A DNA stretch of 41,674 nt. Source: Capnocytophaga catalasegens. Lineage in GTDB: Bacteria > Bacteroidota > Bacteroidia > Flavobacteriales > Flavobacteriaceae. How positions within the stretch are numbered: the first letter of the stretch is position 1; the number at the start of each line of letters is the position of its first letter. Under the pieces are notes generated by a model. It had not been told where the DNA came from. It did no database searches and worked only from the letters and a program-made list of their open reading frames with translations. The position numbers and the translations under genes were made by a program. Shown here in pieces: positions 1 to 41,674 of the stretch. Location: positions 1-41,674 of the forward strand of contig NZ_BPMA01000005.1 of assembly GCF_026005215.1 (NCBI RefSeq). Reading direction: 5' to 3'.

Positions 1-1
1 T

Positions 2-1066
2 TTGGTTTTGCTATTTAATCAAACAGGGCATTTCATCTCGGCATATGCTACCGGAGTTGTTGTAGGAGCTCCTGTTTTGGTGGCTCTTTCGTCCAAATAT
101 GCTCCAAAGAAAGTCTTATTAGTGTTGATGCTCTTATTTACCTTATTCAATGGTATTTCTTGTCTTATGCCCAATTACACTACATTTTTGTTGGCACGTT
201 TTTTCTCAGGATTGCCTCACGGAGCTTTTTTTGGTGTGGGAGCAATTACAGCAAAATCATTAGCAACTAAAGGAAAAGAAGCTATGGCTATTTCGATTAT
301 GTTTGCAGGACTTACACTTGCCAATGTACTGATGGTACCTTTGCTCACTTATATTGGTAATGAATGGGGTTGGCGATTGGCTATGAGTGGAGTTGCTTTT
401 TTGGGAATAGCTACTTTTCTTTCTATATATTTTTTCTTGCCTGATGTACAAATACAAAAAGAAATTGGAATAAAAGACGAAATACGATATTTTTTCAATC
501 GTAGATCTTTGACAGTATTAGTGATTACTTCATTAGGCTGTGGAGGTCTTTTCGCTTGGCTCAGTTATATTCAACCTCTGATGCTTGAAGTGGCACAACT
601 ACGTATCAGTCAAATGCCTACTATAATGACGTTGGCTGGAACGGGAATGGTGGTTGGTAACTTATTTGGAGGTTGGCTTGCTGATAAAATACGTCCTATA
701 AAAGCATCAATTATTATTTTGACATTACTTATTAGTACTCTTTTGATAGTTTTCTTCACGACTCACAATCCTATTATGGCATGGGTTTCTACCTTTTTGT
801 GCGGAATAATGGCAATGTCTCTTGGTTCGCCACTGAATATGATTATGTTTCGTTCAGCGCCACAGTCTGAAATGATGGGGGCAGCTTTTATGCAGGCGGC
901 TTTTAATATTGCCAATGCGTTAGGTGCTTTTCTGGGAGGAATTCCGCTTGATAACGGATATTCAGCGAATTATCCTTCATTAGTTGGAGCGTCAATGGCG
1001 TTATTAGGACTTATTATTTGTATTATTTTTTCGGCTCGAAGTGGTAAAAAACTCTATCCAAAATAG
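2..1066 (+). CDS. AraJ-like MFS efflux transporter, 5' end cut by window edge
   Basis: This is a major facilitator superfamily permease of the sugar-efflux/AraJ type, an inner-membrane secondary transporter. The visible 354 residues contain about ten hydrophobic helices. The first, around residues 10-30 (GHFISAYATGVVVGAPVLVA), matches the second helix of AraJ-like proteins, so about 40 N-terminal residues lie outside the window. The TTG at position 2 is simply the first possible codon in frame and is not the real start. Typical Gly-rich MFS segments follow (SGLPHGAFFGVGA, GTGMVVGNLFGGWLADK). The substrate cannot be told from sequence. It ends 54 bp before holB, which has its own promoter-like element, so the two are probably separate units. 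Confidence 0.85.
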   Translation: MVLLFNQTGHFISAYATGVVVGAPVLVALSSKYAPKKVLLVLMLLFTLFNGISCLMPNYTTFLLARFFSGLPHGAFFGVGAITAKSLATKGKEAMAISIMFAGLTLANVLMVPLLTYIGNEWGWRLAMSGVAFLGIATFLSIYFFLPDVQIQKEIGIKDEIRYFFNRRSLTVLVITSLGCGGLFAWLSYIQPLMLEVAQLRISQMPTIMTLAGTGMVVGNLFGGWLADKIRPIKASIIILTLLISTLLIVFFTTHNPIMAWVSTFLCGIMAMSLGSPLNMIMFRSAPQSEMMGAAFMQAAFNIANALGAFLGGIPLDNGYSANYPSLVGASMALLGLIICIIFSARSGKKLYPK

Positions 1067-1088
1067 ATTTTCGACTGATTTTATTTCG

Positions 1089-1096
1089 TATCTTTG
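1089..1096 (+). promoter_or_regulatory. Bacteroidota -7 element upstream of holB
   Basis: TATCTTTG matches the Bacteroidota -7 consensus TAnnTTTG and lies 24 bp before the holB ATG. I see no clear TTG at the -33 position. Confidence 0.5.
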
Positions 1097-1120
1097 CCTT
1101 TGTAATCAATCATTTTGATA

Positions 1121-2245
1121 ATGACTTTTGAAAAAATACTGGGACATCAATCCGTCAAAAAATATCTACAAGAAAACATCGAAAATGGACGAATAGCACA
1201 TGCGCAACTTTTTATAGGCGAAGAAGGCATTGGTGTATTGCCTATGGCGATTGCTTACGCTACACAAATTATTTGTTTGGAAGGTGATGAAAACACGCTA
1301 CGCAAGTGCGAAAACCTCTCCCACCCCGATTTGCATTTTGCTTTCCCTACCGCTACCAATTCCAAAGTAAAAAAAGACCCTGTTAGCTCTCTTTTTATGG
1401 AAGAATGGCGTGGATTTGTTTCTGAAAATCCGTATGGAACTATTTTTGACTGGTATCAACATATTGGCATTGAAAACAAACAAGGCAATATGGGTGTTGC
1501 CGAAGCCAAAGAGATAACCGATAAACTTGCGCTTAAATCATTTGAAGGAGGTTACAAAGTAATGGTTATTTGGATGGCAGAACTAATGAATACCGAATGT
1601 GCCAACAAGCTACTTAAACTTTTGGAAGAACCCCCAGCAAAAACAATCTTCATTTTGGTTTCACAGAATGAACATCAAATCTTAACTACGATACTTTCTC
1701 GATGCCAAATTACTCGATTTTCTAAACTGGGCGATGCCACTATCAAAGAAGGACTTATGCAGAGAGGAATATCGACCAAGCAAGCTACAGCAATTGCTCT
1801 TCGAGCACAAGGTAATTACAAAAGAGCTTTAAATCTTCTTGAAAATCAGTCTGACGAAACAATTTTTGAAGAATGGTTTATTCGTTGGGTTCGTACAGCT
1901 TTCAGAGCCAAAGGCAATAAAGCCTCTATTTTAGGGCTTTTGCAATGGAGCGAGGAAATTTCTTCCAGAGGAAGAGAAATGCAAAAACAATTTTTAGATT
2001 ATTGCTTAGAAATTTTCAGACAAGCACTTTTGCTCAATTATGGAGCTAATGAGTTGATTTATTCGCAGTTTCAAGATACGAGTTTTCAACTTGAGAAATT
2101 TGCTCCTTTTATCCATCATAACAATATTGAAGCTATTCAAAACGAAATAGAAACTGCCATTTATCATATTGAGCGCAATGGTAATGGTAAGGTCATTCTT
2201 ACAGATTTATCCATCAAATTAACACGTCTTTTGCATACAAAATAA
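1121..2245 (+). CDS. holB: DNA polymerase III delta' subunit (clamp loader)
   Basis: The delta' subunit of the replicative clamp loader, which helps load the sliding clamp on DNA in the cytoplasm. The N-terminal AAA-type module starts FEKILGHQSVKKYLQ and has the typical IAHAQLFIGEEGIG segment. As in other delta' subunits, this P-loop is degenerate and probably does not hydrolyse ATP. The sensor/SRC region reads CANKLLKLLEEPPAKTIFIL followed by SRCQ, the classic clamp-loader SRC motif. At 374 residues the length is normal. An in-frame TTG exists six bases upstream (1115), but the ATG at 1121 gives the expected N-terminus. It lies immediately upstream of the dcw cluster, separated by about 290 bp of AT-rich sequence. 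Confidence 0.9.
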   Translation: MTFEKILGHQSVKKYLQENIENGRIAHAQLFIGEEGIGVLPMAIAYATQIICLEGDENTLRKCENLSHPDLHFAFPTATNSKVKKDPVSSLFMEEWRGFVSENPYGTIFDWYQHIGIENKQGNMGVAEAKEITDKLALKSFEGGYKVMVIWMAELMNTECANKLLKLLEEPPAKTIFILVSQNEHQILTTILSRCQITRFSKLGDATIKEGLMQRGISTKQATAIALRAQGNYKRALNLLENQSDETIFEEWFIRWVRTAFRAKGNKASILGLLQWSEEISSRGREMQKQFLDYCLEIFRQALLLNYGANELIYSQFQDTSFQLEKFAPFIHHNNIEAIQNEIETAIYHIERNGNGKVILTDLSIKLTRLLHTK

Positions 2246-2477
2246 ACAAAATCTACATTTTTCTGCTACTTTTTTGTGTATTTTGAAATATTCTAACTGA
2301 AAATATACACGAAAATCTATTTTCTTATTAGAAAAATTCCAGAAAAAAATTAAATTTTTTTTCTTTCAAATTATTAAGCTAGATTTTATCATAATAAGTC
2401 TGGTTGGTTTTGTTTTATAGAGTTTTACGCTAAATTTTATTTTACTTTTTAACAAAAAACAAAAACTTTTCAACAAA

Positions 2478-2503
2478 GTGGAAAAAAGTGGGAAAAAGTG
2501 GAA
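2478..2503 (+). promoter_or_regulatory. MraZ-type operator: three GTGG boxes at 10-bp spacing
   Basis: GTGGAA (2478), GTGGGA (2488) and GTGGAA (2498) are each separated by AAAA, giving exact 10-bp steps on one helix face. MraZ in other bacteria binds direct GTGG(G)N repeats with 4-bp gaps upstream of its own gene. The array ends 10 bp before the -7 element of mraZ, where a bound protein would cover the -33 region. Autorepression of the dcw operon by MraZ is therefore the likely role (inference from the family). Confidence 0.85.
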
Positions 2504-2512
2504 TAAATATCA

Positions 2513-2520
2513 TATCTTTG
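2513..2520 (+). promoter_or_regulatory. -7 element of the mraZ/dcw promoter
   Basis: TATCTTTG fits TAnnTTTG and lies 20 bp before the mraZ ATG, just downstream of the three MraZ boxes. No TTG is present at the expected -33 position; that place is taken by the GTGG boxes. Confidence 0.65.
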
Positions 2521-2539
2521 GGGCGTAATTTATAAAGAA

Positions 2540-3007
2540 ATGATTACTTTTTTTGAAACATATCAATGTAAAGCTGATGCAAAAGGGCGTATTTCCTTGC
2601 CTTCGGGGTTGAAAAATATTCTTAATGACGTACTTGCCGAAGGTTTAGTTTTAAAACGCTCAGTGTTTAAACCTTGCATTGAACTTTACCCAATGAGCGA
2701 ATGGAAAATGATTTTAGAAAAAATGAGCAAATTGAGTCAATTCAATCGAAAAAATCTAGATTTTATCCGCCGTTTTACAGCTGATGTCAAAGTTGTAGAT
2801 GTGGATAATGCTGGGCGTTTTCTTATTCCAAAACATTTGTTTGATTTTGCTCAATTAGACAAAGATGTAGTGCTGGCTTCGACGATTACTTTTATCGAAA
2901 TTTGGGATAAAAACCTTTATGAACAAGACATTAACAGTCTTGATGAGACAGAATTTATGCGTTTAACCGAAGAAATAATGGGTAACCATGCAGACGAATT
3001 ATCATAA
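2540..3007 (+). CDS. mraZ: Transcriptional regulator MraZ
   Basis: First gene of the dcw cluster. MraZ is an AbrB/SpoVT-fold DNA-binding protein that forms rings and regulates the cluster. It has the expected two copies of the MraZ motif: DAKGRISLPSGLK near residues 14-26, and DVDNAGRFLIPKHL near residues 80-93. The length of 155 residues is normal. The ATG at 2540 lies 20 bp after the -7 element. The reading frame overlaps rsmH by 20 bp, which suggests translational coupling. The operator that it probably binds lies immediately upstream. Confidence 0.95.
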   Translation: MITFFETYQCKADAKGRISLPSGLKNILNDVLAEGLVLKRSVFKPCIELYPMSEWKMILEKMSKLSQFNRKNLDFIRRFTADVKVVDVDNAGRFLIPKHLFDFAQLDKDVVLASTITFIEIWDKNLYEQDINSLDETEFMRLTEEIMGNHADELS

Positions 3008-3890
3008 ATCGGTATTGCTTCAAGAGAGTGTCGATGGGTTGAATATTCAACCTGATGGTGTATATGTTGATGTTACTTTCGGTGGAGGTGGTCATTCCCG
3101 AGAAATTTTAAATCGCTTAAATGAAAAAGGGAGACTCATCGCTTTTGACCAAGATAAAGACGCATTCAACAATGCTTTTGATGATTCTCGATTTATACTT
3201 ATTCATCAGAATTTCAGATACTTAAAAAGATATTTACGTTTTTATGGATTTAAACAAGTTGATGGTGTATTAGGCGATTTTGGAGTGTCTTCTTATCAGT
3301 TTGATGAGCCAACTCGGGGTTTTTCAACCCGTTTTGATGGAGAACTTGATATGCGTATGAACCAAGACGAAACCACCTCGGCTCATACCATATTAAATAA
3401 TTATGACCAAGAGGCACTCACTGATCTTTTTTTCAAATATGGCGAACTGAAAAATGCTCGTGCCATCGCACATCAAATTGTTTCAAAACGCAGTGAAAAA
3501 GAAATAAAAACAACACTTCAACTACAAGAAATTTTACAAAAATTTTTACCTAAACATAAGGAATTCAAAGTTTTAGCTCAAATATATCAAGCCATTCGTA
3601 TTGAAGTAAATGACGAGATACGTGTTTTAGAAGAGTTTTTGTTACAACTCCCCGAAGTAGTAAAACAAGGCGGACGAATAAGTTTTATCAGCTATCATTC
3701 GTTAGAAGATAGACTAGTAAAACGTTTTATTCGTGATGGACAATTCGAAGGTGTGCCAGAGAAAGATTTTTACGGACATATCAATGTCCCTTTTAAAAAA
3801 GTAGGAAATTTAATCACTCCTTCCGAAATTGAAATAAAAGAAAATAATCGTGCGCGAAGTGCCAAATTACGAATTGGTGAGCGATTGTAA
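2988..3890 (+). CDS. rsmH: 16S rRNA (cytosine-1402-N4)-methyltransferase
   Basis: RsmH (MraW) transfers a methyl group from SAM to N4 of C1402 in the 16S rRNA decoding centre. The N-terminus MQTNYHKSVLLQESVDGL and the SAM-binding segment VDVTFGGGGHSREIL (residues 26-40) are diagnostic. GVLGDFGVSSYQFDEPTRGFS near residue 95 and SYHSLEDRLVKRFI near residue 235 are further RsmH signatures. Its 300 residues are full length. It starts inside the end of mraZ and is followed 24 bp later by ftsL, the standard order. Confidence 0.96.
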   Translation: MQTNYHKSVLLQESVDGLNIQPDGVYVDVTFGGGGHSREILNRLNEKGRLIAFDQDKDAFNNAFDDSRFILIHQNFRYLKRYLRFYGFKQVDGVLGDFGVSSYQFDEPTRGFSTRFDGELDMRMNQDETTSAHTILNNYDQEALTDLFFKYGELKNARAIAHQIVSKRSEKEIKTTLQLQEILQKFLPKHKEFKVLAQIYQAIRIEVNDEIRVLEEFLLQLPEVVKQGGRISFISYHSLEDRLVKRFIRDGQFEGVPEKDFYGHINVPFKKVGNLITPSEIEIKENNRARSAKLRIGERL

Positions 3891-3914
3891 ATTTAAAACA
3901 ATATTTATATCCAA

Positions 3915-4241
3915 ATGAAACGTATACGAGAAGAGCTTATAAAAATATTGAAAGTTGATTTCTTGGTAGGAGAATCTGCACTAAAAAACTGGACTATGAT
4001 TCTCTTTGGAGTTTTGTTAGCCATTGTAATGATTTTCAGTTCGCACCTAATCGAACAAAAAGTTCATACGATTGCTAAACTCAACAATGAAGTAAAAGAA
4101 TTACAAAGTGAATTTGTTGATGTACGTTCAAAACTTCAACGTATTCGATTAGAATCCAAGGTGTTAGAATCATTAAAAGAAAGTGGGTTGAAACAATCAG
4201 AGACACCTCCACACAAAATAAAAGTCATCATAAAAAAATAG
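3915..4241 (+). CDS. ftsL: FtsL-like cell division protein
   Basis: A small bitopic membrane protein in the ftsL position between rsmH and ftsI. It has a charged cytoplasmic N-terminus of about 27 residues, one transmembrane helix near residues 28-46, and then a coiled-coil-prone segment (residues 50-90). FtsL proteins have this architecture and connect FtsQ/FtsB to FtsW-FtsI at the septum. The primary sequence is poorly conserved in this family, so the call rests on size, topology and position. In the Bacteroidota the gene is often annotated only as a FtsL-like protein. Confidence 0.85.
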   Translation: MKRIREELIKILKVDFLVGESALKNWTMILFGVLLAIVMIFSSHLIEQKVHTIAKLNNEVKELQSEFVDVRSKLQRIRLESKVLESLKESGLKQSETPPHKIKVIIKK

Positions 4242-4273
4242 AAAAATCTAAAAGATTCAGAAAATAATATTGT

Positions 4274-6271
4274 ATGGAAATACAAAAAGATAAAGGTATT
4301 AGCGGACGAACATTTTTTATTGCTATTTTGTTCTTGGCTTTTGCTATTGCTATTGGGGTAAAACTCATCAATGTATTTGCCAATGGCGACCAATATGCTC
4401 AATTGGCAAAAGAAAGTACCATACAAGAGTTCAAAATAGAACCCAATCGAGGAAATTTGTATTCCGATGATGGAAGCCTTTTGGCTACTTCGGTTACGCG
4501 TTTTGACATTCGTTTTGATGCAAAAACTCCTTCGAACAAAAATTTTGAAAAACTGATAAATCCGTTAAGTGATTCGCTGGCAAAAGTGCTTCCTGAATCT
4601 GTTTCATATTATAAAAATTTGCTTCGTAAAGCTCGCAAGACAAACAATCGATATTTGTTACTTGCACGTGACTTAGGATATAGTGATTACATACGTATTA
4701 AACGATTTCCGTTACTAAATCTGGGGGCATACAAAGGAGGGTTAATTGTAGAACAACGAACTACACGCGAATATCCGTTAGGAGGTATCGCTCATCGAAG
4801 TGTTGGATATGTTCGACAAGATGAAGAAGGAAATTATACACGTGTAGGATTAGAAGGGGCTTTTGATAAATATTTGGCAGGAATAGAAGGCAGACGCCTC
4901 AAACAAAAAATTGCCAAAGGTCAATGGAAACCCATCAATGATAATAATGAAATTGACCCAAAAGATGGATATGATGTTGTTTCAACTATAAACATTAATA
5001 TTCAAGATATTGCTCATCACGCTCTTTTAAAACAACTCGAAACCTATAAAGCTGACCACGGATGTGCGGTAGTGATGGAAGTAAATACAGGTGAAATAAA
5101 AGCCATTTCTAATTTAGGTAGAAATTCCAGAGGTATGTATTATGAACGATTGAATTATGCCATTGGCGAAACACACGAACCTGGATCAGTTTTTAAAGTC
5201 GCTGCCTTAGTTGCCGCCTTGGAAGAAGCTACTATTGATACAAGCTACGTTGTTGATACTCAAAATGGAAAAATTTCTTTTTATGGAAAAGACGTAAAAG
5301 ATTCTAACGGAAAAGGATATGGGAAAATTTCTCTTTCCAAAGCCATTGAAATATCATCTAACACAGCTATTGTTCAAGTAATACACGATTTGTTTCACAA
5401 AAATCCAAAAAAATTTGTCAATAAACTCAATCAAATGCATCTGAACAAACCCTTAGGATTGCCTATTATCGGTGAAGGAAAACCAAAAATCCCGCAACCA
5501 AATAGTAAGGAATGGAGCGGAATTGCTTTAGAATGGATGGCTTTTGGTTACGGATTAGAAATGACTCCTTTACAAATTCTTACTTTCTACAATGCTATTG
5601 CCAACAATGGTGTAATGGTAAAACCTCGAATGATTAAAGAAGTAAAAGAATGGAATAAAACCATTGAAAAATTTGATGTTGAAATAACAAATAATAAAAT
5701 TTGTTCTGAAGAAACTGTATCAAAAATGAAAAAGATTTTGGAAAATGTCGTAAAAAACGGAACCGGAAAAAGTTTGTATTCACCCAATTTTTCTATGGCT
5801 GGCAAAACAGGAACGGCACAGAAAAATTACGATGATAAATCAAAACTTGGATATATCTCTTCTTTTGCTGGCTTTTTCCCTGCCGATATTCCCAAGTACT
5901 CGTGTATTGTTGTGATTCATAACCCCGACAAATCTATTGGATATTATGGAGCCGATGTTTCAGGTCCTGTTTTCAAAAGTATTGCACAGAAAATCTATAC
6001 TAATTCACTTTTGATTGACACTATTGATGATGTAGAAAAATCATCTGCTAATACTGACAAAGATTATAATAAATATTATGACATCTCTAATCGATACAAA
6101 ACTATAATGCCCAATTTACAGGGAATGAGTGCTATGGATGCCATTTCTATTTCAGAAAATTTAGGGCTTCGAGTAAGCATTTTGGGTAAAGGCAAAGTGA
6201 TAAATCAATCCCTACCAAGTGGTCAAAAAGTACGAAAAGGAGAAAGTGTCGTTTTAACTTTGGGAAGTTAA
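4274..6271 (+). CDS. ftsI: Septal peptidoglycan transpeptidase (PBP) with C-terminal PASTA domain
   Basis: Class B penicillin-binding protein that cross-links septal peptidoglycan. It has one N-terminal membrane anchor (residues 13-35), then the PBP dimerisation domain beginning EPNRGNLYSDDGSLLA. The transpeptidase motifs are all present: SVFK (active Ser305, Lys308), SSN (361-363) and KTG (511-513). A PASTA-like domain occupies about residues 604-665 (IMPNLQGMSAMDAISISENL), as in SpoVD-type FtsI of the Bacteroidota. At 665 residues it is complete. In most Flavobacteriia murE follows directly; here murE is more than 10 kb away, so the operon is interrupted immediately after this gene. Confidence 0.95.
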   Translation: MEIQKDKGISGRTFFIAILFLAFAIAIGVKLINVFANGDQYAQLAKESTIQEFKIEPNRGNLYSDDGSLLATSVTRFDIRFDAKTPSNKNFEKLINPLSDSLAKVLPESVSYYKNLLRKARKTNNRYLLLARDLGYSDYIRIKRFPLLNLGAYKGGLIVEQRTTREYPLGGIAHRSVGYVRQDEEGNYTRVGLEGAFDKYLAGIEGRRLKQKIAKGQWKPINDNNEIDPKDGYDVVSTININIQDIAHHALLKQLETYKADHGCAVVMEVNTGEIKAISNLGRNSRGMYYERLNYAIGETHEPGSVFKVAALVAALEEATIDTSYVVDTQNGKISFYGKDVKDSNGKGYGKISLSKAIEISSNTAIVQVIHDLFHKNPKKFVNKLNQMHLNKPLGLPIIGEGKPKIPQPNSKEWSGIALEWMAFGYGLEMTPLQILTFYNAIANNGVMVKPRMIKEVKEWNKTIEKFDVEITNNKICSEETVSKMKKILENVVKNGTGKSLYSPNFSMAGKTGTAQKNYDDKSKLGYISSFAGFFPADIPKYSCIVVIHNPDKSIGYYGADVSGPVFKSIAQKIYTNSLLIDTIDDVEKSSANTDKDYNKYYDISNRYKTIMPNLQGMSAMDAISISENLGLRVSILGKGKVINQSLPSGQKVRKGESVVLTLGS

Positions 6272-6307
6272 GGTTTCTATAAACAAACGTTCAAAAGATA
6301 TAAAAAA

Positions 6308-7840
6308 ATGAAAAATCATTGGGCAAAAATAGCAATTTGTTGTTTGTTTCTTTTCTTTTTCAGTTGTAAATCAACAGGAAATATAGAAAAGAAGGCAATG
6401 TCGCCCAACGTGATTTTGATTTACACCGATGATTTAGGTTATGGCGACATAAGTTCTTACGGGGGAGCGGTTTCCACGCCACATATTGACCGATTAGCGG
6501 ATTACGGTGTGCGACATACCAACGCTTATGCCGCCGCTTCCACTTGTACGCCATCTCGATATACCTTACTTACAGGCGAATATGCGTGGCGAAAGAAAGG
6601 GCGTGGCGTGGTAGATGGTGATGCGGTGGCATTGATTCCAGCAGGAAAACAAACCGTAGCGAGTCTATTCAAAAAGGCAGGTTACGCAACGGCTGCTGTG
6701 GGCAAATGGCATTTGGGATTGGGAGATGAAAATGGAATTGATTGGAATACAACTATTTTCAACGCACCTGAAGATATTGGTTTTGACGAAAGTTTCATAA
6801 TGCCAGCTACTTCTGACAGAGTACCTTGTGTATATGTTCAGAATCGAAAAGTGCTGAATTTAGATGCAAATGACCCTATTTCAGTGAATTATAATCACAA
6901 AATCGGGAATTTTCCTACAGGAAAAGAGAATCCTAATTTGTTGAAAATGAATTATTCACACGGACACGATATGACTATTGTCAACGGTATCAGTCGCATA
7001 GGGTATCAGTCAGGCGGAGCGAGTGCTTTGTGGAAAGATGAAGACATCGCTGATGATTTTGTTCGTGAATCGAAGAAATTTATTATCAAAAATCGTCAAA
7101 ATCCTTTCTTTTTGTATCTGGCAACCAATAATATACACGTTCCGCGAATGCCCCACCCGCGTTTTCAAGGCAAATCAGCACAAGGATTGCGAGGAGATGC
7201 CATTTTGGAGTTAGACGAAATAGTGGGAAATATCGTCCAAACACTTGATAGTTTGAAGATTACAGAAAATACTATCATTATATTTTCAAGTGATAACGGA
7301 GCTGTTCTTGATGATGGATATGCAGATGAAGCGGTTGAAAAGGCAGGAAATCACAATCCGTTTGGAGGATTTCGAGGTGGAAAATATAGCGTATATGAAG
7401 CAGGAACACGCGTACCGATGATTGTTTCGTGGAAAGGAAAAATTAAAAAACAAACCTCTGTGGCATTGGTAAGTCAGGTGGATTTTATCGGTTCGATAAG
7501 TGAATTTTTAAGAATTCCGTTTGACGAAAAACAAGCGTTAGATTCTGAAAGTCAATGGAATGCTTGGATGGGTAACGATTCCAAAGGGCGAAAAGTAGTA
7601 GTGCAAGAAGCCATAAGACACGTACTTTCGATAATTCAAGAAGATTTCAAATATATCGAACCGACAGAAAGTACAATGAAAACGGCTTGGCAAACAGGCA
7701 TTGAAACGGGATTTTCACTAGAGCCACAACTTTACAATCTTAAAGAAGATATTGGCGAAACAAAAAACATAGCAACTGATAATCCTGAAATACTGAAAGA
7801 TTTACAAAAAGAATTGGAAAATATCAGGTTAAAAAAATGA
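6308..7840 (+). CDS. Sulfatase lipoprotein (arylsulfatase-like)
   Basis: A secreted, lipid-anchored sulfatase of the alkaline-phosphatase superfamily. The signal peptide ends in a lipobox with Cys20 (FFFSC). The catalytic core starts PNVILIYTDDLGYGD with the metal-binding Asp pair (41-42). The sulfatase signature CTPSR (residues 80-84) carries the Cys normally converted to formylglycine; maturation would need an anaerobic or FGE-type enzyme encoded elsewhere. GKWHLG near residue 133 and SSDNG near residue 325 are further conserved active-site motifs. The likely substrate is a sulfated host glycan, but it cannot be told from sequence. It sits 36 bp after ftsI on the same strand and is the first foreign-looking gene of the dcw interruption. 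Confidence 0.9.
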   Translation: MKNHWAKIAICCLFLFFFSCKSTGNIEKKAMSPNVILIYTDDLGYGDISSYGGAVSTPHIDRLADYGVRHTNAYAAASTCTPSRYTLLTGEYAWRKKGRGVVDGDAVALIPAGKQTVASLFKKAGYATAAVGKWHLGLGDENGIDWNTTIFNAPEDIGFDESFIMPATSDRVPCVYVQNRKVLNLDANDPISVNYNHKIGNFPTGKENPNLLKMNYSHGHDMTIVNGISRIGYQSGGASALWKDEDIADDFVRESKKFIIKNRQNPFFLYLATNNIHVPRMPHPRFQGKSAQGLRGDAILELDEIVGNIVQTLDSLKITENTIIIFSSDNGAVLDDGYADEAVEKAGNHNPFGGFRGGKYSVYEAGTRVPMIVSWKGKIKKQTSVALVSQVDFIGSISEFLRIPFDEKQALDSESQWNAWMGNDSKGRKVVVQEAIRHVLSIIQEDFKYIEPTESTMKTAWQTGIETGFSLEPQLYNLKEDIGETKNIATDNPEILKDLQKELENIRLKK

Positions 7841-7866
7841 AAATGATGTAATGAAAAGTGCCCTTT

Positions 7867-7888
7867 GTCAGACTGAATGAAGTCTGAC
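7867..7888. other. Perfect hairpin after the sulfatase gene
   Basis: GTCAGACT (7867-7874), loop GAATGA, AGTCTGAC (7881-7888): an 8-bp perfect stem 26 bp after the sulfatase stop. No T-run follows, so I cannot call it an intrinsic terminator. It may protect the mRNA 3' end or be a protein-binding site. Confidence 0.5.
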
Positions 7889-8089
7889 ATTGAAAACTAT
7901 CATTATACTGACTTATATCCAAAACGGAAATTTCGTGCTAAAAAGCAATTTTTTCAGTGGAGGAAATTCGTTTAAAAGTTCATTGACATATTGAGAAAAA
8001 TATCGGAGCAAATTTGTCTGTAACAATAAAAAAAGCCGATGCGATGAAGCGGATTTAGCTAAGTCCCTTTTTCGATAACTTTGTACAAA

Positions 8090-8275
8090 ATGCGTAGTTT
8101 TTACGCTTTTAATAATGAGTTGGATTTTTCTTCGGTACAATATATTGAAAAATAGTTATTTACCGAAGAAAAGTTCGCTCATATATCCCAATATAATGTA
8201 TTATGTATTTGCCAAAAGATACCAGCCGAGGCAAATTCAACACCAATTTTTGAAGAAAACATCAAAAACCAATAA
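8090..8275 (+). pseudogene. Unrecognised gene remnant with internal TAG
   Basis: Frame opens MRSFYAFNNELDFSSVQYIEK, hits TAG at 8153-8155, and continues LFTEEKFAHISQYNVLCICQ...EENIKNQ to a TAA at 8273-8275. The peptide looks protein-like on both sides of the stop, which suggests the 3' remnant of a decayed gene. I do not recognise the family. The preceding 7889-8089 has no open frame that I can support. The methyltransferase starts 11 bp later. Confidence 0.35.
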
Positions 8276-8286
8276 TCCCCAAACCT

Positions 8287-8913
8287 ATGAATCAAAAAAA
8301 CTGGATTGACAAGTGGAATCACAATTTCCAAAACAAAGAATATGTATATGGCAAGTTGCCCAATGTGTTTTTGAAGGAACAACTCGACTTGCTCCCTGCC
8401 CAAAACATTCTTTTTGCCGCAGAAGGCGAGGGACGAAATGCCGTGTATGCCGCTCAAAAAGGTTGGCAAGTTACCGCTTTTGACATCAGCGAGGAAGGAC
8501 GCAAAAAGGCTTTCCAACTGGCAAACGAAGCTGCGGTAAGCATTGATTATCAGGTGGGAGAATTGCTCAATTTGGATTTCTCCGACCAAAAGTTTGAAGT
8601 CTTAGCATTGATTTATGCCCATTTTCCTGCCGAAATAAAATCGGACTATCACCAGCGATTGGCTCGATTAGTATCCGAAAATGGCATCGTGATTTTTGAG
8701 GCATTCAGCAAAAAACATTTGCCCTACCGCGAGAAAAATCCCAAAGTGGGAGGCCCTGCCGACGAAGCCTCGTTGTTTTCTATCGAAGAACTAAAAGCAG
8801 ATTTCTCCGATTTTGAGTTTCTCTATTTGGAAGAACGCGAAATTGAACTCAGCGAAGGACTTTTTCACAACGGCAAAGGCTCTGTGATTCGATTTGTAGC
8901 GAAAAAGAAATAA
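8287..8913 (+). CDS. Class I SAM-dependent methyltransferase (TehB/UbiE-like)
   Basis: A small Rossmann-fold methyltransferase of the tellurite-resistance TehB / thiopurine methyltransferase-like group. The N-terminus WIDKWNHNFQNKEYVYGKLPN matches the entry segment of such proteins. Motif I is ILFAAEGEGRNAVYAA (residues 41-56) and motif II is WQVTAFDIS with the acidic ribose-binding Asp. The post-motif region ALIYAHFPAE and YREKNPKVGGPADEASLFSIEELK near the C-terminus are typical of this group. Its 208 residues are complete. The substrate is unknown; detoxification of small molecules is a family-level guess. Confidence 0.85.
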   Translation: MNQKNWIDKWNHNFQNKEYVYGKLPNVFLKEQLDLLPAQNILFAAEGEGRNAVYAAQKGWQVTAFDISEEGRKKAFQLANEAAVSIDYQVGELLNLDFSDQKFEVLALIYAHFPAEIKSDYHQRLARLVSENGIVIFEAFSKKHLPYREKNPKVGGPADEASLFSIEELKADFSDFEFLYLEEREIELSEGLFHNGKGSVIRFVAKKK

Positions 8914-8932
8914 CATCTTAAACAACGAAAAA

Positions 8933-9004
8933 ATGAAACATATCAAATACATTATTTTTGCATTTACACTTTCTGTAATAAGTGCTTACGGACAAAAAAA
9001 GTAA
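8933..9004 (+). pseudogene. Signal-peptide-only remnant of a secreted protein
   Basis: A 23-residue frame, MKHIKYIIFAFTLSVISAYG followed by QKK and stop, has a basic N-terminus, a hydrophobic core and the AYGQ cleavage style typical of Flavobacteriia secreted proteins, but no mature part. It ends 5 bp before the isochorismatase-like gene. The likely origin is a deletion that joined the start of an exported-protein gene to the next gene. Alternatively it could serve as a short leader. Confidence 0.5.
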
Positions 9005-9009
9005 ATAAA

Positions 9010-9555
9010 ATGAATACAGCATTAGTAATTATCGACATTCAAAATGATTATTTTAAGGAAGGAGCAATGCCTCTGAATAATCCCGAACAAACAAGTGCCA
9101 ACGCTAAAAAATTGTTACAAGATTTTAGAAGTAAAAAAATGCCCATTATCCACATTCAGCACATTGCCACCCGTGCCGACGCTACTTTCTTTTTGCCCAA
9201 TACCAAAGGAGCAGAAATCCATTTAGATGTTGCTCCACAAAAAGGAGAAAAGGTCATTACCAAGCATTTCCCTAATAGTTTCAGAAATACGGAACTTTTG
9301 GAATATCTGAAATCTCAAAAGATAGAAAAGCTGGTTATATGTGGAATGATGACCCATATGTGCATTGATGCCACCACCCGAGCTGCGAAGGATTTTGGCT
9401 TTGAAAATATCGTAGTGGGCGATGCTTGTGCTACCCGCGACCTTGTACATAATGGCGAAAAAGTGGCTGCTCACGAAGTACAAAAGGCTTTTCTTTCCGC
9501 TCTGAATTATTTTTATGCCAAAGTGATAACCACCGAAGAATTTTTATTTGAGTAA
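9010..9555 (+). CDS. Isochorismatase-family cysteine hydrolase
   Basis: A soluble hydrolase of the isochorismatase/nicotinamidase-like fold. The catalytic triad is visible: Asp9 (ALVIIDIQNDYF), Lys85 (VITKHFPNSF) and Cys118 (GMMTHMCIDATTRAA). GMMTHMCID replaces the plain GxxTxxCV seen in nicotinamidases and is typical of the YcaC/isochorismatase-like group of unknown substrate. At 181 residues it is complete. It stands alone with no siderophore or NAD-salvage genes next to it, so a specific pathway cannot be named. An earlier ATG is not available; a short signal-peptide remnant sits directly upstream. Confidence 0.9.
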   Translation: MNTALVIIDIQNDYFKEGAMPLNNPEQTSANAKKLLQDFRSKKMPIIHIQHIATRADATFFLPNTKGAEIHLDVAPQKGEKVITKHFPNSFRNTELLEYLKSQKIEKLVICGMMTHMCIDATTRAAKDFGFENIVVGDACATRDLVHNGEKVAAHEVQKAFLSALNYFYAKVITTEEFLFE

Positions 9556-9598
9556 TTGCATTGAACAAATAGAAAAGTATTATTAAAAGAAAAAATAT

Positions 9599-9606
9599 TA
9601 CCTTTG
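9599..9606 (+). promoter_or_regulatory. Candidate -7 element for the DUF4180 gene
   Basis: TACCTTTG matches TAnnTTTG, 63 bp before the DUF4180 start. No TTG sits at -33, so the call is tentative. Confidence 0.35.
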
Positions 9607-9669
9607 TTAGTGTCGAGAGAAGCAAAGTGTTTCTCAGTATAATGTTTAATTTTTAAATACTTATAAAGA

Positions 9670-10014
9670 ATGCAAGTAAAAACACATACAATCGAAAATA
9701 TAAAAATAGCAGAGATAATCTCGGAAGATATTTTTTTAAGTTCGGTAGAAGATGCTTTGAATCTCATTGGTAATTTTTCGTATCAAGGATTTGATAAAGT
9801 AATTATATACGAGAAGAATATCACACCAAATTTCTTCGACTTGAAAACCAAAATAGCAGGTGATATTTTGCAAAAATTCGTACAATACAGAATGTCTTTA
9901 ATTATTATTGGTGATTTTTCAAAGTACGAAAGTAAAAGTTTGAAAGATTTCATTTTTGAAAGCAATAAAGGGGAAAGAATTAACTTTTTAAGTTCAATTT
10001 CAGAAGTAATTTAA
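9670..10014 (+). CDS. DUF4180 domain protein
   Basis: A 114-residue protein that I recognise as DUF4180 from its conserved segments: DALNLIGNFSYQGFDKVIIY (residues 28-47), NITPNFFDLKTKIAGDILQK (50-69) and IIGDFSKYESKSLKDFIFES (79-98) followed by NKG. The family is common in Gram-positives and Bacteroidota and has no established function. It resembles STAS-like folds in size. It is soluble, has no signal peptide and is full length. It is followed 9 bp later by the first DUF1697 gene and may be cotranscribed with it. Confidence 0.8.
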   Translation: MQVKTHTIENIKIAEIISEDIFLSSVEDALNLIGNFSYQGFDKVIIYEKNITPNFFDLKTKIAGDILQKFVQYRMSLIIIGDFSKYESKSLKDFIFESNKGERINFLSSISEVI

Positions 10015-10023
10015 ACAAAAAAA

Positions 10024-10566
10024 ATGAAATCATATATCGTATTGCTCAGAGGCGTAACGCCCACAGGAAAAAACAAAATTCCGAGTATGACTTTTCTGAA
10101 AGAAATTTTAGAAAAAGGCGGTTTTGTGAATGTAAAAACCTATATCCAAAGCGGAAATATTGTATTACAAACGGAGCTTTCCCCTGTGGAAGTGAGTGGG
10201 AAAGTACATCAACTCATCAAGGAAAACATTGGGGCAGAACTCCCTGTGATGGTGAAAACCGCTGAGGAAATTAAACAGGTCTTGAGCGAAAATCCGTTTA
10301 CGGAAAACCACGATATTAAGCGTGTTTTCTTTACCCTTTTTAACGATGAGCTATCGCAATCATTGGCAAACGAACTCAAAACGCAAGATTTCGGAGAAGA
10401 AAAATTCGATTTCACATCCCGAGCGATGTATATGTATTTGCCCAAAGATGCCAGTCGCACCAAACTGAATAACAATTTTTTGGAAAAGAAACTAAAAATC
10501 ATTGCTACTACACGCAATTTCAATACATTGAGTAAGTTGGTGGAAATGGTGGAAAATGGAAATTGA
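10024..10566 (+). CDS. DUF1697 domain protein, copy 1
   Basis: A cytoplasmic 180-residue protein of the DUF1697 family, recognised by YIVLLRGVTPTGKNKIPSM, the segment VNVKTYIQSGNIVL and the C-terminal TRNFNTLSKLVEM. The function is unknown. A second copy lies at 16036-16578. The two genes are 98.9% identical in their central 455 bp but clearly different over the first 45 bp and the last 45 bp, which points to gene conversion or recombination in the core rather than simple recent duplication of a whole gene. Confidence 0.85.
   Translation: MKSYIVLLRGVTPTGKNKIPSMTFLKEILEKGGFVNVKTYIQSGNIVLQTELSPVEVSGKVHQLIKENIGAELPVMVKTAEEIKQVLSENPFTENHDIKRVFFTLFNDELSQSLANELKTQDFGEEKFDFTSRAMYMYLPKDASRTKLNNNFLEKKLKIIATTRNFNTLSKLVEMVENGN
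10069..10523 (+). repeat. Direct repeat core shared by the two DUF1697 genes (copy 1)
   Basis: 455 bp that differ from 16081-16535 at only five positions. It lies in the same orientation at an offset of 6012 bp, so recombination between the copies could remove or amplify the 6 kb between them. Confidence 0.9.
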
Positions 10567-10577
10567 TTCGTAACATT

Positions 10578-10607
10578 GTAGGAACAGGACAAGTCCTATC
10601 CGTATAG
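10578..10607. repeat. Dispersed palindrome, GGACAGGAC family, degenerate copy
   Basis: GGAACAGGACAAGTCCTATCC is an imperfect palindrome related to 20179-20207 and 11133-11159. The segment TTTGAATATATTCTGTCCGT that follows (10611-10630) is also partly repeated after the 20179 copy, so the repeated unit is longer than the palindrome. Confidence 0.6.
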
Positions 10608-10634
10608 TAATTTGAATATATTCTGTCCGTACAA

Positions 10635-10666
10635 TTTGTGAAAACCTTCATTTTTTTCTATTTTTG
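10635..10666 (+). promoter_or_regulatory. Promoter for the 95-aa membrane protein
   Basis: TTTG at 10635-10638, a 20-bp spacer, and TATTTTTG at 10659-10666 make a complete Bacteroidota -33/-7 promoter 27 bp before the ATG. Confidence 0.7.
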
Positions 10667-10692
10667 CCATCTTAATTTAACATTTATTAGTT

Positions 10693-10980
10693 ATGACAGA
10701 AAAAGAGACAAATGAGTATGGAGGTTTACTCAAAAAGGATCCAAAATTAGGTGTTTTAGTACTAATTCTTATCGGGGTGGGGTTTCTATGGTATGCGTTT
10801 AAAACTTATAACGATTTGACCCTTTGGGAGCAAGAGGGTGGCACTCGTCCGATGCCTCGTATTTTTGCAATAATATACGATGTGGCAGGTATTTGGGGTG
10901 TTGTTTCACTTATGATAGCTGGTGGGGTATTTTTTCTGCATCAAGCATATCAGGCATATAATAAGTTGATAAAAAAATAA
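10693..10980 (+). CDS. Two-helix membrane protein, unknown function
   Basis: A 95-residue protein with two predicted transmembrane helices (about residues 18-36 and 58-82) joined by a polar loop with WEQEGGTRPMPRIF. The N-terminal 17 residues and the C-terminal tail (YQAYNKLIKK) are charged and probably cytoplasmic. I do not recognise a family. It has its own well-formed promoter and is followed by a 242-bp gap that carries two palindromic repeats, so it is probably a single-gene unit. Confidence 0.7.
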   Translation: MTEKETNEYGGLLKKDPKLGVLVLILIGVGFLWYAFKTYNDLTLWEQEGGTRPMPRIFAIIYDVAGIWGVVSLMIAGGVFFLHQAYQAYNKLIKK

Positions 10981-11065
10981 TGATGTAAAAAAATGGTAGT
11001 TGCCAGTTTATCAAAAATCGTTTTCGGGCTGGTTTTATTTTTTACACATATACAGGTAATTGATT

Positions 11066-11089
11066 AAGGAACGGATATATCTGTTCCTT
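11066..11089. repeat. Imperfect palindrome AAGGAACGG/CTGTTCCTT
   Basis: AAGGAACGGATATATCTGTTCCTT forms a near-perfect inverted repeat in the gap after the 95-aa membrane gene. It resembles a diverged member of the GGACAGGAC palindromes and could also end that transcript. Confidence 0.45.
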
Positions 11090-11132
11090 AGTTTATCACT
11101 GAGGAAAGAGTCATTATGTAAAATTCTTTCGC

Positions 11133-11159
11133 AAGGACAGGAAGTGTCCTATCTGTACA
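11133..11159. repeat. Dispersed palindrome, GGACAGGA family
   Basis: AAGGACAGGAAGTGTCCT followed by ATCTGTACA is a degenerate copy of the palindrome at 20179-20207 (GGACAGGACGTGTCCTGTCC). Confidence 0.55.
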
Positions 11160-11222
11160 ATCATTAAATAGAGCAAATATCTCTTTCTTACGGAAGACAA
11201 CAGAAATTAAATACAATCACTT

Positions 11223-11753
11223 ATGAATAAAATAATAAAAAATATCATTATAGGCTTTTCAGCATTGGGTTTGATGGCGTGTTCGGAGGAAAAACTCACT
11301 ACCTTTAAAACCTATGACGAGCAATTTACTTTTGAACTGAGCAACCACTTTAAAAAACACAAGCCCGAAGACCTTAACTTTTTCGACAATGGTAAGTATC
11401 GTATTGAAATAGATGCCGCATTCAAGTCTAATCAGGCGTGGAAAAATCAGTTTGAGGAATTCCGTAGCGACCCTAAACGCAAATATAGAAACTCGTCCTT
11501 TATGACCTTTGAACGCATTGAAGTGCCTGTTAATAACGACAACAGCTACCCTATAATGGCTTTTTTTGGAAACGGAAAAGACCGCAGTATTCTTTTACCC
11601 AAATACTTTGAGGGCTATTTCTTTATGGTAGAAACACCTCGCCATTTTGTGAAAATTACCCTCAAACATACCGCAAGAAGCACCAATGCAATCAATAAAG
11701 ATAAGGCATTAAGCTATCTTATCCCAATGCTAAAAAGTTTCAAAGAACAATAA
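11223..11753 (+). CDS. Lipoprotein of unknown function
   Basis: A 176-residue lipoprotein. The signal peptide MNKIIKNIIIGFSALGLMAC ends in the lipobox LMAC with Cys20. The mature part contains no motif that I recognise; it is mixed alpha/beta with many aromatic residues (YDEQFTFELSNHFKKHKPED, YFEGYFFMVETPRHF) and could be a small beta-rich domain as in other envelope proteins of the phylum. It is followed 15 bp later by a small membrane protein, probably in the same transcript. Confidence 0.75.
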   Translation: MNKIIKNIIIGFSALGLMACSEEKLTTFKTYDEQFTFELSNHFKKHKPEDLNFFDNGKYRIEIDAAFKSNQAWKNQFEEFRSDPKRKYRNSSFMTFERIEVPVNNDNSYPIMAFFGNGKDRSILLPKYFEGYFFMVETPRHFVKITLKHTARSTNAINKDKALSYLIPMLKSFKEQ

Positions 11754-11768
11754 ATCTGGCTGATTATA

Positions 11769-11978
11769 ATGCAATTTTTACTTAAAATATTACCCTCTTT
11801 GCTCAAAATAGTGGCGTGTGTATATATCATCTATATTTTTATTGTAGAAAAAGGATTGCGAAGACACAGCCCTATCAACTGGGAAACGCTAATGATGCTC
11901 GGCATTATGATATGGCTTGTTGTTATTATCTCTGATGCTTGGAAAGATATTAAGATGCAATGGCAAAAAAGGAAATAA
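11769..11978 (+). CDS. Small two-helix membrane protein
   Basis: 69 residues with two hydrophobic helices (about 5-27 and 41-56), a polar loop EKGLRRHSPINWE and a very basic C-terminus (KDIKMQWQKRK). It follows the lipoprotein gene by 15 bp on the same strand, so the pair may act together in the envelope. No family recognised. Confidence 0.6.
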   Translation: MQFLLKILPSLLKIVACVYIIYIFIVEKGLRRHSPINWETLMMLGIMIWLVVIISDAWKDIKMQWQKRK

Positions 11979-12024
11979 ACCTTTATAAAAATGAAAATCA
12001 ATGCTGTATAATGCTTAAAAATAC

Positions 12025-12032
12025 TATCTTTG
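12025..12032 (+). promoter_or_regulatory. -7 element for the HU-like gene
   Basis: TATCTTTG fits TAnnTTTG exactly and lies 61 bp before the ATG of the HU-like gene. No clear -33 TTG. Confidence 0.5.
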
Positions 12033-12093
12033 TTAGCCATAGGATATACAAGGTATTCCTTAATGAATGTATAATCTCTAAATATTTTCAATT

Positions 12094-12480
12094 ATGAGCA
12101 TCAAGTACAAAGTTATTGAGAAAGGGCAACCGGGCGTTGCCGGAGGCGGAACCAAAAAGTTTTATGCCAATGTAGTAACCGAAGGAGAGCTATCGGTAGA
12201 TGATTTGGTAAAGCAAATCGAAAAGTTTTCCGCTCTTAGTGAGGCGGACATTCGCGGGGTGATTATCGCTTTGGAAAATGTAATTCAGCAAGGATTAGCC
12301 GATAGCAAAATCATTCGTTTGGAAAAATTGGGCAGTCTTTACCCTACACTCAGCAGTAATGGTGTGGAAACCGAAAAAGATTTTACCACACATCAGATTA
12401 AATCCGTGGGGGTAAATTATCGCCCCGGAACCCGCATCATAGCGGCAATGAAAGAGGCAGGTTTTGAAAAGAAAAAATAG
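12094..12480 (+). CDS. HU-like DNA-binding protein (Bacteroidota histone-like family)
   Basis: A 128-residue nucleoid protein of the HU/IHF fold, in the Bacteroidota-specific HU-like group. The N-terminal KYKVIEKGQPGVAGGGTKKFYA is a family extension that replaces the standard HU start. ELSVDDLVKQIEKFSALSEADIRGVIIALE matches the HU helical body, and VNYRPGTRIIAAMKEAGFEKKK provides the C-terminal strand-helix. The family binds DNA without strong sequence preference. A single gene with its own promoter and a strong 3' hairpin array, so a self-contained unit inserted in the accessory block. Confidence 0.85.
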   Translation: MSIKYKVIEKGQPGVAGGGTKKFYANVVTEGELSVDDLVKQIEKFSALSEADIRGVIIALENVIQQGLADSKIIRLEKLGSLYPTLSSNGVETEKDFTTHQIKSVGVNYRPGTRIIAAMKEAGFEKKK

Positions 12481-12489
12481 TTTTCAGAA

Positions 12490-12577
12490 AAACCTGCGGT
12501 AGTATCCCAAAAAACCAAGCGTGGTTTCACCCAAAACCACGCTTGGTTTCACTCAAAACCTGCGGTGTTTTTTTTAT
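12490..12577. repeat. 22-bp phased array with variable cores after the HU gene
   Basis: AAACC recurs at 12490, 12512, 12534 and 12556, exactly 22 bp apart. Each unit has AAACC, a short variable core and GGT(TT): cores are TGC, AAGCGT, ACGCTT and TGC. The second and third cores are complementary, so units two and three pair with each other (see the terminator entry). The regular 22-bp step is about two helical turns. Confidence 0.75.
12513..12575 (+). terminator. Strong hairpin terminator of the HU gene
   Basis: A perfect 15-bp stem: 12513-12527 (AACCAAGCGTGGTTT) pairs with 12534-12548, loop CACCCA. A T8 run (12568-12575) follows 19 bp downstream, further from the stem than in a classic terminator. 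Confidence 0.6.
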
Positions 12578-12615
12578 GAAGGAAAGTAAGGTTTAAATTT
12601 TTAAAAAGTAAGGAT

Positions 12616-13023
12616 ATGAAACCAATTATTTACAAAACAACTGAAATCCCTGATGTAGAACAAATTATTGCGGTCTACAAAAGTTCGGGTATCGTGCGAC
12701 CCACCGCAGATAAAAAGCGGATAGAGCGAATGTATGCCAACTCCAATGTGATAATTACGGCGTGGCACGACAACCAGCTGATAGGTGTGGCTCGTGCATT
12801 GACGGATTTCGCTATCTGTTGTTACCTTTCCGACCTTGCTGTACGAAAAGAGTACCAAGGGCAAGGCATTGGAAAACAACTAATTGAAGAAGTAAAAAAA
12901 GTAATTGGCACCACATCAGAAATCTCACTTTTATTGCTTTCTGCTCCCAATGCAATGGAATATTATCCAAAAATTGGTTTTAATAAAATAGAAAACGGAT
13001 TTATTATCAAAAGAAAGAGTTAA
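12616..13023 (+). CDS. GNAT-family N-acetyltransferase
   Basis: A 135-residue acetyltransferase that should transfer acetyl from acetyl-CoA to an unknown amine. The acetyl-CoA binding motif A is clear: LSDLAVRKEYQGQGIGKQLI (around residues 75-94), with the Q/RxxGxG/A signature QGQGIG. The C-terminus SAPNAMEYYPKIGFNKIENG is the usual GNAT motif B end. The last 57 bp are repeated after the next gene (13451-13507), which indicates a rearrangement that used this 3' end. Confidence 0.9.
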   Translation: MKPIIYKTTEIPDVEQIIAVYKSSGIVRPTADKKRIERMYANSNVIITAWHDNQLIGVARALTDFAICCYLSDLAVRKEYQGQGIGKQLIEEVKKVIGTTSEISLLLLSAPNAMEYYPKIGFNKIENGFIIKRKS

Positions 13024-13081
13024 TTATTTAATAATCAGTTTAATACATTTAAAAATAGATTTTAATTAAAAAAAATAAATT

Positions 13082-13435
13082 ATGAATTACGACAATTTTT
13101 TTCTTCCTGCGGAAGATTTTGAGAAAAGCAAATATTTTTTTGCTGATGTTTTGGGTTTGGAAATCAAATTTGATTTCTCCCAAATGGGAATGATTGCCTT
13201 TAAAGTGGGCAATGAAGAGGCTGCTATTATCTTAAAAGACAAGAAAAAATTTCCGAATGTGAAACCTACCATTTGGCTGGAAGTAGATAATGTAACGGAA
13301 GTGTACGAAGATTTAAAAACAAAAGGCATTACATTTTTGACACCTCCTTTTCAGATAAAAACAGGTTGGGCGGTAGAGTTTTTAGACCCATCAGGCAATG
13401 TAATGGGTTTTACGGATTATCTTACAAACCCTTAA
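13082..13435 (+). CDS. VOC-family protein (glyoxalase/bleomycin-resistance fold)
   Basis: A 117-residue vicinal-oxygen-chelate fold protein with the paired beta-alpha-beta-beta-beta modules: MNYDNFFLPAEDFEKSKYFF ... ADVLGLEI in the first half, and WLEVDNVTEVYEDLKTKGI ... FLDPSGNVMGFTDY in the second. FLDPSGN is the typical C-terminal segment with a metal-binding acidic residue. The substrate is unknown. It lies between a complete GNAT gene and a loose copy of that gene's 3' end, so it seems to have been inserted together with the extra GNAT tail. Confidence 0.88.
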   Translation: MNYDNFFLPAEDFEKSKYFFADVLGLEIKFDFSQMGMIAFKVGNEEAAIILKDKKKFPNVKPTIWLEVDNVTEVYEDLKTKGITFLTPPFQIKTGWAVEFLDPSGNVMGFTDYLTNP

Positions 13436-13450
13436 AAATTTAGCTTTTGT

Positions 13451-13507
13451 CCGAAAATTGGTTTTAAGAAAATAGAAAACGGATTTATCATCAAAAGAAA
13501 AAGCTAA
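13451..13507 (+). pseudogene. Detached GNAT 3' end (19 codons)
   Basis: Encodes PKIGFKKIENGFIIKRKS and stop. The upstream GNAT gene ends PKIGFNKIENGFIIKRKS; the two 57-bp tails differ at five positions. No start or upstream GNAT sequence is attached. See the finding on displaced 3' ends. Confidence 0.85.
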
Positions 13508-13518
13508 ATACTTAAAAA

Positions 13519-14037
13519 ATGAATAAAACCACAAAACTTTGGCTGTATTTTATCATCACAATGTCGGTGTACTTACTGATGGTTTTTATTACTATCCCCA
13601 CACTGAATCGCCTTGCCAACGGATTGGAAATCATTGATGTCCTTCCCTTTTACGATGGCGAATATGTGGTGCGTCTTTTGGAATATTTAGAAAGTGAGGG
13701 CAGACATTACTATCTGTACAAGCAATTACCTGTGGATATGATATACCCGCTACTTTATGCCTTTACTTACAGACGGATATTAAAGCATTTCATTGATAAA
13801 TTGGACTTCAAAAGGGTAAGATGGGTGGTCTTTTTACCCATTGTAGCGGCAGTGTTTGATTATTTGGAAAATATCGGTTTTGGCATATCGCTCTATCGTT
13901 TTCCGTCGCTTTCGGATACGATTTTATCGGCATTGCCTTTTTTCAGTCTGCTAAAAACCCTTTTTGTGGTGCTGTATCTGTTGGCATTTTTCGGATTGGG
14001 AATTATGGTTTTGGTGAGAAGAAAGAAAAAAATATAA
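13519..14037 (+). CDS. Four-helix membrane protein, unknown function
   Basis: A 172-residue integral membrane protein with helices at about 7-27, 73-87, 102-122 and 140-165, and a basic end (VRRKKKI). The polar segment between helices 1 and 2 (YDGEYVVRLLEYLESEGRHY) is probably periplasmic. No family or catalytic motif is recognised; a conserved-hypothetical envelope protein is the safest label. It is followed 27 bp later by a DUF4260 gene. Confidence 0.7.
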   Translation: MNKTTKLWLYFIITMSVYLLMVFITIPTLNRLANGLEIIDVLPFYDGEYVVRLLEYLESEGRHYYLYKQLPVDMIYPLLYAFTYRRILKHFIDKLDFKRVRWVVFLPIVAAVFDYLENIGFGISLYRFPSLSDTILSALPFFSLLKTLFVVLYLLAFFGLGIMVLVRRKKKI

Positions 14038-14064
14038 AAATAAATCATCATAAAAAGGTAAATT

Positions 14065-14418
14065 ATGCAAACACTTTTAAAATTAGAATACATCGCTCTT
14101 TTTCTGTTGGGCGTTGTGATGTTTGGGCAATCAGAATACGAATGGTGGTGGTTTTTAGTGCTATTCTTCGTGCCTGATTTGTCTATGGTTGGCTATTTGG
14201 TAAATCCTAAAATTGGGGCAATGTTTTATAATTTTGCACATCACTTCGGGACGGCTGTTATTGTTTTTATATTAGGTAAGTACTTATCTATAAATGAATT
14301 GACATTGGCAGGAGGTATTCTCCTAGCTCATTCGGCTTTTGATAGAATCTTAGGCTTTGGACTCAAATACAGCGATGATTTTAAAAATACACATTTGGGA
14401 AAAATTGGAAAAAAATAA
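14065..14418 (+). CDS. DUF4260 family membrane protein
   Basis: A 117-residue membrane protein with three to four hydrophobic helices. I recognise DUF4260 from FFVPDLSMVGYLVNPKIGAM (residues 35-54), YNFAHHFGTA and the C-terminal signature RILGFGLKYSDDFKNTHLGK. The function is unknown. Only 4 bp separate its stop from the next ATG, so translation is probably coupled to the GyrI-like gene. Confidence 0.82.
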   Translation: MQTLLKLEYIALFLLGVVMFGQSEYEWWWFLVLFFVPDLSMVGYLVNPKIGAMFYNFAHHFGTAVIVFILGKYLSINELTLAGGILLAHSAFDRILGFGLKYSDDFKNTHLGKIGKK

Positions 14419-14422
14419 AAAT

Positions 14423-14869
14423 ATGACACACGAATTTAAAATTATAGGCATAGCGGTACGCACAACCAATGCCAACGGACAAGCCGCAACAGATTTGGGC
14501 AAACTTTGGGGACAATTTATGAGCGACACCATTTCAAAAATCTCGAATACCATTTCCGAAGAAATTATCGCCATTTACACCGATTATGAAAGTGATTATC
14601 AAGGAGCTTATACCGCGATTATCGGGAAGAAAGTCAGTTCGTTAGACGAAATTCCAAACGGAATGATTGGGCGAGAATTTCCTGCTACAAAGTTTCAGAA
14701 ATTCATTGCCAAAGGAGAAATGCCCAATGCCGTTATGCAGACTTGGAAAACCATTTGGGAACAAGATGAAGTGCTGAATCGTGCCTACCAGTACGATTTT
14801 GAAGTGTATGGTGAAAAATCCCAAAACGGCAGTGAGTCCGAAGTGGAGATTTTTGTTTCGGTGAAGTAA
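14423..14869 (+). CDS. GyrI-like / AraC effector-binding domain protein
   Basis: A stand-alone effector-binding domain (148 residues) without a DNA-binding part. The fold is suggested by FKIIGIAVRTTNANGQAATD ... LGKLWGQFM, the segment IIAIYTDYESDYQGAYTAII, and YDFEVYGEKSQNGSESEVEI followed by FVSVK at the C-terminus. Such SOUL/GyrI-like proteins bind small hydrophobic ligands or hydrolyse them. I chose the ATG at 14423, 4 bp after the DUF4260 stop; an earlier in-frame ATG at 14357 would lie inside the previous gene and add a tail unlike the family. Confidence 0.8.
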   Translation: MTHEFKIIGIAVRTTNANGQAATDLGKLWGQFMSDTISKISNTISEEIIAIYTDYESDYQGAYTAIIGKKVSSLDEIPNGMIGREFPATKFQKFIAKGEMPNAVMQTWKTIWEQDEVLNRAYQYDFEVYGEKSQNGSESEVEIFVSVK

Positions 14870-14896
14870 AATTATATAACTCTTAAAAATACAAAA

Positions 14897-15442
14897 ATGA
14901 AAAAAACACTTATCATTGTGGCTCATCCCAATATGGAGGCTTCTACTGTGCATAAATGTTGGGTTACTGAATTAGAAAAATATCCCAATCACTACACCAT
15001 TCACCGATTGTATCAGGCGTACCCTGAGGGAAAAATCGATGTTCAAAAGGAACAAAACCTAGTTGAAGCTCACGGAAATTTAGTTTTACAATTTCCCGTG
15101 TATTGGTTTAATTGTCCGCCTTTACTCAAACAATGGCTTGATGAAGTTTTTACTTATGGCTGGGGTTATGGCTCTCAGGCACAAGCACTTGTCAATCGCA
15201 AAATAGCCTTGGCTGTTTCTACGGGAATTGATAAAGAAGGATATAGCCATAGTGGGAAACAAAAATATACCATAGAAGAAACCTTGCGTCCGTTTGAAAT
15301 GACAATGGATTATGTAAAAGCAGATTATCAGCCTCTTTTTGTTTTTTATGGAATTGATTCTAATGAAGGTTATAATCCAGAGACTTTACAAAGAGTTGCT
15401 CAAAGTGCAAAAGATTATATCGTTTTCTTAGAGAAAATGTAA
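14897..15442 (+). CDS. NAD(P)H oxidoreductase, flavodoxin-like (KefF/YwrO type)
   Basis: A 181-residue FMN-dependent quinone reductase-like protein. The N-terminal LIIVAHPNMEASTVHK is the flavin phosphate-binding part, and LVLQFPVYWFNCPPLLKQWL ... DEVFTYGWGYG is the typical active-site motif of the NQO/KefF group. It would reduce quinones or other electrophiles using NAD(P)H in the cytoplasm. No Kef potassium channel is present nearby, so it is not a KefF partner here. Complete in length. Confidence 0.9.
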   Translation: MKKTLIIVAHPNMEASTVHKCWVTELEKYPNHYTIHRLYQAYPEGKIDVQKEQNLVEAHGNLVLQFPVYWFNCPPLLKQWLDEVFTYGWGYGSQAQALVNRKIALAVSTGIDKEGYSHSGKQKYTIEETLRPFEMTMDYVKADYQPLFVFYGIDSNEGYNPETLQRVAQSAKDYIVFLEKM

Positions 15443-15532
15443 AAAAAAAAATCGAGCGTATGAGCGAATTATTAGATAGAAAATAAAACAATGAGATAAA
15501 ATACTGATTTTTAAATTTATAAAAAAATAAAA

Positions 15533-16009
15533 ATGCAAAATTTCATTATTACATCAGACGAATGGTTTGTTGAGTGGGAAGAAAATCGTCGATTGACTCG
15601 AAAAGTCATTGAGGCTTTTCCAGAAAAAGAATTATTCAGTTATTCCATCGGTGGAATGCGAACTTTTGCTGAGTTGGTTGGTGAGCTTATCCAATTGGCA
15701 GTGGAGGGAACACAACAATTAGCTGAAAATAAACCTTTCCCGCTTGATAGAAATAAACGAGATTTCGGAAAAACCAAAGCAGAATTATTAAACTCTTGGG
15801 ACAAAGCAACTGAACAAATTGCTGAAAATTAGAAAAAAATTCCACAAGAAATGTTTCGTCAGAGAATTAACATTTATGGGAAATTAGATTTTATGGGCTG
15901 GAAAGATTTGTTATACTTTTACGAAAACGAAATTCATCACCGCGGACAAGGTTATGTATATTTGCGTTCGTTGGGGATTGAACCTCCTTCATTTGTTGAT
16001 AGAAGTTAA
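15533..16009 (+). pseudogene. DinB-family protein interrupted by an in-frame TAG
   Basis: A DinB/YfiT-like four-helix protein (158 codons) with an internal TAG at 15830-15832. The first part ends ATEQIAEN, and the same frame continues KKIPQEMFRQRINIYGKLDF ... NEIHHRGQGYVYLRSLGIEP to a TAA at 16007-16009. HHRGQGYVYLR is the diagnostic DinB C-terminal motif with metal-binding His. A TGG (Trp) to TAG change would explain the stop. The first 99 residues alone lack one metal ligand region, so the product is probably inactive unless the stop is read through. Confidence 0.88.
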
Positions 16010-16035
16010 TTGAATTTGAAATTGAAATAAAACCA

Positions 16036-16578
16036 ATGAACACCTATATCGTCCTTTTGCGTGGTGTGATGCCCACAGGGAAAAACAAAATTCCGAGTAT
16101 GACTTTTCTGAAAGAAATTTTAGAAAAAGGCGGTTTTGTGAATGTAAAAACCTATATCCAAAGCGGAAATATTGTATTACAAACGGAGCTTTCCCCTGTG
16201 GAAGTGAGTGGGAAAGTACATCAACTCATCAAGGAAAACATTGGGGCAGAACTCCCTGTGATGGTGAAAACCGCTGAGGAAATCAAACAGGTCTTGAACG
16301 AAAATCCGTTTACGGAAAACCACGATATTAAGCGTGTTTTCTTTACCCTTTTTAACGATGAGCTTTCGCAATCATTGGCAAACGAACTCAAAACGCAAGA
16401 TTTCGGAGAAGAAAAATTTGATTTCACACCCCGAGCGATGTATATGTATTTGCCCAAAGATGCCAGTCGCACCAAACTGAATAACAATTTTTTGGAAAAG
16501 AAACTAAAAATCATTGCTACTACACGCAATTTCAACACATTAACAAAGTTAGTGGAAATGGCGGAGGAAAATATATAA
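16036..16578 (+). CDS. DUF1697 domain protein, copy 2
   Basis: A paralog of 10024-10566, also 180 residues. The N-terminus MNTYIVLLRGVMPTGKNKIP and the C-terminus TLTKLVEMAEENI differ from copy 1, while the central 455 bp differ at five positions only; two of these change the protein (Ser/Asn, Ser/Pro). Function unknown. It lies 12 bp before murE, so if murE is still read as part of an operon this gene would be in the same transcript. It marks the end of the first accessory block. Confidence 0.85.
   Translation: MNTYIVLLRGVMPTGKNKIPSMTFLKEILEKGGFVNVKTYIQSGNIVLQTELSPVEVSGKVHQLIKENIGAELPVMVKTAEEIKQVLNENPFTENHDIKRVFFTLFNDELSQSLANELKTQDFGEEKFDFTPRAMYMYLPKDASRTKLNNNFLEKKLKIIATTRNFNTLTKLVEMAEENI
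16081..16535 (+). repeat. Direct repeat core shared by the two DUF1697 genes (copy 2)
   Basis: Partner of 10069-10523: 455 bp, five mismatches, same orientation. Sequence identity stops abruptly at both ends, in codons 15 and 167 of the gene. Confidence 0.9.
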
Positions 16579-16590
16579 ACAACTGAAACT

Positions 16591-18048
16591 ATGAACCTAA
16601 AAGATATATTACAAAACATAGAAATCATCTCCCTTTCGGGGGAAATCAATACCGAAGTAGGTAACTTGGTGCAAGACTCGCGGTTAATACAGCAAGGCGA
16701 TGTATTCATTGCTATAAAAGGCACCACATCGGATGGGCATCAATTCATCAAAAAAGCAATCGAAAAGGGAGCGAAAGTCATCGTTTGCGAGGAAATTCTG
16801 CAAGAAACTATTTCGGAAATCGTTTACATAAAAGTAAAGGATACCTCTTCGGCTTTGGCAACGATGGCTTCCAATTTCTACGGAAATCCTTCCGAAAAAC
16901 TCAAATTAGTAGGTATTACAGGAACAAACGGAAAGACCACTACCACGAGTTTGCTGTACCAATTGTTCAGAAAAGTAGGATACAAAGTCGGACTGATTTC
17001 TACCATTGCCATTTATGTTGATGATGAAAAATTCGACACGATAAACACCACGCCTGATATTCTTACATTGAATAAATATCTGAAAATGATGGTCGATGCA
17101 GGTTGCGAATATTGTTTTATGGAAGTGAGTTCGCACGGCGTGGAGCAACGACGCATCGAAGGATTGCACTTTGCAGGGGGCGTATTTACGAACCTCACAC
17201 ACGACCATTTGGACTATCACGGAACGTTTGCGGCATATCGCGATGCCAAAAAGAAATTTTTCGACCAATTGCCCAAAACGGCTTTTGTCCTGACAAATGT
17301 TGATGACAAAAACGGCAGTGTGATGCTACAAAACACCAAAGCCCAAAAGAAATTGTACGCTTTGAAAACAATGGCAGATTATCGTTTGCAGATTTTGGAA
17401 AATCAGTTTTCGGGCTTGGTGCTCAAAATAGACGGACAGGAAGTTTGGACGAACCTCATTGGGCAGTTCAACGCCTATAATCTGTTGGCGGTTTATGCCG
17501 TTGCCGATTTGCTCGGAATCGAAAAAATGCAGAACCTAACCGCTTTGAGTACGTTGCAGTCGGTGGGCGGACGATTTCAGTATTTTGTATCAAAAGACAA
17601 AATCACCGCGATTGTGGATTATGCCCACACACCCGACGCCTTGCAAAATGTGTTAGACACCATCAACAACATACGCACCAAAAACGAACAACTCATCACG
17701 GTAGTGGGATGTGGAGGAAATCGCGACAAGAGCAAACGCCCTATAATGGCGGACATCTCAACTAAGGAAAGTACGCGAGTGATTTTCACTTCGGATAATC
17801 CGCGAGACGAAGACCCACAAACGATTTTGGAAGAAATGGAGGCAGGGGTTTCGGCAGAGCATTACAAAAAGTTTGTTACCATAACCGACCGCCGTCAGGC
17901 AATAAAAACCGCTTGTCAGTTTGCCCAATCAGGCGATATTATCCTCATTGCCGGCAAAGGACACGAAACCTATCAAGAAGTAAAAGGCGTTCGCACCCAT
18001 TTTGATGATATGGAGGAGGTTAAGAAATATCTAGTGACAACAAATTAA
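16591..18048 (+). CDS. murE: UDP-MurNAc-tripeptide ligase (meso-DAP type)
   Basis: MurE adds the third residue to the peptidoglycan stem peptide in the cytoplasm, using ATP. The P-loop GTNGKTTT lies at residues 111-118, and NLTHDHLDYHGTFAAYRDAK is the typical Mur central motif. The substrate motif DNPR (residues 402-405) marks meso-diaminopimelate as the amino acid, as expected for Gram-negatives. The length of 485 residues is normal. The last residues (KKYLVTTN) are unlike the second copy of the 3' end at 19521-19604 (RRFLK), so the present C-terminus may be of recombinant origin. mraY, normally adjacent, is 3.4 kb away. Confidence 0.95.
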   Translation: MNLKDILQNIEIISLSGEINTEVGNLVQDSRLIQQGDVFIAIKGTTSDGHQFIKKAIEKGAKVIVCEEILQETISEIVYIKVKDTSSALATMASNFYGNPSEKLKLVGITGTNGKTTTTSLLYQLFRKVGYKVGLISTIAIYVDDEKFDTINTTPDILTLNKYLKMMVDAGCEYCFMEVSSHGVEQRRIEGLHFAGGVFTNLTHDHLDYHGTFAAYRDAKKKFFDQLPKTAFVLTNVDDKNGSVMLQNTKAQKKLYALKTMADYRLQILENQFSGLVLKIDGQEVWTNLIGQFNAYNLLAVYAVADLLGIEKMQNLTALSTLQSVGGRFQYFVSKDKITAIVDYAHTPDALQNVLDTINNIRTKNEQLITVVGCGGNRDKSKRPIMADISTKESTRVIFTSDNPRDEDPQTILEEMEAGVSAEHYKKFVTITDRRQAIKTACQFAQSGDIILIAGKGHETYQEVKGVRTHFDDMEEVKKYLVTTN

Positions 18049-18064
18049 AAAGTGAAATTAATAT

Positions 18065-19016
18065 ATGAGTAATAAAAATTGTAAAGTTGATATAGTTAAA
18101 GTTTCAGTAGAACATAAGAAAAATTCTACACATAAATTAGATTTTGATGAAATATTAGCACACAATAAAGTTAATAATAAGGAACTTAATCTAAGAAACA
18201 AATTAGTACATTTTTCTATTGTTGAAAATAACGATTCCTATATAATTAGGTTTTGTAAGAGTAACCATTGATAAAGATTTACCTCCAAAAATCGATAGAA
18301 AAAGTAAAAAAATATCTTCATTAGGATTAACAGAAGAAGAAGGTATAGCATATGGTAATGTATTTTTATATTCAAAAAAATTAAAAGTTCTTTTCTATGA
18401 AGTAAATAGAGACAGTATTTATTTGGATGTGTTTAGAATTTTTCTATACAAATGTTTTAATTCTTCAAAAAAAATGAATAAAGAATATACTTTTAACATT
18501 CATTTTTCTACTATTTTTCGTAAAGACGAGTATAGAAGAGCTTTAGATATGGATAAATATAAAGGTTTTAAAATGAAAGTTTATCAGCCTCAAAAATTAT
18601 TAAAAGAATTAAAAACTATCAATTCTTCTTTGGAAGATAAAATAGATTTTGACTTTATGCCTGAAATCGAAAATGCGGCAAAATTAAATAGCGAGTATGC
18701 TCAAATTGAATATACAGTTCAGTACGCTAAAAAGAAAGCAGGACTATACAAAGATAAAATAGAACCTATGATACGAAAAATAGGACAAATGTTAAAGTTT
18801 GGGCAACTAAGGGATAACATACAGGAAATAGAAATATGTGGCTATAACACGGAGTATGCTTCTTCTCAGGTTGCAATAGATTTAGTAGGGGATGTTTATA
18901 GTGGTTCATTTCAATTAAATATTCCTCGTTTAAATAACAGTTTACAAATCACTGAGAGAGTTCGTGCTATCAAAGGCGTTTTTGAGAAAGAATTCTCTAT
19001 ATTAGAAAACTATTGA
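18065..19016 (+). pseudogene. DUF6731-like gene with a frameshift in a T run
   Basis: Frame 1 (18065-18271) encodes MSNKNCKVDIVKVSVEHKKN ... ENNDSYIIRF, then runs off. If one T is removed from the TTTT at 18251-18254, translation continues VRVTIDKDLPPKIDRKSKKI ... LGLTEEEGIAYGNVFLYSKK to the TGA at 19014-19016, about 316 residues. The whole then resembles proteins I know as DUF6731 (segments DEILAH, DLPPK, GLTEEEGIAYGN), though I hold that name loosely. The part after 18423 is still open by itself. It is either a decayed gene or a homopolymer sequencing error. The codon use is more AT-rich than murE, a sign of transfer. Confidence 0.75.
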
Positions 19017-19488
19017 TGATAAATTATAAAGATATACAGGAAATTCAAAAGCTGAAAAGAAAAAAAAATTTCTAAAAATACTACCTTATGGAGTTTTCTT
19101 CTTTATATTCTTTGCGTCATATTTTTTTCGTTTTGAATATAATGAAAATACTGAACTTTTCATTGATAAGCTTATAGATGTTGGTTCTATTTTTTTTGGA
19201 ATATTTATAGGGTGCATATATTTATTTGAAAAATTTAAGGAAAATACAACCTACATAATCTTTTTAAGATTTTGTAAATTGTTACTTTATCAAAATATAG
19301 TGATTATAATTTTTTCTTTCTTAATAATACTTGTTAATGATCAAATTATAGAACAATATGTAATTAAAAAAACTATTATTTATCCTAGAGTTGGTTTATT
19401 CTCAATATATGTAGCATTTTTTTCAGTAATTATGACAAATATGATAAGGTTTATATCAATAATGTTAAAGTTGTTGAGATACAAATAA
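19016..19488 (+). pseudogene. Small membrane protein gene, frameshifted in a poly-A run
   Basis: The ATG at 19016 overlaps the preceding TGA (ATGA), and MINYKDIQEIQKLKR is followed by a stop at 19073. The +2 frame from the A run at 19060-19068 continues KKKFLKILPYGVFFFIFFAS ... to TAA at 19486-19488. The joined product of about 157 residues would have four hydrophobic helices. Translation coupling to the previous gene suggests a two-gene module. Both genes break in homopolymers, so sequencing error must be excluded. No family recognised. Confidence 0.65.
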
Positions 19489-19520
19489 TTTTGTAGAAAA
19501 TAAAAATGTGATCTTTTAGA

Positions 19521-19604
19521 AAAGGACACGAAACCTATCAAGAAGTAAAAGGTGTTCACACCCATTTTGATGATATGGAGGAAGTGAGACGATTTTTAAA
19601 ATAA
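19521..19604 (+). pseudogene. Detached murE 3' end (27 codons)
   Basis: Encodes KGHETYQEVKGVHTHFDDME then EVRRFLK and stop, matching the end of MurE (KGHETYQEVKGVRTHFDDME then EVKKYLVTTN). The first 60 bp differ from 17956-18015 at only two positions. It follows the two inserted genes directly and leads straight into a GNAT gene 7 bp later. It is probably the original murE 3' end displaced by the insert. Confidence 0.92.
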
Positions 19605-19611
19605 CCAAAAT

Positions 19612-20148
19612 ATGAAACTAATCATAAACGAAAAATTATATCTCGAATTGGTAAAACTATCTGATGCTGAAACCATTTTCAATATCATCAACACACAAAG
19701 AGAATATTTGGGCGAGTGGTTGCCTTTTGTTCAGTATATCAAGGAAGTTGCTGATGAGGAAATTTTTATAAAATCAGCTTTGGAAACGATGGAACAGACC
19801 AAAGAATATGTCTTTTGTATCCGAAAAGATGAGAAGCTTGTGGGGCTTATTAGTTTTATCAAACCGGATATTGCAAATCAAAAAACAGAAATCGGTTATT
19901 GGATTTCAAAAGATTATCAAAAACAAGGTATTGTAACCCAAGCTACTAAGCGAATGTACAAATTTGCCTTTAACGATTTGGGAATGAACCGAGTTCAGCT
20001 ACGATGTGCGGTGGGAAATCTGCCAAGCAAAAGCATTCCAAAGCGATTGGGATTTACTTTCGAGGGCATCGAACGGCGAGGCGAACGCGTTTCGGAAGGC
20101 GTTTTTAGAGATTTGGAAGTGTATAGTATTTTAAAATCGGAAATGTAG
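19612..20148 (+). CDS. GNAT acetyltransferase, RimJ/RimL type
   Basis: A 178-residue GNAT protein of the ribosomal-protein acetyltransferase group (RimL/RimJ/YdaF-like). Recognised by LSDAETIFNIINTQREYLGE ... WLPFVQ near the start, EIGYWISKDYQKQGIVTQAT (the acetyl-CoA motif), FNDLGMNRVQLRCAVGNLPS, and SKSIPKRLGFTFEGIERRGE. The last segment with Asn-x-xSxxxxxrLGF is characteristic of this subfamily. The acceptor is unknown. It follows the displaced murE tail by 7 bp, so originally it probably lay directly behind murE. Confidence 0.92.
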   Translation: MKLIINEKLYLELVKLSDAETIFNIINTQREYLGEWLPFVQYIKEVADEEIFIKSALETMEQTKEYVFCIRKDEKLVGLISFIKPDIANQKTEIGYWISKDYQKQGIVTQATKRMYKFAFNDLGMNRVQLRCAVGNLPSKSIPKRLGFTFEGIERRGERVSEGVFRDLEVYSILKSEM

Positions 20149-20178
20149 CATAAATCAAATTTGTTGATTGATATAGGA

Positions 20179-20207
20179 GTAGGGACAGGACGTGTCCTGT
20201 CCGTACA
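20179..20207. repeat. Dispersed palindrome, best copy of the GGACAGGAC family
   Basis: GTAGGGACAGGACG then TGTCCTGTCCGTACA: nine paired bases on each side of a central GT. Related degenerate copies occur at 10578 and 11133. A TTTGAATATATGTCC segment follows at 20232-20246, as it does after the copy at 10578. Confidence 0.75.
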
Positions 20208-20333
20208 TTTAAAAGCGTTTTATCCGCACATTTGAATATATGTCCATATATTGAACGCCCATTTTGCACTTTGAGAAATGGAAAATAATTAAAAGTAGTG
20301 TTTGTATGCAAATTCATTAAAAAAACAAGCAAA

Positions 20334-21353
20334 ATGAAACAAAAACTATATAAAAGCCTAACGAAAATACAAGAAAGTATCGCCGATATTCGTCAGGTTA
20401 CGATTCATAATTCGGCTTTCAAATCGAGTATCGAGGTGTATGATTATGCTTATCCGTTTGATTTGGAGGAGAACTTAGAACAACATCAAAACGAATGTAA
20501 GCAAGAGGGTTACGAGAATCTGTATCAGCTTGTTGCAGAATTTATGAAAAAGTGCAACATCACGCCCTTCACCGAATCGGAATTAAATGAGGGAAAAAAT
20601 CATTCTTTCCTGTTGTTTTATTTTTTGGTCAAACCTTCCGAAGAAATAAAGAAAAAAGGATTCAATGCCGAAGTGAGAACTTTTTTTGCCGTGCCTTTTA
20701 CTGAAAATGGCGAGGAAGTATTCCAAATTTTGGTGTCAAAAAATCGTTTTAGCGGAATTGTTGAAGAAATGAAATACGCCGAGCCTCTTTCGGAAGACAA
20801 TGATAAAGAACATTGGGCGATATTTGAAAAAGCTGTAGCAATAGTAGAACAGGAACTAAACCTCGTTGCGAATGCAGAACATATCGAACTCAGTGCTTTT
20901 GACGATGCATTGAATGATTTTGTCGCTATTGCCAATATCAAAAAGCAGAAAACTTTTAAAAATCAGTGGAAAAAGCTAAAACAAAACCCTAAAAAATACA
21001 TCGACCAAATATTAAAAGCAGGGTTTTACGGCAATGCCAATCAGCAGCAAATCAATTATGAATTTCTCCTCAAGGAACATCTCGAAACTTATAATGACGA
21101 CTTTCCTATTGAGATTGATGCCCTTACGGATTATATAGAAGAACGTTTGGGAGAAAAAATTCACATCACCGAAGAGGATATATTGTACCCCAAAAGTATT
21201 GCTGATAAAATCGAAAAACAAACCGATTATACCCTTTTAAATGTAGAAAATCAGCTGGGCTTTTATACTTTCTTTCTATGCCATAAAGAATATAAAGACT
21301 GGATTTTATCTCTGGCACAGCAACTGGAATTACCAATTGATGATGATTTTTAG
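20334..21353 (+). CDS. Hypothetical cytoplasmic protein, 339 aa
   Basis: A soluble, acidic, mostly helical protein with no signal peptide or membrane segment. The first half is alpha/beta (IRQVTIHNSAFKSSIEVYDY, FLLFYFLVKPSEEIKKKGFN), and the second half is helical (residues 200-339). No motif or family is recognised. I start it at the ATG at 20334; a TTG 36 bp upstream is in frame but has no good ribosome-binding context. It lies between the RimJ-like GNAT and mraY and is on the same strand, so readthrough into mraY is likely. Confidence 0.65.
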   Translation: MKQKLYKSLTKIQESIADIRQVTIHNSAFKSSIEVYDYAYPFDLEENLEQHQNECKQEGYENLYQLVAEFMKKCNITPFTESELNEGKNHSFLLFYFLVKPSEEIKKKGFNAEVRTFFAVPFTENGEEVFQILVSKNRFSGIVEEMKYAEPLSEDNDKEHWAIFEKAVAIVEQELNLVANAEHIELSAFDDALNDFVAIANIKKQKTFKNQWKKLKQNPKKYIDQILKAGFYGNANQQQINYEFLLKEHLETYNDDFPIEIDALTDYIEERLGEKIHITEEDILYPKSIADKIEKQTDYTLLNVENQLGFYTFFLCHKEYKDWILSLAQQLELPIDDDF

Positions 21354-21452
21354 CATTTTATATAAAAATGATGTAATACACACAACCTTTAATGGCAAAA
21401 CAATAATAAAAGCGTATGTACGCAACCACAATAACAATAAAAGACAATAAAA

Positions 21453-22667
21453 ATGTTATATTATCTATTTGATTACTTAGAAAAAGAATACAATTTGGCG
21501 GGAGCAGGATTGTTTCAATACCTTTCGTTCCGTGCGGGGATTGCGGCGATTCTCTCACTTTTAATTGCTACAATCTTCGGAAAGAAAATTATCCGTAGGC
21601 TGTACGCACTTCAGGTGGGGGAAACCATTCGTGATTTAGGTCTGCAAGGACAGAACGAAAAAGCAGGAACACCTACAATGGGAGGCGTGATTATCATCTT
21701 GGCAACGCTTGTACCTGTGCTTCTATTTGCTGAACTCGCAAATGTGTACATCATTTTACTTGTAGTTTCAATGATTTGGATGGGAATCATCGGGTTTGCG
21801 GACGACTACATCAAGGTTTTTAGAAAGAACAAGGACGGACTTAAGGGCAAATTCAAAGTTTTAGGGCAAATAGGTCTCGGACTTTTTGTCGGAGCGATGC
21901 TTTATTTCAACCCTAATGTAACCGTGAAGAATGAAAGCACAAAAGCAAGTACAGTAACCGAAGTTCAAATTCAGCAGGAAGAAATAAAATCTACCAAAAC
22001 CACTATTCCGTTTATGAAAAACAACGAATTTGACTATGCCGACCTGATTTCGTGGGCAGGTGAAGGAAGTAAAGATTGGGTTTGGGTGGTTTTTATTCCA
22101 ATAGTTATTTTAATTGTGACGGCAGTCTCCAACGGAGCTAACCTCACCGACGGAATTGACGGACTGGCAGCAGGAAGTTCGGCAATCATTGTGCTAACAC
22201 TCGGGATTTTCGCTTGGGTATCTGGGAACATCATTTTTTCGCAGTACCTTAACATAATGTATATCCCCAATGTAGGAGAAATGACCATCTTCATCGCTGC
22301 ATTTGCTGGGGCTCTCATCGGATTTTTGTGGTATAACACCTATCCTGCTCAGGTTTTTATGGGCGATACAGGTAGCCTGACCATTGGGGGGGTAATTGCT
22401 GTGATTGCCATTTCAGTTCGTAAAGAATTGCTCATTCCGTTGCTGTGTGGTATCTTCCTGATTGAAAATCTATCGGTTATGATGCAAGTTTCTTACTTCA
22501 AATACACAAAAAAGAAGTATGGCGAGGGCAAACGCATCTTCCTGATGTCGCCTTTGCATCATCATTATCAAAAAAAGGGCTACCACGAAAGCAAAATTGT
22601 GATGCGATTCCTAATTGTGGGCATCATTCTGGCAATAATGTCCTTCGTGACCTTAAAAATTAGGTAA
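21453..22667 (+). CDS. mraY: Phospho-MurNAc-pentapeptide transferase (lipid I synthesis)
   Basis: MraY transfers phospho-MurNAc-pentapeptide to undecaprenyl phosphate at the inner membrane. The sequence has about ten helices and the diagnostic motifs [14 protein letters not shown] (residues 69-82), [20 protein letters not shown] (112-131), [15 protein letters not shown] (227-241), [12 protein letters not shown] (around 303) and [15 protein letters not shown] (around 365). The extra periplasmic stretch at about residues 160-205 (rich in K, E, S, T) is usual in the Bacteroidota. It is 404 residues long, complete, and separated from both murE and murD by accessory genes. Confidence 0.97.
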
Positions 22668-22704
22668 TCGGTCAAAAATCTTGATTTGTAAAAATCCAAA
22701 AAAA

Positions 22705-23148
22705 ATGAAAAATGTTATAAAGAAAAGTATCATTTCTTATGTAATAGCGTGGTTAATTACATATTTTTCAATGATAGACTATTCGGATAGCCTGTCTTCT
22801 GCTTGTTTGAATTGCTCATATACAGAAGATGTGGCTTTGTATTCATTACTTCTTTTGCCTTTATTCTTTATCACTTTTTTATTCTTAGAAAGAAAGGCAA
22901 AGAATAATAATTTAAGTTCCATTTTTCTTTCAGTAATGTTTACTTTTCTTGTTTTGCTTAATAATGTAAGTATTTTTTCTGACAGAGCCTCTTCGTGGAG
23001 TACTTTTTCTATAATGGAAGAATTTTTAGCTACTTTAATCGAATCTTATTTATTTTTGATTATAGGAATTGCTATTTTTTTATTTATTTTTAGGGAAAAA
23101 CGACTTTTTATGAATAAAAATAACACGATTTATAATGATAATAGATAA
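22705..23148 (+). CDS. Four-helix membrane protein, unknown function
   Basis: 147 residues with four hydrophobic helices (about 7-25, 45-65, 75-95, 113-135). A short extracytoplasmic loop SSACLNCSYTED carries two Cys that could form a disulfide. The ATG at 22705 has an A-rich leader; an in-frame TTG 24 bp upstream is less likely. No family recognised. It follows mraY by 37 bp and opens the third accessory block; its end overlaps a short remnant ORF (23135-23278). Confidence 0.65.
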   Translation: MKNVIKKSIISYVIAWLITYFSMIDYSDSLSSACLNCSYTEDVALYSLLLLPLFFITFLFLERKAKNNNLSSIFLSVMFTFLVLLNNVSIFSDRASSWSTFSIMEEFLATLIESYLFLIIGIAIFLFIFREKRLFMNKNNTIYNDNR

Positions 23149-23278
23149 AAAATACAGATTAAAATTTTTAATCAAACAAAATTTAGATGATTTTCAGTAT
23201 CTTTTACAAGAAACAGAAACTGATTATATAGATTTAGATTTCTATTTTTATTGTAAATTTGATGTATCACAAACCTAA
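23135..23278 (+). pseudogene. Truncated paralog of the 25054-25443 protein (N-terminal part)
   Basis: 47 codons: MIIDKKYRLKFLIKQNLDDF then QYLLQETETDYIDLDFYF and a short tail. The core LIxQNxxxFxYLLQETExDYID matches the start of the protein at 25054 (VYLIRQNYKEFLYLLQETEA then DYID). The rest of that protein is missing. It overlaps the end of the membrane-protein gene by 14 bp. Paralogous unknown proteins in series often mark immunity-gene repertoires, but nothing else supports that here. Confidence 0.6.
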
Positions 23279-23343
23279 ATTTGTATGTCCGTTTAGTGTA
23301 ATAAATGATTTTTTCTGTGATAATTTATTAAAAATATAAACAC

Positions 23344-23373
23344 TTGGTTATCAATTGTATATCTTTATTTTTG
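23344..23373 (+). promoter_or_regulatory. Promoter for the lipoprotein at 23459
   Basis: TTG (23344-23346), a 19-bp spacer, and TATTTTTG (23366-23373): a full Bacteroidota -33/-7 promoter 86 bp before the ATG. Confidence 0.6.
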
Positions 23374-23458
23374 ACTTATAAAATTTAGCTACTAACTCTT
23401 TTATTAGTGATAACGGAAATACATAAACCTAAATTATAAATTTCAAAAAAATACAAAT

Positions 23459-24724
23459 ATGAAAATTTTTTTAGCTTTTTTGACTCTATTTTTGGTGTCT
23501 TGTCAAAATAATCAGCAACAAGTACAACCCACCCAAGTAGAACACAATACGCTTTTGATAGCTTCTGGCGGGAGTGTTTTTAGTTACAACCTTGAAGAAA
23601 ATAAAGTAAATTGGACTTATACGAGTGATTGGGATACACCTGAAAATCGTAATTACTTTGCACTAAATGGACAACATCTTTTGATGCCTTTTGAGAGCGG
23701 AAAATTAGTTAATCTTGATGTGAAAACAGGAGAAATTCGTTGGCAACAACAGATTTATGGTATAGATGATATTATATCCTCTACCACAGAAGAATCTTTG
23801 GAAAAAAATCCAATGAGTCCGCTTTTTATGAGCCAACCACTCATAGATAATGACAATGTGGTTATTGCTTCCACTTCGTCAGAGAAAAGAGCTTGGCTTT
23901 ATAATTTTGACTTAAATCAAGGTAAGAAAAAATGGAGTGAAGAATTAGTAACCAAATATAATTTTTTCGCACCTGTAAAGTGTCGTGATTATTATTTTGT
24001 AAATTCCGCAGTGTTTTTAAAAAAATATGATATAAAAATGGGAGTATCAACTTCTTACGGAATGTTTGATGGTGCTGATGAATATCCAAATGCTGAACCC
24101 AACCAATTTGAAAACCCAATCTATGTACCGATGCAGTCCGATGGCGAAAATCTCTACATAGGTGATGAAAAAGGAAATTATTATTGCCTCCCTTTAAACA
24201 AAGATGGCAGTGTAAAAACACAATATTCTATATCTGATCCCAATAATACTTTTATCAAAAATCCTGCGGTATTTAAGTGGATATATTCGGATAAAGATTT
24301 CCCTTATAGTCAGTGGTATTCCTTACTGGATAATAACACTCTTTATGTTGTTGCAGATGATGGATATGACAAGCTATCGGCTTTGGTGGCAATTAATACA
24401 GAAAATGGAAAACCTAAATGGAAGCAAGTCATTGATGCAGAAGAACTTATGAATGTAACTCTCCAAGCAGAAAAACTAACGGGAATCAATAAAAAACAGA
24501 TTTTTTGGATAGATACGAATGGGAAAAATTTCACACAAGTTCAGGTAACTAATCAGCCTGTATCCAATTTGGAATGGCTTGATTCAACACATCTTACTTA
24601 TGTTTCGGTCAAAGGGATTGAAGTATTGGACACTCAAACCAAAATTTCTAAAATCATTTTTGAAAAAAACTTTGAAAATCTTGGTTATCAAAATTATACA
24701 CAAATAAAATTTTTAAAGAAATAA
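23459..24724 (+). CDS. Lipoprotein with PQQ-like beta-propeller repeats
   Basis: A 421-residue lipoprotein: signal peptide MKIFLAFLTLFLVSC with lipobox Cys15. The mature part has WD/PQQ-enzyme-like repeats of the type TLLIASGGSVFSYNLEENKV-NWTY, KLVNLDVKTGEIRWQQ, AWLYNFDLNQGKKKW and LVAINTENGKPKWKQ, as expected for a seven- or eight-bladed propeller. It lacks other catalytic motifs, so a binding or scaffold role at the envelope is more likely than enzyme activity. It is followed 11 bp later by an unknown gene in the same probable operon. Confidence 0.75.
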   Translation: MKIFLAFLTLFLVSCQNNQQQVQPTQVEHNTLLIASGGSVFSYNLEENKVNWTYTSDWDTPENRNYFALNGQHLLMPFESGKLVNLDVKTGEIRWQQQIYGIDDIISSTTEESLEKNPMSPLFMSQPLIDNDNVVIASTSSEKRAWLYNFDLNQGKKKWSEELVTKYNFFAPVKCRDYYFVNSAVFLKKYDIKMGVSTSYGMFDGADEYPNAEPNQFENPIYVPMQSDGENLYIGDEKGNYYCLPLNKDGSVKTQYSISDPNNTFIKNPAVFKWIYSDKDFPYSQWYSLLDNNTLYVVADDGYDKLSALVAINTENGKPKWKQVIDAEELMNVTLQAEKLTGINKKQIFWIDTNGKNFTQVQVTNQPVSNLEWLDSTHLTYVSVKGIEVLDTQTKISKIIFEKNFENLGYQNYTQIKFLKK

Positions 24725-24735
24725 AAATCAATCCA

Positions 24736-25041
24736 ATGAATACGCTAAAAAACGAATTTTATAATAGTTTAAAAGAGATGGAAAATCTTGCCATAGAGTT
24801 AGATTTTCTGGGATTTGCGAATATGTTCAGAAATGGATATAAAATTCTTGAAAACGAAAATATTTCCACAAAGGAAAGACTTGTAAAAGCCTATAAATCA
24901 ACATATGTTTTTGGTGGAATGGGGTCTTGGAATGATTCTCCACCTTGCTATGCTCACGAGAAAGGCATTCTTGAAAAATATAATGAACTTACAGAGAAAT
25001 TTTACGAAATCCGAAAGAAAATAGAAAAGTTAATAAATTAA
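24736..25041 (+). CDS. Small hypothetical protein, possibly immunity-like
   Basis: 101 residues, helical, soluble. The motif YKSTYVFGGMGSWNDSPPCY (residues 55-74) is distinctive and reminds me of the FGGMGSxND signature in proteins named DUF6966, which I mention only as a tentative match. Small proteins of this style often sit as immunity genes near toxins. It is in a tight cluster with 25054 (12 bp) and 25440, all probably cotranscribed with the PQQ-like lipoprotein. Confidence 0.6.
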   Translation: MNTLKNEFYNSLKEMENLAIELDFLGFANMFRNGYKILENENISTKERLVKAYKSTYVFGGMGSWNDSPPCYAHEKGILEKYNELTEKFYEIRKKIEKLIN

Positions 25042-25053
25042 CCTCAAACAAAA

Positions 25054-25443
25054 ATGCAAGTATATCTAATCAGACAAAATTACAAGGAATTTCTGTATCT
25101 ATTGCAAGAAACAGAGGCGGATTATATTGATACATTGGACAAAGAAGGAAAAGAATTTAAAAAATGGAAAACACCCACTTGGAAAATATTTGAGAAAGGC
25201 AAGAAAAAACTAAAACTAAGAAAAGATTTTAACACAACTTGCTGGTTTTCTAGTATTTTAATTATGGAAAAATCTTTGGCAGAGAAATATTTTCCAAACG
25301 AATTTTGTAATACAACTCCTATTTTTCCAAAAGAGCTAAATTCCATTGTTCCTGCAAAAAAAGGAATATTATTTAGAGATTGGAACAACCTTTTTGATAT
25401 TTATAATGGAAAACCTCCAATAATGAATGGAAATAAATTATGA
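25054..25443 (+). CDS. Hypothetical soluble protein, 129 aa
   Basis: A 129-residue protein beginning MQVYLIRQNYKEFLYLLQET, with no signal or membrane segment. It is rich in aromatic residues and Lys. A truncated paralog of its N-terminus lies at 23135-23278. Its end overlaps the next start by four bases (ATGA), so translation is coupled. No family recognised; immunity-like or regulatory roles are speculative. Confidence 0.6.
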   Translation: MQVYLIRQNYKEFLYLLQETEADYIDTLDKEGKEFKKWKTPTWKIFEKGKKKLKLRKDFNTTCWFSSILIMEKSLAEKYFPNEFCNTTPIFPKELNSIVPAKKGILFRDWNNLFDIYNGKPPIMNGNKL

Positions 25444-25850
25444 CACACCTTTTTATCAAACATTTTGGGAAAATAAATGCTTGTATTTATTTGATTTTGA
25501 GCATTTTTATACAGCATTTAGCTTGGAAAATAAGCATATTCAGCTATTCTACAACATTACTGATTTATAGTCTTGTTATGAGTGTCGTTCTTTTTGTGTT
25601 GATGTATCGCAAAAAATGTATTTATTTATGTAAAATATTATTTTTGAGTATTTTATGGAGTTTTCACTTTGGAATTTTTACCACATTTGAAAAATCTATC
25701 CGACAAGATTTTGAAAATGAAAATATTTCAATGATGGAAATGAAAGCCTCCCTTTCTTTGGGAAGTTTAATACTTACATTTGCTCTTTTTATCGCTTTTT
25801 TGGTAATGGGAAGTATTTTTGACAATTTAGCAAAGAAAAATAAAACATAA
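25440..25850 (+). CDS. Membrane protein with about four helices, unknown function
   Basis: 136 residues with hydrophobic segments at about 10-28, 35-52, 61-77 and 105-127. The loop FTTFEKSIRQDFENENISMM is charged. Start overlaps the preceding stop (ATGA), indicating translational coupling. The protein is similar in size and topology to the membrane protein at 22705, and both follow or precede a gene of the LIxQN...LLQET type, hinting at duplicated two-gene units. Confidence 0.6.
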   Translation: MTHLFIKHFGKINACIYLILSIFIQHLAWKISIFSYSTTLLIYSLVMSVVLFVLMYRKKCIYLCKILFLSILWSFHFGIFTTFEKSIRQDFENENISMMEMKASLSLGSLILTFALFIAFLVMGSIFDNLAKKNKT

Positions 25851-25883
25851 GAATTTTGTAAATCTCAATAAATTATACCACAA

Positions 25884-26465
25884 ATGAAAAAAAATAATAA
25901 TCCATCACAACTACCGACTCGCTGTCCTTGGTGCGAAAAGGACGATTTATACCGCTCTTACCACGATAACGAATGGGGAAAACCCGTTTATGATGATGCT
26001 ACGCTGTTTGAGTTTCTCGTGTTGGAGAGTTTTCAGGCGGGGCTGAGTTGGCACACCATTTTGAAGAAAAGGGAAAATTTCCGCAAGGCTTTCGACAGTT
26101 TTGATTACCAAAAAATCGCCCAATATTCCGACGAAAAAGTCGCCGAACTGATGCAAAATGACGGAATTATCCGTAATCGGCTCAAAATTTTGGCTACCAT
26201 CAATAACGCCCAACGATTTATGGAGGTGCAACAGCAATTTGGGTCGTTTTCCAAATATATTTGGGACTTTGTAGACGGCAAACCCATTGTCAATCGCCCC
26301 AAAACCCTCCAAGATATTCCCGCTACCACCGAACTTTCCGACAAAATTGCCAAAGATTTAAAGAAAAAAGGCTTCAAATTCCTCGGTTCTACCGTCGTTT
26401 ACGCCCATCTTCAAGCTACCGGAATGATAAACGACCATTTGGAAGACTGTGACTTTAGGGAATAA
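25884..26465 (+). CDS. tag: DNA-3-methyladenine glycosylase I
   Basis: Tag removes 3-methyladenine from alkylated DNA. The zinc ligands Cys14 (RCPWC), His27, His185 and Cys189 (HLEDC), and the catalytic Glu48 (LVLESFQAGLSW) fall exactly ten residues after their known E. coli positions. NDGIIRNRLKILATINNAQR is the DNA-binding helix-hairpin region. At 193 residues it is complete. A single DNA-repair gene in the third accessory block; 34 bp after the membrane-protein gene. Confidence 0.96.
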   Translation: MKKNNNPSQLPTRCPWCEKDDLYRSYHDNEWGKPVYDDATLFEFLVLESFQAGLSWHTILKKRENFRKAFDSFDYQKIAQYSDEKVAELMQNDGIIRNRLKILATINNAQRFMEVQQQFGSFSKYIWDFVDGKPIVNRPKTLQDIPATTELSDKIAKDLKKKGFKFLGSTVVYAHLQATGMINDHLEDCDFRE

Positions 26466-26522
26466 AGCCAAAATGTTACCCATCATAGAGATGCAACACA
26501 AGTAGAAACGCAATACCATAAT

Positions 26523-26550
26523 GTAGAGACGCAATGCATTGCGTCTCTAC
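26523..26550. repeat. Perfect 28-nt palindrome, GTAGAGACGCAATG family
   Basis: GTAGAGACGCAATG followed by its exact complement CATTGCGTCTCTAC. Two degenerate half copies precede it (TAGAGATGCAACA at 26487 and GTAGAAACGCAATA at 26502). A longer, broken relative is at 27708-27753. The ends GTAG/CTAC recur in other palindromes of the window with different cores. Confidence 0.85.
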
Positions 26551-26597
26551 CATAACACAAAAACAATCCAAAATAGCACAAAAAGAACATAAATAAA

Positions 26598-26617
26598 GGG
26601 GCAAATCATTATTTGCC
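26598..26617. repeat. Palindrome of the GGGCAAAT/ATTTGCC family
   Basis: GGCAAAT (26600-26606), CATT, ATTTGCC (26611-26617): a 7-bp stem with a 4-nt loop. The same stem with loop CATA is at 27680-27697; a degenerate copy is at 36503-36524. Confidence 0.75.
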
Positions 26618-26656
26618 TAAAATCTTTTCTATTTTTAAACCATTCAAGGCGATAAA

Positions 26657-26688
26657 TTGCAAAAAAAGCAAATAATTACATAGTTTTG
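26657..26688 (+). promoter_or_regulatory. Promoter for the 262-aa protein gene
   Basis: TTG (26657-26659), a 21-bp spacer and TAGTTTTG (26681-26688) match the Bacteroidota promoter. The element also shows that an in-frame TTG at 26686 cannot be the start codon of the following gene. Confidence 0.65.
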
Positions 26689-26718
26689 TCCAATCACAAG
26701 AACAAAAATCATAAAAAA

Positions 26719-27507
26719 ATGAAGATAAAAACGCGTCCCAATCCGCCTTTGTTTCCAGAGATGAGCCACGAGATGAAAAAACTAGTGGAAGAAGCCTACC
26801 AATGGTTTATTCGTCCGTTAGGAAGCCATCTTACAGATGTTTGTACAGATTGTTGTGTAAGCAAACAAGACGAAACATTGCTTATCAAAACACCTGTGCA
26901 AGAACTTTCGGAAGATCTGATTTACCAATATTTAGATGCGGCTTATACCGATTGTCGTAGCAACGAAATCGCTCATTTTTTGCCCCGAATTTTAGAACTT
27001 TTGGCATCGCACAAACACATTCGACATTCTACCGAAATCACTTTGGATAAATGTCATTTCGAAGCTCCCTATTGGAAGCCGCAACAATTGGATTTTATAC
27101 ACCGATATTCAGCTCAGTACCTTACAGATTTGCTTAAAACTCCGCCAAAACAAACCCATTTGCCCAGTGCGACAGAAGTTATTGTAATGTTTTCATTATC
27201 AGGGATTGATGTGACACATCTTTTTTCTGTTTGGGAAGAAATGGCGACAAAATATCCCACTGCGGTAGCTCATTTTGCACAAATGATGCGTTATGAGGTA
27301 GATGATTATAGCACTTTTAACAATGTTTTTTGCGATAATCCTAAGTTTTATCAGCAAATAAATGATTGGTTGAATAGTTCGCAAACCGCAGCAATCTTTT
27401 TACCAGCCATTGAGCATTATTACTTTGAAAATGAAGATTTAAGCGAAGAGGAAAGTCGGCATTTTTCGTGTTTACATTCCCATTTGTCTAAAAAAGTGGG
27501 TAAATGA
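26719..27507 (+). CDS. Hypothetical soluble protein, 262 aa
   Basis: Begins MKIKTRPNPPLFPEMSHEMK. The protein is helical and rich in His, Tyr and Cys; CTDCCVS near residue 50 holds three Cys that might bind a metal, with His-rich segments later (SHKHIRHSTEITLDKCHF). No family recognised. I use the ATG at 26719, because the upstream TTG at 26686 lies within the promoter -7 element. It stands alone, with repeats on both sides. Confidence 0.65.
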   Translation: MKIKTRPNPPLFPEMSHEMKKLVEEAYQWFIRPLGSHLTDVCTDCCVSKQDETLLIKTPVQELSEDLIYQYLDAAYTDCRSNEIAHFLPRILELLASHKHIRHSTEITLDKCHFEAPYWKPQQLDFIHRYSAQYLTDLLKTPPKQTHLPSATEVIVMFSLSGIDVTHLFSVWEEMATKYPTAVAHFAQMMRYEVDDYSTFNNVFCDNPKFYQQINDWLNSSQTAAIFLPAIEHYYFENEDLSEEESRHFSCLHSHLSKKVGK

Positions 27508-27579
27508 TTTCAAAAATGAAGTAATATTTCCGTAGAGAAACAATTTTTTATATCTTTACAATTCCTCACAAGGGAAAAA

Positions 27580-27663
27580 TAACGCACTGCAACGCAAAAC
27601 TAACGTACCGCAATACAAAACTAATGTTCAAAAATACAAAACTAACGTACTGCAACGCAAGAA
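27580..27663. repeat. Four-unit 21-bp tandem array
   Basis: Units start at 27580, 27601, 27622 and 27643, each 21 bp, of the type TAACGYACYGCAAYRCAAAAC. The third unit is diverged in the middle. In one frame the array reads as heptads N-V/A-x-Q-x-K-T, but no start codon or ORF accompanies it. It lies between the 262-aa gene and the palindrome pair at 27676/27708. Confidence 0.8.
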
Positions 27664-27675
27664 TGATTCAAAATG

Positions 27676-27697
27676 GTAGGGCAAATCATAATTTGCC
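27676..27697. repeat. Palindrome GGCAAAT/ATTTGCC, second copy
   Basis: GGCAAAT (27680-27686), loop CATA, ATTTGCC (27691-27697), preceded by GTAG. Same stem as 26600-26617. Confidence 0.75.
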
Positions 27698-27707
27698 AAA
27701 AACAATC

Positions 27708-27753
27708 GTAGAGACACAAAACATCATATATACGCTATGCATTGCGCCTCTAC
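27708..27753. repeat. Degenerate GTAGAGAC ... CTCTAC palindrome
   Basis: GTAGAGACACAAAA at the left end and ATGCATTGCGCCTCTAC at the right, with about 15 bp of unrelated sequence between. It is a degraded or expanded copy of the element at 26523-26550. Confidence 0.6.
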
Positions 27754-27793
27754 TGCCACATAAAAACAATATAAAATAAAAGCAATACATCCT

Positions 27794-28918
27794 ATGAAAA
27801 ACAACGAAAATCATATTTTTTCTAAAAAAGAAGCCATTATAGAACACATTTATACTGATTGGAAAGAAATTTCTGAAGAAAATAGGTGTTTTTCGGAGGA
27901 AAATATTCAGAAATGTAGCCAAGATTTGGATAATTTTATCCGAAAAATGCAAAAATACCAACAAAATAACGCTCCACAGTCCGATTATGCTGAGGCGATT
28001 TACGAAATTTGTAAAAATCTGGCTACTTTCAGCCAAGAAGATGAAGAACCTGAGCATCTACACGGATTTTTATACGATATTTATACGGAAGAATTGAGTG
28101 ATTTTATTCGCGAGACGGCCTTTGAACACGGTTTTGAACTTCCTGATGCTGAAATTATAGCGACCAATGTGTTTTCGCTTCGTCATTCGTCTGAATTCAG
28201 GTATGAATACTTTTCTGTTTACATCGGAGAGGACGACCAAAACGGAATTTCGCTACTATACGACAGCGACCGCCATCGTTTTGAATATAATGAGAATCCG
28301 TATGGCGATGCTTATTCGTTGCCGATTTATAATTTCCGTAGGGGAGAAGCCGTTCATTTTGAGGTGCTTTGGCAGGGGCGTTACCGAAACATTAAGCTCG
28401 TTGCTCAGCATCCACAAGACGGCGTATGGCTAAAAATGTTGGCTTATTTACATCAAAATAGCGTTTTTCCGACCTTTCCTGACAAAGCTCCAGCCGATTT
28501 TTGCGATATTGAATTGGAAACCAAGCGAGGAAAGATAGCTACTTTGCGTATTATCAACAAAGATGACAAGGGATATATTATTCCAGAGTTTCAAAAAGGA
28601 GCAGGAATAGAGATTTTGACTTATGAAATCAATGAAAAAGGCGAATTACAGAGCGAATATTTAGTAAATCGACCCAAAGCGGTAGATAAAAAGCTGTTTT
28701 TATTTGGCGAAGAGCCGTATGGCGTGTGTTTTGAGGTGGTTTTGATAGCCTTTAAAGATGATTTTATAGAAGTTACAATCAAAAATAAGCCTTATCAATG
28801 CGATGCAGATGATAATCCGCAGATCGCCAATGCCCATCAGCAGACTTTTGCCCATCAACTGAAAACTTTTCCTTTTATGAAAGATTTTCTAAAAGAAATT
28901 ATAAATTTGAACATGTAA
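27794..28918 (+). CDS. Hypothetical soluble protein, 374 aa
   Basis: An acidic two-part protein. Residues 1-130 are helical and rich in Glu and Asn; residues 140-370 look like beta-rich domains (FRYEYFSVYIGEDDQNGISL, YDSDRHRFEYNENPYGDAYS, KKLFLFGEEPYGVCFEVVLI). No signal peptide, membrane segment or known motif. Family not recognised. No promoter of the standard form was found in the 286-bp gap upstream, which instead carries repeats. It is followed by a 21-bp periodic stretch leading to murD. Confidence 0.65.
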   Translation: MKNNENHIFSKKEAIIEHIYTDWKEISEENRCFSEENIQKCSQDLDNFIRKMQKYQQNNAPQSDYAEAIYEICKNLATFSQEDEEPEHLHGFLYDIYTEELSDFIRETAFEHGFELPDAEIIATNVFSLRHSSEFRYEYFSVYIGEDDQNGISLLYDSDRHRFEYNENPYGDAYSLPIYNFRRGEAVHFEVLWQGRYRNIKLVAQHPQDGVWLKMLAYLHQNSVFPTFPDKAPADFCDIELETKRGKIATLRIINKDDKGYIIPEFQKGAGIEILTYEINEKGELQSEYLVNRPKAVDKKLFLFGEEPYGVCFEVVLIAFKDDFIEVTIKNKPYQCDADDNPQIANAHQQTFAHQLKTFPFMKDFLKEIINLNM

Positions 28919-28946
28919 AATATTTTATAAAAAATGAAATAAACTA

Positions 28947-29160
28947 TTTTAAATAAAAAATTAAGTATCAATAATATAAAAATCAGTTTTAAAGATATGA
29001 AATTCGATTTTAATGATGTGAAAAATGATTTTAAAGACATAAAATGAATAATAAATGAAGTGAAATTTCGATTTAAAGATATGAAATAGCATTTTAAGTA
29101 AGTGTAATTTGATTTTAATTGACTGAAATAAAGTTTTGATATTATAAAATAAAATTTTTA
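28947..29160. repeat. 21-bp periodic array upstream of murD
   Basis: TTTTAA (or a variant) recurs at 28947, 28987, 29008, 29029, about 29071, 29092, 29113, 29134 and 29155, i.e. in steps of 21 bp (28987 being two steps from 28947). The best units read GATTTTAAAGATATGAAATT and GATTTTAATGATGTGAAAAA. The whole 389-bp gap from 28919 to 29307 has no gene that I can support; after 29160 it is AT-rich without clear structure. No standard promoter for murD was found here. Confidence 0.75.
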
Positions 29161-29307
29161 AATATCAAAATTGAAATAAAATCTTTTGTGATATATAAAA
29201 TAACAATAAAAATTGATATAAATTGAATCTAAAAATAATCAAAAATTATCATAATAGATATTGAAAAGGATTAAAAAAGTATTAGGTGATAAAAAATATA
29301 GCCAAAA

Positions 29308-30642
29308 ATGAAGAAATTAGTAATCTTAGGAGGAGGAGAAAGTGGTGTAGGAGCAGCAATTCTCGGTCAAAAGAAGGGTTGGGAAGTTTTTCTTTCAGAT
29401 AAGGGAAAAGTAGCTGAAAAATACGCCGAAATTCTCAATAAATATCACATCGATTGGGAAGATAATACACACACGGAAGAGAAAATTCTCATCGCAGATT
29501 GTATCATCAAAAGCCCAGGTATTCCAGAGAGCGTCCCAATTGTGAAAAAGGCAAAAGAAAAAGGAATAGAGATAATATCAGAGATAGAATTCGCTTTCCG
29601 ATATACGAAAGGGAAAATAATTGCAATAACAGGGAGCAACGGAAAGACGACAACCACCAGCCTAACGTATTATATCTTAAAAAATGTAGGATTAAACGTT
29701 GGCGTAGCAGGAAACATTGGGAAAAGTTTTGCGCAAATGGTTGCCGAAGATGATAAAGAGTACTACGTATTAGAGATAAGTAGCTTCCAACTTGATGGAA
29801 TTACAAGTTTTAGACCACATATTGCTATATTATTGAATATAACGCCTGATCATTTGGATAGATATGAGTATAAATTTGAAAAATATATCGAATCAAAGTT
29901 CAGAATAACAGAAAATCAATCTGAAAATGATTATTTTATATATGATATAGACGATCCAGTAATAAAAGAATGGATAAAAAACAATAAAATTAAGGCACAA
30001 CAGTTGCCATTTTCAATAGAAAAAGAAGTAAAACAAGGAGCTTTTTGTTCTAAAAATGAAATCATATTAACAATAAATACAAACATACTAACAATGAAAA
30101 CAGAAGAAATTGCAATCAAAGGAAAACACAATGTAAAAAATTCAATGGCAGGAGCTGCTGCTGCACTATTACTAAACACTCGTAAAGAATCTGTTCGTAA
30201 AAGTTTGACAACTTTCAAAGGAGAACCTCATCGGTTAGAGTTTGTCCGCGAAGTAGAAGGTGTACGCTACATCAACGATTCTAAAGCGACTAATGTTAAT
30301 TCTGTTTATTATGCATTAGACACCCTAGTAGCTCCTATTATTTGGATTGTGGGTGGACAAGACAAAGGCAATGATTATGGTTCTCTTATTCCTTTTGTTC
30401 GTAACAAAGTAAAAGCTATTATTTGTTTAGGTATTGATAATCAAAAAATTATAAATACATTCAAAGGCATAAAAGAAATTATTGCTGAGACTCATTCCAT
30501 GGAAGATGCAGTAACTATGGCAAAAAAATTGGCAAATGAAGGGGATACAGTATTGCTTTCGCCTGCTTGTGCAAGTTTTGACCTTTTCAAAAATTATGAA
30601 GAGCGTGGTAATTTATTCAAACAAAATGTAAAAGAATTGTAA
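29308..30642 (+). CDS. murD: UDP-MurNAc-L-alanine:D-glutamate ligase
   Basis: MurD adds D-glutamate to the peptidoglycan precursor in the cytoplasm. The N-terminal Rossmann motif LVILGGGESGVGAA and the P-loop ITGSNGKTTTT (residues 107-117) are clear, as are LNITPDHLDRY and NDSKATN (a MurD hallmark) near residue 330, and LSPACASFDLFKNYEERG at the C-terminus. Length 444 is normal. The middle part (about codons 190-290) uses more A-ending codons than the ends, but this is only an impression. It is the last dcw gene in the window; ftsW does not follow. Confidence 0.95.
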   Translation: MKKLVILGGGESGVGAAILGQKKGWEVFLSDKGKVAEKYAEILNKYHIDWEDNTHTEEKILIADCIIKSPGIPESVPIVKKAKEKGIEIISEIEFAFRYTKGKIIAITGSNGKTTTTSLTYYILKNVGLNVGVAGNIGKSFAQMVAEDDKEYYVLEISSFQLDGITSFRPHIAILLNITPDHLDRYEYKFEKYIESKFRITENQSENDYFIYDIDDPVIKEWIKNNKIKAQQLPFSIEKEVKQGAFCSKNEIILTINTNILTMKTEEIAIKGKHNVKNSMAGAAAALLLNTRKESVRKSLTTFKGEPHRLEFVREVEGVRYINDSKATNVNSVYYALDTLVAPIIWIVGGQDKGNDYGSLIPFVRNKVKAIICLGIDNQKIINTFKGIKEIIAETHSMEDAVTMAKKLANEGDTVLLSPACASFDLFKNYEERGNLFKQNVKEL

Positions 30643-30698
30643 AATATATTTCCTTTCTGGCAAATTTTATCAGACAGCTATAACTTCAAAAAAAATTG

Positions 30699-30706
30699 TA
30701 TCTTTG
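30699..30706 (+). promoter_or_regulatory. -7 element for miaB
   Basis: TATCTTTG matches TAnnTTTG and is 21 bp before the miaB ATG. No -33 TTG seen. This separates miaB from the murD transcript. Confidence 0.55.
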
Positions 30707-30727
30707 TCCCTTATCAATAAGATATAA

Positions 30728-32173
30728 ATGGAAAAAATAATTGACGAAAGCAAACAAGGAACAAGCCTTGTAATAGAGGCAAACGAAAAGAATGCTCGAA
30801 AATTATATATTGAAAGTTATGGCTGTCAGATGAACTTTTCGGATAGTGAAATCGTAGCATCTATTTTGGCAAAAGAAGGATTTAATACAACGCAAATCTT
30901 GGAAGAAGCTGATTTGGTGTTGGTTAACACATGCTCTATTCGCGAGAAAGCTGAACAAACCATTCGCAAACGATTGGAGCAATTCAATGCCGTAAAAAGA
31001 CATCGTCCTGCAATGAAAGTAGGTGTTTTGGGATGTATGGCTGAGCGATTAAAACATAAATTTTTGGAAGAAGAACATATCGTTGATTTGGTCGTTGGAC
31101 CAGATGCCTATAAAGATTTGCCTAATTTGTTGGAAGAGATTGATAATGGACGTGAAGCTATCAATGTTATTCTTTCCAAAGAAGAAACATACGCTGACAT
31201 CTCCCCTATTCGACTGAATTCCAATGGAATAACAGCTTTTGTATCTATCACTCGAGGGTGTGATAATATGTGTACTTTTTGTGTAGTTCCTTTCACACGT
31301 GGAAGGGAAAGAAGTCGTGACCCTCAGTCTATTATCAACGAAATCAATGATTTATACGAAAGAGGATTTAAAGAAATCACACTTTTGGGACAAAATGTAG
31401 ATAGTTATCTTTGGTATGGAGGCGGACTGAAAAAAGATTTTGATAAAGCCTCTGATATTCAGAAAGCAACTTCGGTTAATTTCGCTCAATTATTAGATCT
31501 TGTTGCCAGCCGATTTCCTAAAATGCGTATTCGATTTTCTACTTCCAATCCGCAAGATATGACTCTTGATGTTATTCACACAATGGCACAATATCATAAT
31601 ATTTGTAAATCAATTCACCTACCTGTACAGAGTGGAAGTAATCGTATCTTACAGGCAATGAATCGATTACATACGCGTGAAGAATATTTTGAGTTGATTG
31701 ATAATATTCGTCGTATTATTCCCGAATGTGGTATTTCGCAAGATATGATAGCAGGATTTCCAACAGAAACCGAGCAAGACCATCAAGATACGCTTTCGCT
31801 GATGCAATACGTAAAATACGATTTTGGGTTTATGTTTGCTTATTCGGAACGACCAGGAACACTTGCAGCACGTAAAATAGAAGATGACATTCCTGAAGAA
31901 GTAAAAAAACGTCGATTAGCTGAAATCATTGACCTTCAACAACAACATAGTATGGAACGAACTCAGGCACAGATTGGGAAAATTGTTGAAGTTTTAGTCG
32001 AAGGAAATTCTAAAAAATCTGACCAACATTGGATGGGACGAAATACACAAAATACTGTGGTTGTTTTTCCAAAAGAAAATTATCGAAAAGGAGATTTTGT
32101 CAATGTGAAAATTACAAGTTGTACATCAACAACACTTATCGGTGAGGCTATCGGATATGGCCAAATGCAATAG
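30728..32173 (+). CDS. miaB: tRNA-2-methylthio-N6-dimethylallyladenosine synthase
   Basis: A radical SAM methylthiotransferase that modifies A37 in tRNAs. The N-terminal UPF0004 domain has the three cluster Cys (33, 69, 103), and the radical SAM cluster motif CDNMCTFC supplies Cys178, 182 and 185. [33 protein letters not shown] and the C-terminal TRAM domain (about residues 410-475) complete the family pattern. At 481 residues it is complete. Its position directly after murD with its own promoter shows the dcw order is broken here. Confidence 0.96.
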
Positions 32174-32506
32174 AACTAAGCGAATTTATTATTTTTTACT
32201 ACAATGAAAATATTAGATGAATTCTTCATTTATCAGAAATACCAAGAATTCAGTAAAGATATGAATAAAAGTTTATTTTATTGTACAAAAAGAATAGATT
32301 AAAAAAACAATAGATATTTTCAACAAATAACTATTTTCATAAGTAATTTCAAAATAAAACAACCTTTTAAATAGAGATAAAACAACTCTTGATGATTTTA
32401 TAAAATTATCAGGTAGATTTTTCAAATTTACCTTAATATTTTCAAATAATAAGCTGATTTGCAAATAGTTAAAAATATTTCTATACTTTTTTCATTATTG
32501 AAAAAA
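32174..32506. other. Gene-free AT-rich gap after miaB
   Basis: 333 bp between the convergent miaB and the WG-like gene. A 32-codon frame at 32204-32302 (MKILDEFFIYQKYQEFSKDM...) has an ATG and a peptide-like composition, but is too short and unsupported to call a gene; it could be a remnant. I see no hairpin terminator or repeat. Confidence 0.4.
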
Positions 32507-33967
32507 TTAATCAAAATATTCTTTAAAAGTTTGAATATCAAGCCAACCCTTTTGTCCATTTTTACTTATTAAGTAAAAAGAATTTGTCTTTTTTTCAATG
32601 GAATCATACTCAGGTATTTTATGTTTAGGATAAATACCTATCTTATTTTCTTTATAAAAATAAATAAGACCATCTTCTTGCATTATAATTTCATCATAGA
32701 TAAATGGTAGCAATTGTTCTACTGAAATTGATTTATTTTCTGCTTGATAATCATAATGTATCAAACCATATTTTCCGTTTCTTTTTACTCTAAGTAGTGA
32801 CGGATTTAAATAAAATCCTTGAGAAATATAAGTATTTTCTGTCCATAGACATGTTTTTTCTTTATTTAAAAACGAAACTTCATCAGAAATCTTAAGTCCG
32901 TTCAAGAAAATAATTTTTGAAAATTCGGGTACAACATAACCTGTTTTTTTTATAATATAATGGCTTTTTCCTTTTTTTAGTTGATATGATTCTACATTAA
33001 CAGCACCACATAAAAATTTTTCTCTCCAACTAATTCTATCAATTTCTGGTGAAATAATGCTGTAATACTTAGCTTCTTTGCTGGTCATTACTTCAATTCC
33101 TTCTTGGTATAAATAGGCTTTTTTTAGGTTTTCTATAGGGAATTTTTCTAAAAAAATAGTGTATATATCTGTATTTTTTTCATTTTCCCCTATTATAAAG
33201 TAATTATTGAAATTTAAATTTTCATAAGAATTTTCAAGAATTTTATTATTAAAAGCATCTACAAGTTGATATTTATCACTGTTTTCTACCTTTTTCTTTT
33301 GTAAAGAACCTTTTACATCTTTATAGGAAAAATCCTCGTCATTTATAACATTAGTAATAGAAGTAGGTTTAATTTTACTAAATGTTAGTGGAGGAATATT
33401 TAGAAAATTTCCTTCATAGGTAGGGATTAGTTGCCAATTCTTTGCTATATAAATTTTTAAACTATCTCTAAGAAGTAATGTAACAGGATTTGAGAAATTA
33501 CTAATAACTCTATCAATAGTATCATTTACAATTTTATTATTTTCTGCATTATCAAGATATTTTTTATAATTATAAACCCTATGAAAACCTTCAATACACA
33601 GGTTTTTATTAAGAAATGAGCAGAAGTATTGATGTTCATTTTCCCAATCAGTAGTCCAAGTTTTACCGATAAAATCTTGAATAGTTGTTACTTTTATATC
33701 TTTTAAAAATAATATTTTTTTAGATTTTTGCTGAATTTCAGAAATAGTTTCTAATCTTCCATACTCTCTCACTGAAATACTTTTAAGGTTATTATCTTCG
33801 GAAATAACAACACGTATTTGTTGAAAGAGATTGCTCCCACATGATTTGTAGTAAAATACTCCATTATATTTACTAATTCTAATCAATTCAATTTGAGGAA
33901 TTTCTACGCTCTTTTGCCCCCAAGTACAGAAAGGAAATAACAGAATAAGTATAAAAAATCGTTTCAT
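32507..33967 (-). CDS. Secreted WG-repeat-like protein
   Basis: A 486-residue exported protein. The signal peptide MKRFFILILLFPFCTWG precedes QKS, a typical cleavage site of the phylum. The C-terminal third has WG/KWG-type repeat features (RKNGKYGLIHYDY, FIYDEIIMQEDGLIYFY, KENKIGIYPKHK, SKNGQKGWLDI) which in such proteins form a beta-structure of unknown role. The first half is not recognised. It is convergent with miaB and has no clear promoter in the 335-bp gap upstream. Confidence 0.7.
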   Translation of the reverse strand: MKRFFILILLFPFCTWGQKSVEIPQIELIRISKYNGVFYYKSCGSNLFQQIRVVISEDNNLKSISVREYGRLETISEIQQKSKKILFLKDIKVTTIQDFIGKTWTTDWENEHQYFCSFLNKNLCIEGFHRVYNYKKYLDNAENNKIVNDTIDRVISNFSNPVTLLLRDSLKIYIAKNWQLIPTYEGNFLNIPPLTFSKIKPTSITNVINDEDFSYKDVKGSLQKKKVENSDKYQLVDAFNNKILENSYENLNFNNYFIIGENEKNTDIYTIFLEKFPIENLKKAYLYQEGIEVMTSKEAKYYSIISPEIDRISWREKFLCGAVNVESYQLKKGKSHYIIKKTGYVVPEFSKIIFLNGLKISDEVSFLNKEKTCLWTENTYISQGFYLNPSLLRVKRNGKYGLIHYDYQAENKSISVEQLLPFIYDEIIMQEDGLIYFYKENKIGIYPKHKIPEYDSIEKKTNSFYLISKNGQKGWLDIQTFKEYFD

Positions 33968-34291
33968 ATAGAATGAGATTTTAGATAATTTATAGCTTTT
34001 AAAGTTTTTTCTATTGATTTTTTTGCTAAAAAAATTAATATTCTACTATAAAGTTTGTTGTAGATTTTCTTTAGAAAAAATCACATAAGTAATTAGCAAT
34101 ATTTGTGCCGAAATTTATCAGAATTAATTTTAAATAATAAAGAATAGTTCTTTTTATTAGGCAAATGATGGAAATCACAAAAAGATTTAGTAAGTTTTTT
34201 AACCTTTAAAATAATATTGAAAAGGATAAGAGTAAAGATAATGATAGTTTGTAAGATGAGGTACTTACTGAATTTTCTTTAATAAAAAAAG
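33968..34291. other. Gap between two minus-strand genes
   Basis: About 320 bp, very AT-rich. I see no gene, no CAAANNTA promoter element for the minus strand and no repeat. The terminator of the next gene starts at 34292. Confidence 0.4.
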
Positions 34292-34319
34292 AAAAAGCTA
34301 TCCTATCGGATAGCTTTTT
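34292..34319 (-). terminator. Bidirectional-type terminator overlapping the stop of the DUF4932-like gene
   Basis: AAAAAGCTATCC (34292-34303), loop TATC, GGATAGCTTTTT (34308-34319): a perfect 12-bp stem, T-rich on both strands. The minus-strand stop codon (TAG, 34303-34305) lies inside the stem and loop, so the hairpin encodes the last residues (KKAIR). Confidence 0.85.
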
Positions 34320-35494
34320 TAGCTATATTTTCTGCCCACGAAAGTATATAATGATATAATTCTTTCATTGGGATGTTAGGATTTTGTTTGTATTTGTCCA
34401 AAAGAGCACGATTAAAGTCTTTGAAACGAACAAAACCTCGAGAATTCTGCATCATATTTTCCAAATAAGGAATAAAATTCTCAACGTCTTTTGCCTCGTA
34501 ATTGTCACTGATATACAGGCTGAATAAAGCAAAAGTCATATACTCATTATAAACTTTGTAAGAAGAATCATACATCGTAATGCTTTCTCTTTCAATCCAT
34601 TCCGAAGTGAAAATTTTGTTTATTCGGCTGATAATTCCATATTCCAACGAAAGAGGGTTTACGTAATTGTGGTCGATTTCCGTAAAAACAACCCAACTTG
34701 CGTGCAATTCATTGCTGATTTTGGACAATTTTTCATCTTCCGAAACCTTTGCAACAAACATAAGGGCTTGTTTGAAGTTGTTATTTTCGTGCTGAATGGT
34801 CGCTTGAGCTCCTTTGTTCAGCGGTGAAAAATAAATAAGATAAGAATCATAGCCGAAACCGAATTTGTTCTCCAACCAATTTTTCATTTTTGTAAGGGGA
34901 ACTAATTTGTGATAATCCGTTAGTAAATTATCATAATATAATTTGTTATCTTGGTGGGATTTTCTAAAATTTGACTTTTTAGCAAAATCTTCAAAAACAG
35001 CCAAATCTATCATTGGGTCAAATGTATGCCAATCCAATGCTATTTCGCGAATAAATCCGTTGTTTTTTATGTTTCCTTCTTTATCAAAAATATAAGCACA
35101 AGTATTCATTTTCAGTGCATAAAAATAATTGTAGCTATCTTTTGAAAATAAATAAACGCCCAACTGCGGATGAAGCTTGGGCGAAGGCATATGCTTTTCA
35201 ACTAATGCCACCTCAGGGTGTGAGCGAAAAGGAGCAAAATATTCCTTAACTCGCTTATAATAAATCGGTTTGCGTGTCGAACATATTGTTGTCTTTTTCG
35301 GCATCTTTGTATAGTGCCAAAATAACATTTACAAGTTCGCTAACTTCGGGAATATCAATCAGCATTTTCCCTTTGTAATGCTGAATATATTCTGGTGTGA
35401 AATTTTCATTGGGAGCAATTCCTACCAAGCGAATATTTATTTTCTCGTCTTCGGACAGATTTTCTATAAATGAAATTTCCCAAAATAAGATTCC
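34303..35494 (-). pseudogene. DUF4932-like protein gene with a frameshift and missing 5' end
   Basis: The main frame (34303-35328) encodes a 341-residue stretch with YYKRVKEYFAPFRSHPEVAL ... LPLT... of the DUF4932 type, a putative exported peptidase-like family. Upstream of about 35264 another frame continues in the protein direction: ILFWEISFIENLSEDEKINI, YIQHYKGKMLIDIPEVSELV, ending DTQTD, which joins YYKRVKEY if one T is removed from GATTTATTATAAG. The first residues MLFWHYTKMPKKTTICSTRK of the apparent ORF are therefore out of frame. The 5' end with the signal peptide is also absent. Not functional as it stands. Confidence 0.7.
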
Positions 35495-35500
35495 CTACGC

Positions 35501-35530
35501 TTGTTTATTTTGAAAAACAGACTATCTTTA
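35501..35530 (+). promoter_or_regulatory. Promoter-like element before the lipoprotein pseudogene
   Basis: TTG (35501-35503), 19 bp, TATCTTTA (35523-35530); the last base departs from TAnnTTTG. It lies 15 bp before the ATG of the broken lipoprotein gene. Confidence 0.4.
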
Positions 35531-35544
35531 CCCAAAAAAATCCT

Positions 35545-35769
35545 ATGAAAAAACTTTTATTGCTAACTTTTGCGTTAGCCCTAACTGCTTGTTAAACAAA
35601 TCAACAGACACAAAATCAGACCATGAAGACAGAATGGAACCGAAACTATGGCAGTGCCGACAAATCATACGATACAGACCTGCTATCATTGCGAGAGAAA
35701 ATCGCTCCGAAGTTTCAGAAATTTAGTTATAAAGACGAAAAACGGGTTTGTCGGGTGAGAGAATCGTAG
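35545..35769 (+). pseudogene. Truncated lipoprotein gene with a stop right after the lipobox
   Basis: MKKLLLLTFALALTAC is a full lipoprotein signal peptide, followed directly by TAA (35593-35595). The same frame goes on TNQQTQNQTMKTEWNRNYGS, DTDLLSLREKIAPKFQKFSY, KDEK, then loses its sense at the fusion point (about 35740) and stops at 35769. The beginning resembles exported esterase/hydrolase lipoproteins, but the catalytic part is missing, so I do not name it. Its 3' end overlaps the end of the csaA pseudogene on the other strand. Confidence 0.75.
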
Positions 35770-36055
35770 CTTGTTTGCCGTCGATAGCTCCAAGAAGCAG
35801 ACACTCGCTCTGAATGATAGCAATTTGCTTTTTGGGAAAATTCACAACGGCGGTAACTTGCTTTCCGATGAGTTATTCTGGCGAATAAAGTACCGTAACC
35901 TGTGCCGATGTTTTTCGCATTCCGATTTCTCCAAAATCTATCGTAATGATATACGCTGGATTTCGTGTCTCTTTGAAAACCTCCGCATTTACTATCGTTC
36001 CCACACGAATATCTATTTTCTCAAAGTCCGCCCAAGTGATTAATTCTTTATTCAT
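35723..36055 (-). pseudogene. csaA: CsaA (tRNA-binding domain) gene with an in-frame stop
   Basis: 110 codons in the same frame with a TAA at 35873-35875. The first part, [20 protein letters not shown] then [15 protein letters not shown] ... [14 protein letters not shown], and the part after the stop, LIGKQVTAVVNFPKKQIAII then QSECLLLGAIDGKQATILSP, together match CsaA along its full length. CsaA is an export-associated chaperone with a tRNA-binding (OB) fold. Its normal ending after PDKP (usually PNG.R/KIG) is replaced by VFRLYN, encoded by the antisense of the lipoprotein fragment. Nonsense mutation plus lost 3' end: inactive. Confidence 0.88.
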
Positions 36056-36072
36056 TATATTGAAGTTTTTCG

Positions 36073-36103
36073 CAAAAGTATTTATTTCTAAAGCAATTCC
36101 AAA
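36073..36103 (-). promoter_or_regulatory. Promoter of the csaA pseudogene
   Basis: On the minus strand TTTG (36100-36103), a 19-bp spacer and TACTTTTG (36073-36080), 18 bp before the ATG: an intact Bacteroidota promoter in front of a dead gene. Confidence 0.65.
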
Positions 36104-36209
36104 ACATTTATAATGGTTAGTTGTTAATTATCAATGGTTAATGATAAATTATAAATTACTAATGTTTCTCATCAATTAATAACGCATATCAATCGTCAGG
36201 GATTAAATT

Positions 36210-36436
36210 CTTTTATGCGTTCTTAAATTAAAAATATATTTTTTATCTTTTAAGAGTTCTTAAAACACTAAACGGAAAACATTTTGACCTTTTAAGAGTT
36301 CTTAAAATGCTAAACGGAAAACTTTTTGAGCTTTTAAGAATACTTAAAATGCTAAACTGAAAACTTTTCGAGCTTTTAAGCGTTCTTAAAGGATTGTCCG
36401 AATAATTTTTTGATATTTTATGTATTCTTAAAAAGT
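36210..36436. repeat. 42-bp tandem array A (core AAGAGTTCTT)
   Basis: TTTTA(A/T)G-x-TTCTTAAA palindromes start at 36211, 36248, 36290, 36332, 36374 and 36416, the last five at exact 42-bp steps. The best units (36248, 36290, 36332) are TTTTAAGAGTTCTTAAAA, then a C-T-AAACGGAAAAC block and about 10 bp of spacer. The palindrome has an 8-bp stem with a 2-nt centre. The units degrade outward. Array B at 37714-37935 has the same plan. The 535-bp gap 36056-36590 holds no gene. Confidence 0.85.
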
Positions 36437-36502
36437 TTAATATTATATCTAGACACAATATATTGCATATATACGATATCAATTTTAATTAATTTCAGCA
36501 TT

Positions 36503-36524
36503 GTAGGGTCAAATAATTATTTGC
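36503..36524. repeat. Degenerate GTAGGG/ATTTGCC palindrome
   Basis: GTAGGGTCAAATAATTATTTGCC: a variant of the GGCAAAT/ATTTGCC element at 26600 and 27680. Confidence 0.55.
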
Positions 36525-36537
36525 CAGAATGATAAAA

Positions 36538-36561
36538 GGGCGAAAAATGTTTCGCCCCTAC
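36538..36561. repeat. Palindrome GGGCGAAA/TTTCGCCC with CTAC end
   Basis: GGGCGAAA (36538-36545), loop AATG, TTTCGCCC (36550-36557), then CTACA: 8-bp stem, 4-nt loop, in the gap just behind the yeiH-like gene, where it may also act as a transcription end. Confidence 0.8.
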
Positions 36562-36590
36562 AATGAAAAATTTTCTAACAATCAAAATCT

Positions 36591-37529
36591 TTAAACATAA
36601 TGCGTTACCACCCAAAGACTTCCGATACTTATGAAAATCCACAAGGCAATAGCTAAAACAAGGGGTTTGATTCCGATGTTTTTAAGGTTTCCCACAGAAA
36701 GCGTTGTACCGATTAAGAAGAGTGTAAGGTGCAATCCTGCTTTGGAAATATCTGTTATGATAGGAGATATTTCTTGTACCGCCTGAAAGTAAGTATTTAT
36801 CAAAATTGCCAACACAAAAAGACCAATAAACCACGGAATTTTCACTTTAGCACTGCCATTTTTGAACATAAAAAGCGTAACTATTGACAGTGGAATAATC
36901 CACAAGGCACGAGCCAGCTTAACCGTCATTGCTATTTTCAGAGCCTCGTTTCCGTACTTACTTGCCGCACCCACTACCGAACTCGTATCGTGAATTCCGA
37001 TGGCACACCACAAGCCGAAATCGTGTTGCGAAAGCTCCAGCCAATGTCCCACCGCAGGGAAAACAAACAACGCTACCGAGTTGAGCGTAAACACAATAGC
37101 TAATGCTACTGAAATATCCTTTGGCGAGGGTTTCACAATGGGTGACACTGCCGCAATGGCACTTCCGCCACAAATTGCGGTTCCTGTTGAGATAAGATAT
37201 GAAAGTGGCGTGGGAATTTTGAGCAATTTTCCTAAAATCCAACCCAATGTCAGCACTGCAACAATGCTGATTACGGTGATTCCGAAACCTGACTTCCCTG
37301 CCTGTAAAGCCTCATCGAGGTGCAACCCAAAACCCAGCCCTACAATAGCAATTTTTAGTAATAAATGAATGTATTTGTTCGATTTCTCCTGATACGGATT
37401 TCTTATTAGAAACGAAGTGAAAAACCCCAACGACAGTGCCACCGGCGACGAAATCCAAGGGGTAAGACAAAGAACAACGAGCATTAGAAAAATGATTTTC
37501 TTGTAAATGTTATTTTCAGTACTAGCCAT
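36591..37529 (-). CDS. YeiH/UPF0324 family putative sulfate exporter
   Basis: A 312-residue inner-membrane protein with about ten helices of the YeiH (UPF0324) family. Diagnostic parts are LGFFTSFLIRNPYQEKS, IVGLGFGLHLDEALQAGKSG, STGTAICGGSAIAAVSPIVK (residues 115-134), LWCAIGIHDTSSVVGAASKY, and IKPLVLAIALWIFISIGSLW. The family is annotated as putative sulfate exporters; transport has not been shown broadly. It has a good promoter. Both sides carry 42-bp tandem arrays, so the gene is an isolated single-gene unit. Confidence 0.92.
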   Translation of the reverse strand: MASTENNIYKKIIFLMLVVLCLTPWISSPVALSLGFFTSFLIRNPYQEKSNKYIHLLLKIAIVGLGFGLHLDEALQAGKSGFGITVISIVAVLTLGWILGKLLKIPTPLSYLISTGTAICGGSAIAAVSPIVKPSPKDISVALAIVFTLNSVALFVFPAVGHWLELSQHDFGLWCAIGIHDTSSVVGAASKYGNEALKIAMTVKLARALWIIPLSIVTLFMFKNGSAKVKIPWFIGLFVLAILINTYFQAVQEISPIITDISKAGLHLTLFLIGTTLSVGNLKNIGIKPLVLAIALWIFISIGSLWVVTHYV

Positions 37530-37574
37530 TTTTAGAAGAATAATTTTAAATTAAAAAAATCTATTTAATGGGGA

Positions 37575-37606
37575 CAAAAGTAATAAAGTACATTATTTTC
37601 TGTCAA
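37575..37606 (-). promoter_or_regulatory. Promoter of the yeiH-like gene
   Basis: On the minus strand TTG (37604-37606), 21-bp spacer, TACTTTTG (37575-37582), 46 bp before the ATG. Confidence 0.6.
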
Positions 37607-37713
37607 GAAAATACGCGATTTTTTTTGAATATTCAAAATTAAACCCAACACCATCAGGATTTTTGGAAAAACAATCAATCAGCTTCGAGAATATATTTTT
37701 CTCATTTACAAAG

Positions 37714-37935
37714 CATTCACTGAAGTGAAAACCTTCAACGGAAAGTAAAATAACCTTTTCACTATAACGAAAATCTTCAACAGAAAACAAAACAGCCTTT
37801 TCACTGTAATGAAAACACTCAACGGAAAGCAAAATAGCATTTCACTATAGTGAAAACATTCAGCAGAAAACAAAATAGCCTTTTCACTACAATGAAAACA
37901 CTTAGCAGAAAGCAAAACACTCTTTTCACTGCAGT
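37714..37935. repeat. 42-bp tandem array B (core CACTRYARTG)
   Basis: TTCAC starts at 37716, 37758, 37800, 37841, 37883 and 37925: steps of 42, 42, 41, 42 and 42 bp. Consensus: TTTTCACTRYARTGAAAA, then CAYTCARCRGAAARC, AAAAYAGCC. Against array A the blocks AAAACACT and AACGGAAA are the same and equally spaced; only the 10-bp palindromic core differs. The 629-bp gap 37530-38158 holds no gene; it has the yeiH promoter at one end and a GH92 promoter at the other. Confidence 0.9.
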
Positions 37936-38094
37936 CTTTTCAAAATTTGTAATATTGATTCAGAATAAGAAAAATATTTTTGTAGATTTGCCAAACAAAT
38001 TCTAACATTCTTTGTTTGTTTGAATTATCTATTTTTCCAAAAAAAGTAAAATAAAGAACAATGTCGAAAAATAGGTCAAATGCAAAAAAAATAC

Positions 38095-38102
38095 TATATT
38101 TG
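38095..38102 (+). promoter_or_regulatory. -7 element of the GH92 gene
   Basis: TATATTTG matches TAnnTTTG, 57 bp before the ATG. No clear -33 TTG. Confidence 0.5.
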
Positions 38103-38158
38103 CGTGATAATTCAGCAATCTAAAACACAGCGAAAATTCAAACTAAAATTTTAGGATA

Positions 38159-40432
38159 ATGAGAAAAAAACACATCACATCATTGGCGTTTTTAGGACTG
38201 ATGATAGCTTCGTGCAACGAAGTAAAACAACCTGTAACTGAGCAACAAACAGAGCAAAAACCACTCACGAGTTTCGTAAATCCGTTTATCGGAACGGGCG
38301 GACACGGGCATACGTACCCCGGAGCTGCCGTTCCTTTCGGGCAATTACAAGTCAGCCCCGTGAACGGAATTAGTGGCTGGGATTGGTGTTCGGGCTATCA
38401 TCACAGCGATAGTTTGGTCATCGGATTTGGGCATTTGTCGCTCAGCGGAACGGGTATCGGCGATTTGAACGATATTTTGCTGATGCCAGTCAATAAAGAA
38501 TATGATTTGTCGCAGCTTTCCACGGGGAAGGAAGACCAATACCCGAAAGCCGCTCTCGATTTTCGCAATCAAGTGCCGTACAAATCTCGCTACTCGCACC
38601 AAAATGAAAAAGCCGAACCAGGGTATTATCAAGTTTTCTTGGAAGACCCGGAAGTAAATGTGGAACTTACTGCCGACCAATACGTTGGAGTACATAAATA
38701 TACGTTCCAAAAAGGCGATATGCAATCTGTAATTCTCAATTTAGGATTTGCCATCAATTGGGACAACCCGACCGAAATGAGCATTCGTCAAAGCGACCAA
38801 AAATTGGACGGACAAAACGTAGGAAACATCATCACAGGCTACCGATTCAGTACGGGCTGGGCAAAAAATCAGAAAGTGTTTTTTGCGATTAAATTTTCTA
38901 AGCCAATTAAAAAAATCGAACTTCATCAAAATGAAAAACAAATTTCTTCGGGACAATTCTTTTTTGATGAAACTACAAATGAAGAATTGGAAGTTCGTGT
39001 AGCTCTTTCTTCTGTAAGTGAAGATGATGCTTTGGATAATTTGGATTTGAACGACAACCGCTCCTTTGCTGAAATCCGTCAAAAAGCTCACGATACTTGG
39101 GAAAAACATCTTTCTTCCATAGAAATCGAAACGTCGGTAGATTCGCTCAAAACGATTTTCTACACGGCTTTGTACCACGCTCAGGTGGCTCCTGTTACTT
39201 TTTCGGATAAAAGTGGTAAATTTCGTCAGCAAAATGATGAAATTTATACCGCCAAAGATTTTACAGCCTATTCTACTTTGTCATTGTGGGATACGTTCCG
39301 TGCTGAAAATCCGCTTATTACTTTGCTTCAACCCAAAGTGTCTTCGGATATTATCAACTCAATGTTGGCTTATTCAGATGTAATTCAAAAACTTCCCGTT
39401 TGGACGCTCTACGGCAACGAAACCGATTGTATGACGGGTTATCATTCCATTCCCGTAATTGTGGAAGCGTACTTAAAAGGCGTTCGTTCGTTCGATGCCG
39501 AAAAAGCCTACCAAATGATGAAAAAAACGATGATGGGAGACGAACGCGGACTGAAATTCTACAAGCAATACGGCTACATTCCGTACGATAAATGGGACGA
39601 ATCGGTAACTATCACACTCGAATATGCGTATGACGATTGGTGTGTGGCACAAATGGCAAAAGCCTTAGGAAAAACCGATGATTACGAGTTCTTTATGAAA
39701 CGAAGTGAGGCATACAAACATTTGTTCGACCCTGCTACGGGCTTTATGCGAGGCAAATCGGCAAGTGGAAAATGGCGTGAACCTTTCGACCCGAAACATT
39801 CCAACCACCGCGAAGCCACCGATTACACCGAAGGAAATGCTTGGCAACACTCGTGGTTCGTGCCGCACAATCCGAGCGGACTGATAAACGCTTTTGGGGG
39901 CAACGAGCCGTTTGTAGCTCATTTGGAAAAATTATTTACCGAAAGCTCTGAGATTACGGGCGATAACGTTTCGGCGGACATCACGGGGCTTATCGGGCAG
40001 TATGCACACGGCAACGAACCGAGCCATCATATTGCGTATTTGTTCAACAAAGCTGGAATGCCGCACCGCACACAATATTGGGTGAATGAAATCCTCAAAA
40101 CGCAGTACAACACGACGCCCAACGGCTTGGCAGGAAATGAGGACTGCGGACAGATGTCGGCTTGGTACGTGTGGAGTTCCATTGGTTTGTACCCGATGAA
40201 TCCAGCTTCGGGTGAGTATGAAATAGGGCGTCCGTTATTTCCGAAAGCGAAAATAAATCTTCCTAACGGGAAAACGTTTACCATTATCGCTGAAAATGTT
40301 TCTGCTGAAAATATGTACATTCAGTCGGCAACGCTCAACGGACAGCTTTTTGAAGGATTTACAATTTCTGATGAAACCCTCAAAAAAGGAGGCGAATTAA
40401 AATTTGTTATGGGAGCGAAACCAAAGAGGTAA
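38159..40432 (+). CDS. GH92 family alpha-mannosidase, lipoprotein
   Basis: A surface or periplasmic glycosidase that removes mannose from glycans such as N-glycans. The signal peptide MRKKHITSLAFLGLMIASC ends in a lipobox (Cys19). SFVNPFIGTGGHGHTYPGAA (residues 39-58) is the start of the GH92 domain, followed by FGHLSLSGTGIGDLNDILLM, YSTLSLWDTFRAENPLITLL, ETDCMTGYHSIPVIVEAYLK and GNEDCGQMSAWYVWSSIGLY (acidic catalytic region). Length 757 is normal. Together with the sulfatase it suggests host-glycan foraging, though no SusC/SusD pair is in the window. It has its own promoter and is a single gene. Confidence 0.95.
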   Translation: MRKKHITSLAFLGLMIASCNEVKQPVTEQQTEQKPLTSFVNPFIGTGGHGHTYPGAAVPFGQLQVSPVNGISGWDWCSGYHHSDSLVIGFGHLSLSGTGIGDLNDILLMPVNKEYDLSQLSTGKEDQYPKAALDFRNQVPYKSRYSHQNEKAEPGYYQVFLEDPEVNVELTADQYVGVHKYTFQKGDMQSVILNLGFAINWDNPTEMSIRQSDQKLDGQNVGNIITGYRFSTGWAKNQKVFFAIKFSKPIKKIELHQNEKQISSGQFFFDETTNEELEVRVALSSVSEDDALDNLDLNDNRSFAEIRQKAHDTWEKHLSSIEIETSVDSLKTIFYTALYHAQVAPVTFSDKSGKFRQQNDEIYTAKDFTAYSTLSLWDTFRAENPLITLLQPKVSSDIINSMLAYSDVIQKLPVWTLYGNETDCMTGYHSIPVIVEAYLKGVRSFDAEKAYQMMKKTMMGDERGLKFYKQYGYIPYDKWDESVTITLEYAYDDWCVAQMAKALGKTDDYEFFMKRSEAYKHLFDPATGFMRGKSASGKWREPFDPKHSNHREATDYTEGNAWQHSWFVPHNPSGLINAFGGNEPFVAHLEKLFTESSEITGDNVSADITGLIGQYAHGNEPSHHIAYLFNKAGMPHRTQYWVNEILKTQYNTTPNGLAGNEDCGQMSAWYVWSSIGLYPMNPASGEYEIGRPLFPKAKINLPNGKTFTIIAENVSAENMYIQSATLNGQLFEGFTISDETLKKGGELKFVMGAKPKR

Positions 40433-40544
40433 ATACGTTATTTAACCAAAAAGAATTCATGGGAAATTTAAAAGTAGAAAAGAAAACAAAGATAATTCTT
40501 ATAAAGTCTACATAACACGAAATACTGAAAAATTAGTTGCTACA

Positions 40545-41279
40545 GTGCATTTAAAAGATGATAATGGTACAATTATTCAAACAAAAACAGCCACACTTAC
40601 AATTTTGCATAAAGGTGTTGCTATTTATATTGCTTTTCCCGATTACAAAGCTGACCCTGAAATAAACATCCCTCTTCCAAAAGGGAAAAATATTAAAATT
40701 CCTAAAATAGAAACAGGTCACGCAGGAATTTTATTAATAGAAAGCGATGGTTATACTGCGTATTATGAATATGGTCGATATCCTCATTCTTGGGATAAGA
40801 CCAAAGGATATGTAAGAAGAAAAACTGTTCCTAATGTCAAGTGGAATGGAAGTGGATTAATAGATATCTCTGAGCTGAATAAAGTTTTAAGTAAAATTTC
40901 TCAACAATCGGGAGATAATGGAAATATTATTGGTGCTTATATAGAGACAAATTATATAAATAGAATGCTGTCTTATGCTGAACAAAAACATATAGAAAGT
41001 GTTCCCAATGATATCAATGACCCAACACCTCATAAACATCACGCAAAAGATTATGAAAATATAGAACACATAGAATATTCCAAAGATCGAAAAGAATATA
41101 ATTTATTTTCTAATAATTGTGGCACTTTTGCATTAGATGTTATTCGAGCAGATGAAAATGTTGCATCTCCTTGGGTTGTTATAAAAACAACTCCAAATGA
41201 TATTTTAGAAGAATTTTTTGATGAAGGGCATAAAAGAGTCTTTTATAATTCAAAAACAAAAGAAACAATTTTAGAATAA
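40545..41279 (+). CDS. Truncated toxin-like protein with permuted NlpC/P60-like domain
   Basis: Starts at a GTG (MHLKDDNGTIIQTKTATLTI) but the same frame is open back to about 40446 without an ATG (SRKENKDNSYKVYITRNTEK). An ATG at 40459 is in another frame, so the 5' end is missing or frameshifted. The domain has His59 in TGHAGILLIES, an aromatic motif YTAYYEYGRY, and Cys192 in LFSNNCGTFALDV. His before Cys is the order of permuted papain-like (LRAT/NlpC-like) enzymes, many of which are peptidoglycan or protein hydrolases in bacterial toxins and secretion-system effectors. The next gene encodes a membrane protein that could be its immunity partner. Confidence 0.5.
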   Translation: MHLKDDNGTIIQTKTATLTILHKGVAIYIAFPDYKADPEINIPLPKGKNIKIPKIETGHAGILLIESDGYTAYYEYGRYPHSWDKTKGYVRRKTVPNVKWNGSGLIDISELNKVLSKISQQSGDNGNIIGAYIETNYINRMLSYAEQKHIESVPNDINDPTPHKHHAKDYENIEHIEYSKDRKEYNLFSNNCGTFALDVIRADENVASPWVVIKTTPNDILEEFFDEGHKRVFYNSKTKETILE

Positions 41280-41283
41280 AAAG

Positions 41284-41616
41284 ATGATACAAAAAAAACA
41301 ACTATATATCAGTTATGGATTTTTATTTTGTGTAATAATAAGTCCCATAATAGCTCTTTCATTTTTATTCGATCAGGATCTTTTCAGAAATGAAATTATC
41401 GAATTTATTTGTGGTGGTATTTTTGTTATAACTTACTTGCTTTTCCCTATTTTTTTTATATATCAAATTATCTTAAAAGTAAAGAAACGCTCCAAAAGAA
41501 AAATATTTATTATCTCTATTATAACGTTTTTATTATTCATCTTATCTATTGTATTTTATTATTATCTATATCATATAGTAGATGAGGCTATAACCCGAAG
41601 ATATCAATCAATGTAA
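41284..41616 (+). CDS. Small membrane protein, candidate immunity partner
   Basis: 110 residues with three hydrophobic helices (about 7-28, 35-57 and 68-90) and a charged loop KVKKRSKRK. It starts 4 bp after the end of the toxin-like gene, so the two are probably cotranscribed. Small membrane proteins in this position often protect against cell-wall or periplasmic effectors. No family recognised; the role is inferred only from position. About 58 bp of AT-rich sequence follow to the window edge. Confidence 0.6.
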   Translation: MIQKKQLYISYGFLFCVIISPIIALSFLFDQDLFRNEIIEFICGGIFVITYLLFPIFFIYQIILKVKKRSKRKIFIISIITFLLFILSIVFYYYLYHIVDEAITRRYQSM

Positions 41617-41674
41617 AAACATCATAAAGGCATAATGATTGTATAAAAAATATAATTGTATATCCGTAATCACT

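Follow-up and report, generated by a model that had tools for sequence, protein, structure and literature searches.

Two 42-bp repeat arrays flanking yeiH in Capnocytophaga catalasegens and their relationship to arrays upstream of DUF6261 genes

In type III toxin-antitoxin systems of the ToxIN kind, a small gene is directly preceded by a tandem array of short units, and more than one array sequence exists. Iteron and operator arrays are phased direct repeats with dyads that stand beside a gene which may encode their binder. The BrickBuilt minisatellite/MITE of Porphyromonas gingivalis is a 23-base repeat with leader and tail ends, present in 19 copies in one strain (PMC4596501). The intergenic TAACTGA direct repeats are seven bases long and have one fixed sequence, and many of them are placed near start codons (PMC4679880). 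Here we report on two arrays with a step of 42 bp on either side of yeiH in Capnocytophaga catalasegens and on the arrays related to them. The genome has 2.9 Mb, and its contig 5 is the window, i.e. the whole stretch of 41,674 bp that was analysed.

Arrays A and B and the genes around them

The yeiH gene (36591..37529, minus strand; Pfam PF03601, Cons_hypoth698) has an array on either side. Array A (36233..36433, minus strand) consists of five 42-bp units with the core AAGA-NN-TCTT between TTTT and AAAA; its anchors lie at 36248, 36290, 36332, 36374 and 36416, so that every step is 42. Array B (37714..37930, minus strand) has six units with the core CACT-NN-AGTG and anchors at 37714, 37756, 37798, 37839, 37881 and 37923, with a single step of 41 and all others of 42. 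In both, the 10-base core is flanked by TTTT and AAAA, and the best copies continue with CACT-N-AACGGAAA. A preliminary description of this DNA had reported two 42-bp-step arrays flanking yeiH with common blocks and differing dyad cores, and this is what the region contains. The units that it quoted are exact in unit 1 of A and unit 3 of B but inexact in the remaining copies, and the core, said to be kept within each array, is kept only loosely, since cores vary between copies in both. Those of array A are AAGAGTTCTT in two copies, then AAGAATACTT, AAGCGTTCTT and ATGTATTCTT; those of array B are CACTGAAGTG, CACTATAACG, CACTGTAATG, CACTATAGTG, CACTACAATG and CACTGCAGTC. The B core that had been quoted as a palindrome, CACTGTAATG, is an imperfect one.

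The two arrays are related in sequence. Their best ungapped 42-base window has 29/42 matches; of 2000 column-permuted controls, with a mean of 23.5 and a maximum of 30, 3 came up to this value. In the first survey, A and B were mutual best matches among the sampled clade-1 arrays. When five A and five B units were aligned, the frame was conserved and three symmetric pairs differed between the arrays. These three dyad pairs are changed on both sides and the pairing exceeded that of all 500 shuffles, a result that depends on a single difference between the two arrays. The B family, represented by five units here and five in another species, showed no double change, and its pairing was at the level of the shuffled units; core changes within this family break the dyad instead of preserving it. 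Compared with tandem-preserving shuffles, fold z values of the two strands were -2.43 and -1.57 for array A alone, and -0.27 and -0.90 for the first three units of array B. A search of 26000-41674 of the window against Rfam at the gathering threshold gave no match.

Both arrays stand upstream of promoter-like motifs. The motif of yeiH, TTG-N21-TACTTTTG (37575..37606, minus strand), ends 45 bp before the ATG, and array B starts about 107 bp beyond, i.e. upstream of it. The other one, TTG-N19-TACTTTTG (36073..36102, minus strand), ends 17 bp before the ATG of a reading frame which we take to be csaA-like, and array A starts about 130 bp upstream of this motif. The start of the csaA-like frame (35873..36055, minus strand) is closed by an in-frame stop, which interrupts a frame extending down to 35723 on the same strand. 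A and B share one orientation relative to the two motifs. A terminator-like hairpin (36536..36559, minus strand) lies directly 3' of yeiH, between this gene and array A, which hence stands past it; in 35700-38300, 3 terminator-like sites were found versus 1.9 expected. On the far side of array B, a GH92 glycosidase gene (38159..40432, plus strand) has TAnnTTTG motifs 56, 168 and 176 bp before its ATG. Array B occupies the divergent gap between yeiH and GH92 and is thus also upstream of the latter.

At E<=0.001, yeiH had matches in 6 of 20 species; in five, among which this genome is counted, identity was at least 62%. In tblastn searches, yeiH beside GH92 was seen only in this genome and in none of the flanks from 14 other species. 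TRF detected no 42-bp array within 1.5 kb upstream of the 14 other GH92 orthologues, one of which has two 21-bp units about 1 kb away. Upstream of murD, the same window holds another 42-bp array, with a sequence different from A and B (28987..29118, plus strand). About 6.6 kb of extra genes and three repeat arrays (22681-29300) separate mraY from murD here, and these two genes are near neighbours in L186 and L187, from two other species of the genus. Two near-alike genes of 180 aa (10024-10566 and 16036-16578) lie about 6 kb apart in the cell-wall gene region.

Four-turn arrays upstream of DUF6261 genes

Arrays were surveyed in 20 species of the genus by running TRF on sampled stretches that amounted to 0.8 to 2.0 Mb, and the genes beside 113 array records (some of them doubled because of overlapping loci) were clustered. 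Besides other families, this yielded two with the array 5' in every record, namely DUF6261, with 8 records from 6 places, and a second one, with 10 records. Proteins of the second family have 226-246 aa, most of their starts resemble MNENLHQNEQ, and no Pfam match was found in the two members scanned. A recurring 21-bp array family lies upstream of their genes (L278, L288, L291, L292, L293, L300, L301), at 68-106 bp in six loci and at 102 and 263 bp in L292. Profile comparison gave no support to a relationship between this family and DUF6261 (probability 1.7%).

The number of DUF6261 (PF19775) copies per species of the genus ranges from 0 to 29, with 163 matches in 14 of the 20 species, and the genome studied here has 29; the family is present in 4/198 genomes of the class, this one included. 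For a periodicity test, 84 distinct DUF6261 genes with at least 250 bp upstream were used, of which 77 belong to the genus and 7 to three other genera, and the strongest lag between 12 and 129 was determined in up to 450 bp upstream. This lag was 41-43, 82-86 or 123-129 for 76/84 DUF6261 genes versus 69/466 other genes, the controls being genes outside DUF6261 whose gap measured at least 150 bp, for which 450 bp were analysed. Such lags led in 132/800 cases of a looser control, and in 6/6 DUF6261 genes from the sample that gave the 466 controls, 3/6 of which had a TRF array. TRF called arrays at 43/84 DUF6261 genes (600 bp searched) versus 12/466 others (450 bp searched); with 450 bp in both sets, the numbers were 12/28 versus 18/498, some of these 18 being DUF6261 genes themselves. 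Lag identity upstream of DUF6261 peaked at 42, 84 and 126 (z of 18.6, 14.1 and 10.0), while the downstream side gave a weak signal, with z 4.0 at lag 42. The step was not seen at 8/84 genes (L359, L322, L375, L311, L330, L315, L369, L343).

Outside the genus, the step was present in 6/7 loci. Four named genes from Prevotella, Parabacteroides and Riemerella agree with it, two of them with clear arrays. In Prevotella nigrescens, 2.8 units of 41 bp reach the annotated start, and lag 41 comes second to 120 in 450 bp; one gene of Parabacteroides distasonis has 4.0 units of 42 bp. The second P. distasonis gene, where lag 41 barely leads, and the Riemerella anatipestifer gene, with leading lags of 82/41, obtained no TRF call. 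In these three genera, DUF6261 was met on plasmid-labelled records (L391-L394), some of which hold der, era, mnmG or ybeY and may be chromosome pieces. When empty sites of insertion were sought, the flanks of another DUF6261 locus (L318) lay apart in 4 of 5 genomes searched, and a single flank was found in the fifth. We regard the linkage of DUF6261 with a four-turn array as secure. Many arrays of the genus adjoin genes other than DUF6261, and therefore the array class is wider than this family.

In the members scanned with Pfam, DUF6261 was the only family above the cut-off, and searches with Pfam, PADLOC and solved-structure profiles revealed no recognised DNA-binding domain. PADLOC returned six families, each for one of 37 members, with a best E of 0.0027. 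When the DUF6261 profile was compared with solved structures, the one hit at E<=1 was to part of a 'circular tendon repeat protein' and was read as a coiled-coil-like chance match; five single queries found no relatives in viral and phage collections. DUF6261 is reportedly named in a Streptococcus oralis study.

Relatives of A and B and repeat arrays across the genus

Among the 84 DUF6261 upstream regions, the best match for A and for B alike was that of L263, from another species (G004). Its array, 26 bp upstream of the DUF6261 gene, shows 75% identity to array B over 176 bp and carries the B core, and its best 42-base windows have 37 matches with B and 30 with A. The protein encoded at L263 is 86% identical to that of L368, a DUF6261 gene of the C. 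catalasegens genome whose array carries a third core, GACATTTGTC. Array A matches the L368 array at 29/42, which was reached in 0/1000 permutations; B as a whole matches it at 23/42, the chance level (319/1000 permutations), and only a short block is common to them. This block, TCYGTTGAGTGTTT, is found in B and, save one base, in A. Relative to the gene, the array frame is inverted between L263 and L368. The question of whether the pattern is limited to the yeiH locus is thus answered, as arrays with a constant frame and a changed core also stand at the DUF6261 genes L263 and L368.

Array sequences were shared by 9/10 pairs of DUF6261 proteins with at least 80% identity, by 3/5 pairs at 70-80%, by 2/15 at 60-70% and by 24/411 at 30-60%, sharing being defined as at least 29 matches in a 42-base window (in 97 unrelated pairs, the 95% limit was 28.2 and the maximum 30). 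The L263/L368 pair is the exception at the top of the identity range. Sharing falls with protein identity, so arrays come to have new sequences but retain the step. The array of another DUF6261 gene, L259, recurs in related form at two other sites in the C. catalasegens genome. Arrays A and B show the step and the sequence relation of the DUF6261-linked class; because the window gave no hit for a DUF6261 gene, we treat them as orphan relatives and not as members of this class. Judged from sequence comparison, they are best seen as orphans of the L263/L368 array family that now stand before two other promoters. An origin of both from one ancient array split by yeiH is possible and compatible with this reading.

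Across the genus, the periods of intergenic arrays called by TRF were mostly 21, 22, 41-43, 63, 82-84 and 126, with minor ones such as 11, 14, 18, 66, 120, 166 and 187. In clade 1, 50/61 arrays of period >=18 were near 21n versus 23% of periods expected there, in a sample for which some stretches had been picked for already holding arrays. Self-identity of non-coding DNA peaked in this clade chiefly at 21, 42, 63, 84, 105 and 126, and in G007 and G009 at multiples of 11, plus 7 and 14; loci outside the genus gave a fainter trace at 7, 14, 21 and 42. In G007 and G009 (L138-L157), intergenic periodicity is mainly 11n (11 to 121), and a step of 41 occurs upstream of one of the two DUF6261 genes in the former and of the single one in the latter. 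Between G002 and G003, an array differs by one whole 84-bp unit, with flanks about 97% identical on both sides. Related arrays are found at non-orthologous places and their homology does not extend past the arrays; on inspection by eye, L259 and L260 nevertheless have some 30 bases in common beside the array. In seven clade-1 species, one 21-bp family gave matches with E below 1e-7. Arrays did not keep to the 3' ends of genes as a rule: of those in tandem gaps, 16/28 were nearer the 3' end. The same gene of 365 aa is adjoined by arrays of 84/85 bp, largely different in sequence, in G002/G003 (L306 5586-5829; L307 5238-5511, given strand) versus G005/G019 (L109 1513-1782; L304 3183-3537), the latter with a CCCCCTTTGAAGGGGG-type palindrome inside the unit. 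Beside this gene in G004, there was no TRF array.

Two expectations of the preliminary description were followed through the genus. A search for TTTT-N10-AAAA at 42 bp, which is a weak probe, gave forward counts above the reversed control in only 6/20 species. Palindrome enrichment at p<0.05 was found in 3/48 sampled arrays of clade 1, 1/14 of clade 2 and 1/5 outside the genus; therefore, palindromes are not a general feature of the arrays. Among the consensus units of DUF6261 arrays, 5/42 passed a dyad test at p<0.05 (Wilcoxon p 0.0035), so that the claim of palindromic cores beyond chance holds only moderately for DUF6261 arrays and not for arrays of the genus in general. As to arrays paired around a gene, DUF6261, the one gene that can be compared, has its arrays on the upstream side and little more than a weak signal downstream.

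Possible roles of the arrays and comparison with known systems

If the arrays belonged to a type III-like toxin-antitoxin system, they would be transcribed as a repeat RNA neutralising the DUF6261 product. Tandem repeats of about 42 bases directly 5' of the gene would suit this, as would a patchy, multi-copy distribution (0-29 per species, 4/198 genomes of the class). However, the promoter motif TAnnTTTG occurs 15-60 bp before the ATG in 26/84 DUF6261 genes versus 195/466 other genes, being absent there in 58/84 and no commoner before DUF6261 than before other genes. The full TTG-N17..21-TAnnTTTG motif has 33 matches at DUF6261 genes, of which 18 end 22-41 bp before the ATG; at this distance, the promoter would lie between array and gene in most cases. 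Phasing between array and promoter motif was unconvincing, with 7, 11, 13 and 15 of 200 shuffles in the best four of 16 tests. Neither is the sense fold energy lower than the antisense one: compared with shuffles, z was -2.63 and -2.60, respectively, for 43 DUF6261 arrays (Wilcoxon p 0.79). Against tandem-preserving shuffles, the mean z of 42 DUF6261 arrays was -1.46 on one strand (15 below -2) and -1.41 on the other (14), and that of a general sample of 32 arrays, some of them DUF6261-linked, was -0.94 and -0.73 (4 below -2 on each). The inversion of the frame between the two 86%-identical proteins, the lack of a convincing PADLOC match and the absence of viral or phage relatives with the five queries also speak against an RNA antitoxin, which we consider very unlikely. 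Since the excess of inverted repeats is equal on both strands and the promoter motif is found in 26/84, a DNA-level, helically phased binding array is favoured. The sequence data speak for dyads acting in DNA rather than for an RNA antitoxin, although neither is proven.

The arrays might also be neutral minisatellites, gained and lost through slippage or unequal recombination that favours whole helical turns; A and B would then be one old array that was split by yeiH and drifted, and the link with DUF6261 an inherited position. We find this doubtful. The genus-wide occurrence of intergenic arrays, with 21n in one clade (50/61) and 11n in two species of another, agrees with it, and so do the whole-unit copy change between species, the sequence relation of A and B and the adjacency of yeiH and GH92 in 0 of 14 other species' flanks; yet the 41-43 step is seen at 76/84 DUF6261 genes independently of the array sequence, including genes in G007 (one of two) and G009, whose other arrays step by 11, and genes of Bacteroidales, and the downstream sides of DUF6261 genes show little step. 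Inherited position is insufficient, because the step is constant while the sequence is replaced. Alternatively, without any sequence-specific partner, curved DNA with phased A-tracts could bend the nucleoid or the DNA upstream of promoters. In an AA-wedge model, curvature z was above 2 in 12/24 clade-1 arrays versus 16/80 array-free gaps, and values for A, B and the murD array were 6.5, 2.8 and 6.7. Nevertheless, when the reference was unit-shuffled tandem arrays, 11/18 were above the mean in the AA model (mean z 2.19) and 12/18 in the full wedge model (mean z 0.83), there was no A-tract periodicity of 10-11 bp within units, and the DUF6261-linked arrays L113 and L243 were uncurved (z -0.7 and -0.2), with L125 curved (3.1). 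Curvature as the sole function is unlikely.

We favour, with a probability of about one half, the reading of A and B as stand-alone relatives of helically phased arrays that usually stand immediately before DUF6261 genes. The array would serve as a platform of double-stranded DNA, which a dimeric protein would occupy at every fourth turn, always on the same helix face and beside the promoter. That the array works as DNA next to a promoter is likely; the binder could be a partner or the DUF6261 product itself, the latter being our guess. In that case, the product would act on the promoter of its own gene and also, in trans, on satellites like A and B. Copies would be gained or lost as whole units and homogenised within the array, so that number and sequence would change and the helical phase would not. 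The preliminary description had proposed an own partner for each array, or an active homogenisation; either would agree with a step of 41-43 bp that most DUF6261 paralogues combine with a repeat sequence of their own, but the palindromes are weak. Tentatively, DUF6261 might be a large family of solo DNA-binding proteins, each with its own fast-changing array, protein and array diversifying together and giving orthogonal protein/array pairs in one genome (29 copies) with a fixed four-turn spacing, and the orphans A and B might bring csaA-like and yeiH under a DUF6261 paralogue on contig 12.

As in type III toxin-antitoxin systems, the array stands directly upstream of one gene, also at DUF6261; in contrast to them, DUF6261 arrays have no strand-specific fold, a promoter motif is near the gene in 26/84, no known toxin model was convincingly matched in the members scanned and array orientation is variable. 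They differ from iteron and operator arrays in that up to 29 solo genes per genome have, mostly, an array sequence of their own. With BrickBuilt they share the nature of an intergenic tandem minisatellite with promoter elements in Bacteroidota (PMC4596501); the units are, however, of 41-43 bp, mostly locus-specific in sequence and usually upstream of one gene family, and instead of the conserved leader and tail with inverted-repeat ends, homology ends at the array edges. The likeness to TAACTGA repeats lies in short direct repeats before genes, in some Bacteroidetes too (PMC4679880). In the literature searched, as far as its available text extends (including PMC4060949, PMC3940949 and PMC5771137), neither a pairing of DUF6261 with arrays nor arrays of the genus Capnocytophaga were found. 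The change of repeat sequence under a constant four-turn spacing points to arrays and DUF6261 as an undescribed DNA-level module, in which a numbered family is now paired with a DNA element whose helical step is fixed and whose sequence is free. The pairing gives DUF6261 its first testable role, and DUF6261 arrays explain part of the odd repeat-rich intergenic DNA in the genus. Dozens of parallel protein-array pairs are a natural set in which to watch DNA-binding specificity change with the geometry held.
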